Positions 1 through 64,000 of a stretch of DNA of 64,000 nt are shown here, piece after piece. Origin of the DNA: Castellaniella sp. S9 (GTDB lineage: Bacteria; Pseudomonadota; Gammaproteobacteria; Burkholderiales; Burkholderiaceae_B); assembly GCF_027257175.1 (NCBI RefSeq), contig NZ_JAPFGD010000012.1:1-64000 (forward strand), read 5' to 3'. The stretch's first letter is position 1, and each line of letters begins with the position of its first letter. The notes under the pieces were generated by a model that did no database searches, was not told where the DNA came from, and was given only the letters and a program-made list of their open reading frames with translations. A program made the position numbers and the translations under genes.

Positions 1-3000
1 TCCACGTACCATCCGCAGCAACGGCGCCGATGTAATCAGTACCATTCACCGTCAGAGTGACGGCATCACCTTCGTTGAACTCACCCGTCACCGCACCGGT
101 GACATCCACCGAAGCACCAGACTCAGCAGCATTGATGACATTGTCGGAGGTGATCGGATCAACCGAAATCGCCAGATCCGGTGCGGTGGTATCGACACCA
201 TAGGCGTGGGAAGCTGTGGCCGTCGTGCTGTTACCGGCAGCGTCCGTAGAGGTCGCACTGACATCCACCGAACTATCCGCCAGCAGACCATCGGTCGCAA
301 CATCAACGGTCCACTTGCCAGAAGCAGCATCTATCGTAGCCGCGTACTGCTGGCCATTGATCGTCACCGTGATCGTCGTCTCAGCACCAACCTCGGCGGC
401 AACCGCCCCCGTCACCGCAATCGTCTCTGCACCAGATTCCGCAGCGTTAATGACGTTATCAGCCGTGACCGGATCAACAGACACAGTCAGCTCAGGCGCT
501 ATCGTGTCTACGCCATAGCTGTGGCTAGAGGTCACAGTCGTGCTATTGCCAGCCGCATCGGTCGTCGTCACCGACACGTCCAGAGCGTCTGTGGCCGTCA
601 GGTCGGAACCTGCAACGGCTATCGTCCACGTACCATCCGCAGCAACCGCACCGGTGTACTCGATGTCGTTGACCGTCAGCGTAACAGCGTCGCCTGCGTT
701 GTACTCACCAATCACAGTGCCGGTGACATCCACCGATCCGCCGGACTCAGCGGCATTGATCACATTGTCAGACGTGATCGGATCAACCGAAACTGCCAGC
801 TCAGGTGCAGTGGTGTCAATCGAGTAGGTGTGAGTGGTGGATGTGGTCGTGCTGTTGCCTGCGGCGTCCGTGGACGTCGCACTGACTCCCACGGAGCTAT
901 CTGCCAGCAGATCGGCGGTCGCAACATCAACGGTCCAAGTACCTGCGGCAGCGTCCACGATAGCCGTGTACTGCTGGCCGTTGACTGTCACAGTAATCGC
1001 CGTCTCAGTACCTGCTTCGGCAACAACCGTACCAGTCACCGCAATCGTCTCTGCACCAGATTCAGCAGCGTTGATGACATTGTCGGACGTGACCGAATCA
1101 ACGGACACCGTCAATTCAGGCGCAGCGGTGTCGACGCCATAGTTGTGCGTGGTGGCCTGCGTCGTGCTGTTGCCTGCCGCATCGGTCGTCGTCACCGACA
1201 CGTCCAGAGCGTCTGTGGCCGCCAGGTCGGAACCTGCAACGGCTATCGTCCAGGAGCCATCCGCAGCAACGGCGCCGGTGTACTCGGTATCATTCACCGT
1301 CAGGGTGATGGTGTCGCCCTCATTGAACTCACCATCCACCGAACCAGTGACATCCACTGATGCGCCAGACTCAGCGGCATTGACCACATTGTCGGACGTG
1401 ATCGGATCAACCAACACCGTCAGTTCAGGTGCATCAGTGTCAACCGAGTAGTCATGGGTCGCGGTCGTCGTCGTGGCATTGCCAGCGGCGTCAGCAGACG
1501 TCGCACTCACAGCCACCGCGCTATCGGCCAGCAGGTCGCTGGTCGCAACATCAACCGTCCAAGTGCCTGCGGCAGCATCCACAGTAGCTGCGTACTGCTG
1601 ACCATTGACCGTGACAGTAACCGTTGTCTCAGCGCCGGCTTCGGCGGCAACTGTACCGGTCACTGCAATCGCCTCTGCACCAGACTCAGCAGTGTTGATG
1701 ACGTTGTCAGATGTGATCGGGTCTACAGCGACCGTCAGCTCAGGCGCGTCAGTGTCAACCGAGTAGTCATGGGCGGCGGTCGTCGTCGTAGCATTGCCAG
1801 CGGCGTCAGTAGACGTCGCACTCATAGCCACCGCGCTATCGGCCAGCAGATCGCTAGTAGCAACATCAACCGTCCAAGTACCTGCGGCAGCGTCCACGAT
1901 AGCCGTGTACTGCTGGCCGTTGACCGTCACAGTAATCGCCGTCTCAGTACCTGCTTCGGCAACAACCGTACCAGTCACCGCAATCGTCTCTGCACCAGAC
2001 TCGGAAGCATTGATGACGTTATCGGACGTGATCGAGTCAACGGACACCGTCAGTTCGGGCGCTGTCGTGTCTACACCATAGCTGTGCGTGGTGGTGGTCG
2101 TCGTGCTATTGCCCGCAGCATCCGTTGTAGTAACCGACACACCCAGGGAATCGGATGCGGCTAGACCAGAGCCAGCTACAGCAATCACCCACGTACCATC
2201 CGCCGCAACAGCGCCGGTGTAATCAGTACCATTCACCGTCAGGGTAACGGCGTCACCTTCGTTGAACTCACCCGTCACTGCACCGGTGACGTCCACCGAC
2301 GTGCCAGATTCAGCGGCATTGACCACATTGTCAGCCGTGATCGGATCAACCGACACAGTCAGATCGGGGGCAATGATATCGACACCATAGGCATGGGAAA
2401 TGGCGGTTGTCGTGCTGTTGCCCGCAGCGTCGGCCGTCGTAACCGACACATCCAAAGACGTGGCAGCAGCCAGATCGGTGCCTGCAACCGCTATCGCCCA
2501 CGTGCCATCAGCAGCAACAGCTCCGGTGTACTCGATGTCGTTGACCGTCAGCGTAACAGCGTCGCCTGCGTTGTACTCACCAGTCACAGTGCCGGTGACA
2601 TCTACCGACGCACCGGACTCGGCAGCGTTGATCACGTTGTCAGGCGTGATCGAATCAACCGAAACTGCCAGCTCAGGTGCAGTGGTGTCAATCGAGTAGC
2701 CATGGGTCGCGGTCGCCGTTGTGGCATTGCCAGCAGCGTCAGTAGACGTCGCACTCACAGCCACCGAACTGTCTGCCAGAAGATCGCTGGTCGCAACATC
2801 AACGGTCCAAGTACCTGCAGTCACATCTACCGTGGCCGCGTACTGCTGGCCATTGACCGTCACCGTGATCGTCGTCTCAGCACCGGCCTCGGCAGCAATT
2901 GAACCCGTCACCGCGATCATCTCTGCGCCAGACTCAGCAACGTTGATGACGTTGTCATTGGTGACCGAATCAACCGAGACCGTCAGGTCAGGTGCCGTCG

Positions 3001-6000
3001 TGTCTACGCCGTAGCCGTGAGTCGTGGTCTGCGTCGTGCTGTTGCCTGCTGCATCCGTCGTCGTGACCGATACATCCACAGCGGTGGCAGCAGCCAGATC
3101 GGAGCCCGCAACCGCTATCGTCCATGTACCATCCGCAGCAATCGTGCCGGTGTACTCGGTGTTGTTCACCGTCAACGTGACGGTATCGCCCGCGTTGAAC
3201 TCACCATCCACCGCACCAGTGACATCCACTGACGCGCCAGACTCAGCGGCATTGACCACATTGTCGGACGTGATCGGATCAACCAACACCGTCAGTTCAG
3301 GTGCATCAGTGTCAACCGAGTAGTCATGGGTCGCGGTCGTCGTCGTGGCATTGCCAGCGGCGTCAGCAGACGTCGCACTCACAGCCACCGCGCTATCGGC
3401 CAGCAGGTCGCTGGTCGCTACATCAACCGTCCAAGTGCCTGCCGCAGCATCCACAGTAGCTGCGTACTGCTGACCATTGACCGTGACAGTAACCGTTGTC
3501 TCAGCGCCGGCTTCGGCGGCAACTGTGCCGGTCACTGCAATCGCCTCTGCACCAGACTCAGCAGTGTTGATGACGTTGTCGGCAGTGATCGGATCCACAG
3601 AAACCGTCAGCTCAGGCGCTGTCGTGTCTACACCATAGCTATGCGTGGTGGTGGTCGTCGTGCTATTGCCAGCCGCATCCGTTGTAGTAACCGACACATC
3701 CACAGAATCGGCCGCAGCCAGGTCAGAGCCTGCAACCGCTATCGTCCACGTACCATCCGCCGCAACAGCGCCGATGTAATCAGTATCATTCACCGTCAGA
3801 GTGACGGCATCACCTTCGTTGAACTCACCCGTCACCGCACCGGTGACATCCACCGATCCGCCGGACTCAGCGGCATTGATCACATTGTCAGACGTGATCG
3901 GATCAACCGAAACTGCCAGCTCAGGTGCAGTGGTGTCAATCGAGTAGGTGTGAGTGGTGGATGTGGTCGTGCTGTTGCCTGCGGCGTCCGTGGACGTCGC
4001 ACTGACTCCCACGGAGCTATCTGCCAGCAGATCGGCGGTCGCAACATCAACAGTCCAAGTTCCTGCGGCAGCATCCATCGTGGCCGCGTACTGCTGACCA
4101 TTGACCGTCACCGTGATCGTCGTCTCAGCACCTCCCTCGGCGGCAACCGCTCCAGTCACCGCAATCGTCTCTGCACCAGATTCGGCCGCGTTGATCACGT
4201 TGTCAGCAGTGACAGAGTCAACAGACACCGCCAATTCTGGCGCTGTCGTGTCCACACCATAGCTGTGCGTGGTGGTGGTCGTCGTGCTATTGCCCGCAGC
4301 ATCGATCGTCGTCACCGAGACGATCAACGAGTCAGTAGCTGCCAGGTCAGAACCCGCAACCGCTATCGTCCACGTGCCATCAGCAGCTACTGTGCCAGTG
4401 TACTCGGTGCCGTTCACCGCCAGAGTGACAGCGTCGCCTTCGTTGAACTCACCAGATACCGATCCAGTGACATCCACAGCAGCACCAGACTCAGCAGCAT
4501 TGATGACATTGTCGGAGGTGATCGGATCAATCAACACCGTCAGTTCCGGCGCTTCGACATCAACCAAGTAGCCGTGCGTGGCGGTCGTCGTCGTGGCATT
4601 GCCGGCTGTGTCAGTAGAGGTCGCACTCACCGCCACCGAACTATCCGCCAGCAGATCATCGGTCGCGACATCAACCGTCCAAGTGCCCGCGGCCACATCT
4701 ACCGTGGCCGTATATTCTTGACCATTGACCGTCACCGTGACCGTAGTCGATGCACCCGCCTCAGCAACAACTACGCCCGTCACCGCAATCGTCTCTGCAT
4801 CAGACTCAGCGGCGTTGATCACGTTATCCGACGTGATCGCATCAACAGATACAGTCAGCTCAGGTGCAGTCGTGTCTACGCCATAGCCGTGAGTCGTGGT
4901 CTGCGTCGTGCTGTTACCTGCTGCATCGGTCGTCGTCACCGACACATCCAGAGAGGTGGTAGCAGCCAGATCAGAGCCAGCAACTGCGATCACCCACGTA
5001 CCATCCGCAGCAACAGCGCCGATGTAATCAGTACCATTCAACGTCAGGGTGACGACATCGCCTTCGTTGAACTCACCAGATATCGTGCCAGTGACATCCA
5101 CGGCAGCGCCAGACTCAGCCGCGTTAATCACGTTATCCGATGTGACCGAATCAACCGACACCGTGAGTTCAGGTGCAGTCGTGTCCACACCGTAGCTGTG
5201 CGTGGCAGCCGTCGTCGTAGCGTTACCAGCCGCATCGGTGGACGTCGCACTGACAGCCACAGAGTTATCTGCCAGCAGATCACTGGTCGCAACATCAACC
5301 GTCCAGGTGCCTGCGGCAGCATCCACAGCAGCTGCGTACTGCTGACCATTGACCGTGACAGTAACCGTTGTCTCAGCGCCGGCTTCGGCAGCAACCACGC
5401 CCGTCACTGCAATCATCTCTGTACCGGATTCGACCGCATTGATCACGTTGTCGGTAGTGATCGAATCAACCGAAACCGCCAGATCTGGTGCAGTGGTATC
5501 GACGCCATAAGCATAGGACGCTGTGGTCGTTGTGCTATTGCCTGCAGCATCCATGGACGTCGCACTCACAGCCACCGAGCTGTGCGCCAGCAAATCGCTG
5601 GCCTCAACATCAACCGTCCAGGTACCTGCGGCCGCATCCACCGTGGCCGCGTACTGCTGGCCATTGATCGTCACCGTGATCGTCGTCTCAGCACCTGCCT
5701 CGGCGGTAATCGCTCCGGCCACTGCAATCGTCTCAGCACCAGACTCAGCGGCGTTGATCACGTTATCAGACGTGATCGAATCAACTGAAACCGTCAGCTC
5801 AGGTGCGGTCGTATCAATGGCGTAGCCGTGTGTGGTGGTGGTCGTCGTTGCATTACCAGCTGCGTCCGTAGATGTTGCACTGACTCCCACCGAGCTATCT
5901 GCCAACAGATCACCAGTCGCAACATCAACCGTCCACGTGCCGGAGGCAGCATCCACCGTGGCCGCGTACTGCTGACCATTGACCGTCACCGTGATCGTTG

Positions 6001-9000
6001 TCTCAGCACCCGTCTCGGCGGTAACCACACCAGTCACCGCAATCGTCTCAGCGCCAGATTCAGAAGCGTTGATCACGTTGTCGGCGGTGATGGAGTCAAC
6101 AGACACCGTCAGATCAGGCGCAGTCGTGTCCACACCATAGCCATGCGTGGTGGTGGTCGTCGTGCTATTGCCCGCAGCGTCGGCTGTCGCGACCGACACA
6201 TCCACAGAAGTGGCCGCAGCCAGGTCGGAACCCGCAACCGTAATGGTCCACGAGCCATCCGCAGCAACCGCGCCAGTGTAATTAACACCGTTAACTGTCA
6301 GAGTGACGGCATTGCCTTCGTTGAACTCACCAGACACTGCGCCGGTGACATCTACCGACGCACCGGACTCGGCAGCGTTGATCACGTTATCCGACGTAAT
6401 CGGATCAACCGAGACCGTCAAATCAGGTGCGATGGCGTCAACCGAGTAGCCATGGGTCGCGGTCGCCGTTGTGGCATTGCCAGCCGCGTCAATAGAAGTC
6501 GCACTCACAGCCACCGAACTGTCTGCTAGCAGATCGCTGGTCGCAACGGCGACCGTCCACGTGCCTGCGGCAGCATCCACCGTGGCCGCGTACAGCTGAC
6601 CATTGACGGTGATTGTCACTGTCGTCGACGTACCGTCCTCAGCGGCAATAGTACCGGTCACCGCAATCGTCTCAGCACCGGATTCGGCAGCGTTGATCAC
6701 GTTGTCGGACGTGATCGGGTCAACAGACACTGTCAGCTCCGGTGCGGTCGTGTCCACACCGTAGCTGTGCGTGGTGACCTGCGTCGTGCTGTTGCCAGCC
6801 GCGTCCGTGGACGTCGCACTGATTCCCACCACGCTGTCCGCCAGCAGATCGCTGGTCGCAACATCAACGGTCCAAGTACCTGCAGTCACATCTACGGTGG
6901 CCGTATATTCCTGGCCATTGACTGTCACCGTGACCGTCGTCGATGCGCCCGCCTCGGCAGCAATCGCACCCGCCACCACAATCGTCTCAGCGCCAGATTC
7001 AGCGGCGTTGATAACGTTATCCGACGTGACCGAATCAACAGATACAGTCAGCTCAGGTGCAGTCGTGTCCACGCCATAGCTGTGCGTGGCGACCTGCGTC
7101 GTGCTGTTACCTGCTGCATCGGTCGTCGTCACTGACACATCCAGAGAGGTGGCAGCAGCCAGATCGGTGCCTGCAACCGCAATCGCCCACGAGCCATCCG
7201 CAGCAACAGCTCCGATGTAATCAGTACCATTCACCGTCAAGGTGACAGCGTCACCCTCGCTGAATTCGCCGGTAACCGCGCCTGTCACATTCACAGATGT
7301 GCCAGATTCAGCAGCGTTGACCACGTTATCAGACGTAATCGGGTCAACAGACACTGTCAGCTCCGGTGCGGTCGTGTCCACATCGTAGCTGTGCGTGGTG
7401 GTCCGCGTCGTGGCATTGCCGGCCGCGTCCGTGGACGTCGCACTAACTCCCACCGAGCTATCTGCCAACAGATCGCCAGTCGCAACATCAACCGTCCACG
7501 TGCCAGAGGCAACATCCACCGTGGCCGCGTACTGCTGACCGTTGACCGTCACCGTGATCGTTGTCTCAGCACCTGCCTCGGCGGTAACCGCTCCAGTCAC
7601 CGCAATCGTCTCTGCTCCAGATTCGGCCGCGTTGATCACATTGTCGGACGTGATCGAGTCAACCAACATCGTCAGTTCAGGTGCGATCGTATCCACACTA
7701 TGGCTGTGAGTCGTAGTCTGCGTCGTGCTATTGCCCGCAGCATCCGTTGTCGTCACAGAGGCGGTCAACGAGTCGGTAGCTGCCAGGTCAGCACCTGCAA
7801 CCGCAATCATCCACGTACCATCCGCAGCTACCGTGCCGGTGTACTCAGTGCCGCTCACCGTCAGCGTGACAGCGTCACCTTCGTTGAATTCGCCGCTCAC
7901 TTGGCCGGTGACGTTCACAGGCGCACCAGACTCAGCGACATTGATCACGTTATCGGAGGTGATCGAATCCACCGAGATCGTCAGATCCGGGGCAGTAGTA
8001 TCGACGCCATAAGCATGGGAAGTAGTGGTCGTCGTGCTGTTGCCTGCAGCGTCCGTGGAGGCCGCACTGACATCCACCGAACTGTCTGCCAGTAAATCAC
8101 TAGTCGCAACGTCAACCGTCCAAGTACCTGCAACCACATTTACGGTAGCCGTGTACTGCTGACCGTTGACCGTCACCGTGACCGTCGTCTCTGTACCAGC
8201 CTCAGCCGAAACGGAACCGGTCACCGCAATCATCTCAGCACCAGATTCAGCTGCATTGATCACGTTGTCAGCAGTGACAGAGTCAACAGACACCGCCAAT
8301 TCTGGCGCTGTCGTGCCCACACCATAGCTGTGCGTGGTGGTCTGCGTCGTGCTATTGCCCGCCGCGTCGGTTGTCGTGACCGACACGTCCACGGCGGTGG
8401 CAGCAGCCAGATCAGAGCCAGCAACAGCAATCGTCCACGCGCCACCCTCACCGGCAGTGCCGACGTACTCGGTGCCGTTCACCGTCAGAGTGACAGTGTC
8501 GCCCTCGTTAAATTCGCCGGCCACCGCGCCAGTGACATCCACCGACACGCCAGACTCAGCGGCGTTAATGACGTTGTCAGATGTGATCGGGTCTACAGCG
8601 ACCGTCAGCTCAGGCGCGTCAGTGTCAACCGAGTAGTCATGGGTGGCGGTCGTCGTCGTAGCATTGCCAGCGGCGTCAGTAGACGTCGCACTCACAGCCA
8701 CCGCGCTATCGGCCAGCAGATCGCTAGTAGCAACATCAACCGTCCAAGTACCTGCCGCAGCGTCCACGGTAGCCGTGTACTGCTGGCCGTTGACTGTCAC
8801 AGTAATCGTCGTCTCAGTACCTGCTTCGGCAACAACCGTACCAGTCACCGCAATCGTCTCAGCACCAGACTCGGAAGCATTGATGACGTTATCGGACGTG
8901 ATCGAGTTAACAAAGACCGTCAGTTCAGGCGCAGTGGTGTCTACGCCATAGCTATGCGTGGTTGTGGTCGTCGTGCCATTGCCTGCCGTGTCCGTAGACG

Positions 9001-12000
9001 TCGCGCTCACAGCCACCGAGCTATCTGCCAGCAAGTCGCTGGTCGCAACGTCTACAGTCCACGTGCCTGCGGCAGCATCCACTGTGGCCGCGTACTGCTG
9101 ACCATTGACCGTCACCGTGAGCGTTGTTTCAGTACCTGCCTCGGCGGTAATCGCTCCGGCCACTGCAGTCGTCTCAGCACCAGACTCAGCAGCGTTGATG
9201 ACATTGTCGGACGTAATAGAATCAACTGAGATCGTCAGTTCAGGCGCCTTAGTGTCAACCAAGTAGCCGTGCGTGGTGGTCGTCGTCGTGGCATTGCCAG
9301 CGGCATCGGTGGTCGTCACCGATACTGCCAGTGCATCGGACGCCGCTAGATCAGAACCCGCAACGGCAATCGTCCACGTACCATCCGCAGCAACAGTGCC
9401 GCTGTACTCGGTGCTGTTCACCGCCAGTTTGACGGTATCTCCCGCACTGAACTCACCGCTCACCTGGCCCGTGACGGCCACTGGCGCGCCAGATTCAGCG
9501 GCGTTGATGACATTGTCAGCGGTGATCGAGTCAACCGAGATCGTCAGCTCAGGCGCTGCGGTATCTACACCATAACTGTGCGTAGCCGTTGTAGTCGTAG
9601 CATTGCCAGCCGCATCGGTAGACGTCGCACTGACACCCACGGAGCTATCTGCCAACAGATCGCTAGTCGCAACATCAACCGTCCAAGAGCCAGCAGCAAC
9701 ATCTACAGCCGCCGTGTATTCCTGGCCATTGACCGTGATCATCACCGCCGTCGATGCGCCCGCTTCCGCAGCAACCGTACCGGTCACTGCAATCGTCTCA
9801 GCACCAGATTCCGCAGCGTTGATGACGTTGTCGGAGGTAATCGAATCGACAGATACCGTCAGCTCGGGCGCAGTGGTGTCTACGCCATAGGCATGGGAAG
9901 CTGTGATCGTTGTGCTGTTGCCTGCCGCATCGGCAGTCGTAACCGATACATCCAAAGACGTGGCAGCAGCCAGAACGGAACCCGCCACAGCAATCGTCCA
10001 CGAGCCATCTGCAGCAACAGTGCCGGTGTGCTCAATGCCGTTCACCGCCAAACTGACGACATCACCCTCGTTGAACTCACCAGACACCGTGCCGGTCACA
10101 TCCACGGCAGCGCCAGATTCGGCGGCGTTGACGACGTTGTCGAAGGTGATCGGATCAACTGCGACCGTCAGCTCAGGCGCAGTGGTGTCAATCGAGTAGA
10201 CGTGAGTGGTGGTTGTGGTCGTACTATTGCCAGCAGCATCGGTGGTCGTCACCGACACACTTAGCGAGTCGGACGCCGCCAAGTCGGAACCGGCGACCGC
10301 AATGGTCCACGAGCCGTCCGCAGCAACGGCGCCCGCGTACTCGGTGCCGTTCACTGTCAGCGTGACGGTGTCACCCTCATTGAACTCGCCAGACACCGAG
10401 CCTGTGACATCCACGGCGGCACCAGACTCAGCGATGTTGATGACGTTGTCGGAGGTGATCGAATCCACCGTGATCGCCAGTTCAGGCGCTTCGGTGTCAA
10501 CCGAGTAGCTATGCGTAGCGGTCGTCGTCCTGCTATTACCCGCGGCGTCCGTAGACGTGACGCTGACACCCACGGAGCTATCTGCGAGCAGCTCACCGGT
10601 TGCGACATCAACGGTCCACGTGCCAGAAGCGACATCTACCGTAGCCTCGTACTGCTGACCATTGACGGTAACCGTGATCGTCGTCTCGGCACCAGCCTCA
10701 GCCGAAACTGAGCCCGTCACCGTAATCGTCTCAGCACCAGACTCAGCAGCGTTGATCACGTTATCGGACGTAATCGGATCAACAGACACCGACAGATCTG
10801 GCGCCGTCGTGTCCACGCCATAGCTGTGCGTGGTAGCCTGCGTTGTGCTGTTGCCAGCCGCATCGGTCGTTGTGACCGACACATCTAACGAAGTGGCCGC
10901 AGCCAAGTCAGCCCCTGCGACTGCGATCGCCCACGTGCCATCCGCAGCAACAGCTCCGGTGTACTCGGTGCCGTTCACCGTCAGCGTGACAGCGTCACCC
11001 TCGTTGAACTCACCAGACACTGAGCCGGTGACATCCACGGCGGTGCCAGATTCGGCAGCGTTGATGACATTATCGACAGTGATCGAATCTACCGTGATCG
11101 TCAGCTCAGGTGCAGTGGTGTCGATCGAGTAGGCGTGAGTGGTGGATGTGGTTGTGCTGTTGCCGGCGGCGTCCGTAGACGTCGCGCTGACTTCCACCGA
11201 ACTATCCGACAGCAGATCGTTGGTCGCAACATCAGCAATCCAAGTCCCAGAGGCGACATCTACTGTGGCCGTGTACTGCTGACCGTTGACGGTGACAGTA
11301 ATCGTTGTCTCAGTACCAGACTCAGCTGAAACCGAACCAGTCACCACAATCGCCTCTGCACCCGACTCAGCAACGTTGATCACATTGTCGGAGGTGATGG
11401 AGTCAACAGAAACCGTCAGCTCAGGCGCGGCTGTATCGACACCATAGGCATGGGAAGCTGTGGTCGTGGTGCTGTTGTCCGCAGCGTCGGTCGTTGTGAT
11501 CGACACGTCCAGGGTGGTGGCGGCAGCCAGATCAGAGCCTGCAACCGCTATCGTCCATGTACCATCCGCAGCTACCGTGCCGGTGTACTCGGTGCCGTTC
11601 ACGGTCAGCGTGACAGTATCACCGTCGTTGAACTCACCGTTCACTTGGCCAGCGACGCTCACCGCCGCACCAGACTCGGCAGCATTGATGACGTTATCCG
11701 ACGTGATCGAATCCACCGAAATAGTCAGCTCAGGGGCCGTCGTGTCTACGCCGTAGCCGTGTGTGATGGCCTGCGTTGTGCTGTTACCCGCAGCGTCGGT
11801 TGTCGTAACCGACACATGCAAAGAAGTAGCCGCAGCAAGATCAGAACCCGCAACCGCTATCGTCCACGTACCATCCGCCGCAGCAGTACCGCTGTACTCG
11901 GTGCCGTTCACCGTCAAAGTGACGACATCGCCCTCGTTGAACTCACCGGACACCTTGCCGGTGACAGCCAACGATCCGCCGGACTCGGACACGTTGACGA

Positions 12001-14584
12001 CGTTGTCCGCGGTGACCGGATCCACGGCGACCGTCAATTCCGGCGCGGTGAGGTCTATGCCATAGGGATGCGAGGTCGTCGCGGTCGTGCTGTTGCCCGC
12101 CGCGTCGGCAGAGGTCGCACGGATCACGACCAGCGTGTCGGCCAGCAGGTCGGCGGTGGCGATGTCGGCGGTCCAGGTGCCGGATTGCGAGTCTATCGTC
12201 GCGGTGTAGTCATGACCATTGACGGTGAGGATCACGGTGGTCGCCACGCCGCCCTCGGAGGTGATCGTGCCCTTGACCGCGATCGTCGGTGCGTTGGCCT
12301 CAGCGGCGTTGATGATGCCGTCCCCGGTGATCGGGGCCATCGCGACGGACACATCGATGCCCGAGCCGCCGCCCGGTTCGAGGGTTGCGCTGCTGGTCGC
12401 GGCGGTCGCCGCGCCGTATTCGGTGGAGCTTGCCTGCGCGGTGACGGCAAAGGGCGCCGTGCCTTCGGGCACCTGCAGCACCAGCGTCAGGTCCATGGAC
12501 GGCAGGCCGCCCGGATTGGCGATGTACCAATTGCCATCGGGCAAGCGCAGCGCCCCGTCGACGGTTACACCCGCGGGGATCCCGGTCAGCGTCACACCGG
12601 ACAGGGTTTCGCTGCCATCAGTGTCCCTCAGACCCACATGCAGGCCCAGCGCCACTTCGTCGTAGGACTGGCCGACCAGTTGATAGCCGATGCTGATGTT
12701 GCTGCTGGTATGCCCGTCCCCGTAGATCAGGCCCTTGACGTTGTTCAGGTTGATCGACAGGCCGGTATCCAGATCGGTCAATGTGCCGTTGAGGAATCCC
12801 TGGTTATAGGTCGCATTCGTCAATTCGTAGCGATCATGGGGTTTGCTGAGGAATATATAGTCCCGGTTCTCGCCGTTGATCCCATGCAATGGCTGCCAGG
12901 CTTGGCCATCACGGCCGGCAACCAGCGTATCGAAATGACCGATCAGCGCGATGATGTCGGTCTGACCCTGAGTCGCATTGTTCGGATTGATATTGCCGCC
13001 AGTATTCGCGGGAAAGGGAGGCAGGAACAGTTGACCGGCATTCAGGCCGCTGACGGTGTATGCGCCATCGCTCGTCGTGATGACGACGCCGCCGTCCAAG
13101 GTGTAGGTGGCCTCGGGCGAAGCCTGGATGGTACTCCTCGAGACCACCTCGAATTGCATCTGCGGCGCATCGGCGACCGGCGCGATGTTCACCACCAGAG
13201 TGGCTTCCGGGCCCTCGAACCGGCCATCCGTCGGCCGGTATGTGACATGCGCATAATCAGCCTGGTTGTTGCCCACGCCGCTGCCCGCCGAGGAATCCCA
13301 GCCCGACTCGTTGTGGTCGGGCATGAAGCGTAGCCGCCCGGCCTCGATATCCGCGCGCGAAACCTCGTAGCGCCCGCCCGAGAGCTGGATGGTGGTCCAT
13401 GCCGGCGCCTCGCCGGGTGCCGCGGTGTTGAACTGCAGCACCCCGTCGGCCGGCAGGCCGGTGATGAGGATGCTTTGATCCGCTGCCGGCGAATCGCCCT
13501 TGATGTTGAACTCATCCCAGGCCAGCACCCGCGGCGTGTCCTCGACGCCCAGGACACCTGCGGTGAGGGCATACTCGCGTGCCGTGGAAGCCTTGACCTC
13601 GTTGCCGGCCGCGTCGGTCGCGATGGCCGTGGCTTGGACCGCACCGCTGTCGCCGAACTCGGACGCCGGCACGAATATCGACCAATGGCCGCTCCCATCC
13701 CAGGCGGCCTCGTAATCCTGGCCGTTGACCTGGACGGTCACCGCGACCCGCGCGCCCGCCTCATAATCCACCGTGCCGCTGATGACATAACGGGGCTCAG
13801 GCGCCGCCGCAATCGAAAAACCAGACCGCCCGACGGCGGGGTCCACCCGCTCGATCAAGTCGATCTTGATGGCCACATAGAGCGGAGTGGGGTCCACGCC
13901 GGCGCTGTCGGAGGGCGTCGATGGTTCGGGAACGCTGCCCGACGCACTGCCGGTGCCGGCATGGGCACTGGTGGCAGCACCAGTACCGGTGCTGCCGCCG
14001 GCCGTATTTTCGGGACCGTGATGATCGAACCGGTCCGTGGACAGGCGGCCGTCATTCGGGACGGTGTGCGGGAATTCGTCGACCAAGGGGCGGCTGGGCT
14101 CGGCGATCCGCGCGTAGCGGTCGGCGATCGTGCCGGTGGTTTCCAGCACGTTCAGGAGGTGGATCAGGTTGTCGGTGCTGCGTTCGGTCGGGTCCGATGC
14201 ATACGCGTCGGTCCGGCCGCTGGTGCCTTCATCGCCGTCGGAGAGCACGTTCAGGGATTGAATGGCGGTGAAGAGGTCCTCGCCCGTGCCCAACAGCTGT
14301 GCCAGGATGCCGGTCGTCGTGCTGTCGATGCCGTGAACCGCCGCGTCGATGGCGTGCACATCGCTCTGGATCACGTCGGAGCCGAACAGGAATTCGCGAT
14401 CCGAGCCGATATAGATGGGATCGCTATCGGCCAGGTCGAGCCGGACCGTACTGCCGTCGCCGGTGATGATTTCCGCCCCTTGCGCAACCGTCATGCCGAC
14501 TTTGAGCGGCAATCGTTCGCCGTTGGGCTGCTTGACCCAGGCTTGACCGATGACCAGTGTGACCGTTGCGACTTGGATAGCCAT
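1..14584 (-). CDS. Giant repetitive adhesin with retention-module-like N-terminus (C-terminus off left edge)
   Basis: One frame stays open from ATG at 14584 to the left edge, 4861 codons without a stop, so the gene is partial at its 3' end. Residues 1-75 (start MAIQVATVTLVIGQAWVKQP, then a GDGSTVRLDL stretch) resemble the LapA-type N-terminal module that anchors type-1-secreted adhesins in the outer membrane. A Gly/Ser/Thr-rich linker follows near residues 190-225. One Ig-like domain lies at about 265-345, and cadherin/VCBS-like segments at about 345-740. From about residue 740 the protein is tandem Ig-like repeats (DAAGNST and VDTTAPEL motifs). The C-terminal RTX/type-1 secretion signal expected for the family would lie outside the window. 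Expected location is the cell surface, with roles in biofilm or attachment. The start has only a weak AAGAG upstream. Frame and repeats are seen directly; function is inferred. Confidence 0.88.
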   Translation of the reverse strand, partial: MAIQVATVTLVIGQAWVKQPNGERLPLKVGMTVAQGAEIITGDGSTVRLDLADSDPIYIGSDREFLFGSDVIQSDVHAIDAAVHGIDSTTTGILAQLLGTGEDLFTAIQSLNVLSDGDEGTSGRTDAYASDPTERSTDNLIHLLNVLETTGTIADRYARIAEPSRPLVDEFPHTVPNDGRLSTDRFDHHGPENTAGGSTGTGAATSAHAGTGSASGSVPEPSTPSDSAGVDPTPLYVAIKIDLIERVDPAVGRSGFSIAAAPEPRYVISGTVDYEAGARVAVTVQVNGQDYEAAWDGSGHWSIFVPASEFGDSGAVQATAIATDAAGNEVKASTAREYALTAGVLGVEDTPRVLAWDEFNIKGDSPAADQSILITGLPADGVLQFNTAAPGEAPAWTTIQLSGGRYEVSRADIEAGRLRFMPDHNESGWDSSAGSGVGNNQADYAHVTYRPTDGRFEGPEATLVVNIAPVADAPQMQFEVVSRSTIQASPEATYTLDGGVVITTSDGAYTVSGLNAGQLFLPPFPANTGGNINPNNATQGQTDIIALIGHFDTLVAGRDGQAWQPLHGINGENRDYIFLSKPHDRYELTNATYNQGFLNGTLTDLDTGLSINLNNVKGLIYGDGHTSSNISIGYQLVGQSYDEVALGLHVGLRDTDGSETLSGVTLTGIPAGVTVDGALRLPDGNWYIANPGGLPSMDLTLVLQVPEGTAPFAVTAQASSTEYGAATAATSSATLEPGGGSGIDVSVAMAPITGDGIINAAEANAPTIAVKGTITSEGGVATTVILTVNGHDYTATIDSQSGTWTADIATADLLADTLVVIRATSADAAGNSTTATTSHPYGIDLTAPELTVAVDPVTADNVVNVSESGGSLAVTGKVSGEFNEGDVVTLTVNGTEYSGTAAADGTWTIAVAGSDLAAATSLHVSVTTTDAAGNSTTQAITHGYGVDTTAPELTISVDSITSDNVINAAESGAAVSVAGQVNGEFNDGDTVTLTVNGTEYTGTVAADGTWTIAVAGSDLAAATTLDVSITTTDAADNSTTTTASHAYGVDTAAPELTVSVDSITSDNVINVAESGAEAIVVTGSVSAESGTETTITVTVNGQQYTATVDVASGTWIADVATNDLLSDSSVEVSATSTDAAGNSTTTSTTHAYSIDTTAPELTITVDSITVDNVINAAESGTAVDVTGSVSGEFNEGDAVTLTVNGTEYTGAVAADGTWAIAVAGADLAAATSLDVSVTTTDAAGNSTTQATTHSYGVDTTAPDLSVSVDPITSDNVINAAESGAETITVTGSVSAEAGAETTITVTVNGQQYEATVDVASGTWTVDVATGELLADSSVGVSVTSTDAAGNSRTTTATHSYSVDTEAPELAITVDSITSDNVINIAESGAAVDVTGSVSGEFNEGDTVTLTVNGTEYAGAVAADGSWTIAVAGSDLAASDSLSVSVTTTDAAGNSTTTTTTHVYSIDTTAPELTVAVDPITFDNVVNAAESGAAVDVTGTVSGEFNEGDVVSLAVNGIEHTGTVAADGSWTIAVAGSVLAAATSLDVSVTTADAAGNSTTITASHAYGVDTTAPELTVSVDSITSDNVINAAESGAETIAVTGTVAAEAGASTAVMITVNGQEYTAAVDVAAGSWTVDVATSDLLADSSVGVSATSTDAAGNATTTTATHSYGVDTAAPELTISVDSITADNVINAAESGAPVAVTGQVSGEFSAGDTVKLAVNSTEYSGTVAADGTWTIAVAGSDLAASDALAVSVTTTDAAGNATTTTTTHGYLVDTKAPELTISVDSITSDNVINAAESGAETTAVAGAITAEAGTETTLTVTVNGQQYAATVDAAAGTWTVDVATSDLLADSSVAVSATSTDTAGNGTTTTTTHSYGVDTTAPELTVFVNSITSDNVINASESGAETIAVTGTVVAEAGTETTITVTVNGQQYTATVDAAAGTWTVDVATSDLLADSAVAVSATSTDAAGNATTTTATHDYSVDTDAPELTVAVDPITSDNVINAAESGVSVDVTGAVAGEFNEGDTVTLTVNGTEYVGTAGEGGAWTIAVAGSDLAAATAVDVSVTTTDAAGNSTTQTTTHSYGVGTTAPELAVSVDSVTADNVINAAESGAEMIAVTGSVSAEAGTETTVTVTVNGQQYTATVNVVAGTWTVDVATSDLLADSSVDVSAASTDAAGNSTTTTTSHAYGVDTTAPDLTISVDSITSDNVINVAESGAPVNVTGQVSGEFNEGDAVTLTVSGTEYTGTVAADGTWMIAVAGADLAATDSLTASVTTTDAAGNSTTQTTTHSHSVDTIAPELTMLVDSITSDNVINAAESGAETIAVTGAVTAEAGAETTITVTVNGQQYAATVDVASGTWTVDVATGDLLADSSVGVSATSTDAAGNATTRTTTHSYDVDTTAPELTVSVDPITSDNVVNAAESGTSVNVTGAVTGEFSEGDAVTLTVNGTDYIGAVAADGSWAIAVAGTDLAAATSLDVSVTTTDAAGNSTTQVATHSYGVDTTAPELTVSVDSVTSDNVINAAESGAETIVVAGAIAAEAGASTTVTVTVNGQEYTATVDVTAGTWTVDVATSDLLADSVVGISATSTDAAGNSTTQVTTHSYGVDTTAPELTVSVDPITSDNVINAAESGAETIAVTGTIAAEDGTSTTVTITVNGQLYAATVDAAAGTWTVAVATSDLLADSSVAVSATSIDAAGNATTATATHGYSVDAIAPDLTVSVDPITSDNVINAAESGASVDVTGAVSGEFNEGNAVTLTVNGVNYTGAVAADGSWTITVAGSDLAAATSVDVSVATADAAGNSTTTTTTHGYGVDTTAPDLTVSVDSITADNVINASESGAETIAVTGVVTAETGAETTITVTVNGQQYAATVDAASGTWTVDVATGDLLADSSVGVSATSTDAAGNATTTTTTHGYAIDTTAPELTVSVDSITSDNVINAAESGAETIAVAGAITAEAGAETTITVTINGQQYAATVDAAAGTWTVDVEASDLLAHSSVAVSATSMDAAGNSTTTTASYAYGVDTTAPDLAVSVDSITTDNVINAVESGTEMIAVTGVVAAEAGAETTVTVTVNGQQYAAAVDAAAGTWTVDVATSDLLADNSVAVSATSTDAAGNATTTAATHSYGVDTTAPELTVSVDSVTSDNVINAAESGAAVDVTGTISGEFNEGDVVTLTLNGTDYIGAVAADGTWVIAVAGSDLAATTSLDVSVTTTDAAGNSTTQTTTHGYGVDTTAPELTVSVDAITSDNVINAAESDAETIAVTGVVVAEAGASTTVTVTVNGQEYTATVDVAAGTWTVDVATDDLLADSSVAVSATSTDTAGNATTTTATHGYLVDVEAPELTVLIDPITSDNVINAAESGAAVDVTGSVSGEFNEGDAVTLAVNGTEYTGTVAADGTWTIAVAGSDLAATDSLIVSVTTIDAAGNSTTTTTTHSYGVDTTAPELAVSVDSVTADNVINAAESGAETIAVTGAVAAEGGAETTITVTVNGQQYAATMDAAAGTWTVDVATADLLADSSVGVSATSTDAAGNSTTTSTTHTYSIDTTAPELAVSVDPITSDNVINAAESGGSVDVTGAVTGEFNEGDAVTLTVNDTDYIGAVAADGTWTIAVAGSDLAAADSVDVSVTTTDAAGNSTTTTTTHSYGVDTTAPELTVSVDPITADNVINTAESGAEAIAVTGTVAAEAGAETTVTVTVNGQQYAATVDAAAGTWTVDVATSDLLADSAVAVSATSADAAGNATTTTATHDYSVDTDAPELTVLVDPITSDNVVNAAESGASVDVTGAVDGEFNAGDTVTLTVNNTEYTGTIAADGTWTIAVAGSDLAAATAVDVSVTTTDAAGNSTTQTTTHGYGVDTTAPDLTVSVDSVTNDNVINVAESGAEMIAVTGSIAAEAGAETTITVTVNGQQYAATVDVTAGTWTVDVATSDLLADSSVAVSATSTDAAGNATTATATHGYSIDTTAPELAVSVDSITPDNVINAAESGASVDVTGTVTGEYNAGDAVTLTVNDIEYTGAVAADGTWAIAVAGTDLAAATSLDVSVTTADAAGNSTTTAISHAYGVDIIAPDLTVSVDPITADNVVNAAESGTSVDVTGAVTGEFNEGDAVTLTVNGTDYTGAVAADGTWVIAVAGSGLAASDSLGVSVTTTDAAGNSTTTTTTHSYGVDTTAPELTVSVDSITSDNVINASESGAETIAVTGTVVAEAGTETAITVTVNGQQYTAIVDAAAGTWTVDVATSDLLADSAVAMSATSTDAAGNATTTTAAHDYSVDTDAPELTVAVDPITSDNVINTAESGAEAIAVTGTVAAEAGAETTVTVTVNGQQYAATVDAAAGTWTVDVATSDLLADSAVAVSATSADAAGNATTTTATHDYSVDTDAPELTVLVDPITSDNVVNAAESGASVDVTGSVDGEFNEGDTITLTVNDTEYTGAVAADGSWTIAVAGSDLAATDALDVSVTTTDAAGNSTTQATTHNYGVDTAAPELTVSVDSVTSDNVINAAESGAETIAVTGTVVAEAGTETAITVTVNGQQYTAIVDAAAGTWTVDVATADLLADSSVGVSATSTDAAGNSTTTSTTHTYSIDTTAPELAVSVDPITSDNVINAAESGGSVDVTGTVIGEYNAGDAVTLTVNDIEYTGAVAADGTWTIAVAGSDLTATDALDVSVTTTDAAGNSTTVTSSHSYGVDTIAPELTVSVDPVTADNVINAAESGAETIAVTGAVAAEVGAETTITVTINGQQYAATIDAASGKWTVDVATDGLLADSSVDVSATSTDAAGNSTTATASHAYGVDTTAPDLAISVDPITSDNVINAAESGASVDVTGAVTGEFNEGDAVTLTVNGTDYIGAVAADGTW
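720..931. repeat. Block identical to 3840-4051
   Basis: I compared these two stretches line by line and found no difference across about 211 bp, with divergence on both flanks. The offset is exactly 3120 bp, ten repeat units. The block spans the end of one Ig-like unit and the start of the next, as expected for recent gene conversion or unequal exchange within the array. Confidence 0.85.
1381..2040. repeat. Mosaic of two near-identical copies from elsewhere in the array
   Basis: Bases 1381-1708 match 3253-3580 with three differences (offset 1872 bp, six units). Bases 1711-2040 match 8581-8910 with about eight differences. The switch at about 1710 falls inside one repeat unit. Beyond the blocks, similarity drops to the ordinary repeat level. 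This is read as a recombination junction between repeats. Confidence 0.8.
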
Positions 14585-14776
14585 TGCGTTGGAACTCTTG
14601 ATGTGGTGTTGTCCGGCCAACAATCCATGTCGAATCAATGACTTGTCACTGATCACTGGTTTGCGGGCGCAATAAAGTGACCCTATGTTAGGAAAACCGG
14701 ATGCGGAAACATATTGTCGCCACCGACAGGTTTGGACAGGCTTGGCCCGCCTCCGGACATCCCACTCATTAGATTC

Positions 14777-14944
14777 ATGTATACATTAAGAAGAAAGCCC
14801 TATGAGAAGAGCTAATAAAACACCACAAACCTAGGGTTATCACTAATGACTAGAACGGGTTCATGTATGCACAATTGATATCCGTTAAGGTTTTTAGCCA
14901 TAAAACCGTCCAAAAACCCCGATTTCCAGTCTTCATGTATACAC
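14777..14944 (+). promoter_or_regulatory. Three copies of a TGTATACA-type operator
   Basis: The element ATGTATACAT is a perfect palindrome at 14777-14786. Variants are ATGTATGCAC at 14863-14872 and ATGTATACAC at 14935-14944, each preceded by TTC. The third copy ends 51 bp before the dctQ start. A TGTATACA core is typical of GntR (FCD/FadR-type) operators controlling organic-acid transporters; that assignment is inference. No GntR gene is adjacent. Confidence 0.55.
14875..14904 (+). promoter_or_regulatory. Possible promoter of the first TRAP operon
   Basis: TTGATA at 14875-14880 and CATAAA at 14899-14904 are separated by 18 bp. One TGTAT element lies immediately upstream and one about 30 bp downstream, a sensible arrangement for regulation. 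The -10 match is poor, so this is tentative. Confidence 0.3.
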
Positions 14945-14995
14945 AAGGCGAAATCCGGGCTGCTCGCAAGATGTACTCGACCGAGAGAAAACGCA

Positions 14996-15526
14996 ATGGA
15001 TAAATTGATCATTAGAGCAAGCCATGCCCTGGTGCTGGTCTGCTCGGCGGCGCTGGTCCTGATGATGGTCCAGGTCACCCTCGACGTCGCGGGCAAGTAC
15101 CTGCTGCATGAACCGATTCCGGGCAGTGAAACGATCGTGTCCAGCTACTACATGGTGGCGATCGTGTTCCTGCCGCTGGCCTGGGTGGAGGTGTGCGGCG
15201 AAGCCATCGTGGTCGAGCTGATCTACGGCATCGCCTCCAAACCCATCCGCATGATCATGGCCGCCGCGGGCGCCGCTGCGACCGTGATCTGCTACGGTTT
15301 TCTGGCCTGGTTCCTGTGGGCGCCCGCCATGCACGCCTACGGGATCGGCGAATTCGATGCCGGCACCTGGGACGTGATTACCTGGCCCAGCCGATTCCTG
15401 CTGCCGATCGGCCTTGCCCTCGGGGCGCTGGTTGCGCTGCTCCAGATGGTCCGCATCCTGACAGGACGCCCCCCGCTGCAACATCAAGTCGCCGGCGAGA
15501 CGTCCGAATTTCCAGAACAAATCTGA
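14996..15526 (+). CDS. TRAP transporter small permease (DctQ-type)
   Basis: This 176-residue membrane protein has four hydrophobic segments, as in the small membrane subunit of tripartite ATP-independent periplasmic transporters. The motif VAGKYLLHEPIPGSETIVSSYY occupies the usual place of the conserved NVVLRY..N.......E stretch after TM1. It is expected to pair with the large permease encoded next and drive sodium- or proton-coupled uptake of a carboxylate delivered by the binding protein. A GAGAG ribosome site precedes the ATG. It is the first gene of a TRAP-enzyme operon; the substrate cannot be read from sequence. Confidence 0.88.
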   Translation: MDKLIIRASHALVLVCSAALVLMMVQVTLDVAGKYLLHEPIPGSETIVSSYYMVAIVFLPLAWVEVCGEAIVVELIYGIASKPIRMIMAAAGAAATVICYGFLAWFLWAPAMHAYGIGEFDAGTWDVITWPSRFLLPIGLALGALVALLQMVRILTGRPPLQHQVAGETSEFPEQI

Positions 15527-15536
15527 GGAGCCCTGA

Positions 15537-16838
15537 ATGGATCCCTTGCTTGTCGGCATTCTCGGCATCGTCCTGCTGTTGGTATTCATCGCCACGCGCT
15601 TTCCCATCGGGATCGCGATGGGGCTGGTCGGTTTCCTCGGGATACTCGCGATCATCGGGCTACAGCCCGCGATCGGCATTGCCAAGGCGGTGCCCTACGA
15701 ACTGGTGGGGGACTGGAACCTGTCCGCCGTCCCGATGTTCCTGCTGATGGGGTATTTCGCATCCGCCGCCGGACTGACGCGCGGCCTGTTTCGCGCGGCG
15801 CGGATTTTCATGGGGCACGTGCCCGGCGGCCTGGCCTCGGCGACCGTGCTGGCCAGCGCGCTCTTCGCCTCGGCGAGCGGCTCGAGCGTGGCCACCGCGG
15901 CGGCGTTCTCGCGCATCGCAGTGCCGGAAATGCTGAAGGCCGGCTATCTCCCGTCGCTGGCCACCGCCTCGGTCGCCTCGGCCGGCACGCTGGGCTCGCT
16001 CATCCCGCCCAGCGTGCTGCTCATCATCTACGGCCTGATCACGGACCTGTCCATCGGCGCCCTGTTCGTCGCCGCCGTGATCCCGGGCATCCTCTCGGCA
16101 ATCGTGTACATCGCCATGATCACGATCCGCTGCAAGACCAACCCCGCGCTCGCGCCCCGGGTCCAGGAGACGTTCTCGGCGGAAGACCGCAAGGAGGCGA
16201 TCCGCGACATCTGGCCGCTGCCGCTGCTCATCGTCGGCGTGCTGGGCGGGATCTTCACAGGGATCTTCACCGCCACCGAGGCGGGCGCCGTGGGTGCGTT
16301 CCTCGCGGTCGCGATTGCGGTCTCACGACGCCAGTTCAGCCTGAAAGTGGCGGAAAAGGCCCTGTTCGACACGGCGGTCAGCACGTCGGCGATCTTCATC
16401 ATCGTGGTGGGCGCGGCGATCTTCTCGCGCTTCATCGCGCTGTCGACCCTGCCGGTGTGGGTGACGAGCTCGCTGGACGGCTACAGCTTTGCGACAGTCA
16501 TCATCCTGATCTGCATCGTGTACCTGATACTGGGCTGCTTCATGGAAAGCATCTCGATCATGCTGCTGACGCTGCCCGTGCTGGCACCGCTGCTGGCAGG
16601 CTACGACATCAACATGATCTGGTTCGGCGTGCTGGTCGTGAAGCTGCTGGAAATCGGGCTCATCACGCCGCCGCTGGGGCTGAATGTCTACGTCATTCGC
16701 TCCAGCCTCGGAAAATCGGTCAAGTTGGGAACGATTTTCAAGGGGGTTATGTGGTTCATCGCCTGCGACATTTTCGTCGTGGCCTGCATGATCGCGTTCC
16801 CCGCCCTGACGCTTTGGCTGCCGTCGTTGATGCGGTAG
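15537..16838 (+). CDS. TRAP transporter large permease (DctM-type)
   Basis: This 433-residue polytopic protein starts 10 bp after dctQ, with GAGGAG before the ATG. It has the DctM hallmarks: an SGSSVATAAAFSRI segment in the first half, PPSVLLIIYGLITDLSIG, a TPTEAGAVGA-like segment (here FTATEAGAVGAFLA) and the C-terminal ITPPLGLNVYVI motif. It forms the ion-coupled translocation channel with DctQ. Length is normal for the family. It is the second gene of the operon reaching 22208. Confidence 0.92.
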   Translation: MDPLLVGILGIVLLLVFIATRFPIGIAMGLVGFLGILAIIGLQPAIGIAKAVPYELVGDWNLSAVPMFLLMGYFASAAGLTRGLFRAARIFMGHVPGGLASATVLASALFASASGSSVATAAAFSRIAVPEMLKAGYLPSLATASVASAGTLGSLIPPSVLLIIYGLITDLSIGALFVAAVIPGILSAIVYIAMITIRCKTNPALAPRVQETFSAEDRKEAIRDIWPLPLLIVGVLGGIFTGIFTATEAGAVGAFLAVAIAVSRRQFSLKVAEKALFDTAVSTSAIFIIVVGAAIFSRFIALSTLPVWVTSSLDGYSFATVIILICIVYLILGCFMESISIMLLTLPVLAPLLAGYDINMIWFGVLVVKLLEIGLITPPLGLNVYVIRSSLGKSVKLGTIFKGVMWFIACDIFVVACMIAFPALTLWLPSLMR

Positions 16839-16909
16839 GCGGCCGCTCCCATTCTCCCCGGAAAGATCGCCTCCAGAATCGATCCGACACTTATCAAAGG
16901 TGGAAACCC

Positions 16910-18025
16910 ATGAAAAAATCAGTCCTGATGTTCGCAATCGCCGGGCTTGCCTTCTCGTCCGCCAGCCTGGCCACGACGTATCGCGCCACGAACTGGCTGC
17001 AGCCCATCCACACGCTGAATGCCGAGCCCTACCAGAAGTTCTCGGAAGCCCTCAAGAAAGCCACCGACGGCGAGATCTCCTTCACAGTCTATTCGGGCGG
17101 CACGCTGGTGCCCGCCAAAGCCACCATCCAGGCGCTGCGCGACGGCACGGCCCAACTGGGCATCGTGTACCCCGGGTACACGCCGGCCGAGCTGCCGCTG
17201 AACAACGTGCTGGTCGATCTGGGCTTCCTGGTCAAGGACCCGATGGCAGCCGCCTTCGCCTATACGGAAATCAACCTCACCAACAAGGACCTGATCCAGG
17301 AATGGCAAAAGCAGAAGGTCCTGTTTGCCGGCGGCTATTCGACGCCCACCTATAACTTCATGTGCGCCAAGTCCATCCAGTCTCTGGCCGACGCCAAGGG
17401 CAAGAAGATCCGCACCGCGGGCGGCACCCAGACCGATTGGGTGGCGAGCATCGGCGGCGTGCCCGTGTCGGTCCCCATCGGCGATGTCTACACTGGACTG
17501 TCGCGCGGCTCGGTCGACTGCACCATGGCCGAGATTCCCAACCTGATCAACTCCAAATTCATTGAAGTCGCATCCTCCATTACCCGCCTGGACATGGGCG
17601 CGGTGCCGGGCGCCATCTATGTGCTGAACCCGGAATTCTGGACGAGCCTGTCGCCCGAGAACAAAAAGGCCATGATCACCTACATGGCCAAGGGCCAGGC
17701 CGACCAGCAGATCGGCTATGCCGCCCGCGCCAAGGAGGCCCTGGCGATGGCCGAGAAGGAAATCAAGGTCATCCAGCCGGATCAGGACCTGGTCGATACG
17801 CTGCACGCATTCCAGTCGAGCTACATCAAGGAGCTGCCCGCCAAGGCCATGAAGGACCGCGGCATCGCCGATCCGTCGGCCCTGATCGCCGAATACACGG
17901 CGCTCGAAGCCAAATGGCACGAACTGCTGAACACGGTCGATCGCGAGGACTCGGACGCGGTCGCCGCCCTTCTCGAGAAGGAAATCTACGGCAAGGTCGA
18001 CCTGGACCAACTGATTTCCCAATAA
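16910..18025 (+). CDS. TRAP transporter substrate-binding protein (DctP-type)
   Basis: This 371-residue secreted protein has a clear signal peptide (MKKSVLMFAIAGLAFSSASLA, cleavage near residue 22). I chose the ATG at 16910 because AAAGGTGG precedes it and it begins the signal peptide; upstream codons in the same frame overlap dctM. KKIRTAGGTQTDWVASIGGVPVSVP matches the central DctP region, where an arginine contacts the substrate carboxylate. It is slightly longer than typical DctP and has a charged C-terminal extension. It captures the substrate in the periplasm for the permease. A GC-rich stem-loop follows. Confidence 0.9.
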   Translation: MKKSVLMFAIAGLAFSSASLATTYRATNWLQPIHTLNAEPYQKFSEALKKATDGEISFTVYSGGTLVPAKATIQALRDGTAQLGIVYPGYTPAELPLNNVLVDLGFLVKDPMAAAFAYTEINLTNKDLIQEWQKQKVLFAGGYSTPTYNFMCAKSIQSLADAKGKKIRTAGGTQTDWVASIGGVPVSVPIGDVYTGLSRGSVDCTMAEIPNLINSKFIEVASSITRLDMGAVPGAIYVLNPEFWTSLSPENKKAMITYMAKGQADQQIGYAARAKEALAMAEKEIKVIQPDQDLVDTLHAFQSSYIKELPAKAMKDRGIADPSALIAEYTALEAKWHELLNTVDREDSDAVAALLEKEIYGKVDLDQLISQ

Positions 18026-18037
18026 GCCGTGCGCAGC

Positions 18038-18060
18038 CCCCGGGCCCGACTGGCCCGGGG
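18038..18060 (+). other. Stem-loop after the dctP gene
   Basis: Nine-base arms CCCCGGGCC (18038-18046) and GGCCCGGGG (18052-18060) enclose the loop CGACT. There is no T-tract, so a full terminator is unlikely. It may stabilise the upstream binding-protein mRNA or reduce read-through. The other two intact DctP genes in the window also have a stem-loop here. Confidence 0.6.
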
Positions 18061-18085
18061 CCCAACCGTCATCGAGGACCCAACA

Positions 18086-18499
18086 ATGAACCGCCTGGAT
18101 GAAACCCAGATTGCCGTGCTGCGGAATTTCTACGCCCAGCAAGCCCACCTCATCGACACAGGCCAACACGAAGGCTGGGCGCGCAGCTTCACCCCCAACG
18201 GCGAATTCCATTCCCCCACCTATGGGGCGCCCGCCGTCGGGCACGGCCAGCTCGCGGACATTTCACGGCGCTTCAGCCAATCCGCACAGGACGCGGGCGA
18301 GCGCCATCGCCACATCATCGAGAACGTCTGGGTGGTCGAGTGCGAAGGGGCCTGCGCGCAGGTACGCGCGTACGTCATGATCGTCGGCACCGATCTCGAG
18401 CGGAAAGAAACCCGGATCTTGCGCGTCGTGACGAACATCGACCAGCTGGAAAGGGCCGCCGAGGGCTGGCGAATCCGCCACAGGCGGATCGAATACTGA
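18086..18499 (+). CDS. SnoaL/NTF2-fold protein (possible dehydratase/isomerase)
   Basis: This small 137-residue protein matches the SnoaL-like/nuclear transport factor 2 fold: an N-terminal helix pair (VLRNFYAQQAHLIDTG), a GEFHSPTYG strand, RHRHIIENV and a terminal GWRIRHRRIEY strand. Tyr, Asp, His and Arg fall where dehydratases and isomerases of this fold carry catalytic residues. I chose ATG 18086 because GAGGA precedes it; the longer frame starts inside the stem-loop. The neighbouring SDR and flavoprotein genes suggest it acts on a hydroxylated or keto ring. Family assignment is good; the reaction is inference. Confidence 0.75.
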   Translation: MNRLDETQIAVLRNFYAQQAHLIDTGQHEGWARSFTPNGEFHSPTYGAPAVGHGQLADISRRFSQSAQDAGERHRHIIENVWVVECEGACAQVRAYVMIVGTDLERKETRILRVVTNIDQLERAAEGWRIRHRRIEY

Positions 18500-18573
18500 G
18501 CCGATAGGCTCGACACCGCCAGGCTCCCCGACTTCGCGAAGCCGCGCGGATTCATGGATATTTTTTCAAAGGT

Positions 18574-19395
18574 ATGAAAGTGGAAGATCAATCGACACAG
18601 CCGGGCAGCGGTACCGGCGTCGCACAGTATCCAGAGCTCGCGGGCCGCGTGGCCGTGGTCACCGGTGCAGCCCGCGGCATGGGCGCATGTTTTGCGCTGG
18701 GTCTGGCGAACCAGGGCGTCCACGTCATCGGCGTGGACCTCGACCAGGACGTTTTGCAAAAGTCTTTCGACACTGCTCGCCAGGAAGGACGCCTGGCCTC
18801 GAACGGCACAGGATCACTGACCGCCATGCGTTGCGATGTGTCGCGCCGCGACGAGCTGTTTAAGGTCGCCGCCGAGGCCAAGGCGCGTTTCGGACGCCTC
18901 GACATCTGGATCAACAATGCGGGCGTCTTCATCCAGGCGCCCATCGCCGGCGTCACCCCCGAGGAAGTCGAGCGCACCTTCGGCGTCAACGTCGACGGCG
19001 TGATCTTCGGTGCGCAGGCGGCCGCCGGCGCCATGCAGGGCGGCGGGGTCATCATCAACATGGCCTCGGTGGCCGCCTTCCGTGTTCGGCGCGGCCGGCC
19101 GGTCTACTCGGCCTCCAAGGCGGCGGTCCACAGCCTGACGCAATCGCTGGCCGTCGAACTGGGCGACCAGGGCATCCGCGTCAACGGCGTAGCGCCGGGC
19201 TTCATCGACACGGAAATGACGAACTGGGTCAAAGAGAACCCCGAAGCCATGGCCAAGGCCTTGTCGACGGTCCCGCTGGGACGCATCGGCACGCCCGAAC
19301 AAGTGTTCAACGCCCTGCTTTTCCTCGTGTCCGATTCGGCATCCTACATATCCGGCCAGACGTTGGGCGTGGACGGGGGATCCCGCCATGGCTGA
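18574..19395 (+). CDS. Short-chain dehydrogenase/reductase, first of a pair
   Basis: The 273-residue protein is a classical SDR: nucleotide-binding TGAARGMG near residue 30, NNAG near 111, active-site YSASK near 178, and a C-terminal ISGQTLGVDGG. An acidic residue after the second strand (GVDLDQ) favours NAD(H). It should interconvert an alcohol and a ketone. AAAGG lies close before the ATG. Its end overlaps the start of the next SDR by 8 bp, indicating translational coupling. Substrate unknown. Confidence 0.9.
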   Translation: MKVEDQSTQPGSGTGVAQYPELAGRVAVVTGAARGMGACFALGLANQGVHVIGVDLDQDVLQKSFDTARQEGRLASNGTGSLTAMRCDVSRRDELFKVAAEAKARFGRLDIWINNAGVFIQAPIAGVTPEEVERTFGVNVDGVIFGAQAAAGAMQGGGVIINMASVAAFRVRRGRPVYSASKAAVHSLTQSLAVELGDQGIRVNGVAPGFIDTEMTNWVKENPEAMAKALSTVPLGRIGTPEQVFNALLFLVSDSASYISGQTLGVDGGSRHG

Positions 19396-20176
19396 GCACA
19401 AGGGTGTAGTCCTGGTCACAGGCGGCGCCCAGGGCATGGGCGCATCGCATTCCGAGGCGTTGGGCAAAGCGGGCTGGCACGTGTGCGTGGCGGACGTGAA
19501 GGACACGGCGCCGACGGTGCACACGATCCAGACGCAGGGCGGTTCCGCCAGCGGCCACCGCCTGGATGTGGTGGATTCCGAAGCCTGGAACGCCCTGGCG
19601 GCTCACATCAAGAGCGAGTTCGGCGGCCTGGCCGGGCTGGTGAACAATGCGGGCGTGTCATACCGCCACGGCATCAGCGACACCGATGATGCGAACTGGC
19701 ACAAGGTGATCGGCGTCAATCTGAACGGCGTATTTTTCGGCATGCGCGCGATGGCGCCGCTCATGCGCGACAGCGGCGGCGGCTCGATCATCAATATCTC
19801 GTCCATCTCCGGCCAGCTCGGCTACCACGGCGCGGCCTACGGGGCCAGCAAGTGGGGAGTCCGCGGCCTGACGAAGAGCGCTGCCGGGGAATATGCCCCC
19901 TGGGGAATCCGGACCAACTCCATCCATCCGGGCCTGATCGACACGCCCATGGTGTCCAATGCGGATGCCTTCGTCGCGTCTTCCCTCGAATCGATCCCCT
20001 TCGGGCGGGCGGGAACACCCGCCGAAATCAGTGCGGCCGTGGTCTTCCTCATGTCTCCGGAATCGTCCTACCTGAACGGCAGCGAGCTGACGATCGACGG
20101 CGGCCTGATCGCGGCCGGAACCTATTGGCGGATCCGCCATGAAGCCGCCCAACGATCCAAGGGAGGCGACCTATGA
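19388..20176 (+). CDS. Short-chain dehydrogenase/reductase, second of a pair
   Basis: This 262-residue classical SDR has TGGAQGMG near residue 11, NNAG near 88, a Ser in SSISGQLGYHGAA, and the YGASK active site. The ending LNGSELTIDGG is typical. The acidic VADVKD after the second strand suggests NAD dependence. It overlaps the upstream SDR by 8 bp and the downstream flavoprotein by 4 bp, so the three are translated as a coupled unit. Having two SDRs suggests two hydroxyl positions or stereochemistries on one substrate; this is inference. Confidence 0.9.
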   Translation: MAEHKGVVLVTGGAQGMGASHSEALGKAGWHVCVADVKDTAPTVHTIQTQGGSASGHRLDVVDSEAWNALAAHIKSEFGGLAGLVNNAGVSYRHGISDTDDANWHKVIGVNLNGVFFGMRAMAPLMRDSGGGSIINISSISGQLGYHGAAYGASKWGVRGLTKSAAGEYAPWGIRTNSIHPGLIDTPMVSNADAFVASSLESIPFGRAGTPAEISAAVVFLMSPESSYLNGSELTIDGGLIAAGTYWRIRHEAAQRSKGGDL

Positions 20177-21594
20177 GCAATTGGGACGTGATTGTCATCG
20201 GCGCCGGCGGCGCCGGACTGACCGCGGCGATATCCGCCGCCGAGCAAGGCGCCAGCGTGGCGATCCTGGAGTCCGAAAAGGAAATCGGCGGCTCCACGCA
20301 GCTGTCGGCCGGCCTGTTCACCGCCGCGGACACCAGCGTGCAGCGTGCCCTCGGCATCGAGGATTCGGCCGCGCGTTTTTTCCAACACTATATGGACCTG
20401 AACCAATGGCGCCTGCAGCCTGGCTTGATCCAGCGGTTCTGCGAGGCCTCGGGGCCGACGCTGGAATGGCTGATCGGCCTGGGCGTGGATTTCCCGTCGA
20501 AGTTCTCGACCAATGCGCATGACCCCGGTCTGATGCAGGCGGGTGTCGAAGACGTCTGGCGCGGCCACGTCCCCAAGGACCAGGGGTATGGCCTGGTCAG
20601 CGCCCTGAACCAGCAGCGGCTGGAAAAAGGCATCGATCTGTTCCTGGACAATCGGGTCGAGGACCTGGTCGTCGAGGACGGGCAGGTGCGCGGCATCAAG
20701 ATCGGCGGCGAGCTGATCGAAGCCAGCGCCGTGGTCGTGGCCAGCGGCGGGCTGTCCCACAACAGCCACCTGCGCCGGCTGTATTACCCTGAAACGCTGG
20801 AGGCCGGCGAGGACCTGTTCATCGTGGCGGCGCCCGGCAGCCGGGGCGACCACATCCGCTTTGCCGACTCGGCCCAGGCCGCGCTGACCGGCCATGGACA
20901 GGGCCTGCTGATGGTCACCTCCTATATCCAGCGGCTGCACCATTGGCAGTCGGGCTTTCCGCCGCGCTCCAGGATCTACATCAACCAGTCGGGCGACCGC
21001 TTCATGAACGAGGATATCCCGTACGCGGTATCCCCGGGCATCGTGCGGGACAACGGCGGCCTGGTGTGGAACGTGTTCGATGAAAAGGCCCGTACCTCGC
21101 TGCCGGAAGGCTATATGCACTGGAACAAGGACCGCGTCGCGGAGGATGCCGAAAGCGGCGCCATGCTGAGCGCGCAGACCCTGGACGAGCTCGCCGCCAA
21201 GATGCACGTGCCGGCCGACCGCCTGAAGGCGGCCGTCGAGCGCTGGAACGAACAGCTGCCCAATGGAACCGACCCGGACTTCCTGCGGCAGGCCACCATG
21301 CACAACAAGGGCGACGACCGGCCCCTCGATCCCATCGCCCAGGCGCCTTTCTATGCCGCCCGGACCTGCCCCGCCGAACTGGTGTGCACCCACACGGGCC
21401 TCGCCATCGATACCGAGGCACGCGTGCGCAATGCCCACGGCGCGGTGATCAAGGGCCTGTACGCGGCCGGCGAAGCCGGCGGCGGCGTGCTGGGCAACCG
21501 CTACGTCGGCGGCGGCAACTCGATCGCCAATGCCCTGACGATGGGCCGCATTGCCGGCCTGTCGGCGGCCATGGATACCGCGGCAGCCCGCTGA
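20173..21594 (+). CDS. FAD-dependent oxidoreductase of the fumarate reductase/ketosteroid dehydrogenase type
   Basis: The 473-residue protein opens with the FAD-binding IVIGAGGAGLTAAI motif and GGSTQLSAG. It has the family's central catalytic/cap domain and closes with GLYAAGEAGGGVLGNRYVGGGNSIANALTMGRIAG, the second FAD-contact motif of FAD_binding_2 proteins. Relatives include flavocytochrome c fumarate reductase, 3-ketosteroid dehydrogenases and BaiJ/urocanate-reductase-like enzymes, which add or remove hydrogens across an activated C=C bond. No signal peptide or haem motif is seen, so it is probably cytoplasmic. It overlaps the second SDR by 4 bp. Confidence 0.87.
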   Translation: MSNWDVIVIGAGGAGLTAAISAAEQGASVAILESEKEIGGSTQLSAGLFTAADTSVQRALGIEDSAARFFQHYMDLNQWRLQPGLIQRFCEASGPTLEWLIGLGVDFPSKFSTNAHDPGLMQAGVEDVWRGHVPKDQGYGLVSALNQQRLEKGIDLFLDNRVEDLVVEDGQVRGIKIGGELIEASAVVVASGGLSHNSHLRRLYYPETLEAGEDLFIVAAPGSRGDHIRFADSAQAALTGHGQGLLMVTSYIQRLHHWQSGFPPRSRIYINQSGDRFMNEDIPYAVSPGIVRDNGGLVWNVFDEKARTSLPEGYMHWNKDRVAEDAESGAMLSAQTLDELAAKMHVPADRLKAAVERWNEQLPNGTDPDFLRQATMHNKGDDRPLDPIAQAPFYAARTCPAELVCTHTGLAIDTEARVRNAHGAVIKGLYAAGEAGGGVLGNRYVGGGNSIANALTMGRIAGLSAAMDTAAAR

Positions 21595-21656
21595 TCATCC
21601 GGGCGTCGTGGCCGCGCCGGTCATGACGCCCGTTCTTTTTTCACAAAGGATTCCTC

Positions 21657-22208
21657 ATGAACGACCAAGAGAAGTTCCTGCAGCGGATGGCTGCCGAACA
21701 CGAGATCAAGAACGTCCTGCAGCAGTATTGCCGCGGGGTGGACAGGCGCGACTTCGACCTGGTGCGCTCGACCTACCATACGGACGCCATGGACTATCAC
21801 GGCCCGTACAACGGCGACGTGGACGGCCTGATCCAATGGATGACGCGGCGCCATGAAGGGGTCGCGCAATCCATGCACCTGCTGGGCAACTGCATCATCG
21901 ATTGGGTGAGCGACACGGTGGCCCTCGTGGAAACGTATTGCGTGACCTACCAGAAGCTCAAGAGCGGCGGCGCGGCGTCCACCTCGGACGTGGGCCTGAC
22001 CGTGGGCGGCAGCGGCCAGCAGACGCAGGTCCGCTGCCGATATCTGGACCGGCTGGAAAAACGCGACGGCGTCTGGCGGATCGCCAAACGCGTCGTGGCC
22101 TACGAGTCCCTGCTGCTCGAGGAATCGCCGGGCGACGCGCCTTTTTCAGCCAGCATGCAGCTGGCGACGCGCGGCAAGGACGATCCGCTCTATGATCTGC
22201 TGGGCTAG
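21657..22208 (+). CDS. SnoaL/NTF2-fold protein with dehydratase-type active-site residues
   Basis: This 183-residue protein starts with helix EHEIKNVLQQYCRGVDRRD, then SMHLLGN and a closing WRIAKRVVAYESLL strand. The Tyr and Asp in YCRGVD, the His in SMH and the Arg in the last strand align by eye with the catalytic set known for BaiE-type bile acid dehydratase and scytalone-dehydratase-like members of the fold. It is the second such gene in the operon and the last intact one; a truncated flavin reductase follows. An AAAGGATT ribosome site precedes the ATG. Dehydratase function is inferred. Confidence 0.75.
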   Translation: MNDQEKFLQRMAAEHEIKNVLQQYCRGVDRRDFDLVRSTYHTDAMDYHGPYNGDVDGLIQWMTRRHEGVAQSMHLLGNCIIDWVSDTVALVETYCVTYQKLKSGGAASTSDVGLTVGGSGQQTQVRCRYLDRLEKRDGVWRIAKRVVAYESLLLEESPGDAPFSASMQLATRGKDDPLYDLLG

Positions 22209-22261
22209 TGTCCTGTCTGGCTAATTCCGATCCTTACCTTCGGCGCCTGGCGACGACGATC

Positions 22262-22734
22262 GCCGCGCGGTCCGGCAGGTGTGGCCCGCCGACAAGGCAT
22301 TGGGATTCAGGCTGAACGGCACCGACTGGATCGAAGGCGGGATCGTGATCGACGAGACGGTGGCGGTGGCCCGGACGTTGAAGGACCTGGGCGTCGACTA
22401 CATCAGCGTGTCCAGCGGCGGCAATACGCACGCCCAGAAACTGCCGCCGATGGTGCCCGGCTACCAGGTCAGCCTGGCCGAGCGCGTGCGCAAGGATGCG
22501 CAGATCACGACACTGGCGGCGGGACTGATCGTGACGCCTGGGCAGGCCGAACACATCGTGGCATCGGGACAGGCGGATTTTACCGGGATCGGGCGCGCGG
22601 TCCTGGATGATCCCCGTTGGGGATTGCATGCGCAGCATGCCCTGGACGGCAAAGCAGACTACCCGCGATCGCACTGGCGCGCCGGGCCCGGTATCTGGCC
22701 GGGGTTTCCCCTGGCGCACCCGCAGTCCTCGTGA
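22262..22734 (+). pseudogene. C-terminal remnant of an NADH:flavin oxidoreductase (Old Yellow Enzyme family)
   Basis: The frame reads RAVRQVWPADKALGFRLNGT and continues through YISVSSGGN, GLIVTPGQAEHIVASGQADFTGIGRAVLDDPRW to the stop. This is the C-terminal 40% or so of a YqjM/NamA-like ene-reductase barrel, including the flavin-phosphate loop near the end. The N-terminal half is missing. An in-frame stop lies at 22222-22224, and the sequence before about 22260 does not continue the family. It sits directly after the SnoaL-like gene in the same direction, so it was probably part of that operon. It is unlikely to be active. Confidence 0.8.
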
Positions 22735-22771
22735 CGGCGACAGGCGTCATCCGATCATTGAAACGCAGCAG

Positions 22772-22846
22772 TGGCGCGCCCGCCAGGAATCGAACCTGGA
22801 TCAGAGGCTTCGGAGGCCCCTATTCTATCCATTGAACCACAGGCGC
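22772..22846 (-). tRNA. tRNA-Arg (anticodon CCG)
   Basis: The minus strand folds as a cloverleaf: acceptor arms GCGCCTG and CGGGCGC, a TTCGATT T-loop, and anticodon stem GGGGC/GCCTC around loop CTCCGAA with anticodon CCG at 22811-22813. The 3' CCA is encoded at 22772-22774. It decodes CGG arginine codons. Confidence 0.95.
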
Positions 22847-22856
22847 AAGGCCCGCT

Positions 22857-22862
22857 ATTGTA
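22857..22862 (-). promoter_or_regulatory. Possible -10 element of the tRNA-Arg promoter
   Basis: TACAAT on the minus strand is followed by the GC-rich discriminator AGCGGGCC just before the tRNA, a common arrangement for stable RNA genes. I do not see a good -35. Confidence 0.35.
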
Positions 22863-22937
22863 CAGTGTTTGGAAGGCGCGCGCCGAGCCAGGCCGGCGCT
22901 GGACCCCGGGGGCCATGCGTGAGGACACGCGTCCCGC

Positions 22938-22943
22938 TATAAT
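22938..22943 (+). promoter_or_regulatory. Possible -10 element of the cytochrome gene
   Basis: A perfect TATAAT lies 82 bp before the cytochrome ATG in a short gap. No clear -35 is present at the correct spacing. Confidence 0.35.
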
Positions 22944-23024
22944 CGTTGTTTGATGCCTGGAGCATCGCGCCGATGCGTTTGGCACGGCCCTGCAGCATTC
23001 GAATAAAACACCCAGGATTCAACC

Positions 23025-23945
23025 ATGAGCCACGAAGAAAACGCCGCCGAATCGCACGGACACGAAAGCATCATCAAGACCCCGCGTCAACTGCTGATCA
23101 CCGTCATCCTGGCCTTTCTGATCCCTATCGTGGTCATCATGATGCTGGTGAACCTGGTCGGGGCCAGCATCAAGACCGGCGCGGGCTCCGACGGCCAAAC
23201 GCCCGAAGCCATCGCCAAACGCATCCAGCCGGTCGCCGGCTTCAAGCTCGTCGACGCCGACGCGCCCAAGGTCTTCAAGACCGGCCAACAAGTCTTCGAA
23301 TCCACCTGTAGCGCCTGCCACACTGCAGGGGTGGCAGGCGCGCCCAAGTTCGGCGACGAGGCCGCCTGGGCGCCCTTCATCAAGCAAGGCTACGAGAGCC
23401 TGGTCAAGAACGCCATCCATGGGATCGGCGCCATGCCGCCCAAGGGCGGCAATGCCTCGCTGGACGATTTCGAGGTCGAGCGCGCCGTCGTCTACATGGT
23501 CAACCACTCAGGCGCTTCGTTCGACGAGCCCAAGGAACCGGCTGCCGGCGACGGTGAGGCCAAGGCCGAGGCCGCGCCCGCCCAGGCGGCTGCGGCGCCC
23601 GCCGCCGCGGCCGAGCAGCCCGCGGCAAGCGAGCAGGCTGCGCCCGCAGCCGCACAAGACGCCGCCCCGCAACAGGCTGCCGCGCCGGCCGAGGCCGCCA
23701 GCGCCAATCCGCTCGGTGAAAAAATCTACAAGACCTATTGCTTCGCCTGCCATGCCTCCGGGGTGGCCGGCGCGCCCAAGTTCGGCGACAAGGATGCCTG
23801 GGCCCCGTTCATCAAGACCGGCATGGACGAAATGCTCAAGAACGCCATCAAGGGCGTGGGCGCCATGCCGCCGCGCGGCGGCTCGCAGGCCACCGACGAG
23901 GAACTCAAGGCCGCCATCGAATACATGGTCGACGCCGCCCAGTAA
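23025..23945 (+). CDS. Membrane-anchored tandem c-type cytochrome (two haems)
   Basis: The 306-residue protein has one N-terminal membrane anchor (about residues 24-46) and two cytochrome c domains. Haem-binding CSACH lies near residue 95 and CFACH near 240, joined by an Ala/Pro/Glu-rich linker at about 170-225. The domains are internal duplicates, sharing VAGAPKFGD..AWAPFIK and the GAMPP motif that supplies the distal Met ligand. It should carry electrons in the periplasm towards a terminal oxidase or from a dehydrogenase. It stands alone, convergent with the following gene at one base distance. Confidence 0.92.
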   Translation: MSHEENAAESHGHESIIKTPRQLLITVILAFLIPIVVIMMLVNLVGASIKTGAGSDGQTPEAIAKRIQPVAGFKLVDADAPKVFKTGQQVFESTCSACHTAGVAGAPKFGDEAAWAPFIKQGYESLVKNAIHGIGAMPPKGGNASLDDFEVERAVVYMVNHSGASFDEPKEPAAGDGEAKAEAAPAQAAAAPAAAAEQPAASEQAAPAAAQDAAPQQAAAPAEAASANPLGEKIYKTYCFACHASGVAGAPKFGDKDAWAPFIKTGMDEMLKNAIKGVGAMPPRGGSQATDEELKAAIEYMVDAAQ

Positions 23946-23946
23946 T

Positions 23947-25182
23947 TCAGGCGTTCGCGGCAACGAAATCGGCGATCTCGTCCTCGCTCATCCCCAAGCG
24001 ATCGCGCAGGATCATGGCGGTGTGCTCGCCCAGCAAGGGCGGGCCGCGATGCGCCGCCAGCGGCGAGGCGCTCAGCCGCATCGGACTGGACACCGTGGGC
24101 ATGTGCCCGGCCACCGGATGCGGCACCATCTGCAGCAGGCCGCGCGCCTTGACCTGGGGGTTCTGATAGACCTGCTCCAGCGTATTGATGGGGCCGGCGG
24201 GCACGCCGGCCTGCTCGAGCGCCAGAAGCCATTCATCGCGTGATCGCCGCTTCATGGCCTCGACCAGGATGGGAATCAGGATCTCGCGGTGCACGACGCG
24301 CCCCTCGTTGCGGGCAAAGCGCCGGTCGGCGGCCAAGGCGGGCTGGCCGATCACCCGGCAATACGCCCGGAACTGGGTATCGTTGCCCACCGCCACGATC
24401 AGGTGCCCGTCCTGTGCCGCAAAGACCTGGTAGGGAACGAGATTCTGGTGGGCATTGCCGGCGCGGCGCGGCGCCTGGCCCGTCGTCAGGTAGTTCATGT
24501 TCTGGTTGGCCAGCATGGCGACCTGGCAGTCCAGCAGCGCCATGTCGATGTGCTGGCCCTCGCCGCTGCGGCCGCGTTCGAGCAGGGCGGCCAGGATCGC
24601 CACGGTGGAATACATGCCCGTCATCAGGTCGGCCACGGCGACGCCGGCCTTCTGCGGTCCGCCGCCGGGCAGTTCATCGCGCTCGCCGGTGACGCTCATC
24701 AGGCCGCCCAGCCCCTGGATCATGAAGTCATAGCCCGGACGATTGGCATAGGGTCCGGTCTGGCCAAAGCCCGTGATCGAGCAATACACCAGCGCCGGAT
24801 TGAGCGCGCGGATGCTGTCGTAGTCCAGGCCGTACTTGCGCAGCCCACCGACCTTGAAATTCTCGACCAGCACGTCGCACTGGCACGCCAGGCGGCGCAC
24901 CACATCCGCCCCCCGCGCGCTGGCAATGTCGACCGCCACGGAATACTTGTTGCGGTTGGCGGCCGCGTAATAGGCCGCCTCGGTGGTGTCCCGGCCGTAA
25001 GCGTCCTTGACGTAGGGCGGCCCCCAGCCGCGCGTGTCGTCGCCGGAGAGGGGGCGTTCGATCTTGATGACTTCGGCGCCCAGATCGGCGAGGTTCTGGG
25101 TGCACCAAGGACCCGCCAGCACGCGCGTCAGATCCAGGACGCGGATACCGGACAGGGCGGGAGGACGAGGCGTTTCGGTCAT
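23947..25182 (-). CDS. CaiB/BaiF family (type III) CoA-transferase
   Basis: This 411-residue protein begins LSGIRVLDLTRVLAGPWCTQ, typical of the family. It has ADLGAEVIKIERP, VLVENFKVGGL and the catalytic aspartate in HIDMALLDCQVAML. Members move CoA between carboxylic acids, for example formyl-, succinyl- or oxalyl-CoA to an acceptor. AGGAG lies before the ATG. The gene is monocistronic, lies downstream of the LysR gene on the same strand, and converges with the cytochrome gene. Donor and acceptor cannot be read from sequence. Confidence 0.9.
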   Translation of the reverse strand: MTETPRPPALSGIRVLDLTRVLAGPWCTQNLADLGAEVIKIERPLSGDDTRGWGPPYVKDAYGRDTTEAAYYAAANRNKYSVAVDIASARGADVVRRLACQCDVLVENFKVGGLRKYGLDYDSIRALNPALVYCSITGFGQTGPYANRPGYDFMIQGLGGLMSVTGERDELPGGGPQKAGVAVADLMTGMYSTVAILAALLERGRSGEGQHIDMALLDCQVAMLANQNMNYLTTGQAPRRAGNAHQNLVPYQVFAAQDGHLIVAVGNDTQFRAYCRVIGQPALAADRRFARNEGRVVHREILIPILVEAMKRRSRDEWLLALEQAGVPAGPINTLEQVYQNPQVKARGLLQMVPHPVAGHMPTVSSPMRLSASPLAAHRGPPLLGEHTAMILRDRLGMSEDEIADFVAANA

Positions 25183-25222
25183 GGAGGCTCCTGAGTTCGC
25201 GCCAGTTTACGGCCTGTTCACC

Positions 25223-26140
25223 CTAGCGCGCGTCCGCGAGCCCCCATTCGATCTCGCCGGTGAACGCCGGCAGGAATTGCGCAAAGACCTCGGCCGCCGG
25301 CGAGAGGCTCGCATGGCGGCGCGTGTAGACGAAGAACCGGCGCCGCACCTCGGGGTCGTGCAGCGGACGCATCCGCATGCCGTACAGGTCGACCAGCGGG
25401 CGCGCGTACGGCAGGCACGGCGTGATCCCGAGCCCCGCGCTGACCATGCTCAGGGCCGTGCTCATGAACGCGACCTCGTGGCTGGGGCGGATGGACGGCG
25501 TGGAGATCGCCCCATGCAGGTCCAGCATCAGGCGATCGGTGAACTGGCCCTGCAAGGCGATGATCGGGTGGCGCATCGCATCGGCCCAGGTGATGCGCTC
25601 GATCGATTCCAGGGGGTGGCCCGGGGGAAAGACGATCATGAAAGGCAGATCGAACAGCGGCTCGGCGCCCAGGTCCGCCAACTCGTCGCGCTGCGGGCCG
25701 ACGCCGATGTCGACTTCGCCGCGCAGGATGCGCGTGATGACGTTCTCGACCGCGCAATCCACCAGATGGACGCGCACGTCCGGGTAGGTCTCGCGGAATC
25801 GGGCGATCAGGGCCGGCATGAGCGTGCTGGCCATCAGTTGCGGCGCGGCGATCCGCACGATCCCGCTGTGCAGGCGCTTGAGACTGTCGATCCCCTCGAG
25901 GGCGCTGTCCAGGTCCTGCAGGATCTTGGTGACGACCGGATGGAACTCGCGCCCGATCTCGGAGAGCTGGATGCGGCGCGTGTTCCGGTCGACGAGGCGG
26001 ACGCCCAGCCCGGCCTCGAGCTCTTTGATCAGGCCGCTGAGCGCCGACTGCGTCACGTGCATGGACTCCGCCGCCCGCGTGAAACTGCCGGTGCGCGCCA
26101 GCGCGGCGAAGGCGCGCAATTGCCTCAAAGTCACGTCCAT
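25223..26140 (-). CDS. LysR-type transcriptional regulator
   Basis: The 305-residue protein has the LysR winged helix at residues 1-60 (MDVTLRQLRAFAALARTGSF, AAESMHVTQSALSGLIKELE, then LVDRNTRRIQLSEIG) and a periplasmic-binding-protein-like effector domain. It is divergent from the TRAP-FAH-maiA operon, the standard arrangement for a LysR activator sensing the pathway substrate. It could also regulate the CoA-transferase 40 bp downstream on its own strand. Effector unknown. Confidence 0.92.
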   Translation of the reverse strand: MDVTLRQLRAFAALARTGSFTRAAESMHVTQSALSGLIKELEAGLGVRLVDRNTRRIQLSEIGREFHPVVTKILQDLDSALEGIDSLKRLHSGIVRIAAPQLMASTLMPALIARFRETYPDVRVHLVDCAVENVITRILRGEVDIGVGPQRDELADLGAEPLFDLPFMIVFPPGHPLESIERITWADAMRHPIIALQGQFTDRLMLDLHGAISTPSIRPSHEVAFMSTALSMVSAGLGITPCLPYARPLVDLYGMRMRPLHDPEVRRRFFVYTRRHASLSPAAEVFAQFLPAFTGEIEWGLADAR

Positions 26141-26292
26141 TGCGAATCCATAAGATTTACAGATAAATGCATATGAAAATACCGTTTGTATGATAGCTGG
26201 AATTTACCTTTAATACGGGGATACCGAAACGGCTCATCGAAAGCCCCGGGAGGATCCCCCCATGCCCGCATTCCATTCAAAGGGAAACCACC
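26141..26292. promoter_or_regulatory. Divergent LysR/TRAP promoter region
   Basis: This 152-bp gap is AT-rich near 26150-26215, unlike its surroundings. It contains the imperfect inverted motif ATGCATATG (26167-26175) and TTGTATGAT (26185-26193), a possible LysR recognition area. I do not see unambiguous -35/-10 boxes. Confidence 0.4.
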
Positions 26293-26838
26293 ATGCTTGA
26301 GCGCGCGGCGCACCTGATCATGCGCGGTTTCGAAATCCTGATCGTCGCCTGCCTGACCATCATGGGCATCCTGGTGTTCGGCAACGTCGTCCTGCGCTAT
26401 GCCTTCAATTCCGGCATCGCGGTCTCCGAGGAGCTGTCCCGGCTGCTGTTCGTGTGGCTGATCTTCATGGGCGCCGTCCTCGCCTCGGCCCAGCGCAGCC
26501 ACATCGGTTTCGACACCCTGCAGCGCAGGGTGAGCCCAAAGACGCGGCGCGCGCTGGTCGTGTTCACCGGCCTGCTCATGCTCACCGGCAGTGTGATCTT
26601 CATCGTGGGCGGCTGGAAGCAGACCCTCATCAACCTGGGCAACAGCTACCCGGTGCTGGGCATTTCATACGCCTGGCTCTACGGTGTTGCGCTGGTCTTC
26701 GGCATCGCCCTGCTCTTTCCGGTCTGCAACAACGTCCGCCGCGCCCTCGCCGGCCATGACGACCACCTCACCGAGGACCTGGCCGACCGCATCGAGGAAC
26801 AAGCCGCCCAGATCCACACCGGGGGGCCCCGCCGATGA
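26293..26838 (+). CDS. TRAP transporter small permease (DctQ-type)
   Basis: The 181-residue membrane protein has four hydrophobic spans and the conserved FGNVVLRYAFNSGIAVSEEL, LLFVWLIFMGAVLA and SHIGFDTL stretches of canonical DctQ. It overlaps the next gene by 4 bp. It is the first gene of the operon activated, by inference, by the divergent LysR. It also serves as a reference for what is missing in the shortened DctQ at 45665-46084. Confidence 0.92.
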   Translation: MLERAAHLIMRGFEILIVACLTIMGILVFGNVVLRYAFNSGIAVSEELSRLLFVWLIFMGAVLASAQRSHIGFDTLQRRVSPKTRRALVVFTGLLMLTGSVIFIVGGWKQTLINLGNSYPVLGISYAWLYGVALVFGIALLFPVCNNVRRALAGHDDHLTEDLADRIEEQAAQIHTGGPRR

Positions 26839-28112
26839 GCGCCGCCCTGTTCATCGGGACGCTGCTGGGCCTGATCGCCCTGGGCCTGCCCATCGCCTTC
26901 GCGCTGATGTTTGCCGGGGTGGCGCTGATGCTGCTCATCGGCCAATTCGACAGCCAGATCGTCGTCCAGAACGCCATCGCCGGCGCGGACAACTTCGTGC
27001 TGATGGCAGTGCCGTTCTTCATCCTCGCCGGCGAGTTCATGAATGCCGGCGGCCTGTCCAAGCGCATCGTCGAGATGGCCAGCGCATTCGTCGGGCATTT
27101 GCGCGGCGGTCTGGGCTACGTGGCGATCTTTGCGGCCATCCTGCTGGCCAGCCTGTCCGGCTCGGCGGTGGCCGACACCGCCGCGCTGGCGGCCATCCTG
27201 GTGCCCATGATGCGGCAGGCCGGCTACAACCCGGAGCGCGCCTGCGGCCTGATGGCGGCCGGCGGCATCATCGCACCGGTCATCCCGCCCTCGATCGCCT
27301 TCCTGATCTTCGGGGTCGTCGCCAACCTGTCGATCACCCGCCTGTTCCTCGCAGGCATCGTGCCGGGCATCCTGATGGGCGCATCCCTGATCATCGCCTG
27401 GTGGATCGTGGCCCGCCGCCAGAACTCGGCCCTGACACCGCGCATGCCTTGGGCCCGCCGTCTGGTCCTGCTGGGCCGCGGCGGCTGGGCCCTGATGCTG
27501 CCGGTCATCATCATCGGCGGCCTGCGCTTCGGGATCTTCACGCCCACCGAGGCGGCGGTCGTGGCCGCGGCCTATGCCTTGTTCGTCGGCGCCGTGGTCT
27601 ACCGCGAACTGGACTGGCGCACCATCTACCACTGCCTGCTGGCCACTGCGCGCACCACCTCCGTGGTATTGCTGCTGGCGGCGCTGGCCATGGTGGCCTC
27701 GTACATGATCACCATCACGGACATCTCCGGCCAGGTCGGCGGCTGGCTGCAATCCCTGTCCGACCATCCGACGGTGCTGCTGGCGGCAATGATGGTGGTG
27801 GTGTTCTTTGCCGGCATGGTGCTGGACCTCATCCCCATCGTGCTGATCTTCACCCCGGTGTTCATGCCGATCATCAAGGCCGCCGACATCGACCCGATCT
27901 ATTTCGGCGTGATCTTCATCATGAACTGCTCGATCGGCATGATCACGCCGCCGGTGGGCGTCGTGCTCAACGTGGTCAGTTCCGTCGGCAAGGTCACCAT
28001 GTCCCAGGCCACGCGCGGCATTCTGCCGTTCCTTTTCGCCTTGCTCTCGGTCATGATCTTGATGATCCTGTTCCCCGCTCTGGTCACCGTACCGGCCGAG
28101 TGGTGGCGCTAA
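26835..28112 (+). CDS. TRAP transporter large permease (DctM-type)
   Basis: This 425-residue polytopic protein has FVLMAVPFFILAGEFMNAGG, SLSGSAVADTAALAAI, IPPSIAFLIFGVVANLSI, FTPTEAAVVAAAYA and the C-terminal ITPPVGVVLNVV motif. It has full length and all family landmarks. It is translationally coupled to DctQ by a 4-bp overlap and followed by the binding-protein gene 34 bp later with AGGAGG before its start. Confidence 0.94.
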   Translation: MSAALFIGTLLGLIALGLPIAFALMFAGVALMLLIGQFDSQIVVQNAIAGADNFVLMAVPFFILAGEFMNAGGLSKRIVEMASAFVGHLRGGLGYVAIFAAILLASLSGSAVADTAALAAILVPMMRQAGYNPERACGLMAAGGIIAPVIPPSIAFLIFGVVANLSITRLFLAGIVPGILMGASLIIAWWIVARRQNSALTPRMPWARRLVLLGRGGWALMLPVIIIGGLRFGIFTPTEAAVVAAAYALFVGAVVYRELDWRTIYHCLLATARTTSVVLLLAALAMVASYMITITDISGQVGGWLQSLSDHPTVLLAAMMVVVFFAGMVLDLIPIVLIFTPVFMPIIKAADIDPIYFGVIFIMNCSIGMITPPVGVVLNVVSSVGKVTMSQATRGILPFLFALLSVMILMILFPALVTVPAEWWR

Positions 28113-28146
28113 CCTTTCCCCCCAACCACCCCCAGGAGGCAACACA

Positions 28147-29127
28147 ATGAAAATCCGTATCGCACTGCTGACCGGCCTGCTGGCCGCGTCCTTGTCGGGC
28201 ACCGCGATGGCCGCCGTCACCGCCAAGTTCGCCGTCACCCTGCCCGAGAAATCCCACCAGGGCCAGGGCGTGGCCAAGTTCGTCGAACTGGTCAAGGCCA
28301 AGAGCAACGGCGAGATCGACATCAAGCCCTACTACAGCGGCGCGCTGGGCAACGACGTGCAGGTGACCTCGGCCCTGCAAGGCGGCACCATCGAATTCAC
28401 GGTGCCGCAGACCACCACCCTGACCGGCATGGTCAAGGCCTACGAGATCCTCGATTTCCCGTTCCTCTTCAAAAATTCCGCACAGGCCGAAAAGGTCCTC
28501 GACGGCCCGGTGGGCGACAAGCTCCTGGAAACCCTGCCCGCGCACGGGCTGGTGGGCCTGGCGTACTGGGAAAACGGCTTTTTCAACGCCACCAACAGCA
28601 AGCACCCCATCGCCAAGGCCGAGGATTTCGAGGGCCTGAAGTTCCGCTCGATCCAGGCCAAGATCACGCAGGAAACCATCAAGGCGCTGGGCGCCAATCC
28701 GGTGCCGCTGGCGGTGCCCGAACTCTACACCGCGCTCGAGACCCGCACCATTGACGGCCAGGGCACGCCCAATGCGGTGATCGCCGCCCTCAAGCTCTAC
28801 GAGGTCCAGAAGTACCTGTCGATCACGCGCCACAGCTACGGCGCCTTCATCCCGCTGGCGTCCAAGGCTTTCTGGGACAAGCTCACCCCCGAGCAGCAAA
28901 AGATCCTGAAGGATTCCGCCGTCGAGGCGCGCGCCTACCAGCGCGAAGTCGCCCGCAGCCAGGGCGAATCGGCCAAGAAAGTCATGGCCGACCACGGCAT
29001 GGAGATCAACGAAGTCAGCGACGCCGAGCACGATCGCATGCGCGAACGCGTCCAGCCCGTCTGGCAGATGTTCATCCCCAGCGTCGGACAGGATCTGTTC
29101 GACCAAGTCCAGGCAGAACTCAAGTAA
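28147..29127 (+). CDS. TRAP transporter substrate-binding protein (DctP-type)
   Basis: The 326-residue secreted protein has signal peptide MKIRIALLTGLLAASLSGTAMA, then LPEKSHQGQGVAKFVELVKAKSNGEI and the central FEGLKFRSIQAKITQETIKALGANPVPLAVPELYTALE with the substrate-contacting arginine. Length is typical. Followed by enzymes acting on fumaryl/maleyl compounds, so the ligand may be an aromatic or ring-cleavage carboxylate; that is inference. A stem-loop separates it from the next gene. Confidence 0.92.
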   Translation: MKIRIALLTGLLAASLSGTAMAAVTAKFAVTLPEKSHQGQGVAKFVELVKAKSNGEIDIKPYYSGALGNDVQVTSALQGGTIEFTVPQTTTLTGMVKAYEILDFPFLFKNSAQAEKVLDGPVGDKLLETLPAHGLVGLAYWENGFFNATNSKHPIAKAEDFEGLKFRSIQAKITQETIKALGANPVPLAVPELYTALETRTIDGQGTPNAVIAALKLYEVQKYLSITRHSYGAFIPLASKAFWDKLTPEQQKILKDSAVEARAYQREVARSQGESAKKVMADHGMEINEVSDAEHDRMRERVQPVWQMFIPSVGQDLFDQVQAELK

Positions 29128-29137
29128 CGTCAACCCC

Positions 29138-29158
29138 GGCGCCGTGCCTGGCGGCGCC
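29138..29158 (+). other. Stem-loop between dctP and the hydrolase gene
   Basis: Perfect 7-bp arms GGCGCCG (29138-29144) and CGGCGCC (29152-29158) surround a 7-base loop with no T-tract. It is probably an mRNA stabiliser or partial attenuator at the junction between the binding protein and the enzymes. Confidence 0.55.
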
Positions 29159-29206
29159 CCGAACACCACCCTGCGGCGCACCCGCCACAGGGTGCCTGGA
29201 GTACCC

Positions 29207-30226
29207 ATGAAACTCGCCACCCTCAAGGATCAGACGCGTGACGGCCACCTGGTCGTGGTCAGCCGCGACCTCAGCCTGTGCATTCCCGTCCCTGATATCG
29301 CTCCCACCCTGCAGGCTGCGCTGGACGACTGGGAGGCCTGCGCCCCCGGCCTGCGCGAAGTCTACGACTGGCTCAACGCGGACGACGCGCAGGGGGCCAC
29401 GCCTTTCGACCCGGCCGCCTGCCATTCGCCGCTGCCGCGCGCCTACCAGTGGGCCGACGGTTCGGCCTACCTGAATCACGTCGAGCTGGTGCGCAAGGCG
29501 CGCAACAGCACCGTGCCCGAATCGTTCTTCAGCGATCCCCTGATGTACCAGGGCGGCTCGGATGCCTTCATCGGACCGCGCGATCCCATCATCGCCGATA
29601 CCGAGGACTGGGGCATCGACATGGAGGCCGAGGTGGCCGTGATCACCGGCGACGTTCCCATGGGCGCCAGCCCGGCCGATGCGGCGCAGGCCATCCGCCT
29701 GGTCATGCTGGTCAATGACGTCTCGCTGCGCGGCCTGATTCCGGGTGAGCTCGCCAAGGGCTTCGGATTCTTTCAATCCAAGCCGGCCAGCGCATTCTCG
29801 CCCGTCGCGGTCACGCCCGACGAACTGGGCACGCACTGGAAGGACGGCAAGGTGCACCTGCCGCTGCTGGTCGAGCTGAACGACGAACCCTTCGGCCGTC
29901 CCAACGCGGGCCGGGACATGACGTTCAGCCTGCCCCAACTGGTCGCCCACGCCGCACGCACCCGCCGCCTCGCGGCCGGCTCCATCATCGGTTCGGGCAC
30001 GGTGTCCAACAAGCAAGGCGGCCTGCACGGGTCCAGCATCCGCAACGGCGGCGTCGGCTATTGCTGCATTGCCGAGGTCCGGATGTACGAAACCATCGAG
30101 GAAGGCAAGCCCTCGACGCCGTTCATGCGGTTCGGCGACCGGGTCCGCATCCGGATGGAGGACGAGGCCGGCCAGGATATCTTCGGCACGATCGACCAGG
30201 TCGTGCAGCGTCGCACCGGAGCCTGA
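29207..30226 (+). CDS. Fumarylacetoacetate hydrolase family protein
   Basis: The 339-residue protein belongs to the FAH fold. GIDMEAEVAVITGDVPMG gives the metal-binding acidic cluster. LVMLVNDVSLRGLIP, FGFFQSKPASAFSP and GSIIGSGTVSNKQG are family signatures. Proteins of this length paired with maiA hydrolyse fumarylacetoacetate (tyrosine/homogentisate pathway) or fumarylpyruvate (gentisate pathway). I chose ATG 29207, with GGTGCCTGGAG upstream; the frame is open further back but without a ribosome site. It is followed by maiA after 5 bp. Confidence 0.88.
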   Translation: MKLATLKDQTRDGHLVVVSRDLSLCIPVPDIAPTLQAALDDWEACAPGLREVYDWLNADDAQGATPFDPAACHSPLPRAYQWADGSAYLNHVELVRKARNSTVPESFFSDPLMYQGGSDAFIGPRDPIIADTEDWGIDMEAEVAVITGDVPMGASPADAAQAIRLVMLVNDVSLRGLIPGELAKGFGFFQSKPASAFSPVAVTPDELGTHWKDGKVHLPLLVELNDEPFGRPNAGRDMTFSLPQLVAHAARTRRLAAGSIIGSGTVSNKQGGLHGSSIRNGGVGYCCIAEVRMYETIEEGKPSTPFMRFGDRVRIRMEDEAGQDIFGTIDQVVQRRTGA

Positions 30227-30231
30227 ATCCC

Positions 30232-30879
30232 ATGCTGGAGCTCTATTCGTATTTCCGCAGCTCGGCGGCCTACCGGGTCCGCATCGCACTGGGCCTCAAG
30301 GGTCTGGACCACACGATCCTGCCGGTGCACCTGCTGCGCGACGGCGGGGAACAGCTCTCGGCCCGGTATCTGGAGATCAATCCGGAAGGCCTGGTGCCGG
30401 CGCTGTCCGACGACGGCCGGATCCTCACCCAGTCCCTAGCGATCATCGAGTATCTGGACGAGACTCATGGGCCGGCCAGCCTGCTGCCGCAATCGCCGAT
30501 CGGACGGGCGCGGGTGCGCGCCCTGGCGCTGCAGATCGCCTGCGACATTCACCCGGTGAACAACCTGCGGGTGCTGCGCTACCTGTCCCGCGAACTGAAG
30601 GCCGACCAGGCGCAGCGCGACGCCTGGTATCACCACTGGATACTCACCGGTTTCCAGTCCGTGGAGCAACAGCTTGCGCGTTCGCCGGATACGGGCCTGT
30701 ACTGCCACGGCGACCAGCCGGGACTGGCGGACTGCTGCCTGGTGCCCCAGGTGTTCAATGCCCGGCGCTACGACATCGACCTCACCCCCTTCCCGACGAT
30801 CGAGCGCATCGTGGCGCAATGCGACACGCTTGCGGCTTTCCAGGCCGCACACCCCTCTCGCCAACCCGACGCGGAATGA
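30232..30879 (+). CDS. maiA: Maleylacetoacetate/maleylpyruvate isomerase (GST fold)
   Basis: This 215-residue glutathione S-transferase-fold protein has the MaiA start LYSYFRSSAAYRVRIALGLKG (the SSxxxR glutathione site), YLEINPEGLVPAL and the later SLAIIEYLDE. It isomerises the cis ring-cleavage product to the fumaryl form for the hydrolase encoded just upstream. The ring-cleaving dioxygenase (homogentisate or gentisate) is not in this operon. A stem-loop terminator follows. Confidence 0.9.
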   Translation: MLELYSYFRSSAAYRVRIALGLKGLDHTILPVHLLRDGGEQLSARYLEINPEGLVPALSDDGRILTQSLAIIEYLDETHGPASLLPQSPIGRARVRALALQIACDIHPVNNLRVLRYLSRELKADQAQRDAWYHHWILTGFQSVEQQLARSPDTGLYCHGDQPGLADCCLVPQVFNARRYDIDLTPFPTIERIVAQCDTLAAFQAAHPSRQPDAE

Positions 30880-30883
30880 TCCA

Positions 30884-30914
30884 TCACCGTCGCCTGCCCG
30901 GCCGGCGACGGTGA
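30884..30914 (+). terminator. Stem-loop terminator after maiA
   Basis: Perfect 11-bp arms TCACCGTCGCC (30884-30894) and GGCGACGGTGA (30904-30914) are followed by CGCCTTTTCG. The T-run is short, but the position right after the last operon gene supports termination. Confidence 0.65.
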
Positions 30915-30952
30915 CGCCTTTTCGCCACAATTCAGTGCCTTTCCTGGTGATC

Positions 30953-30992
30953 AGGGTAAACCCTAGCTTTTACCTAGGGTTTACCCTATAAT
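30953..30992 (+). promoter_or_regulatory. Perfect palindrome joined to a TATAAT -10 box
   Basis: Arms AGGGTAAACCCTAG (30953-30966) and CTAGGGTTTACCCT (30974-30987) are perfect complements with loop CTTTTAC. The last base of the second arm is the first base of TATAAT (30987-30992). A bound dimer would sit on the core promoter of the small gene at 31034, suggesting repression or autoregulation. The element could also form an RNA hairpin if transcribed from upstream. Confidence 0.7.
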
Positions 30993-31033
30993 GAGGTCTA
31001 CCCCAGCAACACCCTCTATACCAGGAGCACCAC

Positions 31034-31261
31034 ATGAACTACGGCAATACCCCCGCCCTCTTTTCCGATGCCCTGGAACGCGCCTACAGCCAGGCCGTCA
31101 TGGACACATCGGAATCCCTGTCGATCAAGGACATGGCCAAGAGCATCGCCCGCGGTGCCAAGCGCGGCGCCAAGCGCGCGGCCCGTGTCATCGGCGAGGT
31201 CATCAACGCGCAGGCCGAGGCCCGCGCCCGCGACGCGCGCTACTCGCGCACGCAATGGTAA
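31034..31261 (+). CDS. Small basic protein of unknown function
   Basis: This 75-residue protein is preceded by AGGAG (31022-31026). It has an acidic/neutral N-terminal third (ALERAYSQAVMDTSESLSIK) and a strongly basic, Ala-rich helical middle (SIARGAKRGAKRAARVIGEV), ending YSRTQW. No signal peptide or membrane segment is seen. The basic helix could bind nucleic acid or membrane lipid. I do not recognise the family. A dedicated promoter element and a strong terminator bracket it, so it is a real, independently controlled gene. Confidence 0.7.
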   Translation: MNYGNTPALFSDALERAYSQAVMDTSESLSIKDMAKSIARGAKRGAKRAARVIGEVINAQAEARARDARYSRTQW

Positions 31262-31308
31262 TCGGCTGAGGCAGCGCGCCCACGACAGTGGGCGCGCCAT
31301 GCGCCCCA

Positions 31309-31347
31309 GGGGCGGAACCGACACAATCGGTTCCGCCCCTTTTTTTT
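31309..31347 (+). terminator. Strong intrinsic terminator of the small basic protein gene
   Basis: Perfect 13-bp arms 31309-31321 and 31327-31339 with loop CACAA are followed by eight T residues (31340-31347). The T-run reaches the stop codon of the convergent rep gene. Confidence 0.95.
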
Positions 31348-33413
31348 CATGCGTCCGATGAGCGGCTGTGGCCGGCCAGCAGCGCCTTCAGCCGCCCCAG
31401 CGTCTGCTCGGGATCGGCCACCGGCACCGCGCCCGGGAGCGCCTCGGCATCGAGACCCATCTCCTGGATGAAGCGGGAAGGCTCGCGCAACAGGTCCTCG
31501 CGGCCGCGGCGCCGTTTGCGGCACCAGCTGACGTGCAGGCTGCGGCGCGCACGGGTAATGCCCACGTACATGAGGCGGCGTTCCTCCTGGATGCGTCCGG
31601 CCAGCGCGGCCGCGGCCGCCTCGCTGCCGTCGTCGTCCTCGGCCGAGCCGCGATGCGGCAGCAGCCCTTCCTCGACGCCGATGAGATAGACGTGGGGGTA
31701 TTCCAGCCCCTTGGAGGCATGCAGGGTCGAGAGCTTCACGGCATCGGGCTCCTCGTCGTCGGCGCGTTCCAGCATGGTCACCAGGGCGACGTGCTGCACG
31801 AGCTCGAGCAGGGTCATGTCTTCTTCGCCGGCCTTGCGCTTCAGCCATTCGGCCAGTTCGAGCACATGGGCCCAGCGGGCCTGGGCCTGGCGCTCGTCCA
31901 GCAGGTCGTACAGGTGGCGCTCGTAGTCGATGGCCGCCAGCAGATCATCCAGGACTTGGCCGGCGCCCTCCTCGCCGCGCCCGACGGCGCGCGCCTGGAA
32001 GCCCTGGATCATGCGCACGAAACCGTGCACCGCCTCGCGCTGGCGGCCCACCGGCAGCTCGGTCTCGTCGGCCTCGATGCCGGCCTCGAACAGCGAGACC
32101 TCGCGCCGCGCCGCGCTCGCGCCCAGGGCCTGCAAGGTGGCCTGCCCGACACCGCGGCGCGGGGTCGTCATGGCCCGGATGAAGGCGGGATCGTCGCTGT
32201 CGTTCGCGATCAGGCGCAGATACGCGAGGACGTCGCGCACCTCGGCCTTGTCGAAGAAGCTCTGGCCGCCCGACATGGTGTAGGGGATGCGCAGGTTGCG
32301 CAGGGCTTGTTCCATCACGCGGGCCTGGTGGTTGCTGCGATACAGCACCGCGAAATCCTTCCATTGCGCCTGGCGCTCGAAGCGCGCGGCCGACAGCCGC
32401 ATCGCGATGGATTCGGCCTCGGCCAGGTCGGAGTCCATCGGCGTCACGCGGATCGGCTCGCCCGCGCCCAGCTCGGACCACAAGGTCTTTTCAAAGACCT
32501 TTGGATTGTGCCCGATCACCCGATTGGCCGCCTGCAGGATGCGTTGCACCGAGCGATAGTTCTGCTCGAGCTTGACGACCTTCAGGCGCGGATAATCCTC
32601 GGCCAGGCGCATCAGGTTTTCCACCGTCGCGCCGCGCCAGGCGTAGATCGCCTGGTCGTCGTCACCCACCGCGGTGAACATGGCCCGGTCGCCGCACAGG
32701 TGGCGCACCAGCTGGTACTGGCAGGCATTCGTGTCCTGGTATTCATCCACCAGGAGGTAATGCACCCGCGCCTGCCAGCGCGCGCGCAGATGTTCGTCGG
32801 CCGCCAGCAACAAGGCGGGCAGGCGGATCAGGTCATCGAAATCCACCGACTGGTAGGCGCGCAGCGTGGCCTCGTAGCTGCGATAGATTCTGGCCGCCTC
32901 GGCCTCGCCCGCATCGCGCGCCGCCGCCGCCGCGGCATCGGGCGTCAACATCGCGTTCTTCCAGAGTGAAATGGTCTGCTGCACGGCGCGCAGGCGGGCC
33001 TTGTCGGTGGTGGCCAGCAATTCCTGCACGATGGCCAGCGCGTCATTGGCGTCGAGGATCGAGAATCCGCGCTTCAATCCCGCGGCGGCGGCCTCCTCGC
33101 GCAGAAAGCGCAGGCCCAGCGAGTGGAACGTGCCCACGGTCAGGCCGCGCAGCAGGCGGGCGTCGACCAGCCCGCGCACCCGTTCGCTCATTTCGCGGGC
33201 GGCCTTGTTGGTGAAGGTCAGCGCCACCACGTTGCGGGCCTGGTAGCCGCATTCGCGCAGCAGGTAGGCCATCTTTTGGGTGATGACCCGGGTCTTGCCG
33301 CTGCCCGCGCCAGCCAGCACCAGGCAGGGGCCGTCCAGGTACAGCACGGCCTCGCGCTGGCGGCTGTTGAGGTCCTGGGCGATCGTCGCGCCCCGAGGCG
33401 CGGGGACGGCCAT
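31347..33413 (-). CDS. rep: ATP-dependent DNA helicase Rep (UvrD/Rep family)
   Basis: The 688-residue superfamily 1A helicase has Walker A AGAGSGKT, VDEYQDTN (motif II), VGDDDQAIYAWRGA (motif III), LEQNYRS (motif IV) and ASKGLEYPHVYLIGVEEGLLPH (motif V). The central region matches E. coli Rep closely by eye. It unwinds DNA 3' to 5' and helps replication past barriers. I chose ATG 33413 because it overlaps the priA stop by one base (TGATG), implying coupling; upstream codons would lie inside priA. Confidence 0.92.
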   Translation of the reverse strand: MAVPAPRGATIAQDLNSRQREAVLYLDGPCLVLAGAGSGKTRVITQKMAYLLRECGYQARNVVALTFTNKAAREMSERVRGLVDARLLRGLTVGTFHSLGLRFLREEAAAAGLKRGFSILDANDALAIVQELLATTDKARLRAVQQTISLWKNAMLTPDAAAAAARDAGEAEAARIYRSYEATLRAYQSVDFDDLIRLPALLLAADEHLRARWQARVHYLLVDEYQDTNACQYQLVRHLCGDRAMFTAVGDDDQAIYAWRGATVENLMRLAEDYPRLKVVKLEQNYRSVQRILQAANRVIGHNPKVFEKTLWSELGAGEPIRVTPMDSDLAEAESIAMRLSAARFERQAQWKDFAVLYRSNHQARVMEQALRNLRIPYTMSGGQSFFDKAEVRDVLAYLRLIANDSDDPAFIRAMTTPRRGVGQATLQALGASAARREVSLFEAGIEADETELPVGRQREAVHGFVRMIQGFQARAVGRGEEGAGQVLDDLLAAIDYERHLYDLLDERQAQARWAHVLELAEWLKRKAGEEDMTLLELVQHVALVTMLERADDEEPDAVKLSTLHASKGLEYPHVYLIGVEEGLLPHRGSAEDDDGSEAAAAALAGRIQEERRLMYVGITRARRSLHVSWCRKRRRGREDLLREPSRFIQEMGLDAEALPGAVPVADPEQTLGRLKALLAGHSRSSDA

Positions 33414-35593
33414 CAGATTTCCTGGGGATCGATCTCGATCCCCCAGCGTACGGGCCGGCCTTGCGCCAGGGCATGCACCTCGGCCAGCCACGGCCGCAGC
33501 AGCCGGTGCAGGGCGCCGCGCCCGTCCGCCTCGACCAGCAGTTGCGCCCGCTCGATGTTGGCCACGCGCACCACGCGCAGCGGCACCGCGTCGTAGATCC
33601 GCAGCGCCGCCCCCTCGGGCAGAGCCTGCGCCAGGCTGCGCGCCTCGGCAAGGAAGGCCAGGGCCTCGCGCAGATGGCGGGCCTGCGCCGTCAGCAACGC
33701 CTGGTGGGAGAACGGCGGCAGGCCAAGTTCCTCGCGCTCGGCCAGGGCGGCCTCGGCGAAACGCGCATAATCATGCGCCCGCAGCGCCTGGTAGACGGGT
33801 TGTTCTGGATAGTCGGTCTGGACCAGCACCTGGGCGCCGCCGACGCGGCGGCCGGCGCGGCCCGCGACCTGCATCAGTTGGGCGAACAGGCGCTCGGGCG
33901 CCCGGAAATCCTGGGCGAACAGCATGGTGTCGGCATCCAGCACCCCGACGAGGCCCAGGCGGGCATAGTCGTGTCCTTTGGACACCATCTGGGTGCCGAC
34001 CAGGATGTCGGCCTCGCCGGCATGCACCTTGGAGAACAGGGCCTCGGCACTGCCTTTGCGCCGCGTAGCATCCGCGTCGATGCGCAGGATGCGCGCCCCG
34101 GGGAAGCGTTCGCCGAGAAATTCCTCGATGCGCTGCGTGCCACGCCCCATGGGCCGGATGTCCTGGTCGCCGCAGTCCGGGCAGGCACGCGGCGGCGCGG
34201 TGCAATCGCCGCAATGATGGCATTGCAGGGTGTGACGCCCACCCGGGTGGCGGTGCAGCACGGTGTAGGCGGTGCAGCGCGGGCATTGGCTGACCCAGCC
34301 GCAGGAGGCGCAGCGCAGGACGGGCGCATACCCGCGACGATTGAGGAAGACCAGGCTTTGCTCGCCCCGTTCCAGGCACGCGGCCAGCCCGTCCAGGAGC
34401 TGCGGCGTGAATCCTTGCTCGAGCTGGGCGCGGCGCGTGTCGATGAGGCGCACCTCGGGCAACGGCTGCGCCAAGGCGCGCTGGGACAGGATCACGTGGC
34501 GATAGTCGCCGCGCCGGGCGCGGCGCCAGGTCTCGAGCGCGGGCGTGGCCGAACCCAGCACGACCGGCACCCCCAGGTCGTGCCCGCGCCACACCGCCAG
34601 GTCGCGGGCCGAATACCGCAGGCCTTCCTGCTGCTTGTACGAGGTGTCGTGCTCCTCGTCGACAATGATCAGGCCCAGCCGCGGCAACGGCACGAACAGT
34701 GCCAGACGCGTCCCCAGCAGGATCGCCGCCTGGCCGCGCGCGGCGCGCAGCCAGGCGCGCAGGCGCTCGCCCTCGGACAGCTTGCTGTGCATGACCGCCG
34801 CCTGGCCCAGGCGTCCATGGACGATCTGCTCGAGCTGCGGCGTCAGATTGATCTCGGGCACCAGCAGCAGCACCTGGCGTCCGGTCGCCAGCACATCGGC
34901 CGCCAGGCGCAGGTAGAGTTCGGTCTTGCCGCTGCCGGTCACGCCGTGCAACAGCGCGACGCCCGGTGCAGCATCGGCCGCGGTCATCGTGCGCAGTGCC
35001 TGCCAGGCGGCGGATTGCTCGTCAGTCAATTCCGGGACGACGGGAACGGCGTCCACGGCCGCATCGCCTTCGACGGCCACCGCGGATCCAGGGTGGGCAA
35101 GGCCGCCGTGGGCGGCCCGGCCCGGCCGCCGGTCGGCGCGCCGCACCGGACCGCCCGCGGCGCGCGGCCCGAGATAGGCCGAGGGTTTGCGCAGACTGGC
35201 CGGCAGTATGGGCAATAGGACCTCGCCCAGCGGCCGGTGATAATAGCCGGCCGCGAAATCCGCCAGGCGCATCCAGTCATCGGGCATGGGCGGCAGGTCG
35301 TCCAGCACGGCCTCGATCGGCTTGACGCGATCGGCGTCGATGGCCGGCGCCTCGCGCCGCGCCCAGACCATGCCCACCATCCGGCGCGACCCGAAGCTCA
35401 CCAGCACGCGGGTGCCGGGCGGGACGGGCACATCATGCGAATAATCGAACAAACCCGGCAAGGGGACGTCGAGCGCCACCGCCAAGTAGATACATTGCCC
35501 GCCCACGCCGGCCGGCGTGGCGGCGTCGGCGGGCGTTTCACCGGCCACTGCCCTGGCCTGCCCGAGGCCCTGTCCACCCGCCGCCATCGTCAT
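33413..35593 (-). CDS. priA: Primosomal replication restart helicase PriA
   Basis: The 726-residue protein has the N-terminal DNA-binding domain (VALDVPLPGLFDYSHDVP), Walker A GVTGSGKTELY, DEEHD, and eight zinc-binding cysteines in CASCGWVSQCPRC through CHHCGDC to CPDCG. It reloads DnaB at stalled forks. The first roughly 35 residues are low-complexity, so the true start may be internal. It is followed by rep with a 1-bp overlap, a functional pairing in restart. The upstream gap holds DnaA-box-like sites. Confidence 0.95.
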   Translation of the reverse strand: MTMAAGGQGLGQARAVAGETPADAATPAGVGGQCIYLAVALDVPLPGLFDYSHDVPVPPGTRVLVSFGSRRMVGMVWARREAPAIDADRVKPIEAVLDDLPPMPDDWMRLADFAAGYYHRPLGEVLLPILPASLRKPSAYLGPRAAGGPVRRADRRPGRAAHGGLAHPGSAVAVEGDAAVDAVPVVPELTDEQSAAWQALRTMTAADAAPGVALLHGVTGSGKTELYLRLAADVLATGRQVLLLVPEINLTPQLEQIVHGRLGQAAVMHSKLSEGERLRAWLRAARGQAAILLGTRLALFVPLPRLGLIIVDEEHDTSYKQQEGLRYSARDLAVWRGHDLGVPVVLGSATPALETWRRARRGDYRHVILSQRALAQPLPEVRLIDTRRAQLEQGFTPQLLDGLAACLERGEQSLVFLNRRGYAPVLRCASCGWVSQCPRCTAYTVLHRHPGGRHTLQCHHCGDCTAPPRACPDCGDQDIRPMGRGTQRIEEFLGERFPGARILRIDADATRRKGSAEALFSKVHAGEADILVGTQMVSKGHDYARLGLVGVLDADTMLFAQDFRAPERLFAQLMQVAGRAGRRVGGAQVLVQTDYPEQPVYQALRAHDYARFAEAALAEREELGLPPFSHQALLTAQARHLREALAFLAEARSLAQALPEGAALRIYDAVPLRVVRVANIERAQLLVEADGRGALHRLLRPWLAEVHALAQGRPVRWGIEIDPQEI

Positions 35594-35874
35594 GCCGCCC
35601 GGCCCCTGGCACCCGGCCGGAGAGAAAAAGCCTTGTCACGACGAGGGATTAGCAGAATCTGCAGCACCTGTGGATAACTTTGTGGAGAATTGGTCCGGTG
35701 ATGACCGGAAATGGGGCCCAACAGGGCGACCCCCCTATTGCGCCGCAATATTGCAGACACAAGTCAGTTATAAATCAATGGATTACGGCACATGCTTCAG
35801 ATAAAGCTAAGATTTCTAGTGGAAACCCTAGCTTGCGCGAACTTGTGTATAAACATCAGGCCCCGCAGCCGCCA
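35594..35874. promoter_or_regulatory. hemE-priA gap with DnaA-box-like sites
   Basis: This 281-bp AT-rich region has no gene. TGTGGATAA (35669-35677) is the complement of the perfect DnaA box TTATCCACA. TGTGTATAA (35844-35852) fits TTATNCACA. TGTGGAGAA (35681-35689) is a one-mismatch copy. AT-rich tracts lie at about 35769-35820. It should contain the priA promoter. A replication-origin role is possible but unsupported by neighbouring genes. Confidence 0.55.
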
Positions 35875-36960
35875 TCATCCCCCATGATACTCGCGGCTGG
35901 CGGCGTGGACCTCGTCGACCAGGCTGGCGGCCGCCTCGGGCGGCGTGAACCGGGAAATGCCGTGGCCCAGATTGAAGACATGGCCGCCGCGTCCCACGGG
36001 CCCGAAATCGCGCAGCACGCGGCGCGCCTCCTCGCGGATCGCCTGGTCACCGCCAAACAGCGCCATCGGATCCAGGTTGCCCTGCAAGGCCACCCGGTCG
36101 CCCACACGGCGGCGCGCGGCCGCCAGGTTGACCGTCCAGTCCAGCCCCACGGCATCGCAGCCACAGGCCGCGATGTCCTCGATCCACGGGCCGCCGCCCT
36201 TGGTGAATACGATGGACGGCACATGCCGGCCCTCGTATTCTCGCAGCAGGCCGTCGAGCACCCGGCGGGTATACGTCAAGGAGAAACGCTGGAACAAGCC
36301 ATCGGCCAATACCCCGCCCCAGCTGTCGAACACCATGACCGCCTGCGCACCGGCGCGGATCTGGGCGTTGAGATAATCCTGGACCGCGCGCGCATTGATG
36401 TCGAGGATGCGGTGGAGCAGATCGGGGCGCTGGTAGAGCATGGTCTTGATCTGGCGGTAGTCGTCGCTGCCGGAGCCCTCGACCATGTAGCAGGCCAGCG
36501 TCCAGGGGCTGCCCGAAAAGCCGATCAGCGGGACCTGGCCGTCGAGCTCGCGGCGGATCAGGGATACTGCGTCAAAGACATAGCGCAATTTTTCCATGTC
36601 GGGTACCCGCAGGGCGCCGACGTCGGCCTCGCTGCGCACCGGATGGGCGAACCGCGGCCCCTCGCCCGCCTGGAAGCTGAGCCCCAGGCCCATGGCGTCG
36701 GGCACCGTCAGGATGTCGGAGAACAGGATGGCGGCGTCCAGCGGAAAGCGCCGCAAGGGCTGCAGGGTCACCTCGCAGGCATAGTCCGGGTTCTGCGCAA
36801 GGTCCATGAACGACCCGGCCTGCGCCCGGGTCTGGTTGTACTCGGGCAGGTAGCGGCCCGCCTGGCGCATCATCCAGATTGGGGTGTAGGGTACGGGTTC
36901 GCGCCGCAGCGCACGCAGGAAGACGTCGTTTTTGAGCTCGGGCACAGGCGCAATCCTCAT
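35875..36960 (-). CDS. hemE: Uroporphyrinogen decarboxylase
   Basis: The 361-residue protein carries the HemE signatures [15 protein letters not shown] (substrate-binding Arg) and [17 protein letters not shown] (catalytic Asp), plus [13 protein letters not shown]. It converts uroporphyrinogen III to coproporphyrinogen III in the cytoplasm. Length is normal. It lies 16 bp downstream of the Fis-HTH gene and upstream of priA, all on the minus strand. Confidence 0.96.
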
Positions 36961-36976
36961 AGAAATGCCGGCAATT

Positions 36977-37753
36977 TTAACCGTCCGGCGCGGCCCCCGG
37001 GGAAGCCTCCGCCCGATAGGGCGCAGGGTCGATGTCGTGCTTGCGCATCAGCGCCCAGAAGGCCCGCCGATGCTTTTGCGCGGCGCGCGCCGCCATCGCG
37101 ATGTTGCCGCGATGGCGGCCCAATGCCGCATGGATGTAGGCGCGCTCGAAACGTTCGATGATGCGCCCCTTGGCCTCGCGAAACGATTCGCGCGAGGAGG
37201 CGTGGCGCGAGGCAGCCGCCACGGCGTACGCCTCGAGCTCGGCACCGGAGCGCCGGAGGATGGTCGCACACAGCGCGTCCTCGTCGGCCGTCGGCCGAAG
37301 CGAGGCCAGACCATAGCACGGATCGTCCTCGGCCAGTATCGGCGCGGGCGGCGCGGGCGGCGCGGCGCCATCCAGCAGGCGCTCGATCCTCGCCCTGAGG
37401 GCCTCGGCGCAAAATGGCGGCCGGACGAAATCGGCCATGCCCAGCCCGTACAAGTCGTGGATGGCCCGCGCCCGCAGGTCGACCGCATAGGCGATCAGGT
37501 GCGCATCGGGCCGGCGCGCACCGGCCAGCGCCACGCGCCAGGCCGCCAGGCCCGGGCCGTCCATGTACACCAGGCAGGCGTCGTACCGCCCCAGGGACAG
37601 GGCCGGATCGGCCAGCATCGCGGCGACACCGCCGCCGCGCGCGCCCGGCGGCGCGTGCAGGTGCAGCCGTCCCCCGGCATGCGCCCCCACCAAGGTATCC
37701 ACCCAATCATTCTGCCCCGCGGCCAGTACCGCGCAATCCAAGCGTTCCCGCAT
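36977..37753 (-). CDS. Receiver-like protein with C-terminal Fis-type HTH
   Basis: The 258-residue protein has two parts. Residues about 1-130 look like a degenerate response-regulator receiver: alternating strands ([46 protein letters not shown]) without the usual acidic pocket. Residues about 185-240 are a Fis/NtrC-type HTH ([20 protein letters not shown], then [15 protein letters not shown]). The AAA+ sigma-54 activator domain that normally links them is absent. I chose ATG 37753 because AGGAGG lies 6 bp upstream. It is just upstream of hemE and may be cotranscribed. Targets unknown. Confidence 0.7.
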
Positions 37754-37871
37754 CGCCGCCTCCTTGTCTTCGATGGAGGATGCAGGATAGGCCGCGGGGC
37801 GGCGCCCGCCTATTCGCAAAAAGCGAGGTGCCGGGACGCGGGCCGCCCGCCCGGCGCGCCGGCCAGCGGCC

Positions 37872-39017
37872 TTATTCGATCAGCTTCCACTTGCCGCCTT
37901 CGATCTCGAGCATCTTGAAGGCGCGCAGATCCAGGCCCGTATGGTCCGTGGGCGACATGTTGAAGATGCCGGTCGTGCCGACATAGCCTTGCGTGGCCTC
38001 GATGGCGTCGCGGAACTTGTACTTGTCGGTCGTGCCGGCGCGCTCCAGCGCCTCGACCATGATCATCAGGCCGTCATAGGCGTAGGAGCCGAAGGTGGAA
38101 ACGTTCTCGTTCCAGCGGGCGGAATAGGCCTTGACATAGGCGTCCACCACGGGCTTTTGCTGGTCGTTGCCCGAGAGCTGATCGGCCACGATCAAGGCCG
38201 GCGAGGGCAGGCGCACGCCGTTGGCGGCCTCGCGGGCAAGCTTGATGAACTGGTCCGAGGCCACGCCATGCGACTGGTACAGCGGGACCTTGATGCCCAA
38301 TTGCCGATAATTGCGCGTCGCCAGCGCCGGGCCTTGGCCGAAGCCGAAAATGAACACCGCCTGGACCTCCGGATTGGCGCGGATCTTGGTCAATTGCGGA
38401 CTCATGTCGGTGTCCTTGGCGCCGTAGGTTTCGTTCTCGATGATCGTGATGCCGTAGTCGCCCGCGGTGGCCTCGGCCTCTTTCTTGCCCGACTGCCCGA
38501 ACCCGCTGGCCTCGCTCAGCAGCGCGATCTTGGTGAAGCCGCGCTTTTTCATGTCCTCGAAGACTTTTTCCGCCGCCATGCGATCCGTATGCGGGGTCTT
38601 GAAGACCCATTTCTTGACCGGCTCGGTGATGGCGATCGCCCCGCCCAGGGACATCAGCGGCACCTCGGCCTTTTCCGCCAGCGGGATCGCCGCCATGGTC
38701 GAGCCCGTCGTGCCGACCAGGAAGGCGTCCACCTCGTCGTCGTAGATCAGGCGCTTGGCGAACCCGTTGGCCTTGTTGGAATCGCTGCCGTCGTCGTATT
38801 CCACGAGTTCCAGCTTGCGGTTCAGGACGCCGCCCTTCTTGTTGATCTCGTCGACGTAGAGCTTGAGGGTCTTGAGCTCGGGATCGCCGAGGAAGGCGCC
38901 GGGCCCGGTGACCGACAGGATGGCGCCGATCTTGATGGGCGGCTCGGCGGCCTGGGCCGCGAGCCCGAAGGCGGTGAGCGCAAAAGCGGCCAGGCTGCCG
39001 CGAACGAGGAATTTCAT
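37872..39017 (-). CDS. Branched-chain amino acid-type ABC transporter substrate-binding protein
   Basis: This 381-residue secreted protein has a signal peptide (MKFLVRGSLAAFALTAFGLAAQA), then IKIGAILSVTGPGAFLGDPE, a LivJ/LivK-type start. VELVEYDDGSDSNKA-like and FGSYAYDGLMIMVEALERAG segments complete the periplasmic-binding-protein fold. I chose ATG 39017, with AGGAGA upstream and the signal peptide. No permease or ATPase gene is adjacent, so it is an orphan binding protein, common in Burkholderiales. It is on the same strand as, and downstream of, the P450 gene and may be cotranscribed. Its ligand could be related to the P450 substrate, which is inference. Confidence 0.9.
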   Translation of the reverse strand: MKFLVRGSLAAFALTAFGLAAQAAEPPIKIGAILSVTGPGAFLGDPELKTLKLYVDEINKKGGVLNRKLELVEYDDGSDSNKANGFAKRLIYDDEVDAFLVGTTGSTMAAIPLAEKAEVPLMSLGGAIAITEPVKKWVFKTPHTDRMAAEKVFEDMKKRGFTKIALLSEASGFGQSGKKEAEATAGDYGITIIENETYGAKDTDMSPQLTKIRANPEVQAVFIFGFGQGPALATRNYRQLGIKVPLYQSHGVASDQFIKLAREAANGVRLPSPALIVADQLSGNDQQKPVVDAYVKAYSARWNENVSTFGSYAYDGLMIMVEALERAGTTDKYKFRDAIEATQGYVGTTGIFNMSPTDHTGLDLRAFKMLEIEGGKWKLIE

Positions 39018-39100
39018 GGGTGTCTCCTGTTTTTCGTTGGACTGCATAGGGATGGAATCAAACTACACGCCAAAGCCGGGCCGGCCTGCGCGATACGACG

Positions 39101-41455
39101 CTAGAGTTCGAGCTCCAGGTCACCGTCGATGCAGCGCGAGCAGCAGGCCATCATGCGATCGCCCGCCTTGCGCGCGGCCGGATCCAGCACGCTGTCGCGA
39201 TGATCGATCCGCCCGGCGGCCACGCCGACCTCGCAGGTCCCGCACAGCCCTTCCTCGCAATCGCTTTGCACGTCGATGTTGTTGGCATGCAGCACCTCCA
39301 GCAGCGTCTTGTCGGCGGGCACCTCGAGGGTGAGATCCGAGTGGCGCAAGCGCACCTGGAAGGCGCGCTCGCGAGCCGGATCCAGCCGCGGCGAGGTATT
39401 GCTGAAATGCTCGAAACGCAGGGCCTCGGCGGGACGGCCGGCCGCCTCGACCGCGGTTTGCAGCGCATCGAGCATCCGTGTCGGGCCGCAAGCATAGATG
39501 CGCGCCGAGGGCGGCGTTTGCCCCAGCAGGGCCTCGAAATCGTTGCGGCTGCCCTCGTCGCTGAGATGCAGGTGCAGGCGCTCGCCATGCAGGGCCTGCA
39601 GCGCCTCGAGAAACGCGGCACGCCCGCGGCTGGCACAGCTGTAGTGCAGCGCATAGTCGCTGCCGCGCCGGCGCGCCCGCGCGGCCATGGCCATGATGGG
39701 CGTGATGCCGATGCCGCCGGCGATCAGCAGCAGCGGCCCGTCGGCCGCATCGTCCATGTGGAAATGGTTGCGCGGACCGCGCACGCGCAGGATGGCACCG
39801 GGCCGTGCGTAGCGGTGTATCCACTGTGAACCGCCGCGGCTGGCCGGGTCGTGCAGGACGGCGATGTCCCAATGATGGCGATCCTCGGGGTCGCCGCACA
39901 GTGAATATTGGCGCGACAGCCCTGTATCGCCGCATTCGACGTCGATGTGCGCGCCGGGCTCCCAGCGCGGCAGGACCCCGCCGTCCGGCGAGGCCAGCCG
40001 CAGGCGCACGATATCGGGCGCCACGACGTCGGCCGCCGCCACTTGCAGTTTGCGCACGATGGCGCTGGCCAGCGGCCCGCCCAGGCGGATCTCGTGGTGG
40101 CGGACGCGCACGGCCGGGTCGCGCCGCTCGGGGTTGCGCGCCGGATCCCAGCGCACCCGCAGGTTCTGCGGTCCGCGAAACGCCAGGTTGTGCACATAGT
40201 GGTACGTCTGGGGCAGCAGTTCCATGTGCGGCAGGCGCCGCGTGAGCTCGCCGATGATGATCTGCATTTCCATGCGGCCGATGTTCTTGCCCAGGCACTG
40301 GTGGGCGCCAAAGCCGAAGGACAGGTGCTCGATGGCGTTGTCGCGGCGGATGTCGAAGAAGTCAGGATCGCTGAAGCGCCGGCCGTCGTGGTTGGCCGAC
40401 GAGACCACCAGCAGCAGCCGCGCGCCGGCCGGGATCCTGACCCCCTCGATCTCGACGTCGCGCAGGGCGCGCCGCCGCCACGATCCGATCGGCCCGTTGT
40501 GGCGCAGGCATTCCTCGACCGCCGGCGAGATCAGCGTGGGATCCTCGCACAGATCGTCCCAGACCTGGCGATGCTCGAGCAGCATGCGAATGGCATTGGC
40601 ACAGGCAAAGGAAGTGGACTCGTGCGCCGCCACGATGATGGCCATCATCATGGAATGCAGATAGGAATCGGTGACCACGTCCGGGTGGTCTTTCTGCTGG
40701 CGAATGGAATAGCGCATCCAGCCCGGACCGTCGGGCGTGCGCTTCATCTTTTCCAGGATCTCGCCCGATAGCCGCCAGAATTTGCCCACCGCATGCGCCA
40801 CCTCGACCCGTTCCTGCGGCGTGGGCCGGCCAAAGGCGTTCTTGGTGTGCGCAATACAGAATTCGTGCATCTTTTCGCGGTCCTCGGCATCGTCGATGCC
40901 GAGAAAGTGCAGGGCCACCGAAAACGGCACGGCCCACAGCAGGCGCTTGAACAGGTCGACCTCGCCCGCATCGACGAAGCCGTCGATCGCCTCGGTGACC
41001 AGCCGCCGCACCATGGGCTCGTGCTCGCGCAGGTGCTCGGGCGTGAAGGGCGCCATGAGCACACGGCGGCGCGCCATGTGCACGGGCTCGTCCTCGTTCA
41101 CCAGCGTGCGGTTCATGGCGTAGTCGTAGGACTTCAGGATGGCATCGGCCTCGGCCGACGGCGGCGCGAGCGACTCCAGCGTGTTGGACGGGCTGAAAGT
41201 GAATGGATCGCGAAAGATGTCCTTGATCGCCTGGTGGCGGGTCACCACCCAGTAGTCGAGCTTGGGGCTGTAGAACACCGGCGCCTGTTCGCGCGCCCAG
41301 CGCACGAACTCGGACGGGTTTTCCATGTAGGCATCGGTGAAAGGGTCGAAAGCGGCGGCATGTTCGCCGACGGGGCACCCGGACGCCGCCGGATGTTCCC
41401 CGGCGTGACTCACCGGGCAGGCCGCGATCCCTGGGTCGTGTGCGTTGCGGGCCAT
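39101..41455 (-). CDS. Self-sufficient cytochrome P450 fused to reductase and ferredoxin (CYP116B type)
   Basis: The 784-residue protein has three parts. A P450 domain (about 1-430) carries I-helix AAHESTS, the ExxR in EECLRH and haem loop FGFGAHQCLG with cysteine near 387. A phthalate-dioxygenase-reductase-like FMN/NADH domain (about 460-690) has RQYSLCGDP, GGIGITPI and YACGPTRML. A C-terminal [2Fe-2S] ferredoxin has CEEGLCGTCEVG and a later Cys. Such proteins hydroxylate or dealkylate small aromatics using NAD(P)H without partners. Start 41455 is the first ATG; it gives 784 residues, as in P450RhF. Divergent from an IclR gene. Confidence 0.93.
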   Translation of the reverse strand: MARNAHDPGIAACPVSHAGEHPAASGCPVGEHAAAFDPFTDAYMENPSEFVRWAREQAPVFYSPKLDYWVVTRHQAIKDIFRDPFTFSPSNTLESLAPPSAEADAILKSYDYAMNRTLVNEDEPVHMARRRVLMAPFTPEHLREHEPMVRRLVTEAIDGFVDAGEVDLFKRLLWAVPFSVALHFLGIDDAEDREKMHEFCIAHTKNAFGRPTPQERVEVAHAVGKFWRLSGEILEKMKRTPDGPGWMRYSIRQQKDHPDVVTDSYLHSMMMAIIVAAHESTSFACANAIRMLLEHRQVWDDLCEDPTLISPAVEECLRHNGPIGSWRRRALRDVEIEGVRIPAGARLLLVVSSANHDGRRFSDPDFFDIRRDNAIEHLSFGFGAHQCLGKNIGRMEMQIIIGELTRRLPHMELLPQTYHYVHNLAFRGPQNLRVRWDPARNPERRDPAVRVRHHEIRLGGPLASAIVRKLQVAAADVVAPDIVRLRLASPDGGVLPRWEPGAHIDVECGDTGLSRQYSLCGDPEDRHHWDIAVLHDPASRGGSQWIHRYARPGAILRVRGPRNHFHMDDAADGPLLLIAGGIGITPIMAMAARARRRGSDYALHYSCASRGRAAFLEALQALHGERLHLHLSDEGSRNDFEALLGQTPPSARIYACGPTRMLDALQTAVEAAGRPAEALRFEHFSNTSPRLDPARERAFQVRLRHSDLTLEVPADKTLLEVLHANNIDVQSDCEEGLCGTCEVGVAAGRIDHRDSVLDPAARKAGDRMMACCSRCIDGDLELEL

Positions 41456-41604
41456 GGCGACAGATTCCAAAATTGATTTACATCAAAATTATTAGCGTAA
41501 TTCTATATCGCTTTGCGTAAATTCAACACAGGGTTTTCCCTTCAGCCGCGCCTGCCCACGCTATATACTGTCACCACGCCAATGACCGCCGACACCCTCC
41601 GATC

Positions 41605-42420
41605 ATGACCATCCACAAGGCCCAGAACGCCCCCCCCGCGCCCCGGCCGAGGCGCCAGCGCGTGCAGGCCATCGCCACCGGCATGATCGTCCTCAAGGGC
41701 CTCGCGCAACTGGGCGGCCGCGCCAGCCTGACGGCGCTTGCGCGCCACGTCTCGGAAAACCCCGCCAAGGTCCACCGCTACCTGATCAGCCTGATGGACG
41801 AGGGCCTGGTGTCCCAGGATCCGGCCTCGTCCCAGTACTACCTGGGCGCCGCCTGCATCCACATCGGCCTGGCCGCCATGCGTCTGGCCGACCCGATCCG
41901 CGTCGCCGAACCCGCGCTGTTGCGGCTGCGCGAAACGCTGGAGATGACCTGCTTCATCGCCGTCATGGGCAACAAGGGGCCGACCATCGTGCGCTTCGAG
42001 GAGCCCGGCCTGCCGGTCACGCTGAACGTGCGCGTGGGCTCCGTCCTGCCGCTGCTGTGGTCGGCCACCGGCCGTGTGTGCCTCAGTTTCCTGGACGATT
42101 CCCGCGTCCACCTGCTGGCACAGGGCGAACTGCGCGCGGCCTCCGCCGCCCAGCGCGCCATGCTGGCGGCCCGCGATCCCATCGGCCACATCCAGCGCGA
42201 GGTTCGCGCCGCGGGCATGGCGGTCGTCAAGGACACCAACCTGCAGGGCATCAGCGCGATCGCGGTGCCCCTGCATGATTTTTCGGGCCACGTCTGCGCG
42301 GTGCTCACCGTGCTGGGCGCCACCGGCGGATTCGAGGCATCGGCCGACAGCGCGGTGGCCCGCATGATGCTGGCCGAGGCCAAGGCGATCAGCGCCGCGC
42401 TGGGACGGGCCGGTGGCTGA
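41605..42420 (+). CDS. IclR-family transcriptional regulator
   Basis: The 271-residue protein has an N-terminal winged helix (about residues 25-80: IVLKGLAQLGGRASLTALAR, ENPAKVHRYLISLMDEGLV) and a GAF-like IclR effector domain (RLRETLEMTCFIAVMGN, PLLWSATGRVCLSFLDD, GISAIAVPLHDFSGHVCAVLTVLG). It is divergent from the P450 gene (149-bp gap) and overlaps the MFS gene by 8 bp. It probably controls the P450 and/or transporter in response to an aromatic acid; this is inferred from context. Confidence 0.9.
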   Translation: MTIHKAQNAPPAPRPRRQRVQAIATGMIVLKGLAQLGGRASLTALARHVSENPAKVHRYLISLMDEGLVSQDPASSQYYLGAACIHIGLAAMRLADPIRVAEPALLRLRETLEMTCFIAVMGNKGPTIVRFEEPGLPVTLNVRVGSVLPLLWSATGRVCLSFLDDSRVHLLAQGELRAASAAQRAMLAARDPIGHIQREVRAAGMAVVKDTNLQGISAIAVPLHDFSGHVCAVLTVLGATGGFEASADSAVARMMLAEAKAISAALGRAGG

Positions 42421-43612
42421 GGGCCGGCCGGCATCCGGCCGCCGCCAGTGGGTGCTGGTGCTCGCCATCCTGCTGGCGGGCCTGAACATGCGGCCGATGG
42501 TCACCAGCATGCCCGCGGTGCTGGACGACCTGCGCGCCGCGCTGTCCCTGTCGCCCTCGGTTGCCGGCCTGCTCATCGCCGTGCCCACCTTCAGTTTCGG
42601 GATCTTCAGCGTGGCGGTGCCGTCGCTGTTGCGCTTCATGTCGGCACAGCGTCTGGTCGCCGCGGGGCTGCTGATCCTGGCCGCCGGCATCGGCCTGCGC
42701 GGCGTCATGGGGTCTTTCGGCCTGTTCGCGGGGATCCTGATCGCCAGCGCCGGCATCAGCATCATGATGGTGCTGGTGCCGGCGATCGCCAAGCAGGCCT
42801 TCCCCCAGCGCATCGGCCCCATCATGAGTCTCTACACCATGATCTTTTGCCTGGGCGCGGGCCTGGGCGCCGGCCTGTCGGCGCCCATCGCCCGCCTGCC
42901 CTACAGCGACTGGCGCTGGAGCCTGGCATTCTGGCTGCTGCCCGCGCTGCTGGGTGCATTCTGCTGGCACCGGGCGCCCGCCACGCCACTGACGGCGCCG
43001 GCCGGCGGAGCCGACGCGGGCTTCACCCGCGCACTGTGGCGCGATCCACTGGCCTGGCAGGTGACCCTGTTCATGGGCTTGCAATCCAGCCTCGGCCACA
43101 GCGCGATCGGCTGGATGCCCGCCATCCTGATCGATCGCGGCATGCATCCTGTCGAGGCGGGGGCCGCGCTGTCGGCCGCCCTGATGGTGCAATTGCTGTC
43201 GACCTTCGCCGTGCCCTGGATGGCGGCGCGCGGACGCAACCAGCGCCTGCCGGCCACCCTGTCCGTCGTCCTGTTCGCGGTCGGCCTGACAGGCATGATC
43301 TACGCGCCGCCCGCCTCGGCCTGGCTCTGGATCCTGCTGGCCGGCCTGGGCATGGGCGGCACCTTCAGCCTCGGCCTGTCGCTGGTGGTGCTGCGCACCC
43401 GGACGCCGCTGCAGGCGACCGCCCTGTCGGGCATGGCGCAGGGCGTCGGCTACACCATCGCCGCCGCCGGGCCGTTCCTGGTCGGCGTGCTCTACGAGCA
43501 CAGCCACGGCTGGGACTCGACCGCGATTTTCCTGCTGGCCATCTGTGCGCTGGTCTGGCTGATGGGGATGGGGGCCGGGCGCGCGCGCTACGTCCTGGAT
43601 GCGAAGGCCTGA
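42413..43612 (+). CDS. MFS transporter of the CynX/NimT type
   Basis: The 399-residue membrane protein has about twelve hydrophobic segments. The start ILLAGLNMRPMVTSMPAVLD resembles the CynX/NimT branch (cyanate, 2-nitroimidazole and organic-anion transporters). It is translationally coupled to the IclR gene by an 8-bp overlap. Import or export of the P450 substrate or product is a reasonable guess. Confidence 0.85.
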   Translation: MAEGRPASGRRQWVLVLAILLAGLNMRPMVTSMPAVLDDLRAALSLSPSVAGLLIAVPTFSFGIFSVAVPSLLRFMSAQRLVAAGLLILAAGIGLRGVMGSFGLFAGILIASAGISIMMVLVPAIAKQAFPQRIGPIMSLYTMIFCLGAGLGAGLSAPIARLPYSDWRWSLAFWLLPALLGAFCWHRAPATPLTAPAGGADAGFTRALWRDPLAWQVTLFMGLQSSLGHSAIGWMPAILIDRGMHPVEAGAALSAALMVQLLSTFAVPWMAARGRNQRLPATLSVVLFAVGLTGMIYAPPASAWLWILLAGLGMGGTFSLGLSLVVLRTRTPLQATALSGMAQGVGYTIAAAGPFLVGVLYEHSHGWDSTAIFLLAICALVWLMGMGAGRARYVLDAKA

Positions 43613-43669
43613 ATGCCACCGGGGGGCAAGCGCCGCGCCCCGATATGGGAATTTCATCGCAAAAGGCTT

Positions 43670-43694
43670 TTGGATCCGGGCTACAATAATCCAA
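43670..43694 (+). promoter_or_regulatory. Putative GntR autoregulatory operator around a -10 box
   Basis: Half-sites TTGGAT (43670-43675) and ATCCAA (43689-43694) are inverted and enclose TACAAT (43682-43687), a likely -10. The same TTGGAT/ATCCAA pair, more tightly spaced, occurs at the divergent promoter at 46197-46215, suggesting control by the GntR protein encoded just downstream. Confidence 0.5.
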
Positions 43695-43718
43695 CAGCTC
43701 TCAATAAGGACGGCGCCC

Positions 43719-44402
43719 GTGGATCAGGCAGTCACGAAGGTCAAGCGGATTTTGAAGCGGCAAAGCCTCGCCTCGACACTGGCGGAGGATTTGCGCAAGC
43801 GGATCATCAACGGCGAATTCGAAGGCGGGACGATGCTGCGTCAGGAACAGATCGCCAACGAATACGGCGTCTCGAGGATGCCGGTGCGCGAGGCCCTGCA
43901 GCAACTGAACTCGGAAGGCCTGGTCGTCACACAGGCAAACCGGGGCGCCCTCATCTCCGACCTGTCGCTGGCGGAAATCGACGAGATCTTCGATCTGCGC
44001 TTGTTGCTGGAGCCCGACCTGCTGGCGCGCGCCATCCCTAGAATGACCCCCCAGTCCCTGGCCAAGTCGGAGGCCATCCTGCAAGAGCTGGACGAGTCCT
44101 ACGAGGCCGGCAACCTGGGGCACTGGGGCGCACTGAACGCCAAGTTCCACCTGAGCCTGTACGAATTGTCGGACCGATCCGTCACGCTGTCCTTCATCCA
44201 TCGGATCAATGTGCAGGTGGACCGCTACATACGGCTGCAGATGGCCATGACCGACGCCGTCTCCGACGGGTCGACCGATCACCACCGAATACTCGACCTG
44301 TCGCGCGACGGCAAGACCCAGGAGGCAACCGCATTGCTGGCCGAACACATCAGCCAGACCAAAGAACAATTGTGCGGCATCCTGGTGGCGCACAAGCGAT
44401 AA
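43719..44402 (+). CDS. GntR-family (FCD-type) transcriptional regulator
   Basis: This 227-residue protein has a GntR winged helix at about residues 10-75 (LAEDLRKRIINGEFEGGTML, IANEYGVSRMPVREALQQL, EGLVVTQANRGALISDL) and an all-helical FCD effector domain with metal-binding His/Asp candidates (KFHLSLYELS, STDHHRILD). I chose GTG 43719, with AAGGA 9 bp upstream; the frame is open further back without a ribosome site. It converges with the decayed TRAP operon and probably regulates it and the dapA-like operon. Confidence 0.88.
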   Translation: MDQAVTKVKRILKRQSLASTLAEDLRKRIINGEFEGGTMLRQEQIANEYGVSRMPVREALQQLNSEGLVVTQANRGALISDLSLAEIDEIFDLRLLLEPDLLARAIPRMTPQSLAKSEAILQELDESYEAGNLGHWGALNAKFHLSLYELSDRSVTLSFIHRINVQVDRYIRLQMAMTDAVSDGSTDHHRILDLSRDGKTQEATALLAEHISQTKEQLCGILVAHKR

Positions 44403-44410
44403 ACGCAGAG

Positions 44411-44464
44411 GCGCGGCCGCCAGACGGCGCCGCGCCCCACTGATCCGGCCGCTGTGCGGCCGGG
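44411..44464. terminator. Two hairpins between convergent GntR and TRAP genes
   Basis: Arms GGCGCGGC (44411-44418)/GCCGCGCC (44430-44437) and CCGGCCGC (44446-44453)/GCGGCCGG (44457-44464) fill the 72-bp gap between convergent stop codons. Neither has a T-tract. The position suggests bidirectional termination or transcript-end stabilisation. Confidence 0.5.
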
Positions 44465-44474
44465 ACATTCATGA

Positions 44475-45283
44475 TTACTTGGTCTGGGCGACGATTTTCT
44501 CGTACCAGGGCTTGGTGTCAGGCAGGCTTTCGAGCAGGCCGGCATGCACCGAGGCGCCGATCTGGCGGAAGGACTCGATATCGGGTTCGATGATCTCGAC
44601 GCCGCGATCCTTGATGATCTTCATGCTGTCGGCATAGCCCTTTTTGTAATGGCTGTCGGCGGACGCGATGGCGGCGGCGGCGGCCTCGCGGATGACCTGC
44701 TGCTGTTCGGGGCTGAGACGCTCGAAGCGCGACGGCGACATCAGCATCAGCGCGGGCATGTACATCACCCGGGCCATGGTGTAGGTCTTGGACACCTCGA
44801 TGAACTTGTCCTGGACGAACACGTCCGGGGAGTTTTCGGCCGCATCCACCGCACCGTTCTGCAGCGCGGTGTAGAGCTCTGCGTAGGCCATGGGCGTGGG
44901 CTGGGCGCCCAGCGCCTCATAGGTCTTGACGAAGCCCTGGCCCTGGATCACGCGGATCTTCAGGCCCTTCATGTCGTCGGCGTTGGTGATGCGCTTGCCG
45001 TTGGTGAAGATATTGCGCTCGATGGGGGAAATGAAGCCCAGCCCCAGCAGGCGATGCTTGCTGAGCAGGTCCAGCATTTCCTGGCCCACGGGACCTTGCA
45101 TCACGCTGTTGGCCTGGTCCAGATCCTTGAACAGGTAGGGGAAGGAATACACCGAGAATTCCTTGGCGGTGTTCTCGACGGGTCCGCCGCCGGTGATGAC
45201 CAGGTCCTGGGTGCCGGTGCGCACCGCCTGGATCATCTTGACCTCGCCGCCCAGCTGACCGGCGGGAAAGATATTGATCTTCA
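44475..45283 (-). pseudogene. TRAP substrate-binding protein missing its N-terminus (DctP remnant)
   Basis: The frame reads KINIFPAGQLGGEVKMIQAV and continues through GLKIRVIQGQGFVKTYEALG and PTPMAYAELYTALQNGAVDA to a normal DctP end. The signal peptide and first roughly 65 mature residues are absent. At about 45283 the sequence passes directly into dctM coding sequence in another frame. The open frame to 45320 is therefore a fusion artefact without a secretion signal, and the protein could not reach the periplasm. It closely resembles the intact DctP at 59025-60014. Confidence 0.88.
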
Positions 45284-45621
45284 AACAGGCTGCCGATGGA
45301 CACGTTGGCGACCAGCCCATAGATCACCATGGGCAGCGAGGGCGGAATGATCGCGCCGAGTTCGCCGCCGACGGCCACCAGGGCGGCCCCCGTCGGCTTT
45401 GGGTAACCCTTGTCCTGCATGGCCGGCACCATGGTGCCGGCCAGCACGTAGAACGGCACGGCCAGCAGCGCGAAGGAGTCCAGCGCCTCGAAGACGTTTT
45501 GCGGAACGGCGATGGTGTCGATCCCCTGCTGGTGCAGCAGCACCAGCGAGGACAGACCCATGACGGCAAAAATGGGCACCGCCGTGACCAGCAGGAAGAT
45601 CATGGAGGAAAAAGTCAGCAC
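45284..45621 (-). pseudogene. TRAP large permease reduced to a fragment (DctM remnant)
   Basis: From GTG 45621 it encodes MLTFSSMIFLLVTAVPIFAV and FEALDSFALLAVPFYVLAGTMV, then jumps to PAMQDKGYP and GELGAIIPPSLPMVIYGLVANVSIGSLF. Compared with the intact DctM at 57733-59007, about 54 residues are missing at the jump, including the SGSS..ATAAAIG segment, and everything after SLF (about 260 residues) is gone. It cannot form a transporter. The internal jump coincides with a 24-bp palindrome. Confidence 0.9.
45420..45443. repeat. Perfect 24-bp palindrome at the dctM deletion junction
   Basis: The stretch centred on CACCATGGTG is self-complementary over all 24 bases (arms TGGCCGGCACCA and TGGTGCCGGCCA). 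It lies exactly where the dctM reading frame jumps over about 54 residues relative to the intact paralogue. It was either created by the deletion or promoted it. Confidence 0.85.
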
Positions 45622-45664
45622 TGTTCGGTCTCCGTGTAATAGCCCGGGTTTTGCGTGTCGGCAC

Positions 45665-46084
45665 TCATTGCGCGGCGGTATCCACGTCGTGCCCGAGCAG
45701 GCGCACGTTGCGGTGCCCTTCGATGGCCCGCACCACGATATTGATCACGGCCAGCACCCCGCCCACCGGCATGGACAGGTAGACGAGGCTCATGGGCACG
45801 TCCATGACGGTGGACGATTCCATGAAGCCGAATTCCAGCCAGCGCATGCCGACAACGATCAGGAACACGAAAAAGCCGATCGTGACCAGGTACGCGAAGA
45901 GCTTGACCTTCCAGCCATTCCTGGGGGACAGGGCGGTGGTCAGGGTGTCCATGGCGATCAGGTCGACGGCCCAGCGCAGGACCACGTTCATCGTGTCCAC
46001 CGCGGCCATGAGGAGGTTTGCGGGGCGCGCTGCGGGCCTCACCCCGTGTGCGATCGCCGCAGCGGAATTGCTTTCATCGAGCAT
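45665..46084 (-). pseudogene. Shortened TRAP small permease (DctQ with internal deletion)
   Basis: The frame is open for 139 residues from ATG 46084, preceded by GAGG. After MNVVLRWAVD it goes straight to LIAMDTLTTALSP. Compared with the intact DctQ at 57119-57736, about 35 residues are missing, including the second hydrophobic segment and the conserved glutamate region (W.DELARYLLIW). The C-terminal two spans (LFAYLVTIGFFVFLIVVG and VYLSMPVGGVLAVINIVV) remain. Probably non-functional, although the frame is intact. Confidence 0.75.
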
Positions 46085-46161
46085 GAGTGATTGCCTCGGA
46101 TGGTTGGTGGCGGACGGCAAGGCCCGCCGGAATTCATCGGTCAGATCGCTGGCGGATTTCG

Positions 46162-46215
46162 TTGACCGGATATTCAATTTTCAGTATTATGAGTTCATTG
46201 GATCCTGTATCCAAT
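46162..46215 (+). promoter_or_regulatory. Promoter and GntR-type operator of the dapA-aldH-dsdA operon
   Basis: TTGACC (46162-46167) and TATTAT (46185-46190) are 17 bp apart, a good sigma-70 promoter. A 19-bp palindrome follows at the expected start of transcription: ATTGGAT (46197-46203), CCTGT, ATCCAAT (46209-46215). Binding there would block initiation. The same half-sites occur at the GntR gene's own promoter. Confidence 0.7.
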
Positions 46216-46309
46216 AATTTTCAGACTAGGGGTTTACCCGTTCTGCATCAACCGTTTCCGGCTGGAAATGGCTCCTTTTTTTTCACTATCCCAATCTAGC
46301 GAGACAGCA

Positions 46310-47179
46310 ATGAGTCAACTGAAAGGCATTTGTGCAGCGGCTTGCACCCCCATGAGCGACGACGGCTCGAAGGTCGACTACGACCGCTTCAAGACCCACC
46401 TGGACACCCTGGTCGACGCCGGCGTCCACATCATCGCCGTGTGCGGCGGCACCGGCGAATTCCCCTTCCTGTCCACCGAGGAAAAGCGCCAGATCGCCGA
46501 GACGGCGGCGCGCCACATCAACGGCCGCACCAAGCTCATCGTCCAGACCTCGGCCATCCGCACCGAAGACGCCATCGAGGCCTCGCGCCACGCCGAAGGC
46601 CTGGGCGCCGACGCCCTGCTGGTGCTGCCGCCCTATTTCGAAGGCCCCACCCCCGACGGTGTCTACAGCCACTACGAAAAGGTGGCCCAGGCCGTCAAGA
46701 CGCCGATCATGGCCTACAACATCCCCGTGCATTCGGGCTTCGACATCACGCCGGATTTCTTCAAGCGGCTGCAGCAGATCGACAACGTCCAGTACCTGAA
46801 GGACACCAGCGGCAGCTTCGTGCGCCTGCAGGAACTCGTGGCCGCCGGACTGCCGGTGTTCAACGGCGCCGATCCCTTCGCCTTCCACGCCCTGGTGGCC
46901 GGTGCGCAGGGCTGCTTCTGGGGCGCCGTCAACGCGATGCCGCGCCAGGCCGTGGAACTGTATGACCTGGTCCAGGCCGGTCAGGCCAGCAAGGCCGCCG
47001 AGCTGTGGAAGCGCATGCTGCCGGCCAACCTGTTCTTCTGGAACCACCCCTACAATCCCGCTGTGAAGGCCGCGACGAACATCCTCGTCAACAAGGTGGG
47101 CGCCTGCCGCCAGCCGGTCCAGCCGCTGTCGGCCGACGAACTGCGCGATCTGGAAGTCGCCCTGCAACCCCTGCGCTGA
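46310..47179 (+). CDS. Dihydrodipicolinate synthase/N-acetylneuraminate lyase family enzyme
   Basis: The 289-residue TIM barrel has the substrate-binding loop CGGTGEFPFLS, catalytic-type Tyr in MAYNIPVHSG, and Schiff-base Lys in YLKDTSGSF. Such enzymes perform aldol cleavage/condensation or dehydration of 2-keto acids (KDG, hydroxyproline or sialic-acid-like substrates). I chose ATG 46310 (GAGA upstream). The aldehyde dehydrogenase 27 bp downstream suggests the product is an aldehyde or semialdehyde. It is probably not the lysine-biosynthetic DapA, given the catabolic context. Confidence 0.85.
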   Translation: MSQLKGICAAACTPMSDDGSKVDYDRFKTHLDTLVDAGVHIIAVCGGTGEFPFLSTEEKRQIAETAARHINGRTKLIVQTSAIRTEDAIEASRHAEGLGADALLVLPPYFEGPTPDGVYSHYEKVAQAVKTPIMAYNIPVHSGFDITPDFFKRLQQIDNVQYLKDTSGSFVRLQELVAAGLPVFNGADPFAFHALVAGAQGCFWGAVNAMPRQAVELYDLVQAGQASKAAELWKRMLPANLFFWNHPYNPAVKAATNILVNKVGACRQPVQPLSADELRDLEVALQPLR

Positions 47180-47206
47180 CCCAGCGCGCATCTCACAGGA
47201 GGTCCC

Positions 47207-48688
47207 ATGTCCGCCATTGAACGCGTCTACGACCAGGCCCGGGCCGGCAAGCTGTTCGCCGGTCCCATCATCCCTGGATTCCAGGCCGCCGCCGCCCGCA
47301 TGCCGGTCGTCAGCCCCATCGACAACACCGAGATCGGCTCCATGGTCGCGGGAACGGCCGCCGACGTCGACGCGGCGGTCGCCGCCGCGCGCGCCAGCTT
47401 CGAGTCGGGCGAATGGTCGGGCATGGCACCCGCCGAGCGCAAGCGCATCCTGCTCGACTGGGTGGCGCTGATCCAGGAACACACTGAGGAGATCGCCGCG
47501 CTGGACTGCGTGGATGCCGGCAAGCCGATCACCGAGTGCCTGAACACCGACATGCCGGCAACGCTGGAAACCTTCGCCTGGTACGCCGAGGCGATCGACA
47601 AGTGCTTTGGCCGGATCTCGCCCACCGGCAACGACACGCTGGGTCTGATCATCAAGGAACCCATCGGCGTGGTCGGCGCCGTGCTGCCGTGGAACTTCCC
47701 CGCGCTGATGTTCGCCTGGAAGGTCGCCCCCGCGCTGGCCGCCGGCAACTCGGTCGTCGTCAAGCCCGCGGAGCTGACCTCGCTCAGCGCCTACCGCCTG
47801 ACGCAGCTCGCCCACCAAGCCGGCGTGCCGGAAGGCGCGCTGACGCTGGTTACCGGCACGGGCGAGGATACCGGTGAGCCCCTGGGCCGCCACATGGATG
47901 TGGACATGGTGTCCTTCACCGGGTCCACCGAGGTCGGCCGCTATTTCCTCAAGTACTCCGCCGAGAGCAACCTGAAGGAAATCGTGCTGGAATGCGGCGG
48001 CAAGAGCCCGCAAGTGGTGTTCGAGGATGCGGACCTGGACGCCGCCGTCGACCAGATGCTGGCCGCCGCCTACTGGAACATGGGCGAGAACTGCAGCTGC
48101 GGCGGACGCCTGATCGTGCAGGCCAGCATCAAGGACGCCGTCCTCGAGCGCCTGAAGCGCGGGCTGGCGAAATGGAAGGTCGGCCTGCCCACGGACCCGG
48201 CCACCCAGATCGGCCCCATGGTCGAAGAAGCACATTTCGACAAGGTGCGCCAATTCCTCGAGGACGCCCCCGCCGCGGGTGCAAACCTCGCGCACGGCGG
48301 CCGCATCCATGCCGAACTGGGCAGCGGATGGTACGTCGAGCCGACGATCTTCGAGAACGTCACGCCGGGCATGCGCCTGTTCCAGGAGGAGGTCTTCGGC
48401 CCCATCCTCGCCATCACCACCTTCGAGACCGAGGACGAGGCCGTGGCGCTGGCCAACGACACCCAGTACGGCCTGGCCGCATCGCTCTACACGCTGGACG
48501 TGCGCCGCGCACAACGCGTGTCGCGACGCATCCGCGCGGGCACGGTGTCGGTCAACGGCTTCTCCGAGGGCGACATCACCGCACCCTTCGGCGGCTACAA
48601 GCTCTCGGGCTTCGGCGGCCGCGACAAGGGCCTGGAAGCGTTCGACCAGTACACCCAGACCAAGGTGATCTGGTACATGAACGCCTGA
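47207..48688 (+). CDS. NAD(P)-dependent aldehyde dehydrogenase
   Basis: The 493-residue protein has all ALDH landmarks: PWNFPALMFAWKVAPALAAG, FTGSTEVGRY, general-base Glu in LECGGKSP near 265, catalytic Cys in GENCSCGG near 300, and EVFGPILAI near 395. It resembles PuuC-like enzymes of about 495 residues that oxidise aminoaldehydes or semialdehydes. AGGAGG precedes the ATG. It follows the DapA-like gene, consistent with oxidation of an aldehyde released by that enzyme. Confidence 0.92.
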   Translation: MSAIERVYDQARAGKLFAGPIIPGFQAAAARMPVVSPIDNTEIGSMVAGTAADVDAAVAAARASFESGEWSGMAPAERKRILLDWVALIQEHTEEIAALDCVDAGKPITECLNTDMPATLETFAWYAEAIDKCFGRISPTGNDTLGLIIKEPIGVVGAVLPWNFPALMFAWKVAPALAAGNSVVVKPAELTSLSAYRLTQLAHQAGVPEGALTLVTGTGEDTGEPLGRHMDVDMVSFTGSTEVGRYFLKYSAESNLKEIVLECGGKSPQVVFEDADLDAAVDQMLAAAYWNMGENCSCGGRLIVQASIKDAVLERLKRGLAKWKVGLPTDPATQIGPMVEEAHFDKVRQFLEDAPAAGANLAHGGRIHAELGSGWYVEPTIFENVTPGMRLFQEEVFGPILAITTFETEDEAVALANDTQYGLAASLYTLDVRRAQRVSRRIRAGTVSVNGFSEGDITAPFGGYKLSGFGGRDKGLEAFDQYTQTKVIWYMNA

Positions 48689-48711
48689 TGGACGGTACGG
48701 GGGAGCGCGGC

Positions 48712-50040
48712 ATGGACATCCAAGGCCTGAGTCACGAAGAACTGGACGCCCTGCGGCGCAAGCAAGCGCTGCTGTGGCTGCCTGCGGGGCACGACCCCGC
48801 CGACGACGGCCGCGACCTGCCGCTCGATCCCGCCGAGGCGCATGCGCGCTTCGACCGTTGCGCCGGCTTGCTGGCCCGGGTGTTCCCCGAGCTGCGCGAC
48901 GCCGGCGGCCGGCTGTCCTCGCCGCTGACGCCGATCCCCGGCCTGCAGCGGCGGCTGTCGCCGGCCGGCGAACCCGGCGCGCTGGCCGACGGCACCTGGT
49001 TCCTCAAGCGCGACGACGCCCTGCCGGTTGCCGGCTCGGTCAAGGCGCGCGGCGGTTTTCACGAGGCCCTGGCCCTGGCCGAGCGCCTCGCCCTGGAGGC
49101 CGGCCTGCTGAATGCGCGGGACGACCGGGTATTGCTGGCGCAGCCCGAGGCGCGCGCCTGGCTGGGCCGGCACAGCGTCTCGGTCGGCAGCACCGGCAAC
49201 CTGGGCCTGGCCATCGGCCTGATCGGCATCGGCCTGGGATTCCAGGCTGTCGTTCACATGTCGGCGGACGCCAAGGCCTGGAAGAAAGACCGGCTGCGCG
49301 GCCGCGGCATCACGGTGGTCGAGCACGCCGGAGACTACGCGGCCGCCGTCGCCGCGGGCCGCGACGCCGCCCTGGCGGATCCGCTGGCCCATTTCGTCGA
49401 TGACGAGCGCTCCGAGGATTTGTTCCTGGGATACACCACCGCGGCGCGCGAGCTCGTGGACCAGTTGCAGGCCGCGGGCCGGCCCGTGGATGCGGGTCAT
49501 CCGCTCTTTGTCTACCTGCCCTGCGGGGTGGGCGGCGCGCCGGGCGGCATCGCCTACGGCCTCAAGCGCCTGCTGGGCCCGCACGTTCATTGTTTTTTCG
49601 CCGAACCCACGGCCTCGCCCTGCATGCTGGTGCAGCTGGCCGCCGGCACCCACACCCCGGTGTCCGTGCATGCCGTGGGCCTGGACAACCGCACCGAGGC
49701 CGACGGCCTCGCGGTGGGCGAGGCTTCGCCCCTGGTCGCGCCCCTCATGGCCCGCCTGCTGGCCGGCGTGTTCACGGTCGAGGACGACACGCTGTTCCGG
49801 GACGCCTACGCCCTGGAACAGGCCGACGACATCGCCATCGAGCCCTCGGCCGCGGCAGGCCTGCGCGGGCCGCGCTGGCTGCTGGGCTCGGCGCGTGGGC
49901 GCCGCTATCTGCAACGCCACAACCTGACGCCGCTGGCCGAGCAGGCCACCCACGTGATCTGGAGCACCGGCGGCTCGCTGGTGCCCGAGGACATCCGCGC
50001 ACAGTTCCGGGCACGCGGTCAGGCGCTGGCCGCGGCCTGA
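48712..50040 (+). CDS. dsdA: D-serine dehydratase (PLP-dependent)
   Basis: This 442-residue protein matches E. coli DsdA in length and sequence landmarks: LKRDDALPVAGSVKARGG with the PLP lysine, SVGSTGNLGL (phosphate loop), VHMSADAKAWKKDRLR, FVYLPCGVGGAPGGIAYGLK and HCFFAEPTASPCM. It deaminates D-serine (and some D-threonine) to pyruvate or 2-oxobutyrate plus ammonia. I favour ATG 48712 (GGGGGAG upstream, 442 residues like E. coli); ATG 48688 in the same frame overlaps the ALDH stop. No DsdC-type LysR is adjacent, so control is probably by the operon's GntR. Confidence 0.93.
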   Translation: MDIQGLSHEELDALRRKQALLWLPAGHDPADDGRDLPLDPAEAHARFDRCAGLLARVFPELRDAGGRLSSPLTPIPGLQRRLSPAGEPGALADGTWFLKRDDALPVAGSVKARGGFHEALALAERLALEAGLLNARDDRVLLAQPEARAWLGRHSVSVGSTGNLGLAIGLIGIGLGFQAVVHMSADAKAWKKDRLRGRGITVVEHAGDYAAAVAAGRDAALADPLAHFVDDERSEDLFLGYTTAARELVDQLQAAGRPVDAGHPLFVYLPCGVGGAPGGIAYGLKRLLGPHVHCFFAEPTASPCMLVQLAAGTHTPVSVHAVGLDNRTEADGLAVGEASPLVAPLMARLLAGVFTVEDDTLFRDAYALEQADDIAIEPSAAAGLRGPRWLLGSARGRRYLQRHNLTPLAEQATHVIWSTGGSLVPEDIRAQFRARGQALAAA

Positions 50041-50085
50041 CAGACGGTCACAGCCTCCGCGTTGACCGGGGGCCGCGTGCGCCGT

Positions 50086-50901
50086 ATGCTGGAACGCATG
50101 GGTTCCGCCACACTGACGACATCGCTGTCCACCGCAGATCTCGCGGATCTGCGGCTGGCCCGGCATTTGCTGGAGCACCCCGGCCTGGCGGCGCGCATGA
50201 CCAATCTGCTGGGCGCGCCCATCGAGCGCGGCCTGCGCGCCCTGCCCAAGGACTGGAATGCCCGCATCGACAGCATCGCCCGCGCCGCCCTGACGCGCGC
50301 GGCCGATGCCGCGCTGTTCACGATGCAGGACCGGCCCGGCGAGACCTCATCGCGGCTGTGGCATAAATTCGGGGCCGCCGCCAGCGGCGGCGTAGGGGGA
50401 TTCTTTGGCCTGGCGGCGCTGGCGGTGGAATTACCGGTCTCGACCACCGTGATGCTGCGATCCATCGCCGACATCGCCCGCGCCGAGGGCGAATCCATCA
50501 GCCACGCCGGCACCCGCGTGGCCTGCCTCGAGGTCTTTGCGCTGGGCGGCCGCTCGGGGTCCGACGACGGCGCCGAAAGCGGCTATTTCGCCGTGCGTGC
50601 GGCGCTGGCCAAATCCGTCACCGACGCCACCCAGTTCCTTGCCGCGCACCACGTCGCCGCCGAGGGCGCGCCCGTCATGGTCCAGCTCATCACGCGCATC
50701 GCCAAGCGCTTCGGCGCGGACGTGACCAGCAAGGCGGCCGCGCAGGCCGTGCCCGCCATCGGCGCCATCGGCGGTGCCGCCATCAACCTGGCCTTCATCG
50801 ATCATTTCCAGGACATGGCGCACGGGCACTTCATCATCCGGCGGCTCGAGCGCACCTATGACCCCGAAACCGTCCGGCGCGCCTACGACGACCGGCCCTA
50901 G
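50086..50901 (+). CDS. EcsC-family protein
   Basis: This protein of about 270 residues has the EcsC-like pattern: an N-terminal helical part (LLGAPIERGLRALPKDW), a hydrophobic hairpin (SGGVGGFFGLAALAVELPVSTTVMLRSIADIA) and a C-terminal AAAQAVPAIGAIGGAAINLAFIDHFQDMAHGHFIIRRLE segment. EcsC proteins are membrane-associated with poorly defined roles. The start is uncertain (ATG 50086 or 50098, or an upstream TTG). It begins 45 bp after dsdA on the same strand but is probably unrelated in function. Confidence 0.75.
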   Translation: MLERMGSATLTTSLSTADLADLRLARHLLEHPGLAARMTNLLGAPIERGLRALPKDWNARIDSIARAALTRAADAALFTMQDRPGETSSRLWHKFGAAASGGVGGFFGLAALAVELPVSTTVMLRSIADIARAEGESISHAGTRVACLEVFALGGRSGSDDGAESGYFAVRAALAKSVTDATQFLAAHHVAAEGAPVMVQLITRIAKRFGADVTSKAAAQAVPAIGAIGGAAINLAFIDHFQDMAHGHFIIRRLERTYDPETVRRAYDDRP

Positions 50902-50931
50902 CATCCCGTCCGGCCGATCCGTGCCTGCACG

Positions 50932-51435
50932 CTAATCCACGCCCTTCAGCAGGCGCAGGATCCAGTCCCCGTGCCGGCCGAGCGCCGGCTGGATGTCGTC
51001 CAGGCGCGCCAGCTGGAAACCGCCGAAATCGAACCCCGGCGCGACCGCGCAGCCCACCAGGGCGTGGTCCGCGGAGGGCGCCAGTTCGGCGGCGAACCAG
51101 CGGCCGGCCGGCACAGTGGCCTGGTACACGGCGCCGGGATGCGCCAGCGGATCGCCCAGGCGATGGGTGGCCAGCCCGCCGTCGGCTGCCAGGACATGCA
51201 GGTCCAGCGGACCGCCCGCATGGAAATACCAGGTCTCGTCCGCGTCGATCCGATGCCAGGCCGAGCAGGCGCCATCGGCCAGCAGGTAATAGATCGAGGT
51301 CGCGGCCGCGCGCGGACCGCCCCCGAACGGCACCTGCAGATCCGAGCGGAAAGTCTCGCGGTAGTAGCCGCCCTCGGGATGGGGCCGCAGCCCCAGGCCC
51401 TCGATCAGGCCGCGCCAGGCGCCCGGGGTGCTCAT
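50932..51435 (-). CDS. DUF985-type cupin protein
   Basis: The 167-residue protein matches the DUF985 cupin pattern: LIEGLGLRPHPEGGYYRETFRS, SIYYLLADGACSAWHRIDADETWYFHAGGPL, VPAGRWFAAEL and GCAVAPGFDFGGFQL. The His/Glu residues in the SAWHRIDADE and WYFH segments are likely ligand positions. The family's function is not established; sugar-acid or metal binding is suspected. It overlaps the small membrane protein gene upstream by 4 bp, implying coupling. Confidence 0.85.
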   Translation of the reverse strand: MSTPGAWRGLIEGLGLRPHPEGGYYRETFRSDLQVPFGGGPRAAATSIYYLLADGACSAWHRIDADETWYFHAGGPLDLHVLAADGGLATHRLGDPLAHPGAVYQATVPAGRWFAAELAPSADHALVGCAVAPGFDFGGFQLARLDDIQPALGRHGDWILRLLKGVD

Positions 51436-51878
51436 GGTGCCCCCTTGGGCGGCGCGCCGTCCACCTCGCGGCCTGCACGCCGCTCGGATTCGTCAGGCAC
51501 AGGCCAGCCCGCAGGGGCTGCCCTGTGTCCGTCCTCATCCCCGCCGTCGAGGTGGAATTTATGGAGCAGGCGGTGCGCCACCGGCGCCAGGACCACGCCC
51601 AGGGTGGCCATGAACACCAGGCCGACGAAAATGCCGAAGACCGAAAAGAAGATCTTGCCGCCCACCGTCGCCGGCAGGATGAACGGCCCGATGCCCGCCA
51701 CGATGAGGGCGGCATTCAGGACGGCGTCATGCCAGGTGATGTCCTCGAACCACATGTTGCCCAGCACCCCCAGGCACAAGGTGCCGAGGATCAGCGCCAG
51801 GGCATAGACGACGTGGGACAACACCCGGCGCACGAAATCCCGCAGGGGCAGCAAATCATGATGTTTGGATTCGTACAT
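51432..51878 (-). CDS. Small membrane protein of unknown function
   Basis: The 148-residue protein has about three hydrophobic segments (VVYALALILGTLCLGVLG, LNAALIVAGIGPFILPA, FFSVFGIFVGLVFMATLGVV) and a polar, charged C-terminal tail. The middle loop GPFILPATVGGKIFFSVFGI is loosely reminiscent of ion-channel pore regions, but I cannot assign a family. Coupled to the DUF985 gene by a 4-bp overlap. Confidence 0.7.
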   Translation of the reverse strand: MYESKHHDLLPLRDFVRRVLSHVVYALALILGTLCLGVLGNMWFEDITWHDAVLNAALIVAGIGPFILPATVGGKIFFSVFGIFVGLVFMATLGVVLAPVAHRLLHKFHLDGGDEDGHRAAPAGWPVPDESERRAGREVDGAPPKGAP

Positions 51879-51969
51879 CGCCTTTCACCCACAGCCGTGT
51901 GCATGATGGCGACACCATACCAGAAGCGCCGGGCCGCGGGGCGCCGTCGCGGCGCCCCCACGCCTGGCA

Positions 51970-52422
51970 TCAGTCCTTCGGCACCCATTTCAGGATGTGC
52001 GTGGCGATGGCGATCTGCTCGCCGCGCTGGTTGACCGCCGTGACCGACGCGGTGCTGCGCCGGCGCTCGGGATCGATCCCCACGACCTCGTAGTTCACGG
52101 TCACGGTGTCGCCGATCAGCGCCGCCTTCAGAAAGCGCACGCGATCGTAGCCCAGCGAAACCGGCACTTCGGAATCGCTGGGCTGCTGGATGCCGGCCAC
52201 GATCAGGCTGGAGGTCGTCGACATGAATCCCATGATCAGCACGCCGTGCGCGATGCGTTCGCCGTAATACGAGTCGCGCATGTACTGCTGGTTGGTATGG
52301 ACGGGCGCCAGGTCGCCGGTGATCCCCGCGAACATGTAGACGTCGCTTTCGCCGATCGTCTTCGAAAACGTGACCTTGTCGCCGACCTTGAGATAAAAAT
52401 CCTGCCCTGCTGCTTGCTGCAT
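51970..52422 (-). CDS. MaoC-family (hot-dog fold) dehydratase
   Basis: The 150-residue protein has the MaoC/(R)-hydratase signature FAGITGDLAPVHTNQQYMRD (catalytic Asp and His), AHGVLIMGF and a closing strand. Such enzymes hydrate enoyl-CoA to (R)-3-hydroxyacyl-CoA or the reverse. I chose ATG 52422, with AGGAGG 6 bp upstream; the open frame extends further. It is divergent from the DapA-like/enoyl-CoA hydratase genes across a region with two LacI-type operators, so it may belong to that regulon. Confidence 0.88.
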   Translation of the reverse strand: MQQAAGQDFYLKVGDKVTFSKTIGESDVYMFAGITGDLAPVHTNQQYMRDSYYGERIAHGVLIMGFMSTTSSLIVAGIQQPSDSEVPVSLGYDRVRFLKAALIGDTVTVNYEVVGIDPERRRSTASVTAVNQRGEQIAIATHILKWVPKD

Positions 52423-52516
52423 TGCTGCCTCCTTGTTGTGCCTGGTCCGCCAGGCGTGCCGCCCACCGTCCGCCCCGGGCGCACGGCGCCCGGCCACGAG
52501 GGGCCTGTTCCTGGAT

Positions 52517-52542
52517 TCTATACAAAAATGAAAACGATATCA
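52517..52542 (-). promoter_or_regulatory. LacI-type operator near the maoC start with possible -10
   Basis: TGAAAACGATATCA (52529-52542) matches the TGnAAnCGnTnnCA pattern of LacI/GalR operators and lies 107 bp before the MaoC start. On the minus strand TATAGA (complement of 52517-52522) could be the -10. No good -35 is seen. The element resembles the operators at 52678, 55704 and 55805. Confidence 0.55.
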
Positions 52543-52663
52543 TCCAAAACATACAAGCACTTGGATACAAACCTGTCGGCGTAATCTGCAACTCCATGGC
52601 CATAATAAGGTTTTACCTATGAGGAAAGCCCGGTATCCCATCGGCCCGGATGGCTTCTGTATA

Positions 52664-52692
52664 TTGACCAGATTTCATGAAATCGATATCAT
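52664..52692 (+). promoter_or_regulatory. Promoter with overlapping LacI-type operator before the DapA-like gene
   Basis: TTGACC (52664-52669) and TATCAT (52687-52692) are 17 bp apart. The operator TGAAATCGATATCA (52678-52691) covers the spacer and -10, so a bound repressor would exclude RNA polymerase. An overlapping ATTTCATGAAAT palindrome lies at 52672-52683. Confidence 0.7.
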
Positions 52693-52721
52693 CGAACTTT
52701 GATACTTCCGAGGAGCACAAG

Positions 52722-53684
52722 ATGAGTCCCACAGGTTCGCCGTACGTTCCAGCCGGGGTGATACCGGCCGTCCTCATGCCGTTCAAGGACGATCTATCGA
52801 TCGACGAGGGCGCCTACAAGCGGCACCTGGCCGACCTCGCGGGCGTCCCCGGCGTGACCGCCCTGACGATCAACGGCCATGCGGCCGAGGTCCACGCCCT
52901 GTCCTTCGAGGAACAGCAGCGCGCCCTCGACCTCACCATGGATGCGGTGGGCGACCGCACGCGGGTGATCTGCGGCGTCTATACCGAAAGCACGCAGCAG
53001 GCGCAGCGCCTGGCCCGCATGGCGCGCGACGGCGGCGCCTCGTGCCTGCTGGCGTTTCCGCCCAACGTGCTGATGTTCCGGGGCGAGGACCGCCCCGAGC
53101 TGTTCGTCGACTACTACCGCGCCCTGGGCGAGGCCACCGACCTGCCCATCGTCCTGTTCCAGTTCCCGAAATGGACCGGACTGCAACTGTCCCTCAAGAC
53201 CCTGGTCAGCGTCTGCGAGGCGGTGCCGACGCTGGTGGCGATCAAGGATCTGTGCTCCGAGCCCGCGCTGCACGAAAAAAACATCCGCACGCTGCACGCC
53301 CTGCCGCGGCCGGTGTCGGTGCTGACGACCCACTCGTCCTGGCTGATGGGCTCGCTGGCGATGGGCGCGCGCGGTATCATCTCGGGCGCCGGCAGCGTCA
53401 TCGCCGACCTGCAGTCCGCCCTGTTCCAGGCCTACCAGGACGGCGACAAGGCCCGCTGCGAGGCGGTCGGCGCCCGGGTGTATGCCGCGGTGCAGGCCTT
53501 CTACGACCAGCCCTATATCGACTGGCAGGCGCGCATGAAGGCCGCCCTGGTGTCGCTGGGCCGCCTGCCCGCAGCCCACGTGCGTCCGCCCCTGAAGGCC
53601 ATCGACGACCCGCAGCGGCTGGCCCATTGGCTCGATCAGGCCGGCCTGACGCCCGAGACCGTCTACCGCAATGCGGACGCCTGA
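52722..53684 (+). CDS. DapA-family aldolase/lyase with altered active-site tyrosine
   Basis: The 320-residue TIM barrel keeps the Schiff-base lysine (LVAIKDLCSE) and a GHAAEVHALS loop in place of GTTGES. The usual YNVPGRT segment reads FQFPKWT, so the tyrosine of the proton relay is Phe. It is therefore unlikely to be dihydrodipicolinate synthase; retro-aldol or hydratase activity on another 2-keto acid is possible. I chose ATG 52722, with AGGAG upstream. It is followed by an enoyl-CoA hydratase 1 bp after its stop and presumably controlled by the LacI protein. Confidence 0.83.
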   Translation: MSPTGSPYVPAGVIPAVLMPFKDDLSIDEGAYKRHLADLAGVPGVTALTINGHAAEVHALSFEEQQRALDLTMDAVGDRTRVICGVYTESTQQAQRLARMARDGGASCLLAFPPNVLMFRGEDRPELFVDYYRALGEATDLPIVLFQFPKWTGLQLSLKTLVSVCEAVPTLVAIKDLCSEPALHEKNIRTLHALPRPVSVLTTHSSWLMGSLAMGARGIISGAGSVIADLQSALFQAYQDGDKARCEAVGARVYAAVQAFYDQPYIDWQARMKAALVSLGRLPAAHVRPPLKAIDDPQRLAHWLDQAGLTPETVYRNADA

Positions 53685-53685
53685 G

Positions 53686-54492
53686 ATGGGCGGGCAAGCA
53701 TGCCCGGACGCCACGGACGGCGGCGCCCTGGTCCTCAGCGACCGTCCGGCACCCGGCATCCTGGTCCTGACGCTGAACCGTCCCGCCAAGGCCAATTCCC
53801 TCAGCACGGAACTGCTGATCCAGCTGTCGGACCACCTGGCCGGCGCCCAGCAGGACGACACGGTCGCCTGCGTGGTGCTGACCGGGTCCGACCGCGTGTT
53901 TTCGGCGGGCGCCGACATTTCCGGCATGGTCCATCAAGGCGTCGACTGGTACCTGGGCGAGGAACGCCTGGCCCGCTGGGCCTTCCTGCAGGACTACCCC
54001 AAGCCCCTCATCGCCGCAGTCAACGGCCATGCGCTGGGGGGCGGTTGCGAGCTGGCCATGCTGTGCGACATCATCATCGCCGGGACCAGCGCCCGCTTCT
54101 GCCAGGCTGAAATCGGGATCGGCGTGATCCCGGGCGACGGCGGCACGCAGCGCTTGCCCCGGGCGGTGGGCAAATCCCTGGCCATGCAGATGATCCTCAC
54201 GGGACAGCCGATCGACGCGCAGCGCGCGCTCGAGGCCGGGCTGGTGTCCGAGGTCACGGACCCGGCCGACACCGTCGCCCGCGCGATCCAGATCGGCGCC
54301 CAGATCGCCGAGCACCCGCCGCTGTCGGTCCAGCTGGCCAAGCGCGCCGTCAAGGCGGCGTTCGAGCAGCCGCTGTCCGACGGCCTGCTCTTCGAGCGCG
54401 CACGGGTCGTGGACGTCTTCGGCACTGAGGATCGCGCCGAAGGCATGCGGGCCTTCCTGGAAAAACGCCGCCCGCGCTATCAAGGACGCTAG
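53686..54492 (+). CDS. Enoyl-CoA hydratase/isomerase (crotonase family)
   Basis: The 268-residue protein has crotonase motifs: LTLNRPAKANSLS, oxyanion-hole FSAGADI and NGHALGGGCELAMLCDIIIA, and catalytic-region EIGIGVIPGDGGTQRLPR with the two usual glutamates (GGGCE and AEIG). It should hydrate a 2-enoyl-CoA. It starts immediately after the DapA-like gene and ends one base before the convergent lacI stop codon. Confidence 0.92.
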   Translation: MGGQACPDATDGGALVLSDRPAPGILVLTLNRPAKANSLSTELLIQLSDHLAGAQQDDTVACVVLTGSDRVFSAGADISGMVHQGVDWYLGEERLARWAFLQDYPKPLIAAVNGHALGGGCELAMLCDIIIAGTSARFCQAEIGIGVIPGDGGTQRLPRAVGKSLAMQMILTGQPIDAQRALEAGLVSEVTDPADTVARAIQIGAQIAEHPPLSVQLAKRAVKAAFEQPLSDGLLFERARVVDVFGTEDRAEGMRAFLEKRRPRYQGR

Positions 54493-55581
54493 TCAACGCG
54501 CGCGCGCCCCGGCAGAGGCCGCGCGTGCCTTGCGCGCCGCCTGGGCGCGTGGCGGCGGCGCCGTGGTCGAGCGCAGGATCAGGTCGGCCTGCAGCTCGAC
54601 GTGTTCGCTGACGGACTGCCCCGACAGGCGCCCGATGAGGTAGTGCGCGGCGCCCTCGCCCATCTCGGTGGCCGGCACCTCGATGGTGGTGATGCCCGGC
54701 GGAAAATGCGCGCACAGCTCCAGATTATCGAAGCCGATCACCGACATCTGCCCGGGCACGTCGATGCCCTTTGCCGTGCATTCCACCAGCACGCCGAACG
54801 CCAGCACGTCCGAGGCGCAAAACACCGCGGTGGGCGGACGATCCAGCGCGATCAGGCTGCGCAGCGCCTCGCGGCCCGCGGCGACGTTGTAGGGCTTTTC
54901 GATCAGGTATCCCGGCGGCAGTTCGAGGCCGGCGGCCGCCAGCGCCGCCTTGAAACCCTCGACGCGGCCACCGGCGCGGTCATTGTCGCGCGTGATACCG
55001 GCCACCATCGCAATGCGCGTATGGCCCAGGTCCATGAAATGGCCGACCGCCTTGCTGGCGACCCCCACATTGTCGAATCCCACGCAGGGATAGCGGCCCT
55101 CGGCATGGTACGTGTACGTGGTGATCACGGGAATCTCGTTTTCCTCGAGCATCGTGATCAGGCCGGGGTGATGGACCCCGCCGACCAGCACCAGGCCCTC
55201 GACGCCGCGCTCCACCAGGGTGCGGGCCTGCTGGAATTCCTCTTGCAGCGAATAGCCCGATGCCGTGACCAGCAAGGAATAGCCGTTCATGCTGAGGATG
55301 CGCTGCAGCGCCTCGACCTTGCGGATATAGATCGCGTATTCCAGGGTGGGCAGCACGGTGCCGATCAGGCGGGTGCGCCGCGAACGCAGGGCGCGGGCGG
55401 CGCCGTTGGGCATGTAGCCGAGCTTGAGGGCGGCGGCCTTGATCCGGGCCAGGGTCTCGGGCTGGACCTTGTCCGGCTGGGACAAGGCGCGCGAGGCGGT
55501 CGTGATGGACACCTGGGCGCCTGCCGCGACGTCCTTCAGCAGCACCTTGCGATTGCCTTTGACAGTTTTTTTGGTATTCAT
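54493..55581 (-). CDS. LacI-family transcriptional regulator
   Basis: This 362-residue protein has the LacI HTH near residues 14-60 (LLKDVAAGAQVSITTASRAL, then RIKAAALKLGYMPNGAARAL with the hinge) and a periplasmic-binding-protein-like effector domain (GFDNVGVASKAVGHFMDLGH, SVIGFDNLELCAHFPPGITTI). The C-terminus is an Arg/Ala-rich tail. I chose ATG 55581, which places the HTH at the usual distance; the upstream ribosome site is weak. Four LacI-type operators lie in the two divergent regions on either side of this gene cluster, pointing to a local regulon and autoregulation. Confidence 0.9.
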   Translation of the reverse strand: MNTKKTVKGNRKVLLKDVAAGAQVSITTASRALSQPDKVQPETLARIKAAALKLGYMPNGAARALRSRRTRLIGTVLPTLEYAIYIRKVEALQRILSMNGYSLLVTASGYSLQEEFQQARTLVERGVEGLVLVGGVHHPGLITMLEENEIPVITTYTYHAEGRYPCVGFDNVGVASKAVGHFMDLGHTRIAMVAGITRDNDRAGGRVEGFKAALAAAGLELPPGYLIEKPYNVAAGREALRSLIALDRPPTAVFCASDVLAFGVLVECTAKGIDVPGQMSVIGFDNLELCAHFPPGITTIEVPATEMGEGAAHYLIGRLSGQSVSEHVELQADLILRSTTAPPPRAQAARKARAASAGARAR

Positions 55582-55703
55582 CGATAGAGCTTGTTCCCGG
55601 GCGCCCGGCATATCCACACACACTCGAAATGATACATGGAGGCAGCCGCGGGTCGAAAACGGCTGTCGCAAGTCGGCTTGCCGCCCGCCGATCGCCGATT
55701 TGA

Positions 55704-55717
55704 TGCGAACGTTTTCA
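55704..55717 (-). promoter_or_regulatory. LacI-type operator upstream of lacI
   Basis: TGCGAACGTTTTCA has the central CG dyad and flanking TG/CA of LacI-family operators. It lies 123 bp upstream of the lacI start, in the region shared with the CoA-transferase promoter. Autoregulation, or looping with the site at 55805 about 100 bp away, is possible. Confidence 0.55.
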
Positions 55718-55768
55718 ATTTACTCCCTCTTTGGAACAATTGTGTCTCACCAAGGGATTTCCCCTATG

Positions 55769-55818
55769 TTGACACGATATGAAGGACCAGTTTACTCTAA
55801 AAAATGAAAACGATTTCA
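55769..55818 (+). promoter_or_regulatory. Promoter with LacI-type operator before the CoA-transferase/TRAP operon
   Basis: TTGACA (55769-55774) is a perfect -35. TACTCT (55793-55798) lies 18 bp away as a weak -10. The operator TGAAAACGATTTCA (55805-55818) sits over the expected transcription start, with one mismatched base pair in its dyad. A repressor bound here would block initiation. Confidence 0.7.
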
Positions 55819-55883
55819 TCAATTTCCGGGCCAGCGGCCTTTGCTGCGGGCGCGGGTGCAGATACCACGAGGAATGGAGACCG

Positions 55884-57122
55884 ATGCTGAGCCAGATGAA
55901 AATCCTGAGCCTTTGCCACTACCTGCAGGGGCCCGGCGCCGTCCAATACCTGGCCGACATGGGCGCCGACGTCATCAAGCTGGAGCCGGTCGGCGGCGCA
56001 TTCGAACGGGCCTGGTCGGGCGCGGACGTGTATGTCGGCGACGTCAGCGCGTTCTACCTGTGCGCCAACAAGAACAAGCGCAGCCTGGCCCTGAACCTGA
56101 AGGCGCCCGAGGGCCGCGAATTGTTCTTCAAGCTGCTCGAGCGCATCGACGTGCTGGTCGAGAACTTCAGGCCCGGCGTCATGGATCGCCTGGGCCTGGG
56201 CTACGAGGCGCTGAAGGCGCGCAAGCCCGGCCTCATCTACGCCTCGGCCACCGGTTTTGGCGGTACCGGCCCGATGGCCGAAAAGCCCGGCCAGGACCTG
56301 CTGCTGCAGGCCCGCACAGGCCTCATGGCGGTCACCGGCCACCCGTCCCGGCCGACCGCCGTGGGCTGCGCGGCGGTCGACCAGCACGGCGCCGCGCTGC
56401 TGGCCATGGGCATCCTGGGCGCCTACGCCAAGCGCCTGACCACCGGCGAGGGCACCCGGGTTGAAGGCAGTCTGTTCAACGCCGGCATCGACCTTCAGGC
56501 CGAAGCCCTGACGGGCTTTCTCAGCGGCAATTTCACCGCCGCCAAACTGCAGCGCGACGAGCATCTGGCCACGTGGTTCCACCAGTCGCCCTACGGCGTC
56601 TACGAGGCGCTCGACGGCTTCGTGGCGATCTCCAACATCGACCCGGTCAAGCTCGCCCAGGCGCTCGAGAGCGACGCCCTGATGGACATGGCGCACCTGA
56701 ACCGCTTCGAGGACCGCGACGACTACGCCCGCGAGGTCGCCGCCCAGGTCGCGCGCCGCACCATCGCCCAGATCAGCGAGGCGTTCGACGCGCTCTCGCT
56801 CTGGTACGCCCCCGTCCAGGACTACAACGACCTGCTGCGGGATCCCCAGGCATTGCACAACGAGGTATTCCGCATGATCGAAATCGACGGCAGTCCGGCA
56901 ACGCTGGTCAACCACCCGATACGCTACGACGGCAAGGCGCCGGCGCTGCACACGCTGGCGCTGACGCCCGGCGAGCACAGCGCCCAGATCCTCGAGGAAA
57001 TCGGCTGCACCGCCGACCAGATCCGGCAACTGGCCGCGCAGGGCGTCGTCCGCACGGCCGACGCCCCGGCGCACGGGAAGAAACACTGGCGGGCCGTCCA
57101 GCGCCCGGCTGCGACTGCATGA
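55884..57122 (+). CDS. CaiB/BaiF-family protein with Asn at the catalytic Asp position
   Basis: The 412-residue protein has class III CoA-transferase landmarks: SLCHYLQGPGAVQYLADMGADVIKLEP, LVENFRPGVMDRLGLGYEAL, and IYASATGFGGTGPMAEKPGQD. Where the nucleophilic Asp normally lies (VDVALLDA-like), it reads VEGSLFNAGI. Activity by the standard acyl-anhydride route is therefore uncertain. I chose ATG 55884 with GGAG upstream; the earlier in-frame ATG precedes the operator and is unlikely. First gene of the LacI-controlled TRAP operon, overlapping dctQ by 4 bp. Confidence 0.85.
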   Translation: MLSQMKILSLCHYLQGPGAVQYLADMGADVIKLEPVGGAFERAWSGADVYVGDVSAFYLCANKNKRSLALNLKAPEGRELFFKLLERIDVLVENFRPGVMDRLGLGYEALKARKPGLIYASATGFGGTGPMAEKPGQDLLLQARTGLMAVTGHPSRPTAVGCAAVDQHGAALLAMGILGAYAKRLTTGEGTRVEGSLFNAGIDLQAEALTGFLSGNFTAAKLQRDEHLATWFHQSPYGVYEALDGFVAISNIDPVKLAQALESDALMDMAHLNRFEDRDDYAREVAAQVARRTIAQISEAFDALSLWYAPVQDYNDLLRDPQALHNEVFRMIEIDGSPATLVNHPIRYDGKAPALHTLALTPGEHSAQILEEIGCTADQIRQLAAQGVVRTADAPAHGKKHWRAVQRPAATA

Positions 57123-57736
57123 CGGCGGGCACGGTCATGGACGACAAAAACCCACCCCCGCGGTTCGTCCGCTTCATGGACGGGCTCAACGGCCTGCTGA
57201 TCAAGCTGTGCGGCCTGGCCTTCGCCATCATGGTGGTCTCGATATTCTTCGGGATCCTGATCCGGTTCGTTTTTTCCCACCTGGCGCTGCACATCGCGGC
57301 GCCGTGGACGGACGAACTCGCCCGCTACCTGCTGATCTGGTCCGTGTTCATCGCGGGCGGCGTCGGCGCACGCACCGGGCAATTGATCGGCATCGACATC
57401 CTGGTCACGCACCTGCCGGCGCGGATCGGCCAGTCGGCAAAATACATCGTCCACGCCCTGTCCATCGGCTTTTATGTGGCCCTGATGGTGATCGGCTGGC
57501 GCTGGATGGAATTCGGCCAGATCGAGATGTCGCCGGTCATGGACATCCCGATGTCCATGGTCTTTGCCGCCATGATGGTCGGCGGCCTGCTGATGGCGCT
57601 CAACACCATCGCCCTGATCCTCGAGGCCCGCTCGCGTGGCAAGGACATCCGCCACGCCGCCAGCGCCGAGACCGAGATCGATGATCTCGTCAACCAATAT
57701 GCCACTGAAACCCAGCCACAGGGCTCACTGAAATGA
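57119..57736 (+). CDS. TRAP transporter small permease (DctQ-type)
   Basis: The 205-residue protein has four spans and DctQ landmarks: FGILIRFVFSHLALH, WTDELARYLLIWSVFIAGG, IGIDILVTHLP and MVIGWRWMEFGQIEMSPVMDIPMSM. It overlaps the CoA-transferase gene by 4 bp (ATGA) and dctM by 4 bp. ATG 57137 is an alternative start. It is the closest relative in the window of the shortened DctQ at 45665-46084. Confidence 0.92.
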   Translation: MTAGTVMDDKNPPPRFVRFMDGLNGLLIKLCGLAFAIMVVSIFFGILIRFVFSHLALHIAAPWTDELARYLLIWSVFIAGGVGARTGQLIGIDILVTHLPARIGQSAKYIVHALSIGFYVALMVIGWRWMEFGQIEMSPVMDIPMSMVFAAMMVGGLLMALNTIALILEARSRGKDIRHAASAETEIDDLVNQYATETQPQGSLK

Positions 57737-59007
57737 TACTCGTCCTTGCGTGCAGCCTGATCCTGTTCATGGCATTGAGCATGCCCATTGCCGTTGCGCT
57801 GGGCTTTTCTTCCCTGCTGGCCCTGCTGCATCGGGGCGAACCGGCGATGATGCTGGCCTCCAGCGCCTTCGAATCCCTGGATTCGTTCAGCCTGCTGGCG
57901 GTGCCGTTCTTCATCCTGGCCGGCAACCTCATGCAAAAGGGCGGCATCGCACGCCGCCTGGTGAACCTCGCGCAGGCGATCGTCGGCTGGATCACCGGCG
58001 GCCTGGGCGCCGTGGTCGTCCTGACCTCGATGTTCTTTGCGACCATGTCGGGCTCGTCGTCGGCCACCGCGGCGGCGATCGGCTCCATGGTGATCCCCGA
58101 GATGGAGAAAAAAGGCTATCCGCGCCGCTTTGCCGCCGCGATCACGGCCTCGTCTGGCGAACTGGGCGTCATCATCCCGCCCTCGATCCCGATGATCATC
58201 TATGCCACCTCGATGAACGTCTCGATCGGGGACCTGTTCATCGCCGGCATCCTCCCGGGCATCCTCATCGGCCTATCGCTGATCCTCACCGTGTACATCA
58301 TCTCGCGGCGGATGGGCTACGACCGGGGCAATGGCATCGGCCTGCGCACATGGATCCTCGAACTGGGACCCGCCGTGCGCGACTCCGTTTTCGCCATCAT
58401 CATGCCGGTGCTGATCCTCGGCGGCATCTATACCGGCTGGTTCACGCCCACCGAGGCCTCGGTCATCGCGGTGGTGTACGGCGTGATCGTGGGCATCTAC
58501 GTCTACAAGGAGCTTCGCTGGCGCGAGCTGCTCGAGATCTTCGGCCGGTCCGCCCTGATCTCGTCGGTGGTGCTGCTGCTGGTGGCCTTCGCCTCGATCT
58601 TTGCCTACATCCTGACCATCAATCAGGTACCCCAGAAGGTCGGCGCGGCAATCGCCGCGTTCTCGGACGATCCGATCGTCTTTCTGCTGCTCATCAACAT
58701 CCTGCTGTTCGTCGTCGGGATGTTCATGGAGACCCTGGCCTCGATCATGATCCTGGGTCCTATTCTCGCACCGGTGGCCGTCATGTACGGCATCGATCCG
58801 ATGCACTTCGGCGTCATCATGATCGTCAACCTCGCCGTCGGCATGGTCACGCCGCCGGTGGGGATCAATCTCTTCATTGTCTGCCAGGTTGCGCGGGTCA
58901 GCATGGAGCGCCTCATGCGCCCCTTGCTGATATTCCTGGGCGTGCTGATCGTCGACGTTCTGATCATCTCGTACCTGCCCTCGCTCAGCCTCATCCTGAT
59001 CCAGTAA
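57733..59007 (+). CDS. TRAP transporter large permease (DctM-type)
   Basis: The 424-residue polytopic protein is intact, with SLDSFSLLAVPFFILAGNLM, FFATMSGSSSATAAAIGSMVIPEME, IPPSIPMIIYATSMNVSIG, FTPTEASVIAVVYG and VTPPVGINLFIVCQ. It provides the reference that shows what the decayed dctM at 45284-45621 has lost. Translation is coupled to dctQ by a 4-bp overlap. Confidence 0.95.
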   Translation: MILVLACSLILFMALSMPIAVALGFSSLLALLHRGEPAMMLASSAFESLDSFSLLAVPFFILAGNLMQKGGIARRLVNLAQAIVGWITGGLGAVVVLTSMFFATMSGSSSATAAAIGSMVIPEMEKKGYPRRFAAAITASSGELGVIIPPSIPMIIYATSMNVSIGDLFIAGILPGILIGLSLILTVYIISRRMGYDRGNGIGLRTWILELGPAVRDSVFAIIMPVLILGGIYTGWFTPTEASVIAVVYGVIVGIYVYKELRWRELLEIFGRSALISSVVLLLVAFASIFAYILTINQVPQKVGAAIAAFSDDPIVFLLLINILLFVVGMFMETLASIMILGPILAPVAVMYGIDPMHFGVIMIVNLAVGMVTPPVGINLFIVCQVARVSMERLMRPLLIFLGVLIVDVLIISYLPSLSLILIQ

Positions 59008-59024
59008 ACCAAGGAGGATTCAAC

Positions 59025-60014
59025 ATGTCCAAGAAGACACCGTCAACTTCGATCAAGCTCGCCCTCGCGGCGGCCATGGCCGGCCTTGCCCTTGGGGCCC
59101 AGGCCGCCACCCTGGAGCTGCAGCTGGGCCATACCCAGCCGGTCAACAGCCCCTACGACCTGACCTCGCACAAGTTCGCCGAGATCGTCGCCCAGAAATC
59201 CAACGGCGACATCAAGGTCAACGTGTTCCCGCAGTCGCAGCTGGGCGGGGAAGTCAAGATGATCCAGGCGGCCCGCCTGGGGTCCCTGGACATGGTCATC
59301 ACCGCCCAGGCCGTGCTGGGCCCGACCATCAAGGAATACATGATCTTCGACACGCCCTACCTGTTCGACGACATCGAACAGGCCAACAAGGTGCTGGCGG
59401 GCCCCGTCGGGCGCAAATACCTCGACATGCTGCCCAAGTACGGCCTGGTCGGCCTGGATTTTCTCTATGCGATCGAACGCGACATCGCGTCCACCAAGCC
59501 GATCAAGAACGCGAAAGACTTCGAAGGCCTGAAACTGCGCGTCATGCAGGCGCCGGGCTACGTCAAGACCTACGAAATGCTGGGCTCGCAGCCCACGCCC
59601 ATGGCCTACAACGAGGTCTACCTGGCCATGCAGCAGGGTGTGGTGGACGGCGGCGATTTCTCGCCCGAAAGCGTCACGCTGGACAAGTTCACCGAGGTGG
59701 CGGACTACTTCAACCTGACCAAGACCCAGTACCTGCCCGCGCTGCTGGTGTACTCGAAGAAGAAATGGGACGCCCTGCCGCCCGAGACCCAGAAGCTGCT
59801 GCAGGACGCCTCGGCCGAAACGATGACCCACGCCGCCGGTTTCTACAAGCAGACCTACGACCAGGCGATGGCCGAGCTCAAGCAGTCGGGCATGACCATC
59901 ATCGATAGCGACCGCGCCGACATCAAGAAGGCGGTCGTGGACGTGAAGACCGAGCTCTTCAAGTCGATCCCCGACGGCCAGAAGCTCTACGACGAAATCC
60001 AGGCCGCCAAGTAA
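59025..60014 (+). CDS. TRAP transporter substrate-binding protein (DctP-type)
   Basis: The 329-residue secreted protein has a signal peptide (residues 1-27, ending GLALGAQA), LQLGHTQPVNSPYDLTSHKF, QLGGEVKMIQAARLGS and the ligand region GLKLRVMQAPGYVKTYEMLG with the conserved arginine. AAGGAGG precedes ATG 59025. It supplies substrate to the adjacent permease. The nearby acyl-CoA enzymes suggest a carboxylic acid that is then activated to a CoA thioester. A stem-loop follows. Confidence 0.93.
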   Translation: MSKKTPSTSIKLALAAAMAGLALGAQAATLELQLGHTQPVNSPYDLTSHKFAEIVAQKSNGDIKVNVFPQSQLGGEVKMIQAARLGSLDMVITAQAVLGPTIKEYMIFDTPYLFDDIEQANKVLAGPVGRKYLDMLPKYGLVGLDFLYAIERDIASTKPIKNAKDFEGLKLRVMQAPGYVKTYEMLGSQPTPMAYNEVYLAMQQGVVDGGDFSPESVTLDKFTEVADYFNLTKTQYLPALLVYSKKKWDALPPETQKLLQDASAETMTHAAGFYKQTYDQAMAELKQSGMTIIDSDRADIKKAVVDVKTELFKSIPDGQKLYDEIQAAK

Positions 60015-60021
60015 GCAGCGA

Positions 60022-60060
60022 GGCGCCTGCCTGCGGTGAGGGACTTCGCACGCAGGCGCC
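60022..60060 (+). other. Stem-loop between dctP and the acyl-CoA dehydrogenase gene
   Basis: Perfect 9-bp arms GGCGCCTGC (60022-60030) and GCAGGCGCC (60052-60060) surround a 21-base loop, without a T-tract. It is placed as in the other two intact TRAP operons. Confidence 0.55.
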
Positions 60061-60075
60061 GATCCCAGATCGAAC

Positions 60076-61260
60076 ATGAATGTGAATGACGAACAGACCA
60101 TGAGCAATGAATCAGTATCCGCAGCGGACCGCCAACTGCTGCAAGAGGCCGCGACCCGGTTCGCGCGCGAGAAAATCCAGCCACTGGCGGCGGAACTGGA
60201 CCGCAGTGCGAGCTTTCCCCGCGACCTCTATCGCGAGATGTGCGGGCTGGGCCTGTTCGGGGTCACCGTGCCGCAGGAATATGGCGGGGTCGGCGCCGAC
60301 TGCCGGACGTACGCCATGGTCATGGAGGCCCTGGCCGGCGGCTATGCGGCCGTGGGCGATTACTTCAGCCTGATGGAATTGGTGTCCTCCCTGCTGGCGC
60401 AGCACGGCACCCCCGAACAACGGACGAACTATCTGGCCCCTCTGCTGAGCGGCGAGCGCCTGTGCGCCTTTGCGCTGACCGAGCCGCAGGCGGGATCGGA
60501 CCTCGCCGGCATCAGCACGACCGCAAGGCGCACCGGGACGGGCTGGGTGCTGAACGGCTCCAAGCTATGGATCCAGAATGCGCCGGTGTGCGATTTCGCG
60601 CTGGTGCTGGCCCGCATCGACACCCCGGATGACCCCAAGGCCACGGGCGTGTTCATCGTGGATGCCGATCGCAAGGGATTCAGCCGCGGCCCCGCGGAGG
60701 ACAAAATGGGACAGCGGGCCTCGCAGGTCGGCGCCCTGTACTTCGACGGCATCGAGCTGCCCGCGCACGCCCTGCTGGGGACGGCCGGTAAAGGGCTGCG
60801 CACGATGCTGGGCGCCCTGGACAAGGGCCGGGTCGGCATGGCGTCGCTGGCCGTCGGCATCCACCAGGCGGCCCTCGACGCCGCGCTGGAGCAGGCGCTG
60901 GCCCGCAGGCAGTTCGGACGGCCGATCGCGGACTTCCAGGCCATCCAGTTCATGCTGGCCGACATGGCCAAGGACCTGCACGCGTCCAGGCTGCTGGTGC
61001 AGGATGCCGCGCGCCGCCTCGACCATCGCGAGGACGCCTCCCAATACTGCTCGATCGCCAAGTGCTTCGCCACGGATGCGGCCAACCTGCATGTGTCCAA
61101 CGCCCTGCAGGTGTTCGGCGGCAGCGGCTACATTCGCGGCTTTCCGATCGAGCGGCTGTTTCGCGACGCGCGGATCACCCAGATCTATGAAGGCACGAAT
61201 CAGATTCAAAGAATCATCATCGCACGCAAGCTGATGGCGGGCGCCGCAACGCCCGCCTAG
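60076..61260 (+). CDS. Acyl-CoA dehydrogenase
   Basis: The 394-residue flavoprotein has family signatures FGVTVPQEYGGVGADC, CAFALTEPQAGSDLAGI, WIQNAPVCDFALVLAR, QFGRPIADFQAIQFMLADMAKD and QVFGGSGYIRGFPIERLFRDARITQIYEGTNQIQ; the Glu in YEGTNQIQR is the expected catalytic base. It introduces a 2,3 double bond into an acyl-CoA and passes electrons to ETF. ATG 60100 is an alternative start. It forms a logical step before the enoyl-CoA hydratase at 53686. Confidence 0.94.
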   Translation: MNVNDEQTMSNESVSAADRQLLQEAATRFAREKIQPLAAELDRSASFPRDLYREMCGLGLFGVTVPQEYGGVGADCRTYAMVMEALAGGYAAVGDYFSLMELVSSLLAQHGTPEQRTNYLAPLLSGERLCAFALTEPQAGSDLAGISTTARRTGTGWVLNGSKLWIQNAPVCDFALVLARIDTPDDPKATGVFIVDADRKGFSRGPAEDKMGQRASQVGALYFDGIELPAHALLGTAGKGLRTMLGALDKGRVGMASLAVGIHQAALDAALEQALARRQFGRPIADFQAIQFMLADMAKDLHASRLLVQDAARRLDHREDASQYCSIAKCFATDAANLHVSNALQVFGGSGYIRGFPIERLFRDARITQIYEGTNQIQRIIIARKLMAGAATPA

Positions 61261-61313
61261 CACCGCGCAAAGATTTGCTTTACCTATCAACAGGCAACAC
61301 AAAGGAAGAACAC

Positions 61314-61367
61314 ATGTTCTGCCACGCACCGGCTGTACCCCCGCCCGAATCCAGGAGGCGGCCATGA
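61314..61367 (+). CDS. Possible 17-codon upstream ORF coupled to the SDR gene
   Basis: ATG 61314 is preceded by AAAGGAAG at good spacing and encodes MFCHAPAVPPPESRRRP. Its TGA (61365-61367) overlaps the ATG of the SDR (61364-61366), and the SDR ribosome site AGGAGG lies inside it. A run of prolines near the end could slow ribosomes. It may be a coupling leader rather than a functional peptide. Confidence 0.45.
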   Translation: MFCHAPAVPPPESRRRP

Positions 61368-62143
61368 ACCCAGCACGCGAGGACCGGCGGGTCGCGATCA
61401 TCACCGGCGCGCGCCGCGGCATCGGGCGCGCCACCGCATTCGAACTGGCCCGCCAGGGATACGACCTGGTGCTCAACGACGCGGTCGACGACGCGGGCGT
61501 GCGGGAGGTCCTGGACGGTGTCGCCGCCCTGGGCGCGCGGGCGGAATTCATACACGCCGATATCGCCGACTTGTCGACGCACGACGCCATCGCCGAGCGG
61601 GCCTACCGGGCATACGGCCGGCTGGATGCCCTGGTCAACAACGCCGGCATCCAGGTCCGCCAGCGCGGCGACCTGCTGGACGTGACGCCCGAGCGCTTCG
61701 ACGAGATCGTCGGCATCAACCTGCGGGGCAATTTCTTTCTCACACAGAACGTATCGCGCCGCATGCTGGCCGACGGACGGACCGACAGCCGCTGCATCGT
61801 GACGCTGACCTCGTCCAATGCGGAGCTGGTCTCTGTCGAAAAAGGGGAATACTGCGTCTCGAAGAGCGGCCTGTCGATGGCCGTCAAGCTGTTCGCGGTG
61901 CGTCTGGCCCAAGCCGGCATCTCGGTGTTCGAGATCCGCCCCGGCCTCATCCGCACCGACATGACGGCGGAGGTCCGGCAGCACTACGGCGACAGGATCG
62001 ACGAGGGGCTGTCCCCCGTGCGCCGTTGGGGTGAGCCCGAGGAGGTCGGGCGCGCAGTGGCGACCTTGGTGCTGGGGCTGCTGCCCTTCGCAACAGGCAT
62101 CGCCGTCGACATCGACGGCGGCTTGCTGATTCCGCGGCTGTGA
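61364..62143 (+). CDS. Short-chain dehydrogenase/reductase
   Basis: The 259-residue classical SDR has TGARRGIGRA near residue 16, NNAG near 92, Ser in LTSSNAEL, and YCVSKSGLSM as the YxxxK site, ending FATGIAVDIDGG. It is last in the LacI-controlled operon, after acyl-CoA dehydrogenase. Oxidation of the 3-hydroxyacyl product, or of a free alcohol substrate, is plausible. AGGAGG lies before ATG 61364. Confidence 0.9.
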   Translation: MNPAREDRRVAIITGARRGIGRATAFELARQGYDLVLNDAVDDAGVREVLDGVAALGARAEFIHADIADLSTHDAIAERAYRAYGRLDALVNNAGIQVRQRGDLLDVTPERFDEIVGINLRGNFFLTQNVSRRMLADGRTDSRCIVTLTSSNAELVSVEKGEYCVSKSGLSMAVKLFAVRLAQAGISVFEIRPGLIRTDMTAEVRQHYGDRIDEGLSPVRRWGEPEEVGRAVATLVLGLLPFATGIAVDIDGGLLIPRL

Positions 62144-62149
62144 CGGGCG

Positions 62150-62203
62150 GGCGGGGCGTTCGGGCGCCACGGCCCGCACGCCCCGCCTGGATGATCCAGG
62201 CGC
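62150..62203. terminator. Hairpins between convergent SDR genes
   Basis: GGCGGGGCG (62150-62158) pairs with CGCCCCGCC (62179-62187), and the neighbouring CCTGGATGATCCAGG forms a second, smaller hairpin. They fill most of the 67-bp gap between convergent stop codons. No T-tract is seen, so termination strength is uncertain. Confidence 0.45.
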
Positions 62204-62210
62204 CCCTAGA

Positions 62211-62969
62211 CTAGATAAAGCCGCCGTTCACGTGGATGACCTGCCCGGTGACGTAGCTGGCCTCGGCCGAGGCGAGGAACGCCACCATGGCCGCGACTTC
62301 CTCGGGCTTGCCGATCCGGCCCATGGGGATCTTGCGCGCAAAGTCCTCCCATTCCTCGGCCGAGATGAACTGCTCGCCATGGAACTTCGCGATCAGGCCG
62401 GGCACGACGCAGTTGGCCGTCACCCCTTGCGGGGCGACCTGCAGGGCCAGCGCCCGGGTGAGGGCCTCGAGCCCCGCCTTGGCCGCTGCCGAGGCGGGAA
62501 AGAACGCGTAATCCGAGCGGAAGACATGCACATTGTGCGTGCTGATCGTAATCACACGCCCCGCCTCCGAGCGGGCCAGGAGCGGCAGCGCCCGGGTGGC
62601 GAGCTCGAAGAACCCGCCGGTGACCACGTCGTGGACGCCGTCGAATTGTGCGCGGGTGAGCTCGCCGATGGGCTCACGGACCGGATATCCCGCATTGGCC
62701 ACCAGCACGTCCAGTCGCCCGTAGGCCTCGACCGCCGCATCGACGAGGGCGCCGGCCGTCGCCGGATCGGCCAGATCGCCCAGGACGATGCGCGTCGCCG
62801 CGCCGGCGTCCTCGAGCTCGCGCGCCATGGCCTCGCAGCCCTCGCGGTTCGCGAGCGCATGGATGACAAAGCCCATGCCGGGCGCGCAAAGGCGGCGCGC
62901 GATGGCCGCGCCGATGCCGGAGCCCGAGCCGGTGATGATCGCGGCGCGCCGGCAGGAAACTGATTTCAT
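62211..62969 (-). CDS. Short-chain dehydrogenase/reductase
   Basis: This 252-residue SDR has TGSGSGIGAAIARRL near residue 15, NAG in VLVANAGYP, Ser in ITISTHNVHVF and a YAFFPASAAAKAG active-site region. In that region the usual YxxxK spacing is altered (Y..FPASAAAK), so the catalytic pair needs alignment to confirm. It ends YVTGQVIHVNGGFI. I chose ATG 62969 with GGAG upstream. It follows the racemase-family gene by 26 bp on the same strand and probably shares its operon. Confidence 0.87.
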   Translation of the reverse strand: MKSVSCRRAAIITGSGSGIGAAIARRLCAPGMGFVIHALANREGCEAMARELEDAGAATRIVLGDLADPATAGALVDAAVEAYGRLDVLVANAGYPVREPIGELTRAQFDGVHDVVTGGFFELATRALPLLARSEAGRVITISTHNVHVFRSDYAFFPASAAAKAGLEALTRALALQVAPQGVTANCVVPGLIAKFHGEQFISAEEWEDFARKIPMGRIGKPEEVAAMVAFLASAEASYVTGQVIHVNGGFI

Positions 62970-62995
62970 AGCGTGTCTCCGATAGGGAAGATGAG

Positions 62996-64000
62996 TCAGC
63001 CCAGGTCTTTCTTCCAGACGTCGCTGAGCGTATAGCCGGTCGGGAACGGATCCGAGGGATCGACCACGTACTGGTGAAAGCCCGTGATCCAGGCCTGACC
63101 CGCGATGGTCGGCCGCACCCCCTGGTAGGGCCCCACGGACAGGGTCTCGGTGATCTGGCCGACATACTCGGTGCCGAGGATGGAATGGTGGATGAAAGGC
63201 TCGCCCACAGCGATCTGTCCCTTGGCGTGCATGACGGCCAGCCGCGCGCTGGTGCCGGTGCCGCAGGGCGAACGGTCGATCCGCCCCGGCGATACGATCA
63301 CCGCGTTGCGCGCCGTCTTGCCCCGCTCGGTGTGCTCTACCGGACCGGCGAACAAGGTCTGGTTGATGGTGTGGATGCCGGGCTCCTCGGGGTGCACGGC
63401 CGGGATTTGTTCGGCGGCCGCAGCCTTGATGCGCTCGCCGACCTCCACCAATTCGGCCGCCTCGCTGCGCTGGATCTTGTAGCCCAGGGCCTGGGCATCC
63501 ACGATCACGTAAATCATCCCGCCGTAGGCCACGTCGACGACCAATTCCCCGATGCCGGGTACCTCGATCTTGCGATCCAGGGCGAACACGAAGCACGGCA
63601 CATTGGAAAAACGCACGCTGGTGCACTTGCCATTGGCGCATTGCGCCTCGACGGCGACCAGCCCGCCGGGCGCCTCCAGCGTCAGGCGGGTGACGGGTTC
63701 CTGCATGGGTATCATGCCGGTTTCCAGCAGCGCCGTCACCGTGCAGATGGTGTTGCTGCCCGACATGGGGACGTAGTATTCGGATTCCATGATCACAAAA
63801 CCCACGTCCGCCTCGGGATGGCAGGCGGGCAGCACCAGGTTGATGCACTGGGCCACGGTGCCGCGCGGCTCGTAGAGCAGCGTGCGGCGCAGGTCGTCGC
63901 CCTGGTCCTGCAGGTAGGTCATCTTTTCGAACAAGGTCTTGCCGGGCACGTCCAGGACGCCTCCCACGATGACGTCGTTGCGCTCTCCGGCAGTGTGGAC
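62996..64000 (-). CDS. Proline racemase-superfamily enzyme, Ser/Cys type (start off right edge)
   Basis: The frame is open to the right edge and begins VHTAGERNDVIVGGVLDVPG, the family's N-terminal HTAGE region, so only a few residues are missing. The first catalytic position, normally Cys in CGHGT, is Ser (MSGSNTIC); the second, RSPCGTGTSARLA, keeps Cys. In this superfamily Cys/Cys enzymes are proline racemases and hydroxyproline 2-epimerases, Ser/Cys members are reported as hydroxyproline epimerases, and Cys/Thr members as dehydratases. A 2-epimerase of a hydroxyproline-like amino acid is the best guess. Confidence 0.85.
   Translation of the reverse strand, partial: VHTAGERNDVIVGGVLDVPGKTLFEKMTYLQDQGDDLRRTLLYEPRGTVAQCINLVLPACHPEADVGFVIMESEYYVPMSGSNTICTVTALLETGMIPMQEPVTRLTLEAPGGLVAVEAQCANGKCTSVRFSNVPCFVFALDRKIEVPGIGELVVDVAYGGMIYVIVDAQALGYKIQRSEAAELVEVGERIKAAAAEQIPAVHPEEPGIHTINQTLFAGPVEHTERGKTARNAVIVSPGRIDRSPCGTGTSARLAVMHAKGQIAVGEPFIHHSILGTEYVGQITETLSVGPYQGVRPTIAGQAWITGFHQYVVDPSDPFPTGYTLSDVWKKDLG

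Follow-up and report, generated by a model that had tools for sequence, protein, structure and literature searches.

A LacI-family protein very probably represses the gene cluster in which its own gene lies, acting through operators in the lacI/caiB and maoC/dapA gaps, with repression relieved by a compound of the pathway; this reading was reached by comparing sequences. The window, that is the whole stretch of DNA analysed, comprises 64,000 nt of Castellaniella sp. S9 (GCF_027257175.1, contig NZ_JAPFGD010000012.1, positions 1-64,000, forward strand). In the mechanism that we infer, which includes binding, the direction of the effect, the extent of the transcripts, the effector and the substrate, LacI (54493-55581) would bind TGAAAWCGWTTTCA-like operators in the two gaps and would repress lacI itself, caiB-dctQMP-acd-sdr, dapA-ech and probably maoC. 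The releasing compound would be the pathway's own substrate or one of its intermediates, with an organic acid, or a product of one, as the likeliest candidate.

The repressor gene and its putative operators

The cluster begins with a gene for a maoC-like dehydratase (51970-52422, minus strand; Pfam MaoC_dehydratas), followed on the plus strand by genes for a DapA-like protein of the DHDPS family (52722-53684), which has the Lys but carries Phe instead of the usual catalytic Tyr, and an enoyl-CoA hydratase/isomerase family protein (53671-54492; Pfam ECH_1). The gene for the predicted LacI-family repressor (54493-55581; Pfam LacI and Peripla_BP_3) is on the minus strand. Beyond it, all on the plus strand, are genes for a CaiB-like family III CoA-transferase (55884-57122; Pfam CoA_transf_3), the TRAP small permease DctQ (57119-57736), large permease DctM (57733-59007) and solute-binding protein DctP (59025-60014), an acyl-CoA dehydrogenase (acd; 60076-61260) without a close relative in related clusters, and an SDR oxidoreductase (61364-62143) that scored 346.7 bits with the PRK12745 model against a cut-off of 250.

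The sequence-only reading had claimed four 14-bp dyads in the two divergent gaps, and all four were confirmed. TGAAAACGATATCA (52529-52542) lies on the maoC side of the maoC/dapA gap, TGAAATCGATATCA (52678-52691) overlies the dapA -10, TGCGAACGTTTTCA (55704-55717) lies on the lacI side of the lacI/caiB gap, and TGAAAACGATTTCA (55805-55818) is placed at the probable caiB transcription start, in a conserved block of the alignment of relatives. These are exactly the sites in the window that match at at least 12 of the 14 positions. When at most one mismatch to TGAAAWCGATWTCA was allowed, five strand-matches were found in the window, every one in the two gaps (average of 100 shuffles, 0.01). With as many as three mismatches allowed, 68 strand-matches occurred in the window against 27 expected; these were not gap-specific, and a repeat array located at 1-8.3 kb holds many of them.

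In a scan of the whole genome (3,807,583 bases in 33 contigs) the top three matches, the exact ones at 52529, 52678 and 55805, were all in these two gaps, and 55805 was the sole match to TGAAAWCGWTTTCA without a mismatch. Three one-mismatch places lie outside the gaps (C1:250288, C29:156467 and C30:14298), two of them inside an ORF and one about 19 bases before an ORF. The site at 55704 is weak by itself, being one of 16 genome places with two mismatches to TGAAAWCGWTTTCA; it gains support because relatives have a second site at a nearly equal distance (101 bp from the next site in the window).

The predicted dapA promoter, TTGACC-17-TATCAT (52664-52692, plus strand), was present in the promoter scan, and the operator at 52678-52691 overlies its -10, as had been proposed; TTGAC and operator stand in one common register in three dapA promoters, those of the window and of two relatives. 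The site at 55805, proposed to cover the start of a TTGACA promoter, is at the probable caiB start. The promoter, TTGACA-18-TACTCT (55769-55798, plus strand; TTGACA at 55769-55774 and TACTCT at 55793-55798), was recognised by eye and is missing from the promoter-scan list; its TTGACA is kept in some rows of the alignment of relatives. With one operator on the dapA -10 and another at the probable caiB start, repression would occur by blocking RNA polymerase. For maoC, control is suggested by one site in one genome.

The LacI protein scored above cut-off for PF00356 (47.2 bits; N-terminal HTH) and PF13377 (117.7 bits; periplasmic-binding-protein-like), and the palindrome near its gene is even and CG-centred, as is found for the LacI/GalR family. 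The local LacI regulons of Ravcheev et al. 2014 (PMC4052901) likewise have CG-centred even palindromes, frequent autoregulation and multiple sites (more than one before about 20% of operons), but their pair distances peak at 13, 22 and 32 bp, compared with 92-101 and 149 bp in the window and its relatives. PtxS, the 2-ketogluconate repressor of Pseudomonas, is described (PMC3402500) as recognising the palindrome TGAAAN4TTTCA (TGAAACCGGTTTCA), acting on its own promoter and on catabolic operons and being released by a pathway metabolite. The likeness, drawn from that description, is in the type of palindrome and in its placing at the regulator's own promoter and catabolic operons; TGAAAN4TTTCA is exact at 55805, and 52529, 52678 and 55704 deviate from it on one side. 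Unlike the PtxS system as described there, which works with PtxR, the window has no kgu or gad operon and a different palindrome centre.

Conservation in related loci

Relatives of the LacI (61-73% identity), DapA-like (74-82%) and CaiB-like (55-57%) proteins co-occur in three of 267 other genomes of the family; the LacI orthologues and the close DapA relatives mark an identical four of 268 genomes when the window's own is counted. With the window left out, all 16,384 14-bp palindromes were scored against seven gaps drawn from four related loci. The winner was TGAAATCGATTTCA, with 14 mismatches in total, against 18 for the runner-up and 27-31 in 30 shuffled sets, so that this blind search of relatives that keep the cluster returned the window's palindrome. 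Twelve sites of at least 12/14 were present in nine gaps, where 0.06 were expected, the consensus having been fitted to these gaps. Such a site lies upstream of dapA in three of the four loci outside the window that have the LacI orthologue, and upstream of none of 28 DapA homologues without a detected LacI in the stretch examined, three of which have an 11/14 site. The claim of one LacI controlling the cluster is supported both by this tracking and by the blind search. The distal dapA of Rhizobium and the dapA of L103, which lies behind lacI, had no detected upstream site of at least 11/14. The sequences themselves show the sites, that they are conserved and that they co-occur with lacI.

In one relative (G116) the best genomic match is flanked on one side by an SBP_bac_3 gene that is followed by a second CaiB gene, and on the other by an MFS gene; the SBP_bac_3 gene shares 69% identity with the one in the core cluster of that genome. 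Another relative (G185) has five places with one mismatch to TGAAATCGATTTCA, one in the cluster and four in long open frames. Further afield, DapA-like relatives at 45-53% were present, with varying neighbours, in a further 23 of the 399 genomes that sample the order, and the single match among 398 genomes of a phylum sample was the window's own. Scanning the genome contigs gave only distant LacI proteins (at most 34% identity), and a search of plasmid DNA gave only fragments covering at most 5% of the query.

Operator spacing and alternative readings

In the seven gaps with two operators the spacing is 98-101 bp in five and 92 and 149 bp in the other two; the window has 149 bp for the maoC/dapA pair and 101 bp for the lacI/caiB pair. 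It seems somewhat probable that paired operators serve two independent promoters, the distance of about 100 bp reflecting back-to-back promoter geometry or shared descent of the gap, with no loop formed. The Lac repressor forms tetramers through a C-terminal leucine-rich helix that GalR is not known to have. By eye, no LacI-type tail of this kind was seen in 17 sequences, of which one is truncated where its contig stops; three complete LacI orthologues end directly after the core, the fourth being cut by its contig, and the extra tail of the window's protein is Ala/Arg-rich. The position of the caiB-side operator at a conserved promoter position and the 149 bp of the maoC/dapA pair also favour independent promoters, as does the phasing test (17 distinct spacing values, with 149, 28 and several single-locus values omitted), in which the best period was about 11.0 but 7.7% of jittered sets were equally good, so that helical phasing was discarded as evidence. 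Set against this are the 98-101 bp in five of the seven gaps, including a dapA/caiB gap without lacI, and the 99-106 bp that separate paired sites upstream of several lacI paralogues whose half-sites differ.

A GalR-like arrangement, in which dimers at both operators touch and so form a loop roughly 100 bp long, would be the less expected outcome. PMC4693257 describes two GalR dimers closing a 113-bp loop with an HU site at its centre in the gal repressosome; the similarity is in two operators about 100 bp apart (here 98-101 bp) with an element between them at the centre, whereas the 113 bp and the HU site belong to gal and looping in the window is hypothetical. The element is a GGN6CC dyad, GGGATTTCCC (55754-55763) near the midpoint of the 55704/55805 operators, which lies within 5 bp of the midpoint in all six pairs of 92-101 bp and is missing from the 149-bp pair. 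Less compatible with a loop are the 98-101 bp themselves, which make 9.3-9.6 turns at 10.5 bp per turn and no whole number, the non-significant phasing and the usually weaker second operator. A strict 3+3 word search for a central element did not recover GG..CC; the words that exceeded the shuffles all lay away from the centre, at about 30 bp and at 8-12 bp to one side. The looser GGN6CC test, post hoc in that the pattern was picked after viewing the sequences, put it no more than 8 bp from the midpoint in 7 of 13 loci (shuffle mean 0.46; largest of 2000, 4). It is 5.5-11 bp off centre in seven of eight paralogue loci of the second cluster, absent from five other pairs (L098, L099, L075, the 149-bp window pair and Rhizobium L154), and absent from five of six pairs of further paralogues, the sixth having it 23.5 bp off centre.

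A spacing of about 100 bp as a general LacI rule was rejected. In a survey of 136 lacI-family loci (51 clusters at 60%; five of 141 loci were dropped for want of a usable lacI), a motif-free dyad criterion found a similar pair in 30, only 10 of them within 90-112 bp and from two clusters. The pairs of L072, L073 and L103 escaped this criterion and were picked up by looser scoring. In a third lacI cluster nine loci have spacings of 64-87 bp and one has 28, and the ten loci with 109 bp (among L075-L086) belong to one genus and are not independent. We regard as rather unlikely the wider idea that a group of tail-less LacI proteins in this bacterial family uses a fixed two-operator module of about 100 bp, with a conserved dyad near its centre, to close a GalR-like loop over divergent promoters. 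On that view the module persists while half-sites, genes and transporters change, and in the window it would govern a CoA-dependent acid pathway, so far undescribed, whose central enzyme is DapA-like and lacks the catalytic Tyr.

Most improbable is that another LacI-family protein (e.g. C4:69634-70665) binds the operators while the local lacI controls something else: this second LacI (34% identical) does have a related dyad, TGTAATCGATTACT, upstream, but with a different half-site, and TGAAA-type sites accompany the local lacI orthologue at each of the four related loci despite rearrangements, a strong site being found at none of the 28 DapA homologues mentioned above.

The gene set and its possible substrate

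The genes that local LacI would control include a core common to the relatives, namely dapA-like, enoyl-CoA hydratase, CaiB-like and SDR genes with lacI itself and often maoC, which is in the caiB-side operon of L102 and L103. The TRAP genes and the acyl-CoA dehydrogenase gene between caiB and sdr are specific to the window and outside this core. In the relatives ABC transporter genes take that place next to the core, of SBP_bac_3 type in L100, L102 and L103 and of NMT1 type in L101; L103 has, in addition, TRAP genes on the far side of maoC, and in L100 a distant (23%) acyl-CoA dehydrogenase match lies near dapA. The earlier suggestion of a single pathway is thus partly supported, the proposed reaction order, and aldol cleavage above all, being conjectural.

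The Schiff-base Lys (KD motif) was present in all 34 aligned DapA-like sequences, and the position of the catalytic Tyr was Phe in 33, the one exception with Tyr being the Rhizobium plasmid piece L154. In DHDPS/NAL aldolases this Tyr has a catalytic role. The best match among solved structures, YagE, shares family and Schiff-base Lys with the window's protein, but has Tyr at that position and GSGGE where the latter has GHAAE. Aldol cleavage is unproven because of this Phe, and the chemistry of the DapA-like clade that carries it should not be assumed.

The view that this gene combination is not a recognised named pathway agrees with our literature searches for the gene set, which gave no relevant paper. 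PDB and NCBIfam yielded family-level names only and no substrate, which is perhaps an organic acid that is taken up and broken down. Judged from sequence, this is a real local LacI regulon of a known kind surrounding an unnamed pathway. Its value is in a predicted regulator-operator pair backed by an independent conservation test, and in telling the core genes of an unnamed catabolic pathway apart from exchangeable uptake systems. The similar operator spacing before several diverged lacI paralogues leaves loop or no loop open to a simple experiment. In related bacteria the predicted switch, its putative landing sites and the core enzymes are kept, and the uptake pumps are mostly different.

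Probable operator sites in the window and the genome

The four 14-bp dyads that the sequence-only reading had described in the two divergent gaps around lacI (maoC|dapA and lacI|caiB) were recovered at 52529, 52678, 55704 and 55805. Four sites matched TGAAAWCGWTTTCA at 12/14 positions or better in the 64-kb window and the two control gaps contained four such sites, so these are the same dyads. A search of the whole genome for exact TGAAAWCGATWTCA gave three places (52529, 52678 and 55805), all in the cluster gaps. Three one-mismatch matches were found elsewhere in the genome; those in the loci L004 and L006 were within an ORF, and that in L005 was about 19 bases ahead of one. The site at 55704 is one among 16 two-mismatch places genome-wide, and so by itself could be a chance occurrence.

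Many looser near-dyads of the window, for example TGATNACGTTGTCA, fall within a single minus-strand open frame (2-14656; 4885 aa, extending past the window edge) in which a 315-bp repeat recurs about 31 times (114-9880). The genome also carries a second lacI-family gene (L118:5601-6671, equivalent to G000:C4:69601-70671; 34% identical), which is divergent from an SBP_bac_3 transporter gene (L118:4508-5335) across a gap with the dyad TGTAATCGATTACT.

Association of the operator with LacI orthologues

Orthologues of the window LacI (61-73% identity over the alignment) were found in 3 of 267 other family genomes as four copies, L100, L101, L102 and L103, the second and fourth of which belong to the same genome, G120; the next-closest LacI protein was 45% identical. 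All 16,384 14-bp palindromes were scored on seven gaps of these loci, with the window excluded. The top palindrome was TGAAATCGATTTCA, whose mismatches in the seven gaps totalled 14, against 18 for the second-ranked palindrome and 27-31 for 30 shuffled sets. It fits each window gap with one mismatch, and this blind comparison of relatives agreed with the proposed operator. In the dapA promoters of the window, L100 and L101, TTGAC and ATGAAATCGATA-CAT were invariant and in the same register, so that the operator overlies the -10.

A site of at least 12/14 was present upstream of the dapA-like gene in three of the four LacI-orthologue loci; at L103, dapA directly follows lacI. No such site was found for any of 28 DapA homologues in whose available stretch tblastn detected no LacI, and three had an 11/14 site; this sample includes short stretches as well as loci that nearly duplicate one another. 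A Rhizobium plasmid locus (L154) carries lacI, caiB, sdr and dapA in pieces, plus ech (enoyl-CoA hydratase); its lacI|caiB gap contains two sites, 86 bp apart, and no operator site was found ahead of its distal dapA.

In genome G116 a single place matched with fewer than two mismatches, and it was away from the cluster: an operator-like TGAAATCGTTTTCA (L238:3034-3047) between an SBP_bac_3 gene, with a second CaiB gene behind it, and an MFS gene. This CaiB is 37% identical to that of the window and the SBP_bac_3 protein 69% identical to its core-cluster counterpart; the site is likely a trans target of the same repressor. The only such match in G120 was in the sdr|lacI gap of L101. Counting against the idea that sites track LacI, G185 had five one-mismatch places, one in the cluster and four in long open frames.

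Spacing of the paired operators

Scanning 166 kb (window, relatives and neighbouring sequence) for sites of 11/14 or better lying 85-115 bp apart gave six pairs, every one in these control gaps (101, 100, 92, 99, 98 and 98 bp). The maoC|dapA gap is a seventh with two sites, spaced 149 bp, and the dapA gaps of two relatives hold a single site each. We consider it reasonably probable that these are independent operators at divergent promoters, and favour this over a DNA loop between the paired operators. Two GalR dimers loop 113 bp (PMC4693257), but phasing was not significant here, and looping appears rather unlikely. The window repressor, with the sequences read by eye, has no LacI-type C-terminal helix. 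For LacI-family site pairs, distances peaking at 13, 22 and 32 bp are described (PMC4052901).

Paralogous lacI genes (37-42% identity, other half-sites) showed spacings of 99-106 bp in ten loci; a family rule of about 100 bp was rejected, as other lacI clusters show 64-87 bp. At 55754-55763 in the window, and also in relatives, a GGN6CC dyad sits close to the midpoint between paired operators.

Gene set, uptake systems and possible chemistry

The genes accompanying lacI form a core of dapA-like, ech, caiB and sdr (SDR oxidoreductase), often with maoC. The core is full, with maoC, in L102, lacks maoC in L100 and ech in L103 (contig end), and comprises dapA and sdr only in L101 (short contig). 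The window's TRAP transporter (dctQMP) and acyl-CoA dehydrogenase (acd) genes lie outside this core. CaiB matches at E 1e-135 or better were limited to 5 of 268 genomes. Four of these have the lacI orthologue; the fifth is G095, where caiB clusters with maoC, a FAD protein, an SDR and a DapA-like gene (46%) adjoining tctC, and no lacI was found. DapA-like matches at E 1e-60 or better occurred in nine of the 268, with identities of at least 74% in the same four lacI-bearing genomes and of 43-50% in the remaining five.

The window CaiB shows 55-57% identity to its counterparts in L100, L102 and L103, which share 69-73% among themselves, and 59% to that of L132; we infer that in the window the genes caiB-dctQMP-acd may have been replaced as a block. 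For acd, the related clusters contain no close relative; L100 has a 23% match on the opposite strand, at a distance of about 1.3 kb from dapA, and relatives at 56-57% sit elsewhere in three genomes. An SDR gene and a proline-racemase-family gene (62211-63967) are convergent with the regulon; a second gene, at L118:1332-2333, is 36% identical to the latter.

Uptake genes vary among the loci. The window has TRAP genes between caiB and sdr. L100, L102 and L103 carry ABC genes of the SBP_bac_3 type, L101 those of the NMT1 type and L154 those of the sugar type; L102 also has, on the other side of its lacI gap, an NMT1 binding protein homologous to that of L101. At the contig end of L103 (1-1144; G120), beyond maoC, lie DctQ, a piece of DctM (42%) and a FAA-hydrolase-like gene; TRAP is therefore not unique to the window, and L103 may possess a second system for uptake.

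The Schiff-base lysine was kept in all 34 aligned sequences of the DapA-like clade, yet 33 of the 34 have Phe at the position of the YagE Tyr, a residue that is catalytic in DHDPS/NAL enzymes, so the aldol-type cleavage put forward in the sequence-only reading is a guess. This clade (L130-L134, L154-L177), with Phe for the usual Tyr and motifs such as NGHASE and FQYP, is present in many genomes of the order. None of the ten cluster proteins matched thiolase families. The carboxylate-type transporters, TRAP in the window and TctC beside homologues in L132 and pLME1, suggest an organic acid as substrate. A tentative scheme might comprise CoA transfer by CaiB, hydration by Ech/MaoC, oxidation by the SDR and cleavage or elimination by the DapA-like protein. 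On pLME1 and a Variovorax plasmid (L155, L156), a MaoC and DapA-like pair with a TctC gene has chloromuconate genes, maleylacetate genes and insertion sequences as neighbours.

Of the described systems found, PtxS comes closest; it binds TGAAAN4TTTCA at its own promoter and at catabolic promoters (PMC3402500). New here are the member itself, the set of genes that goes with it and, perhaps, the operator spacing.
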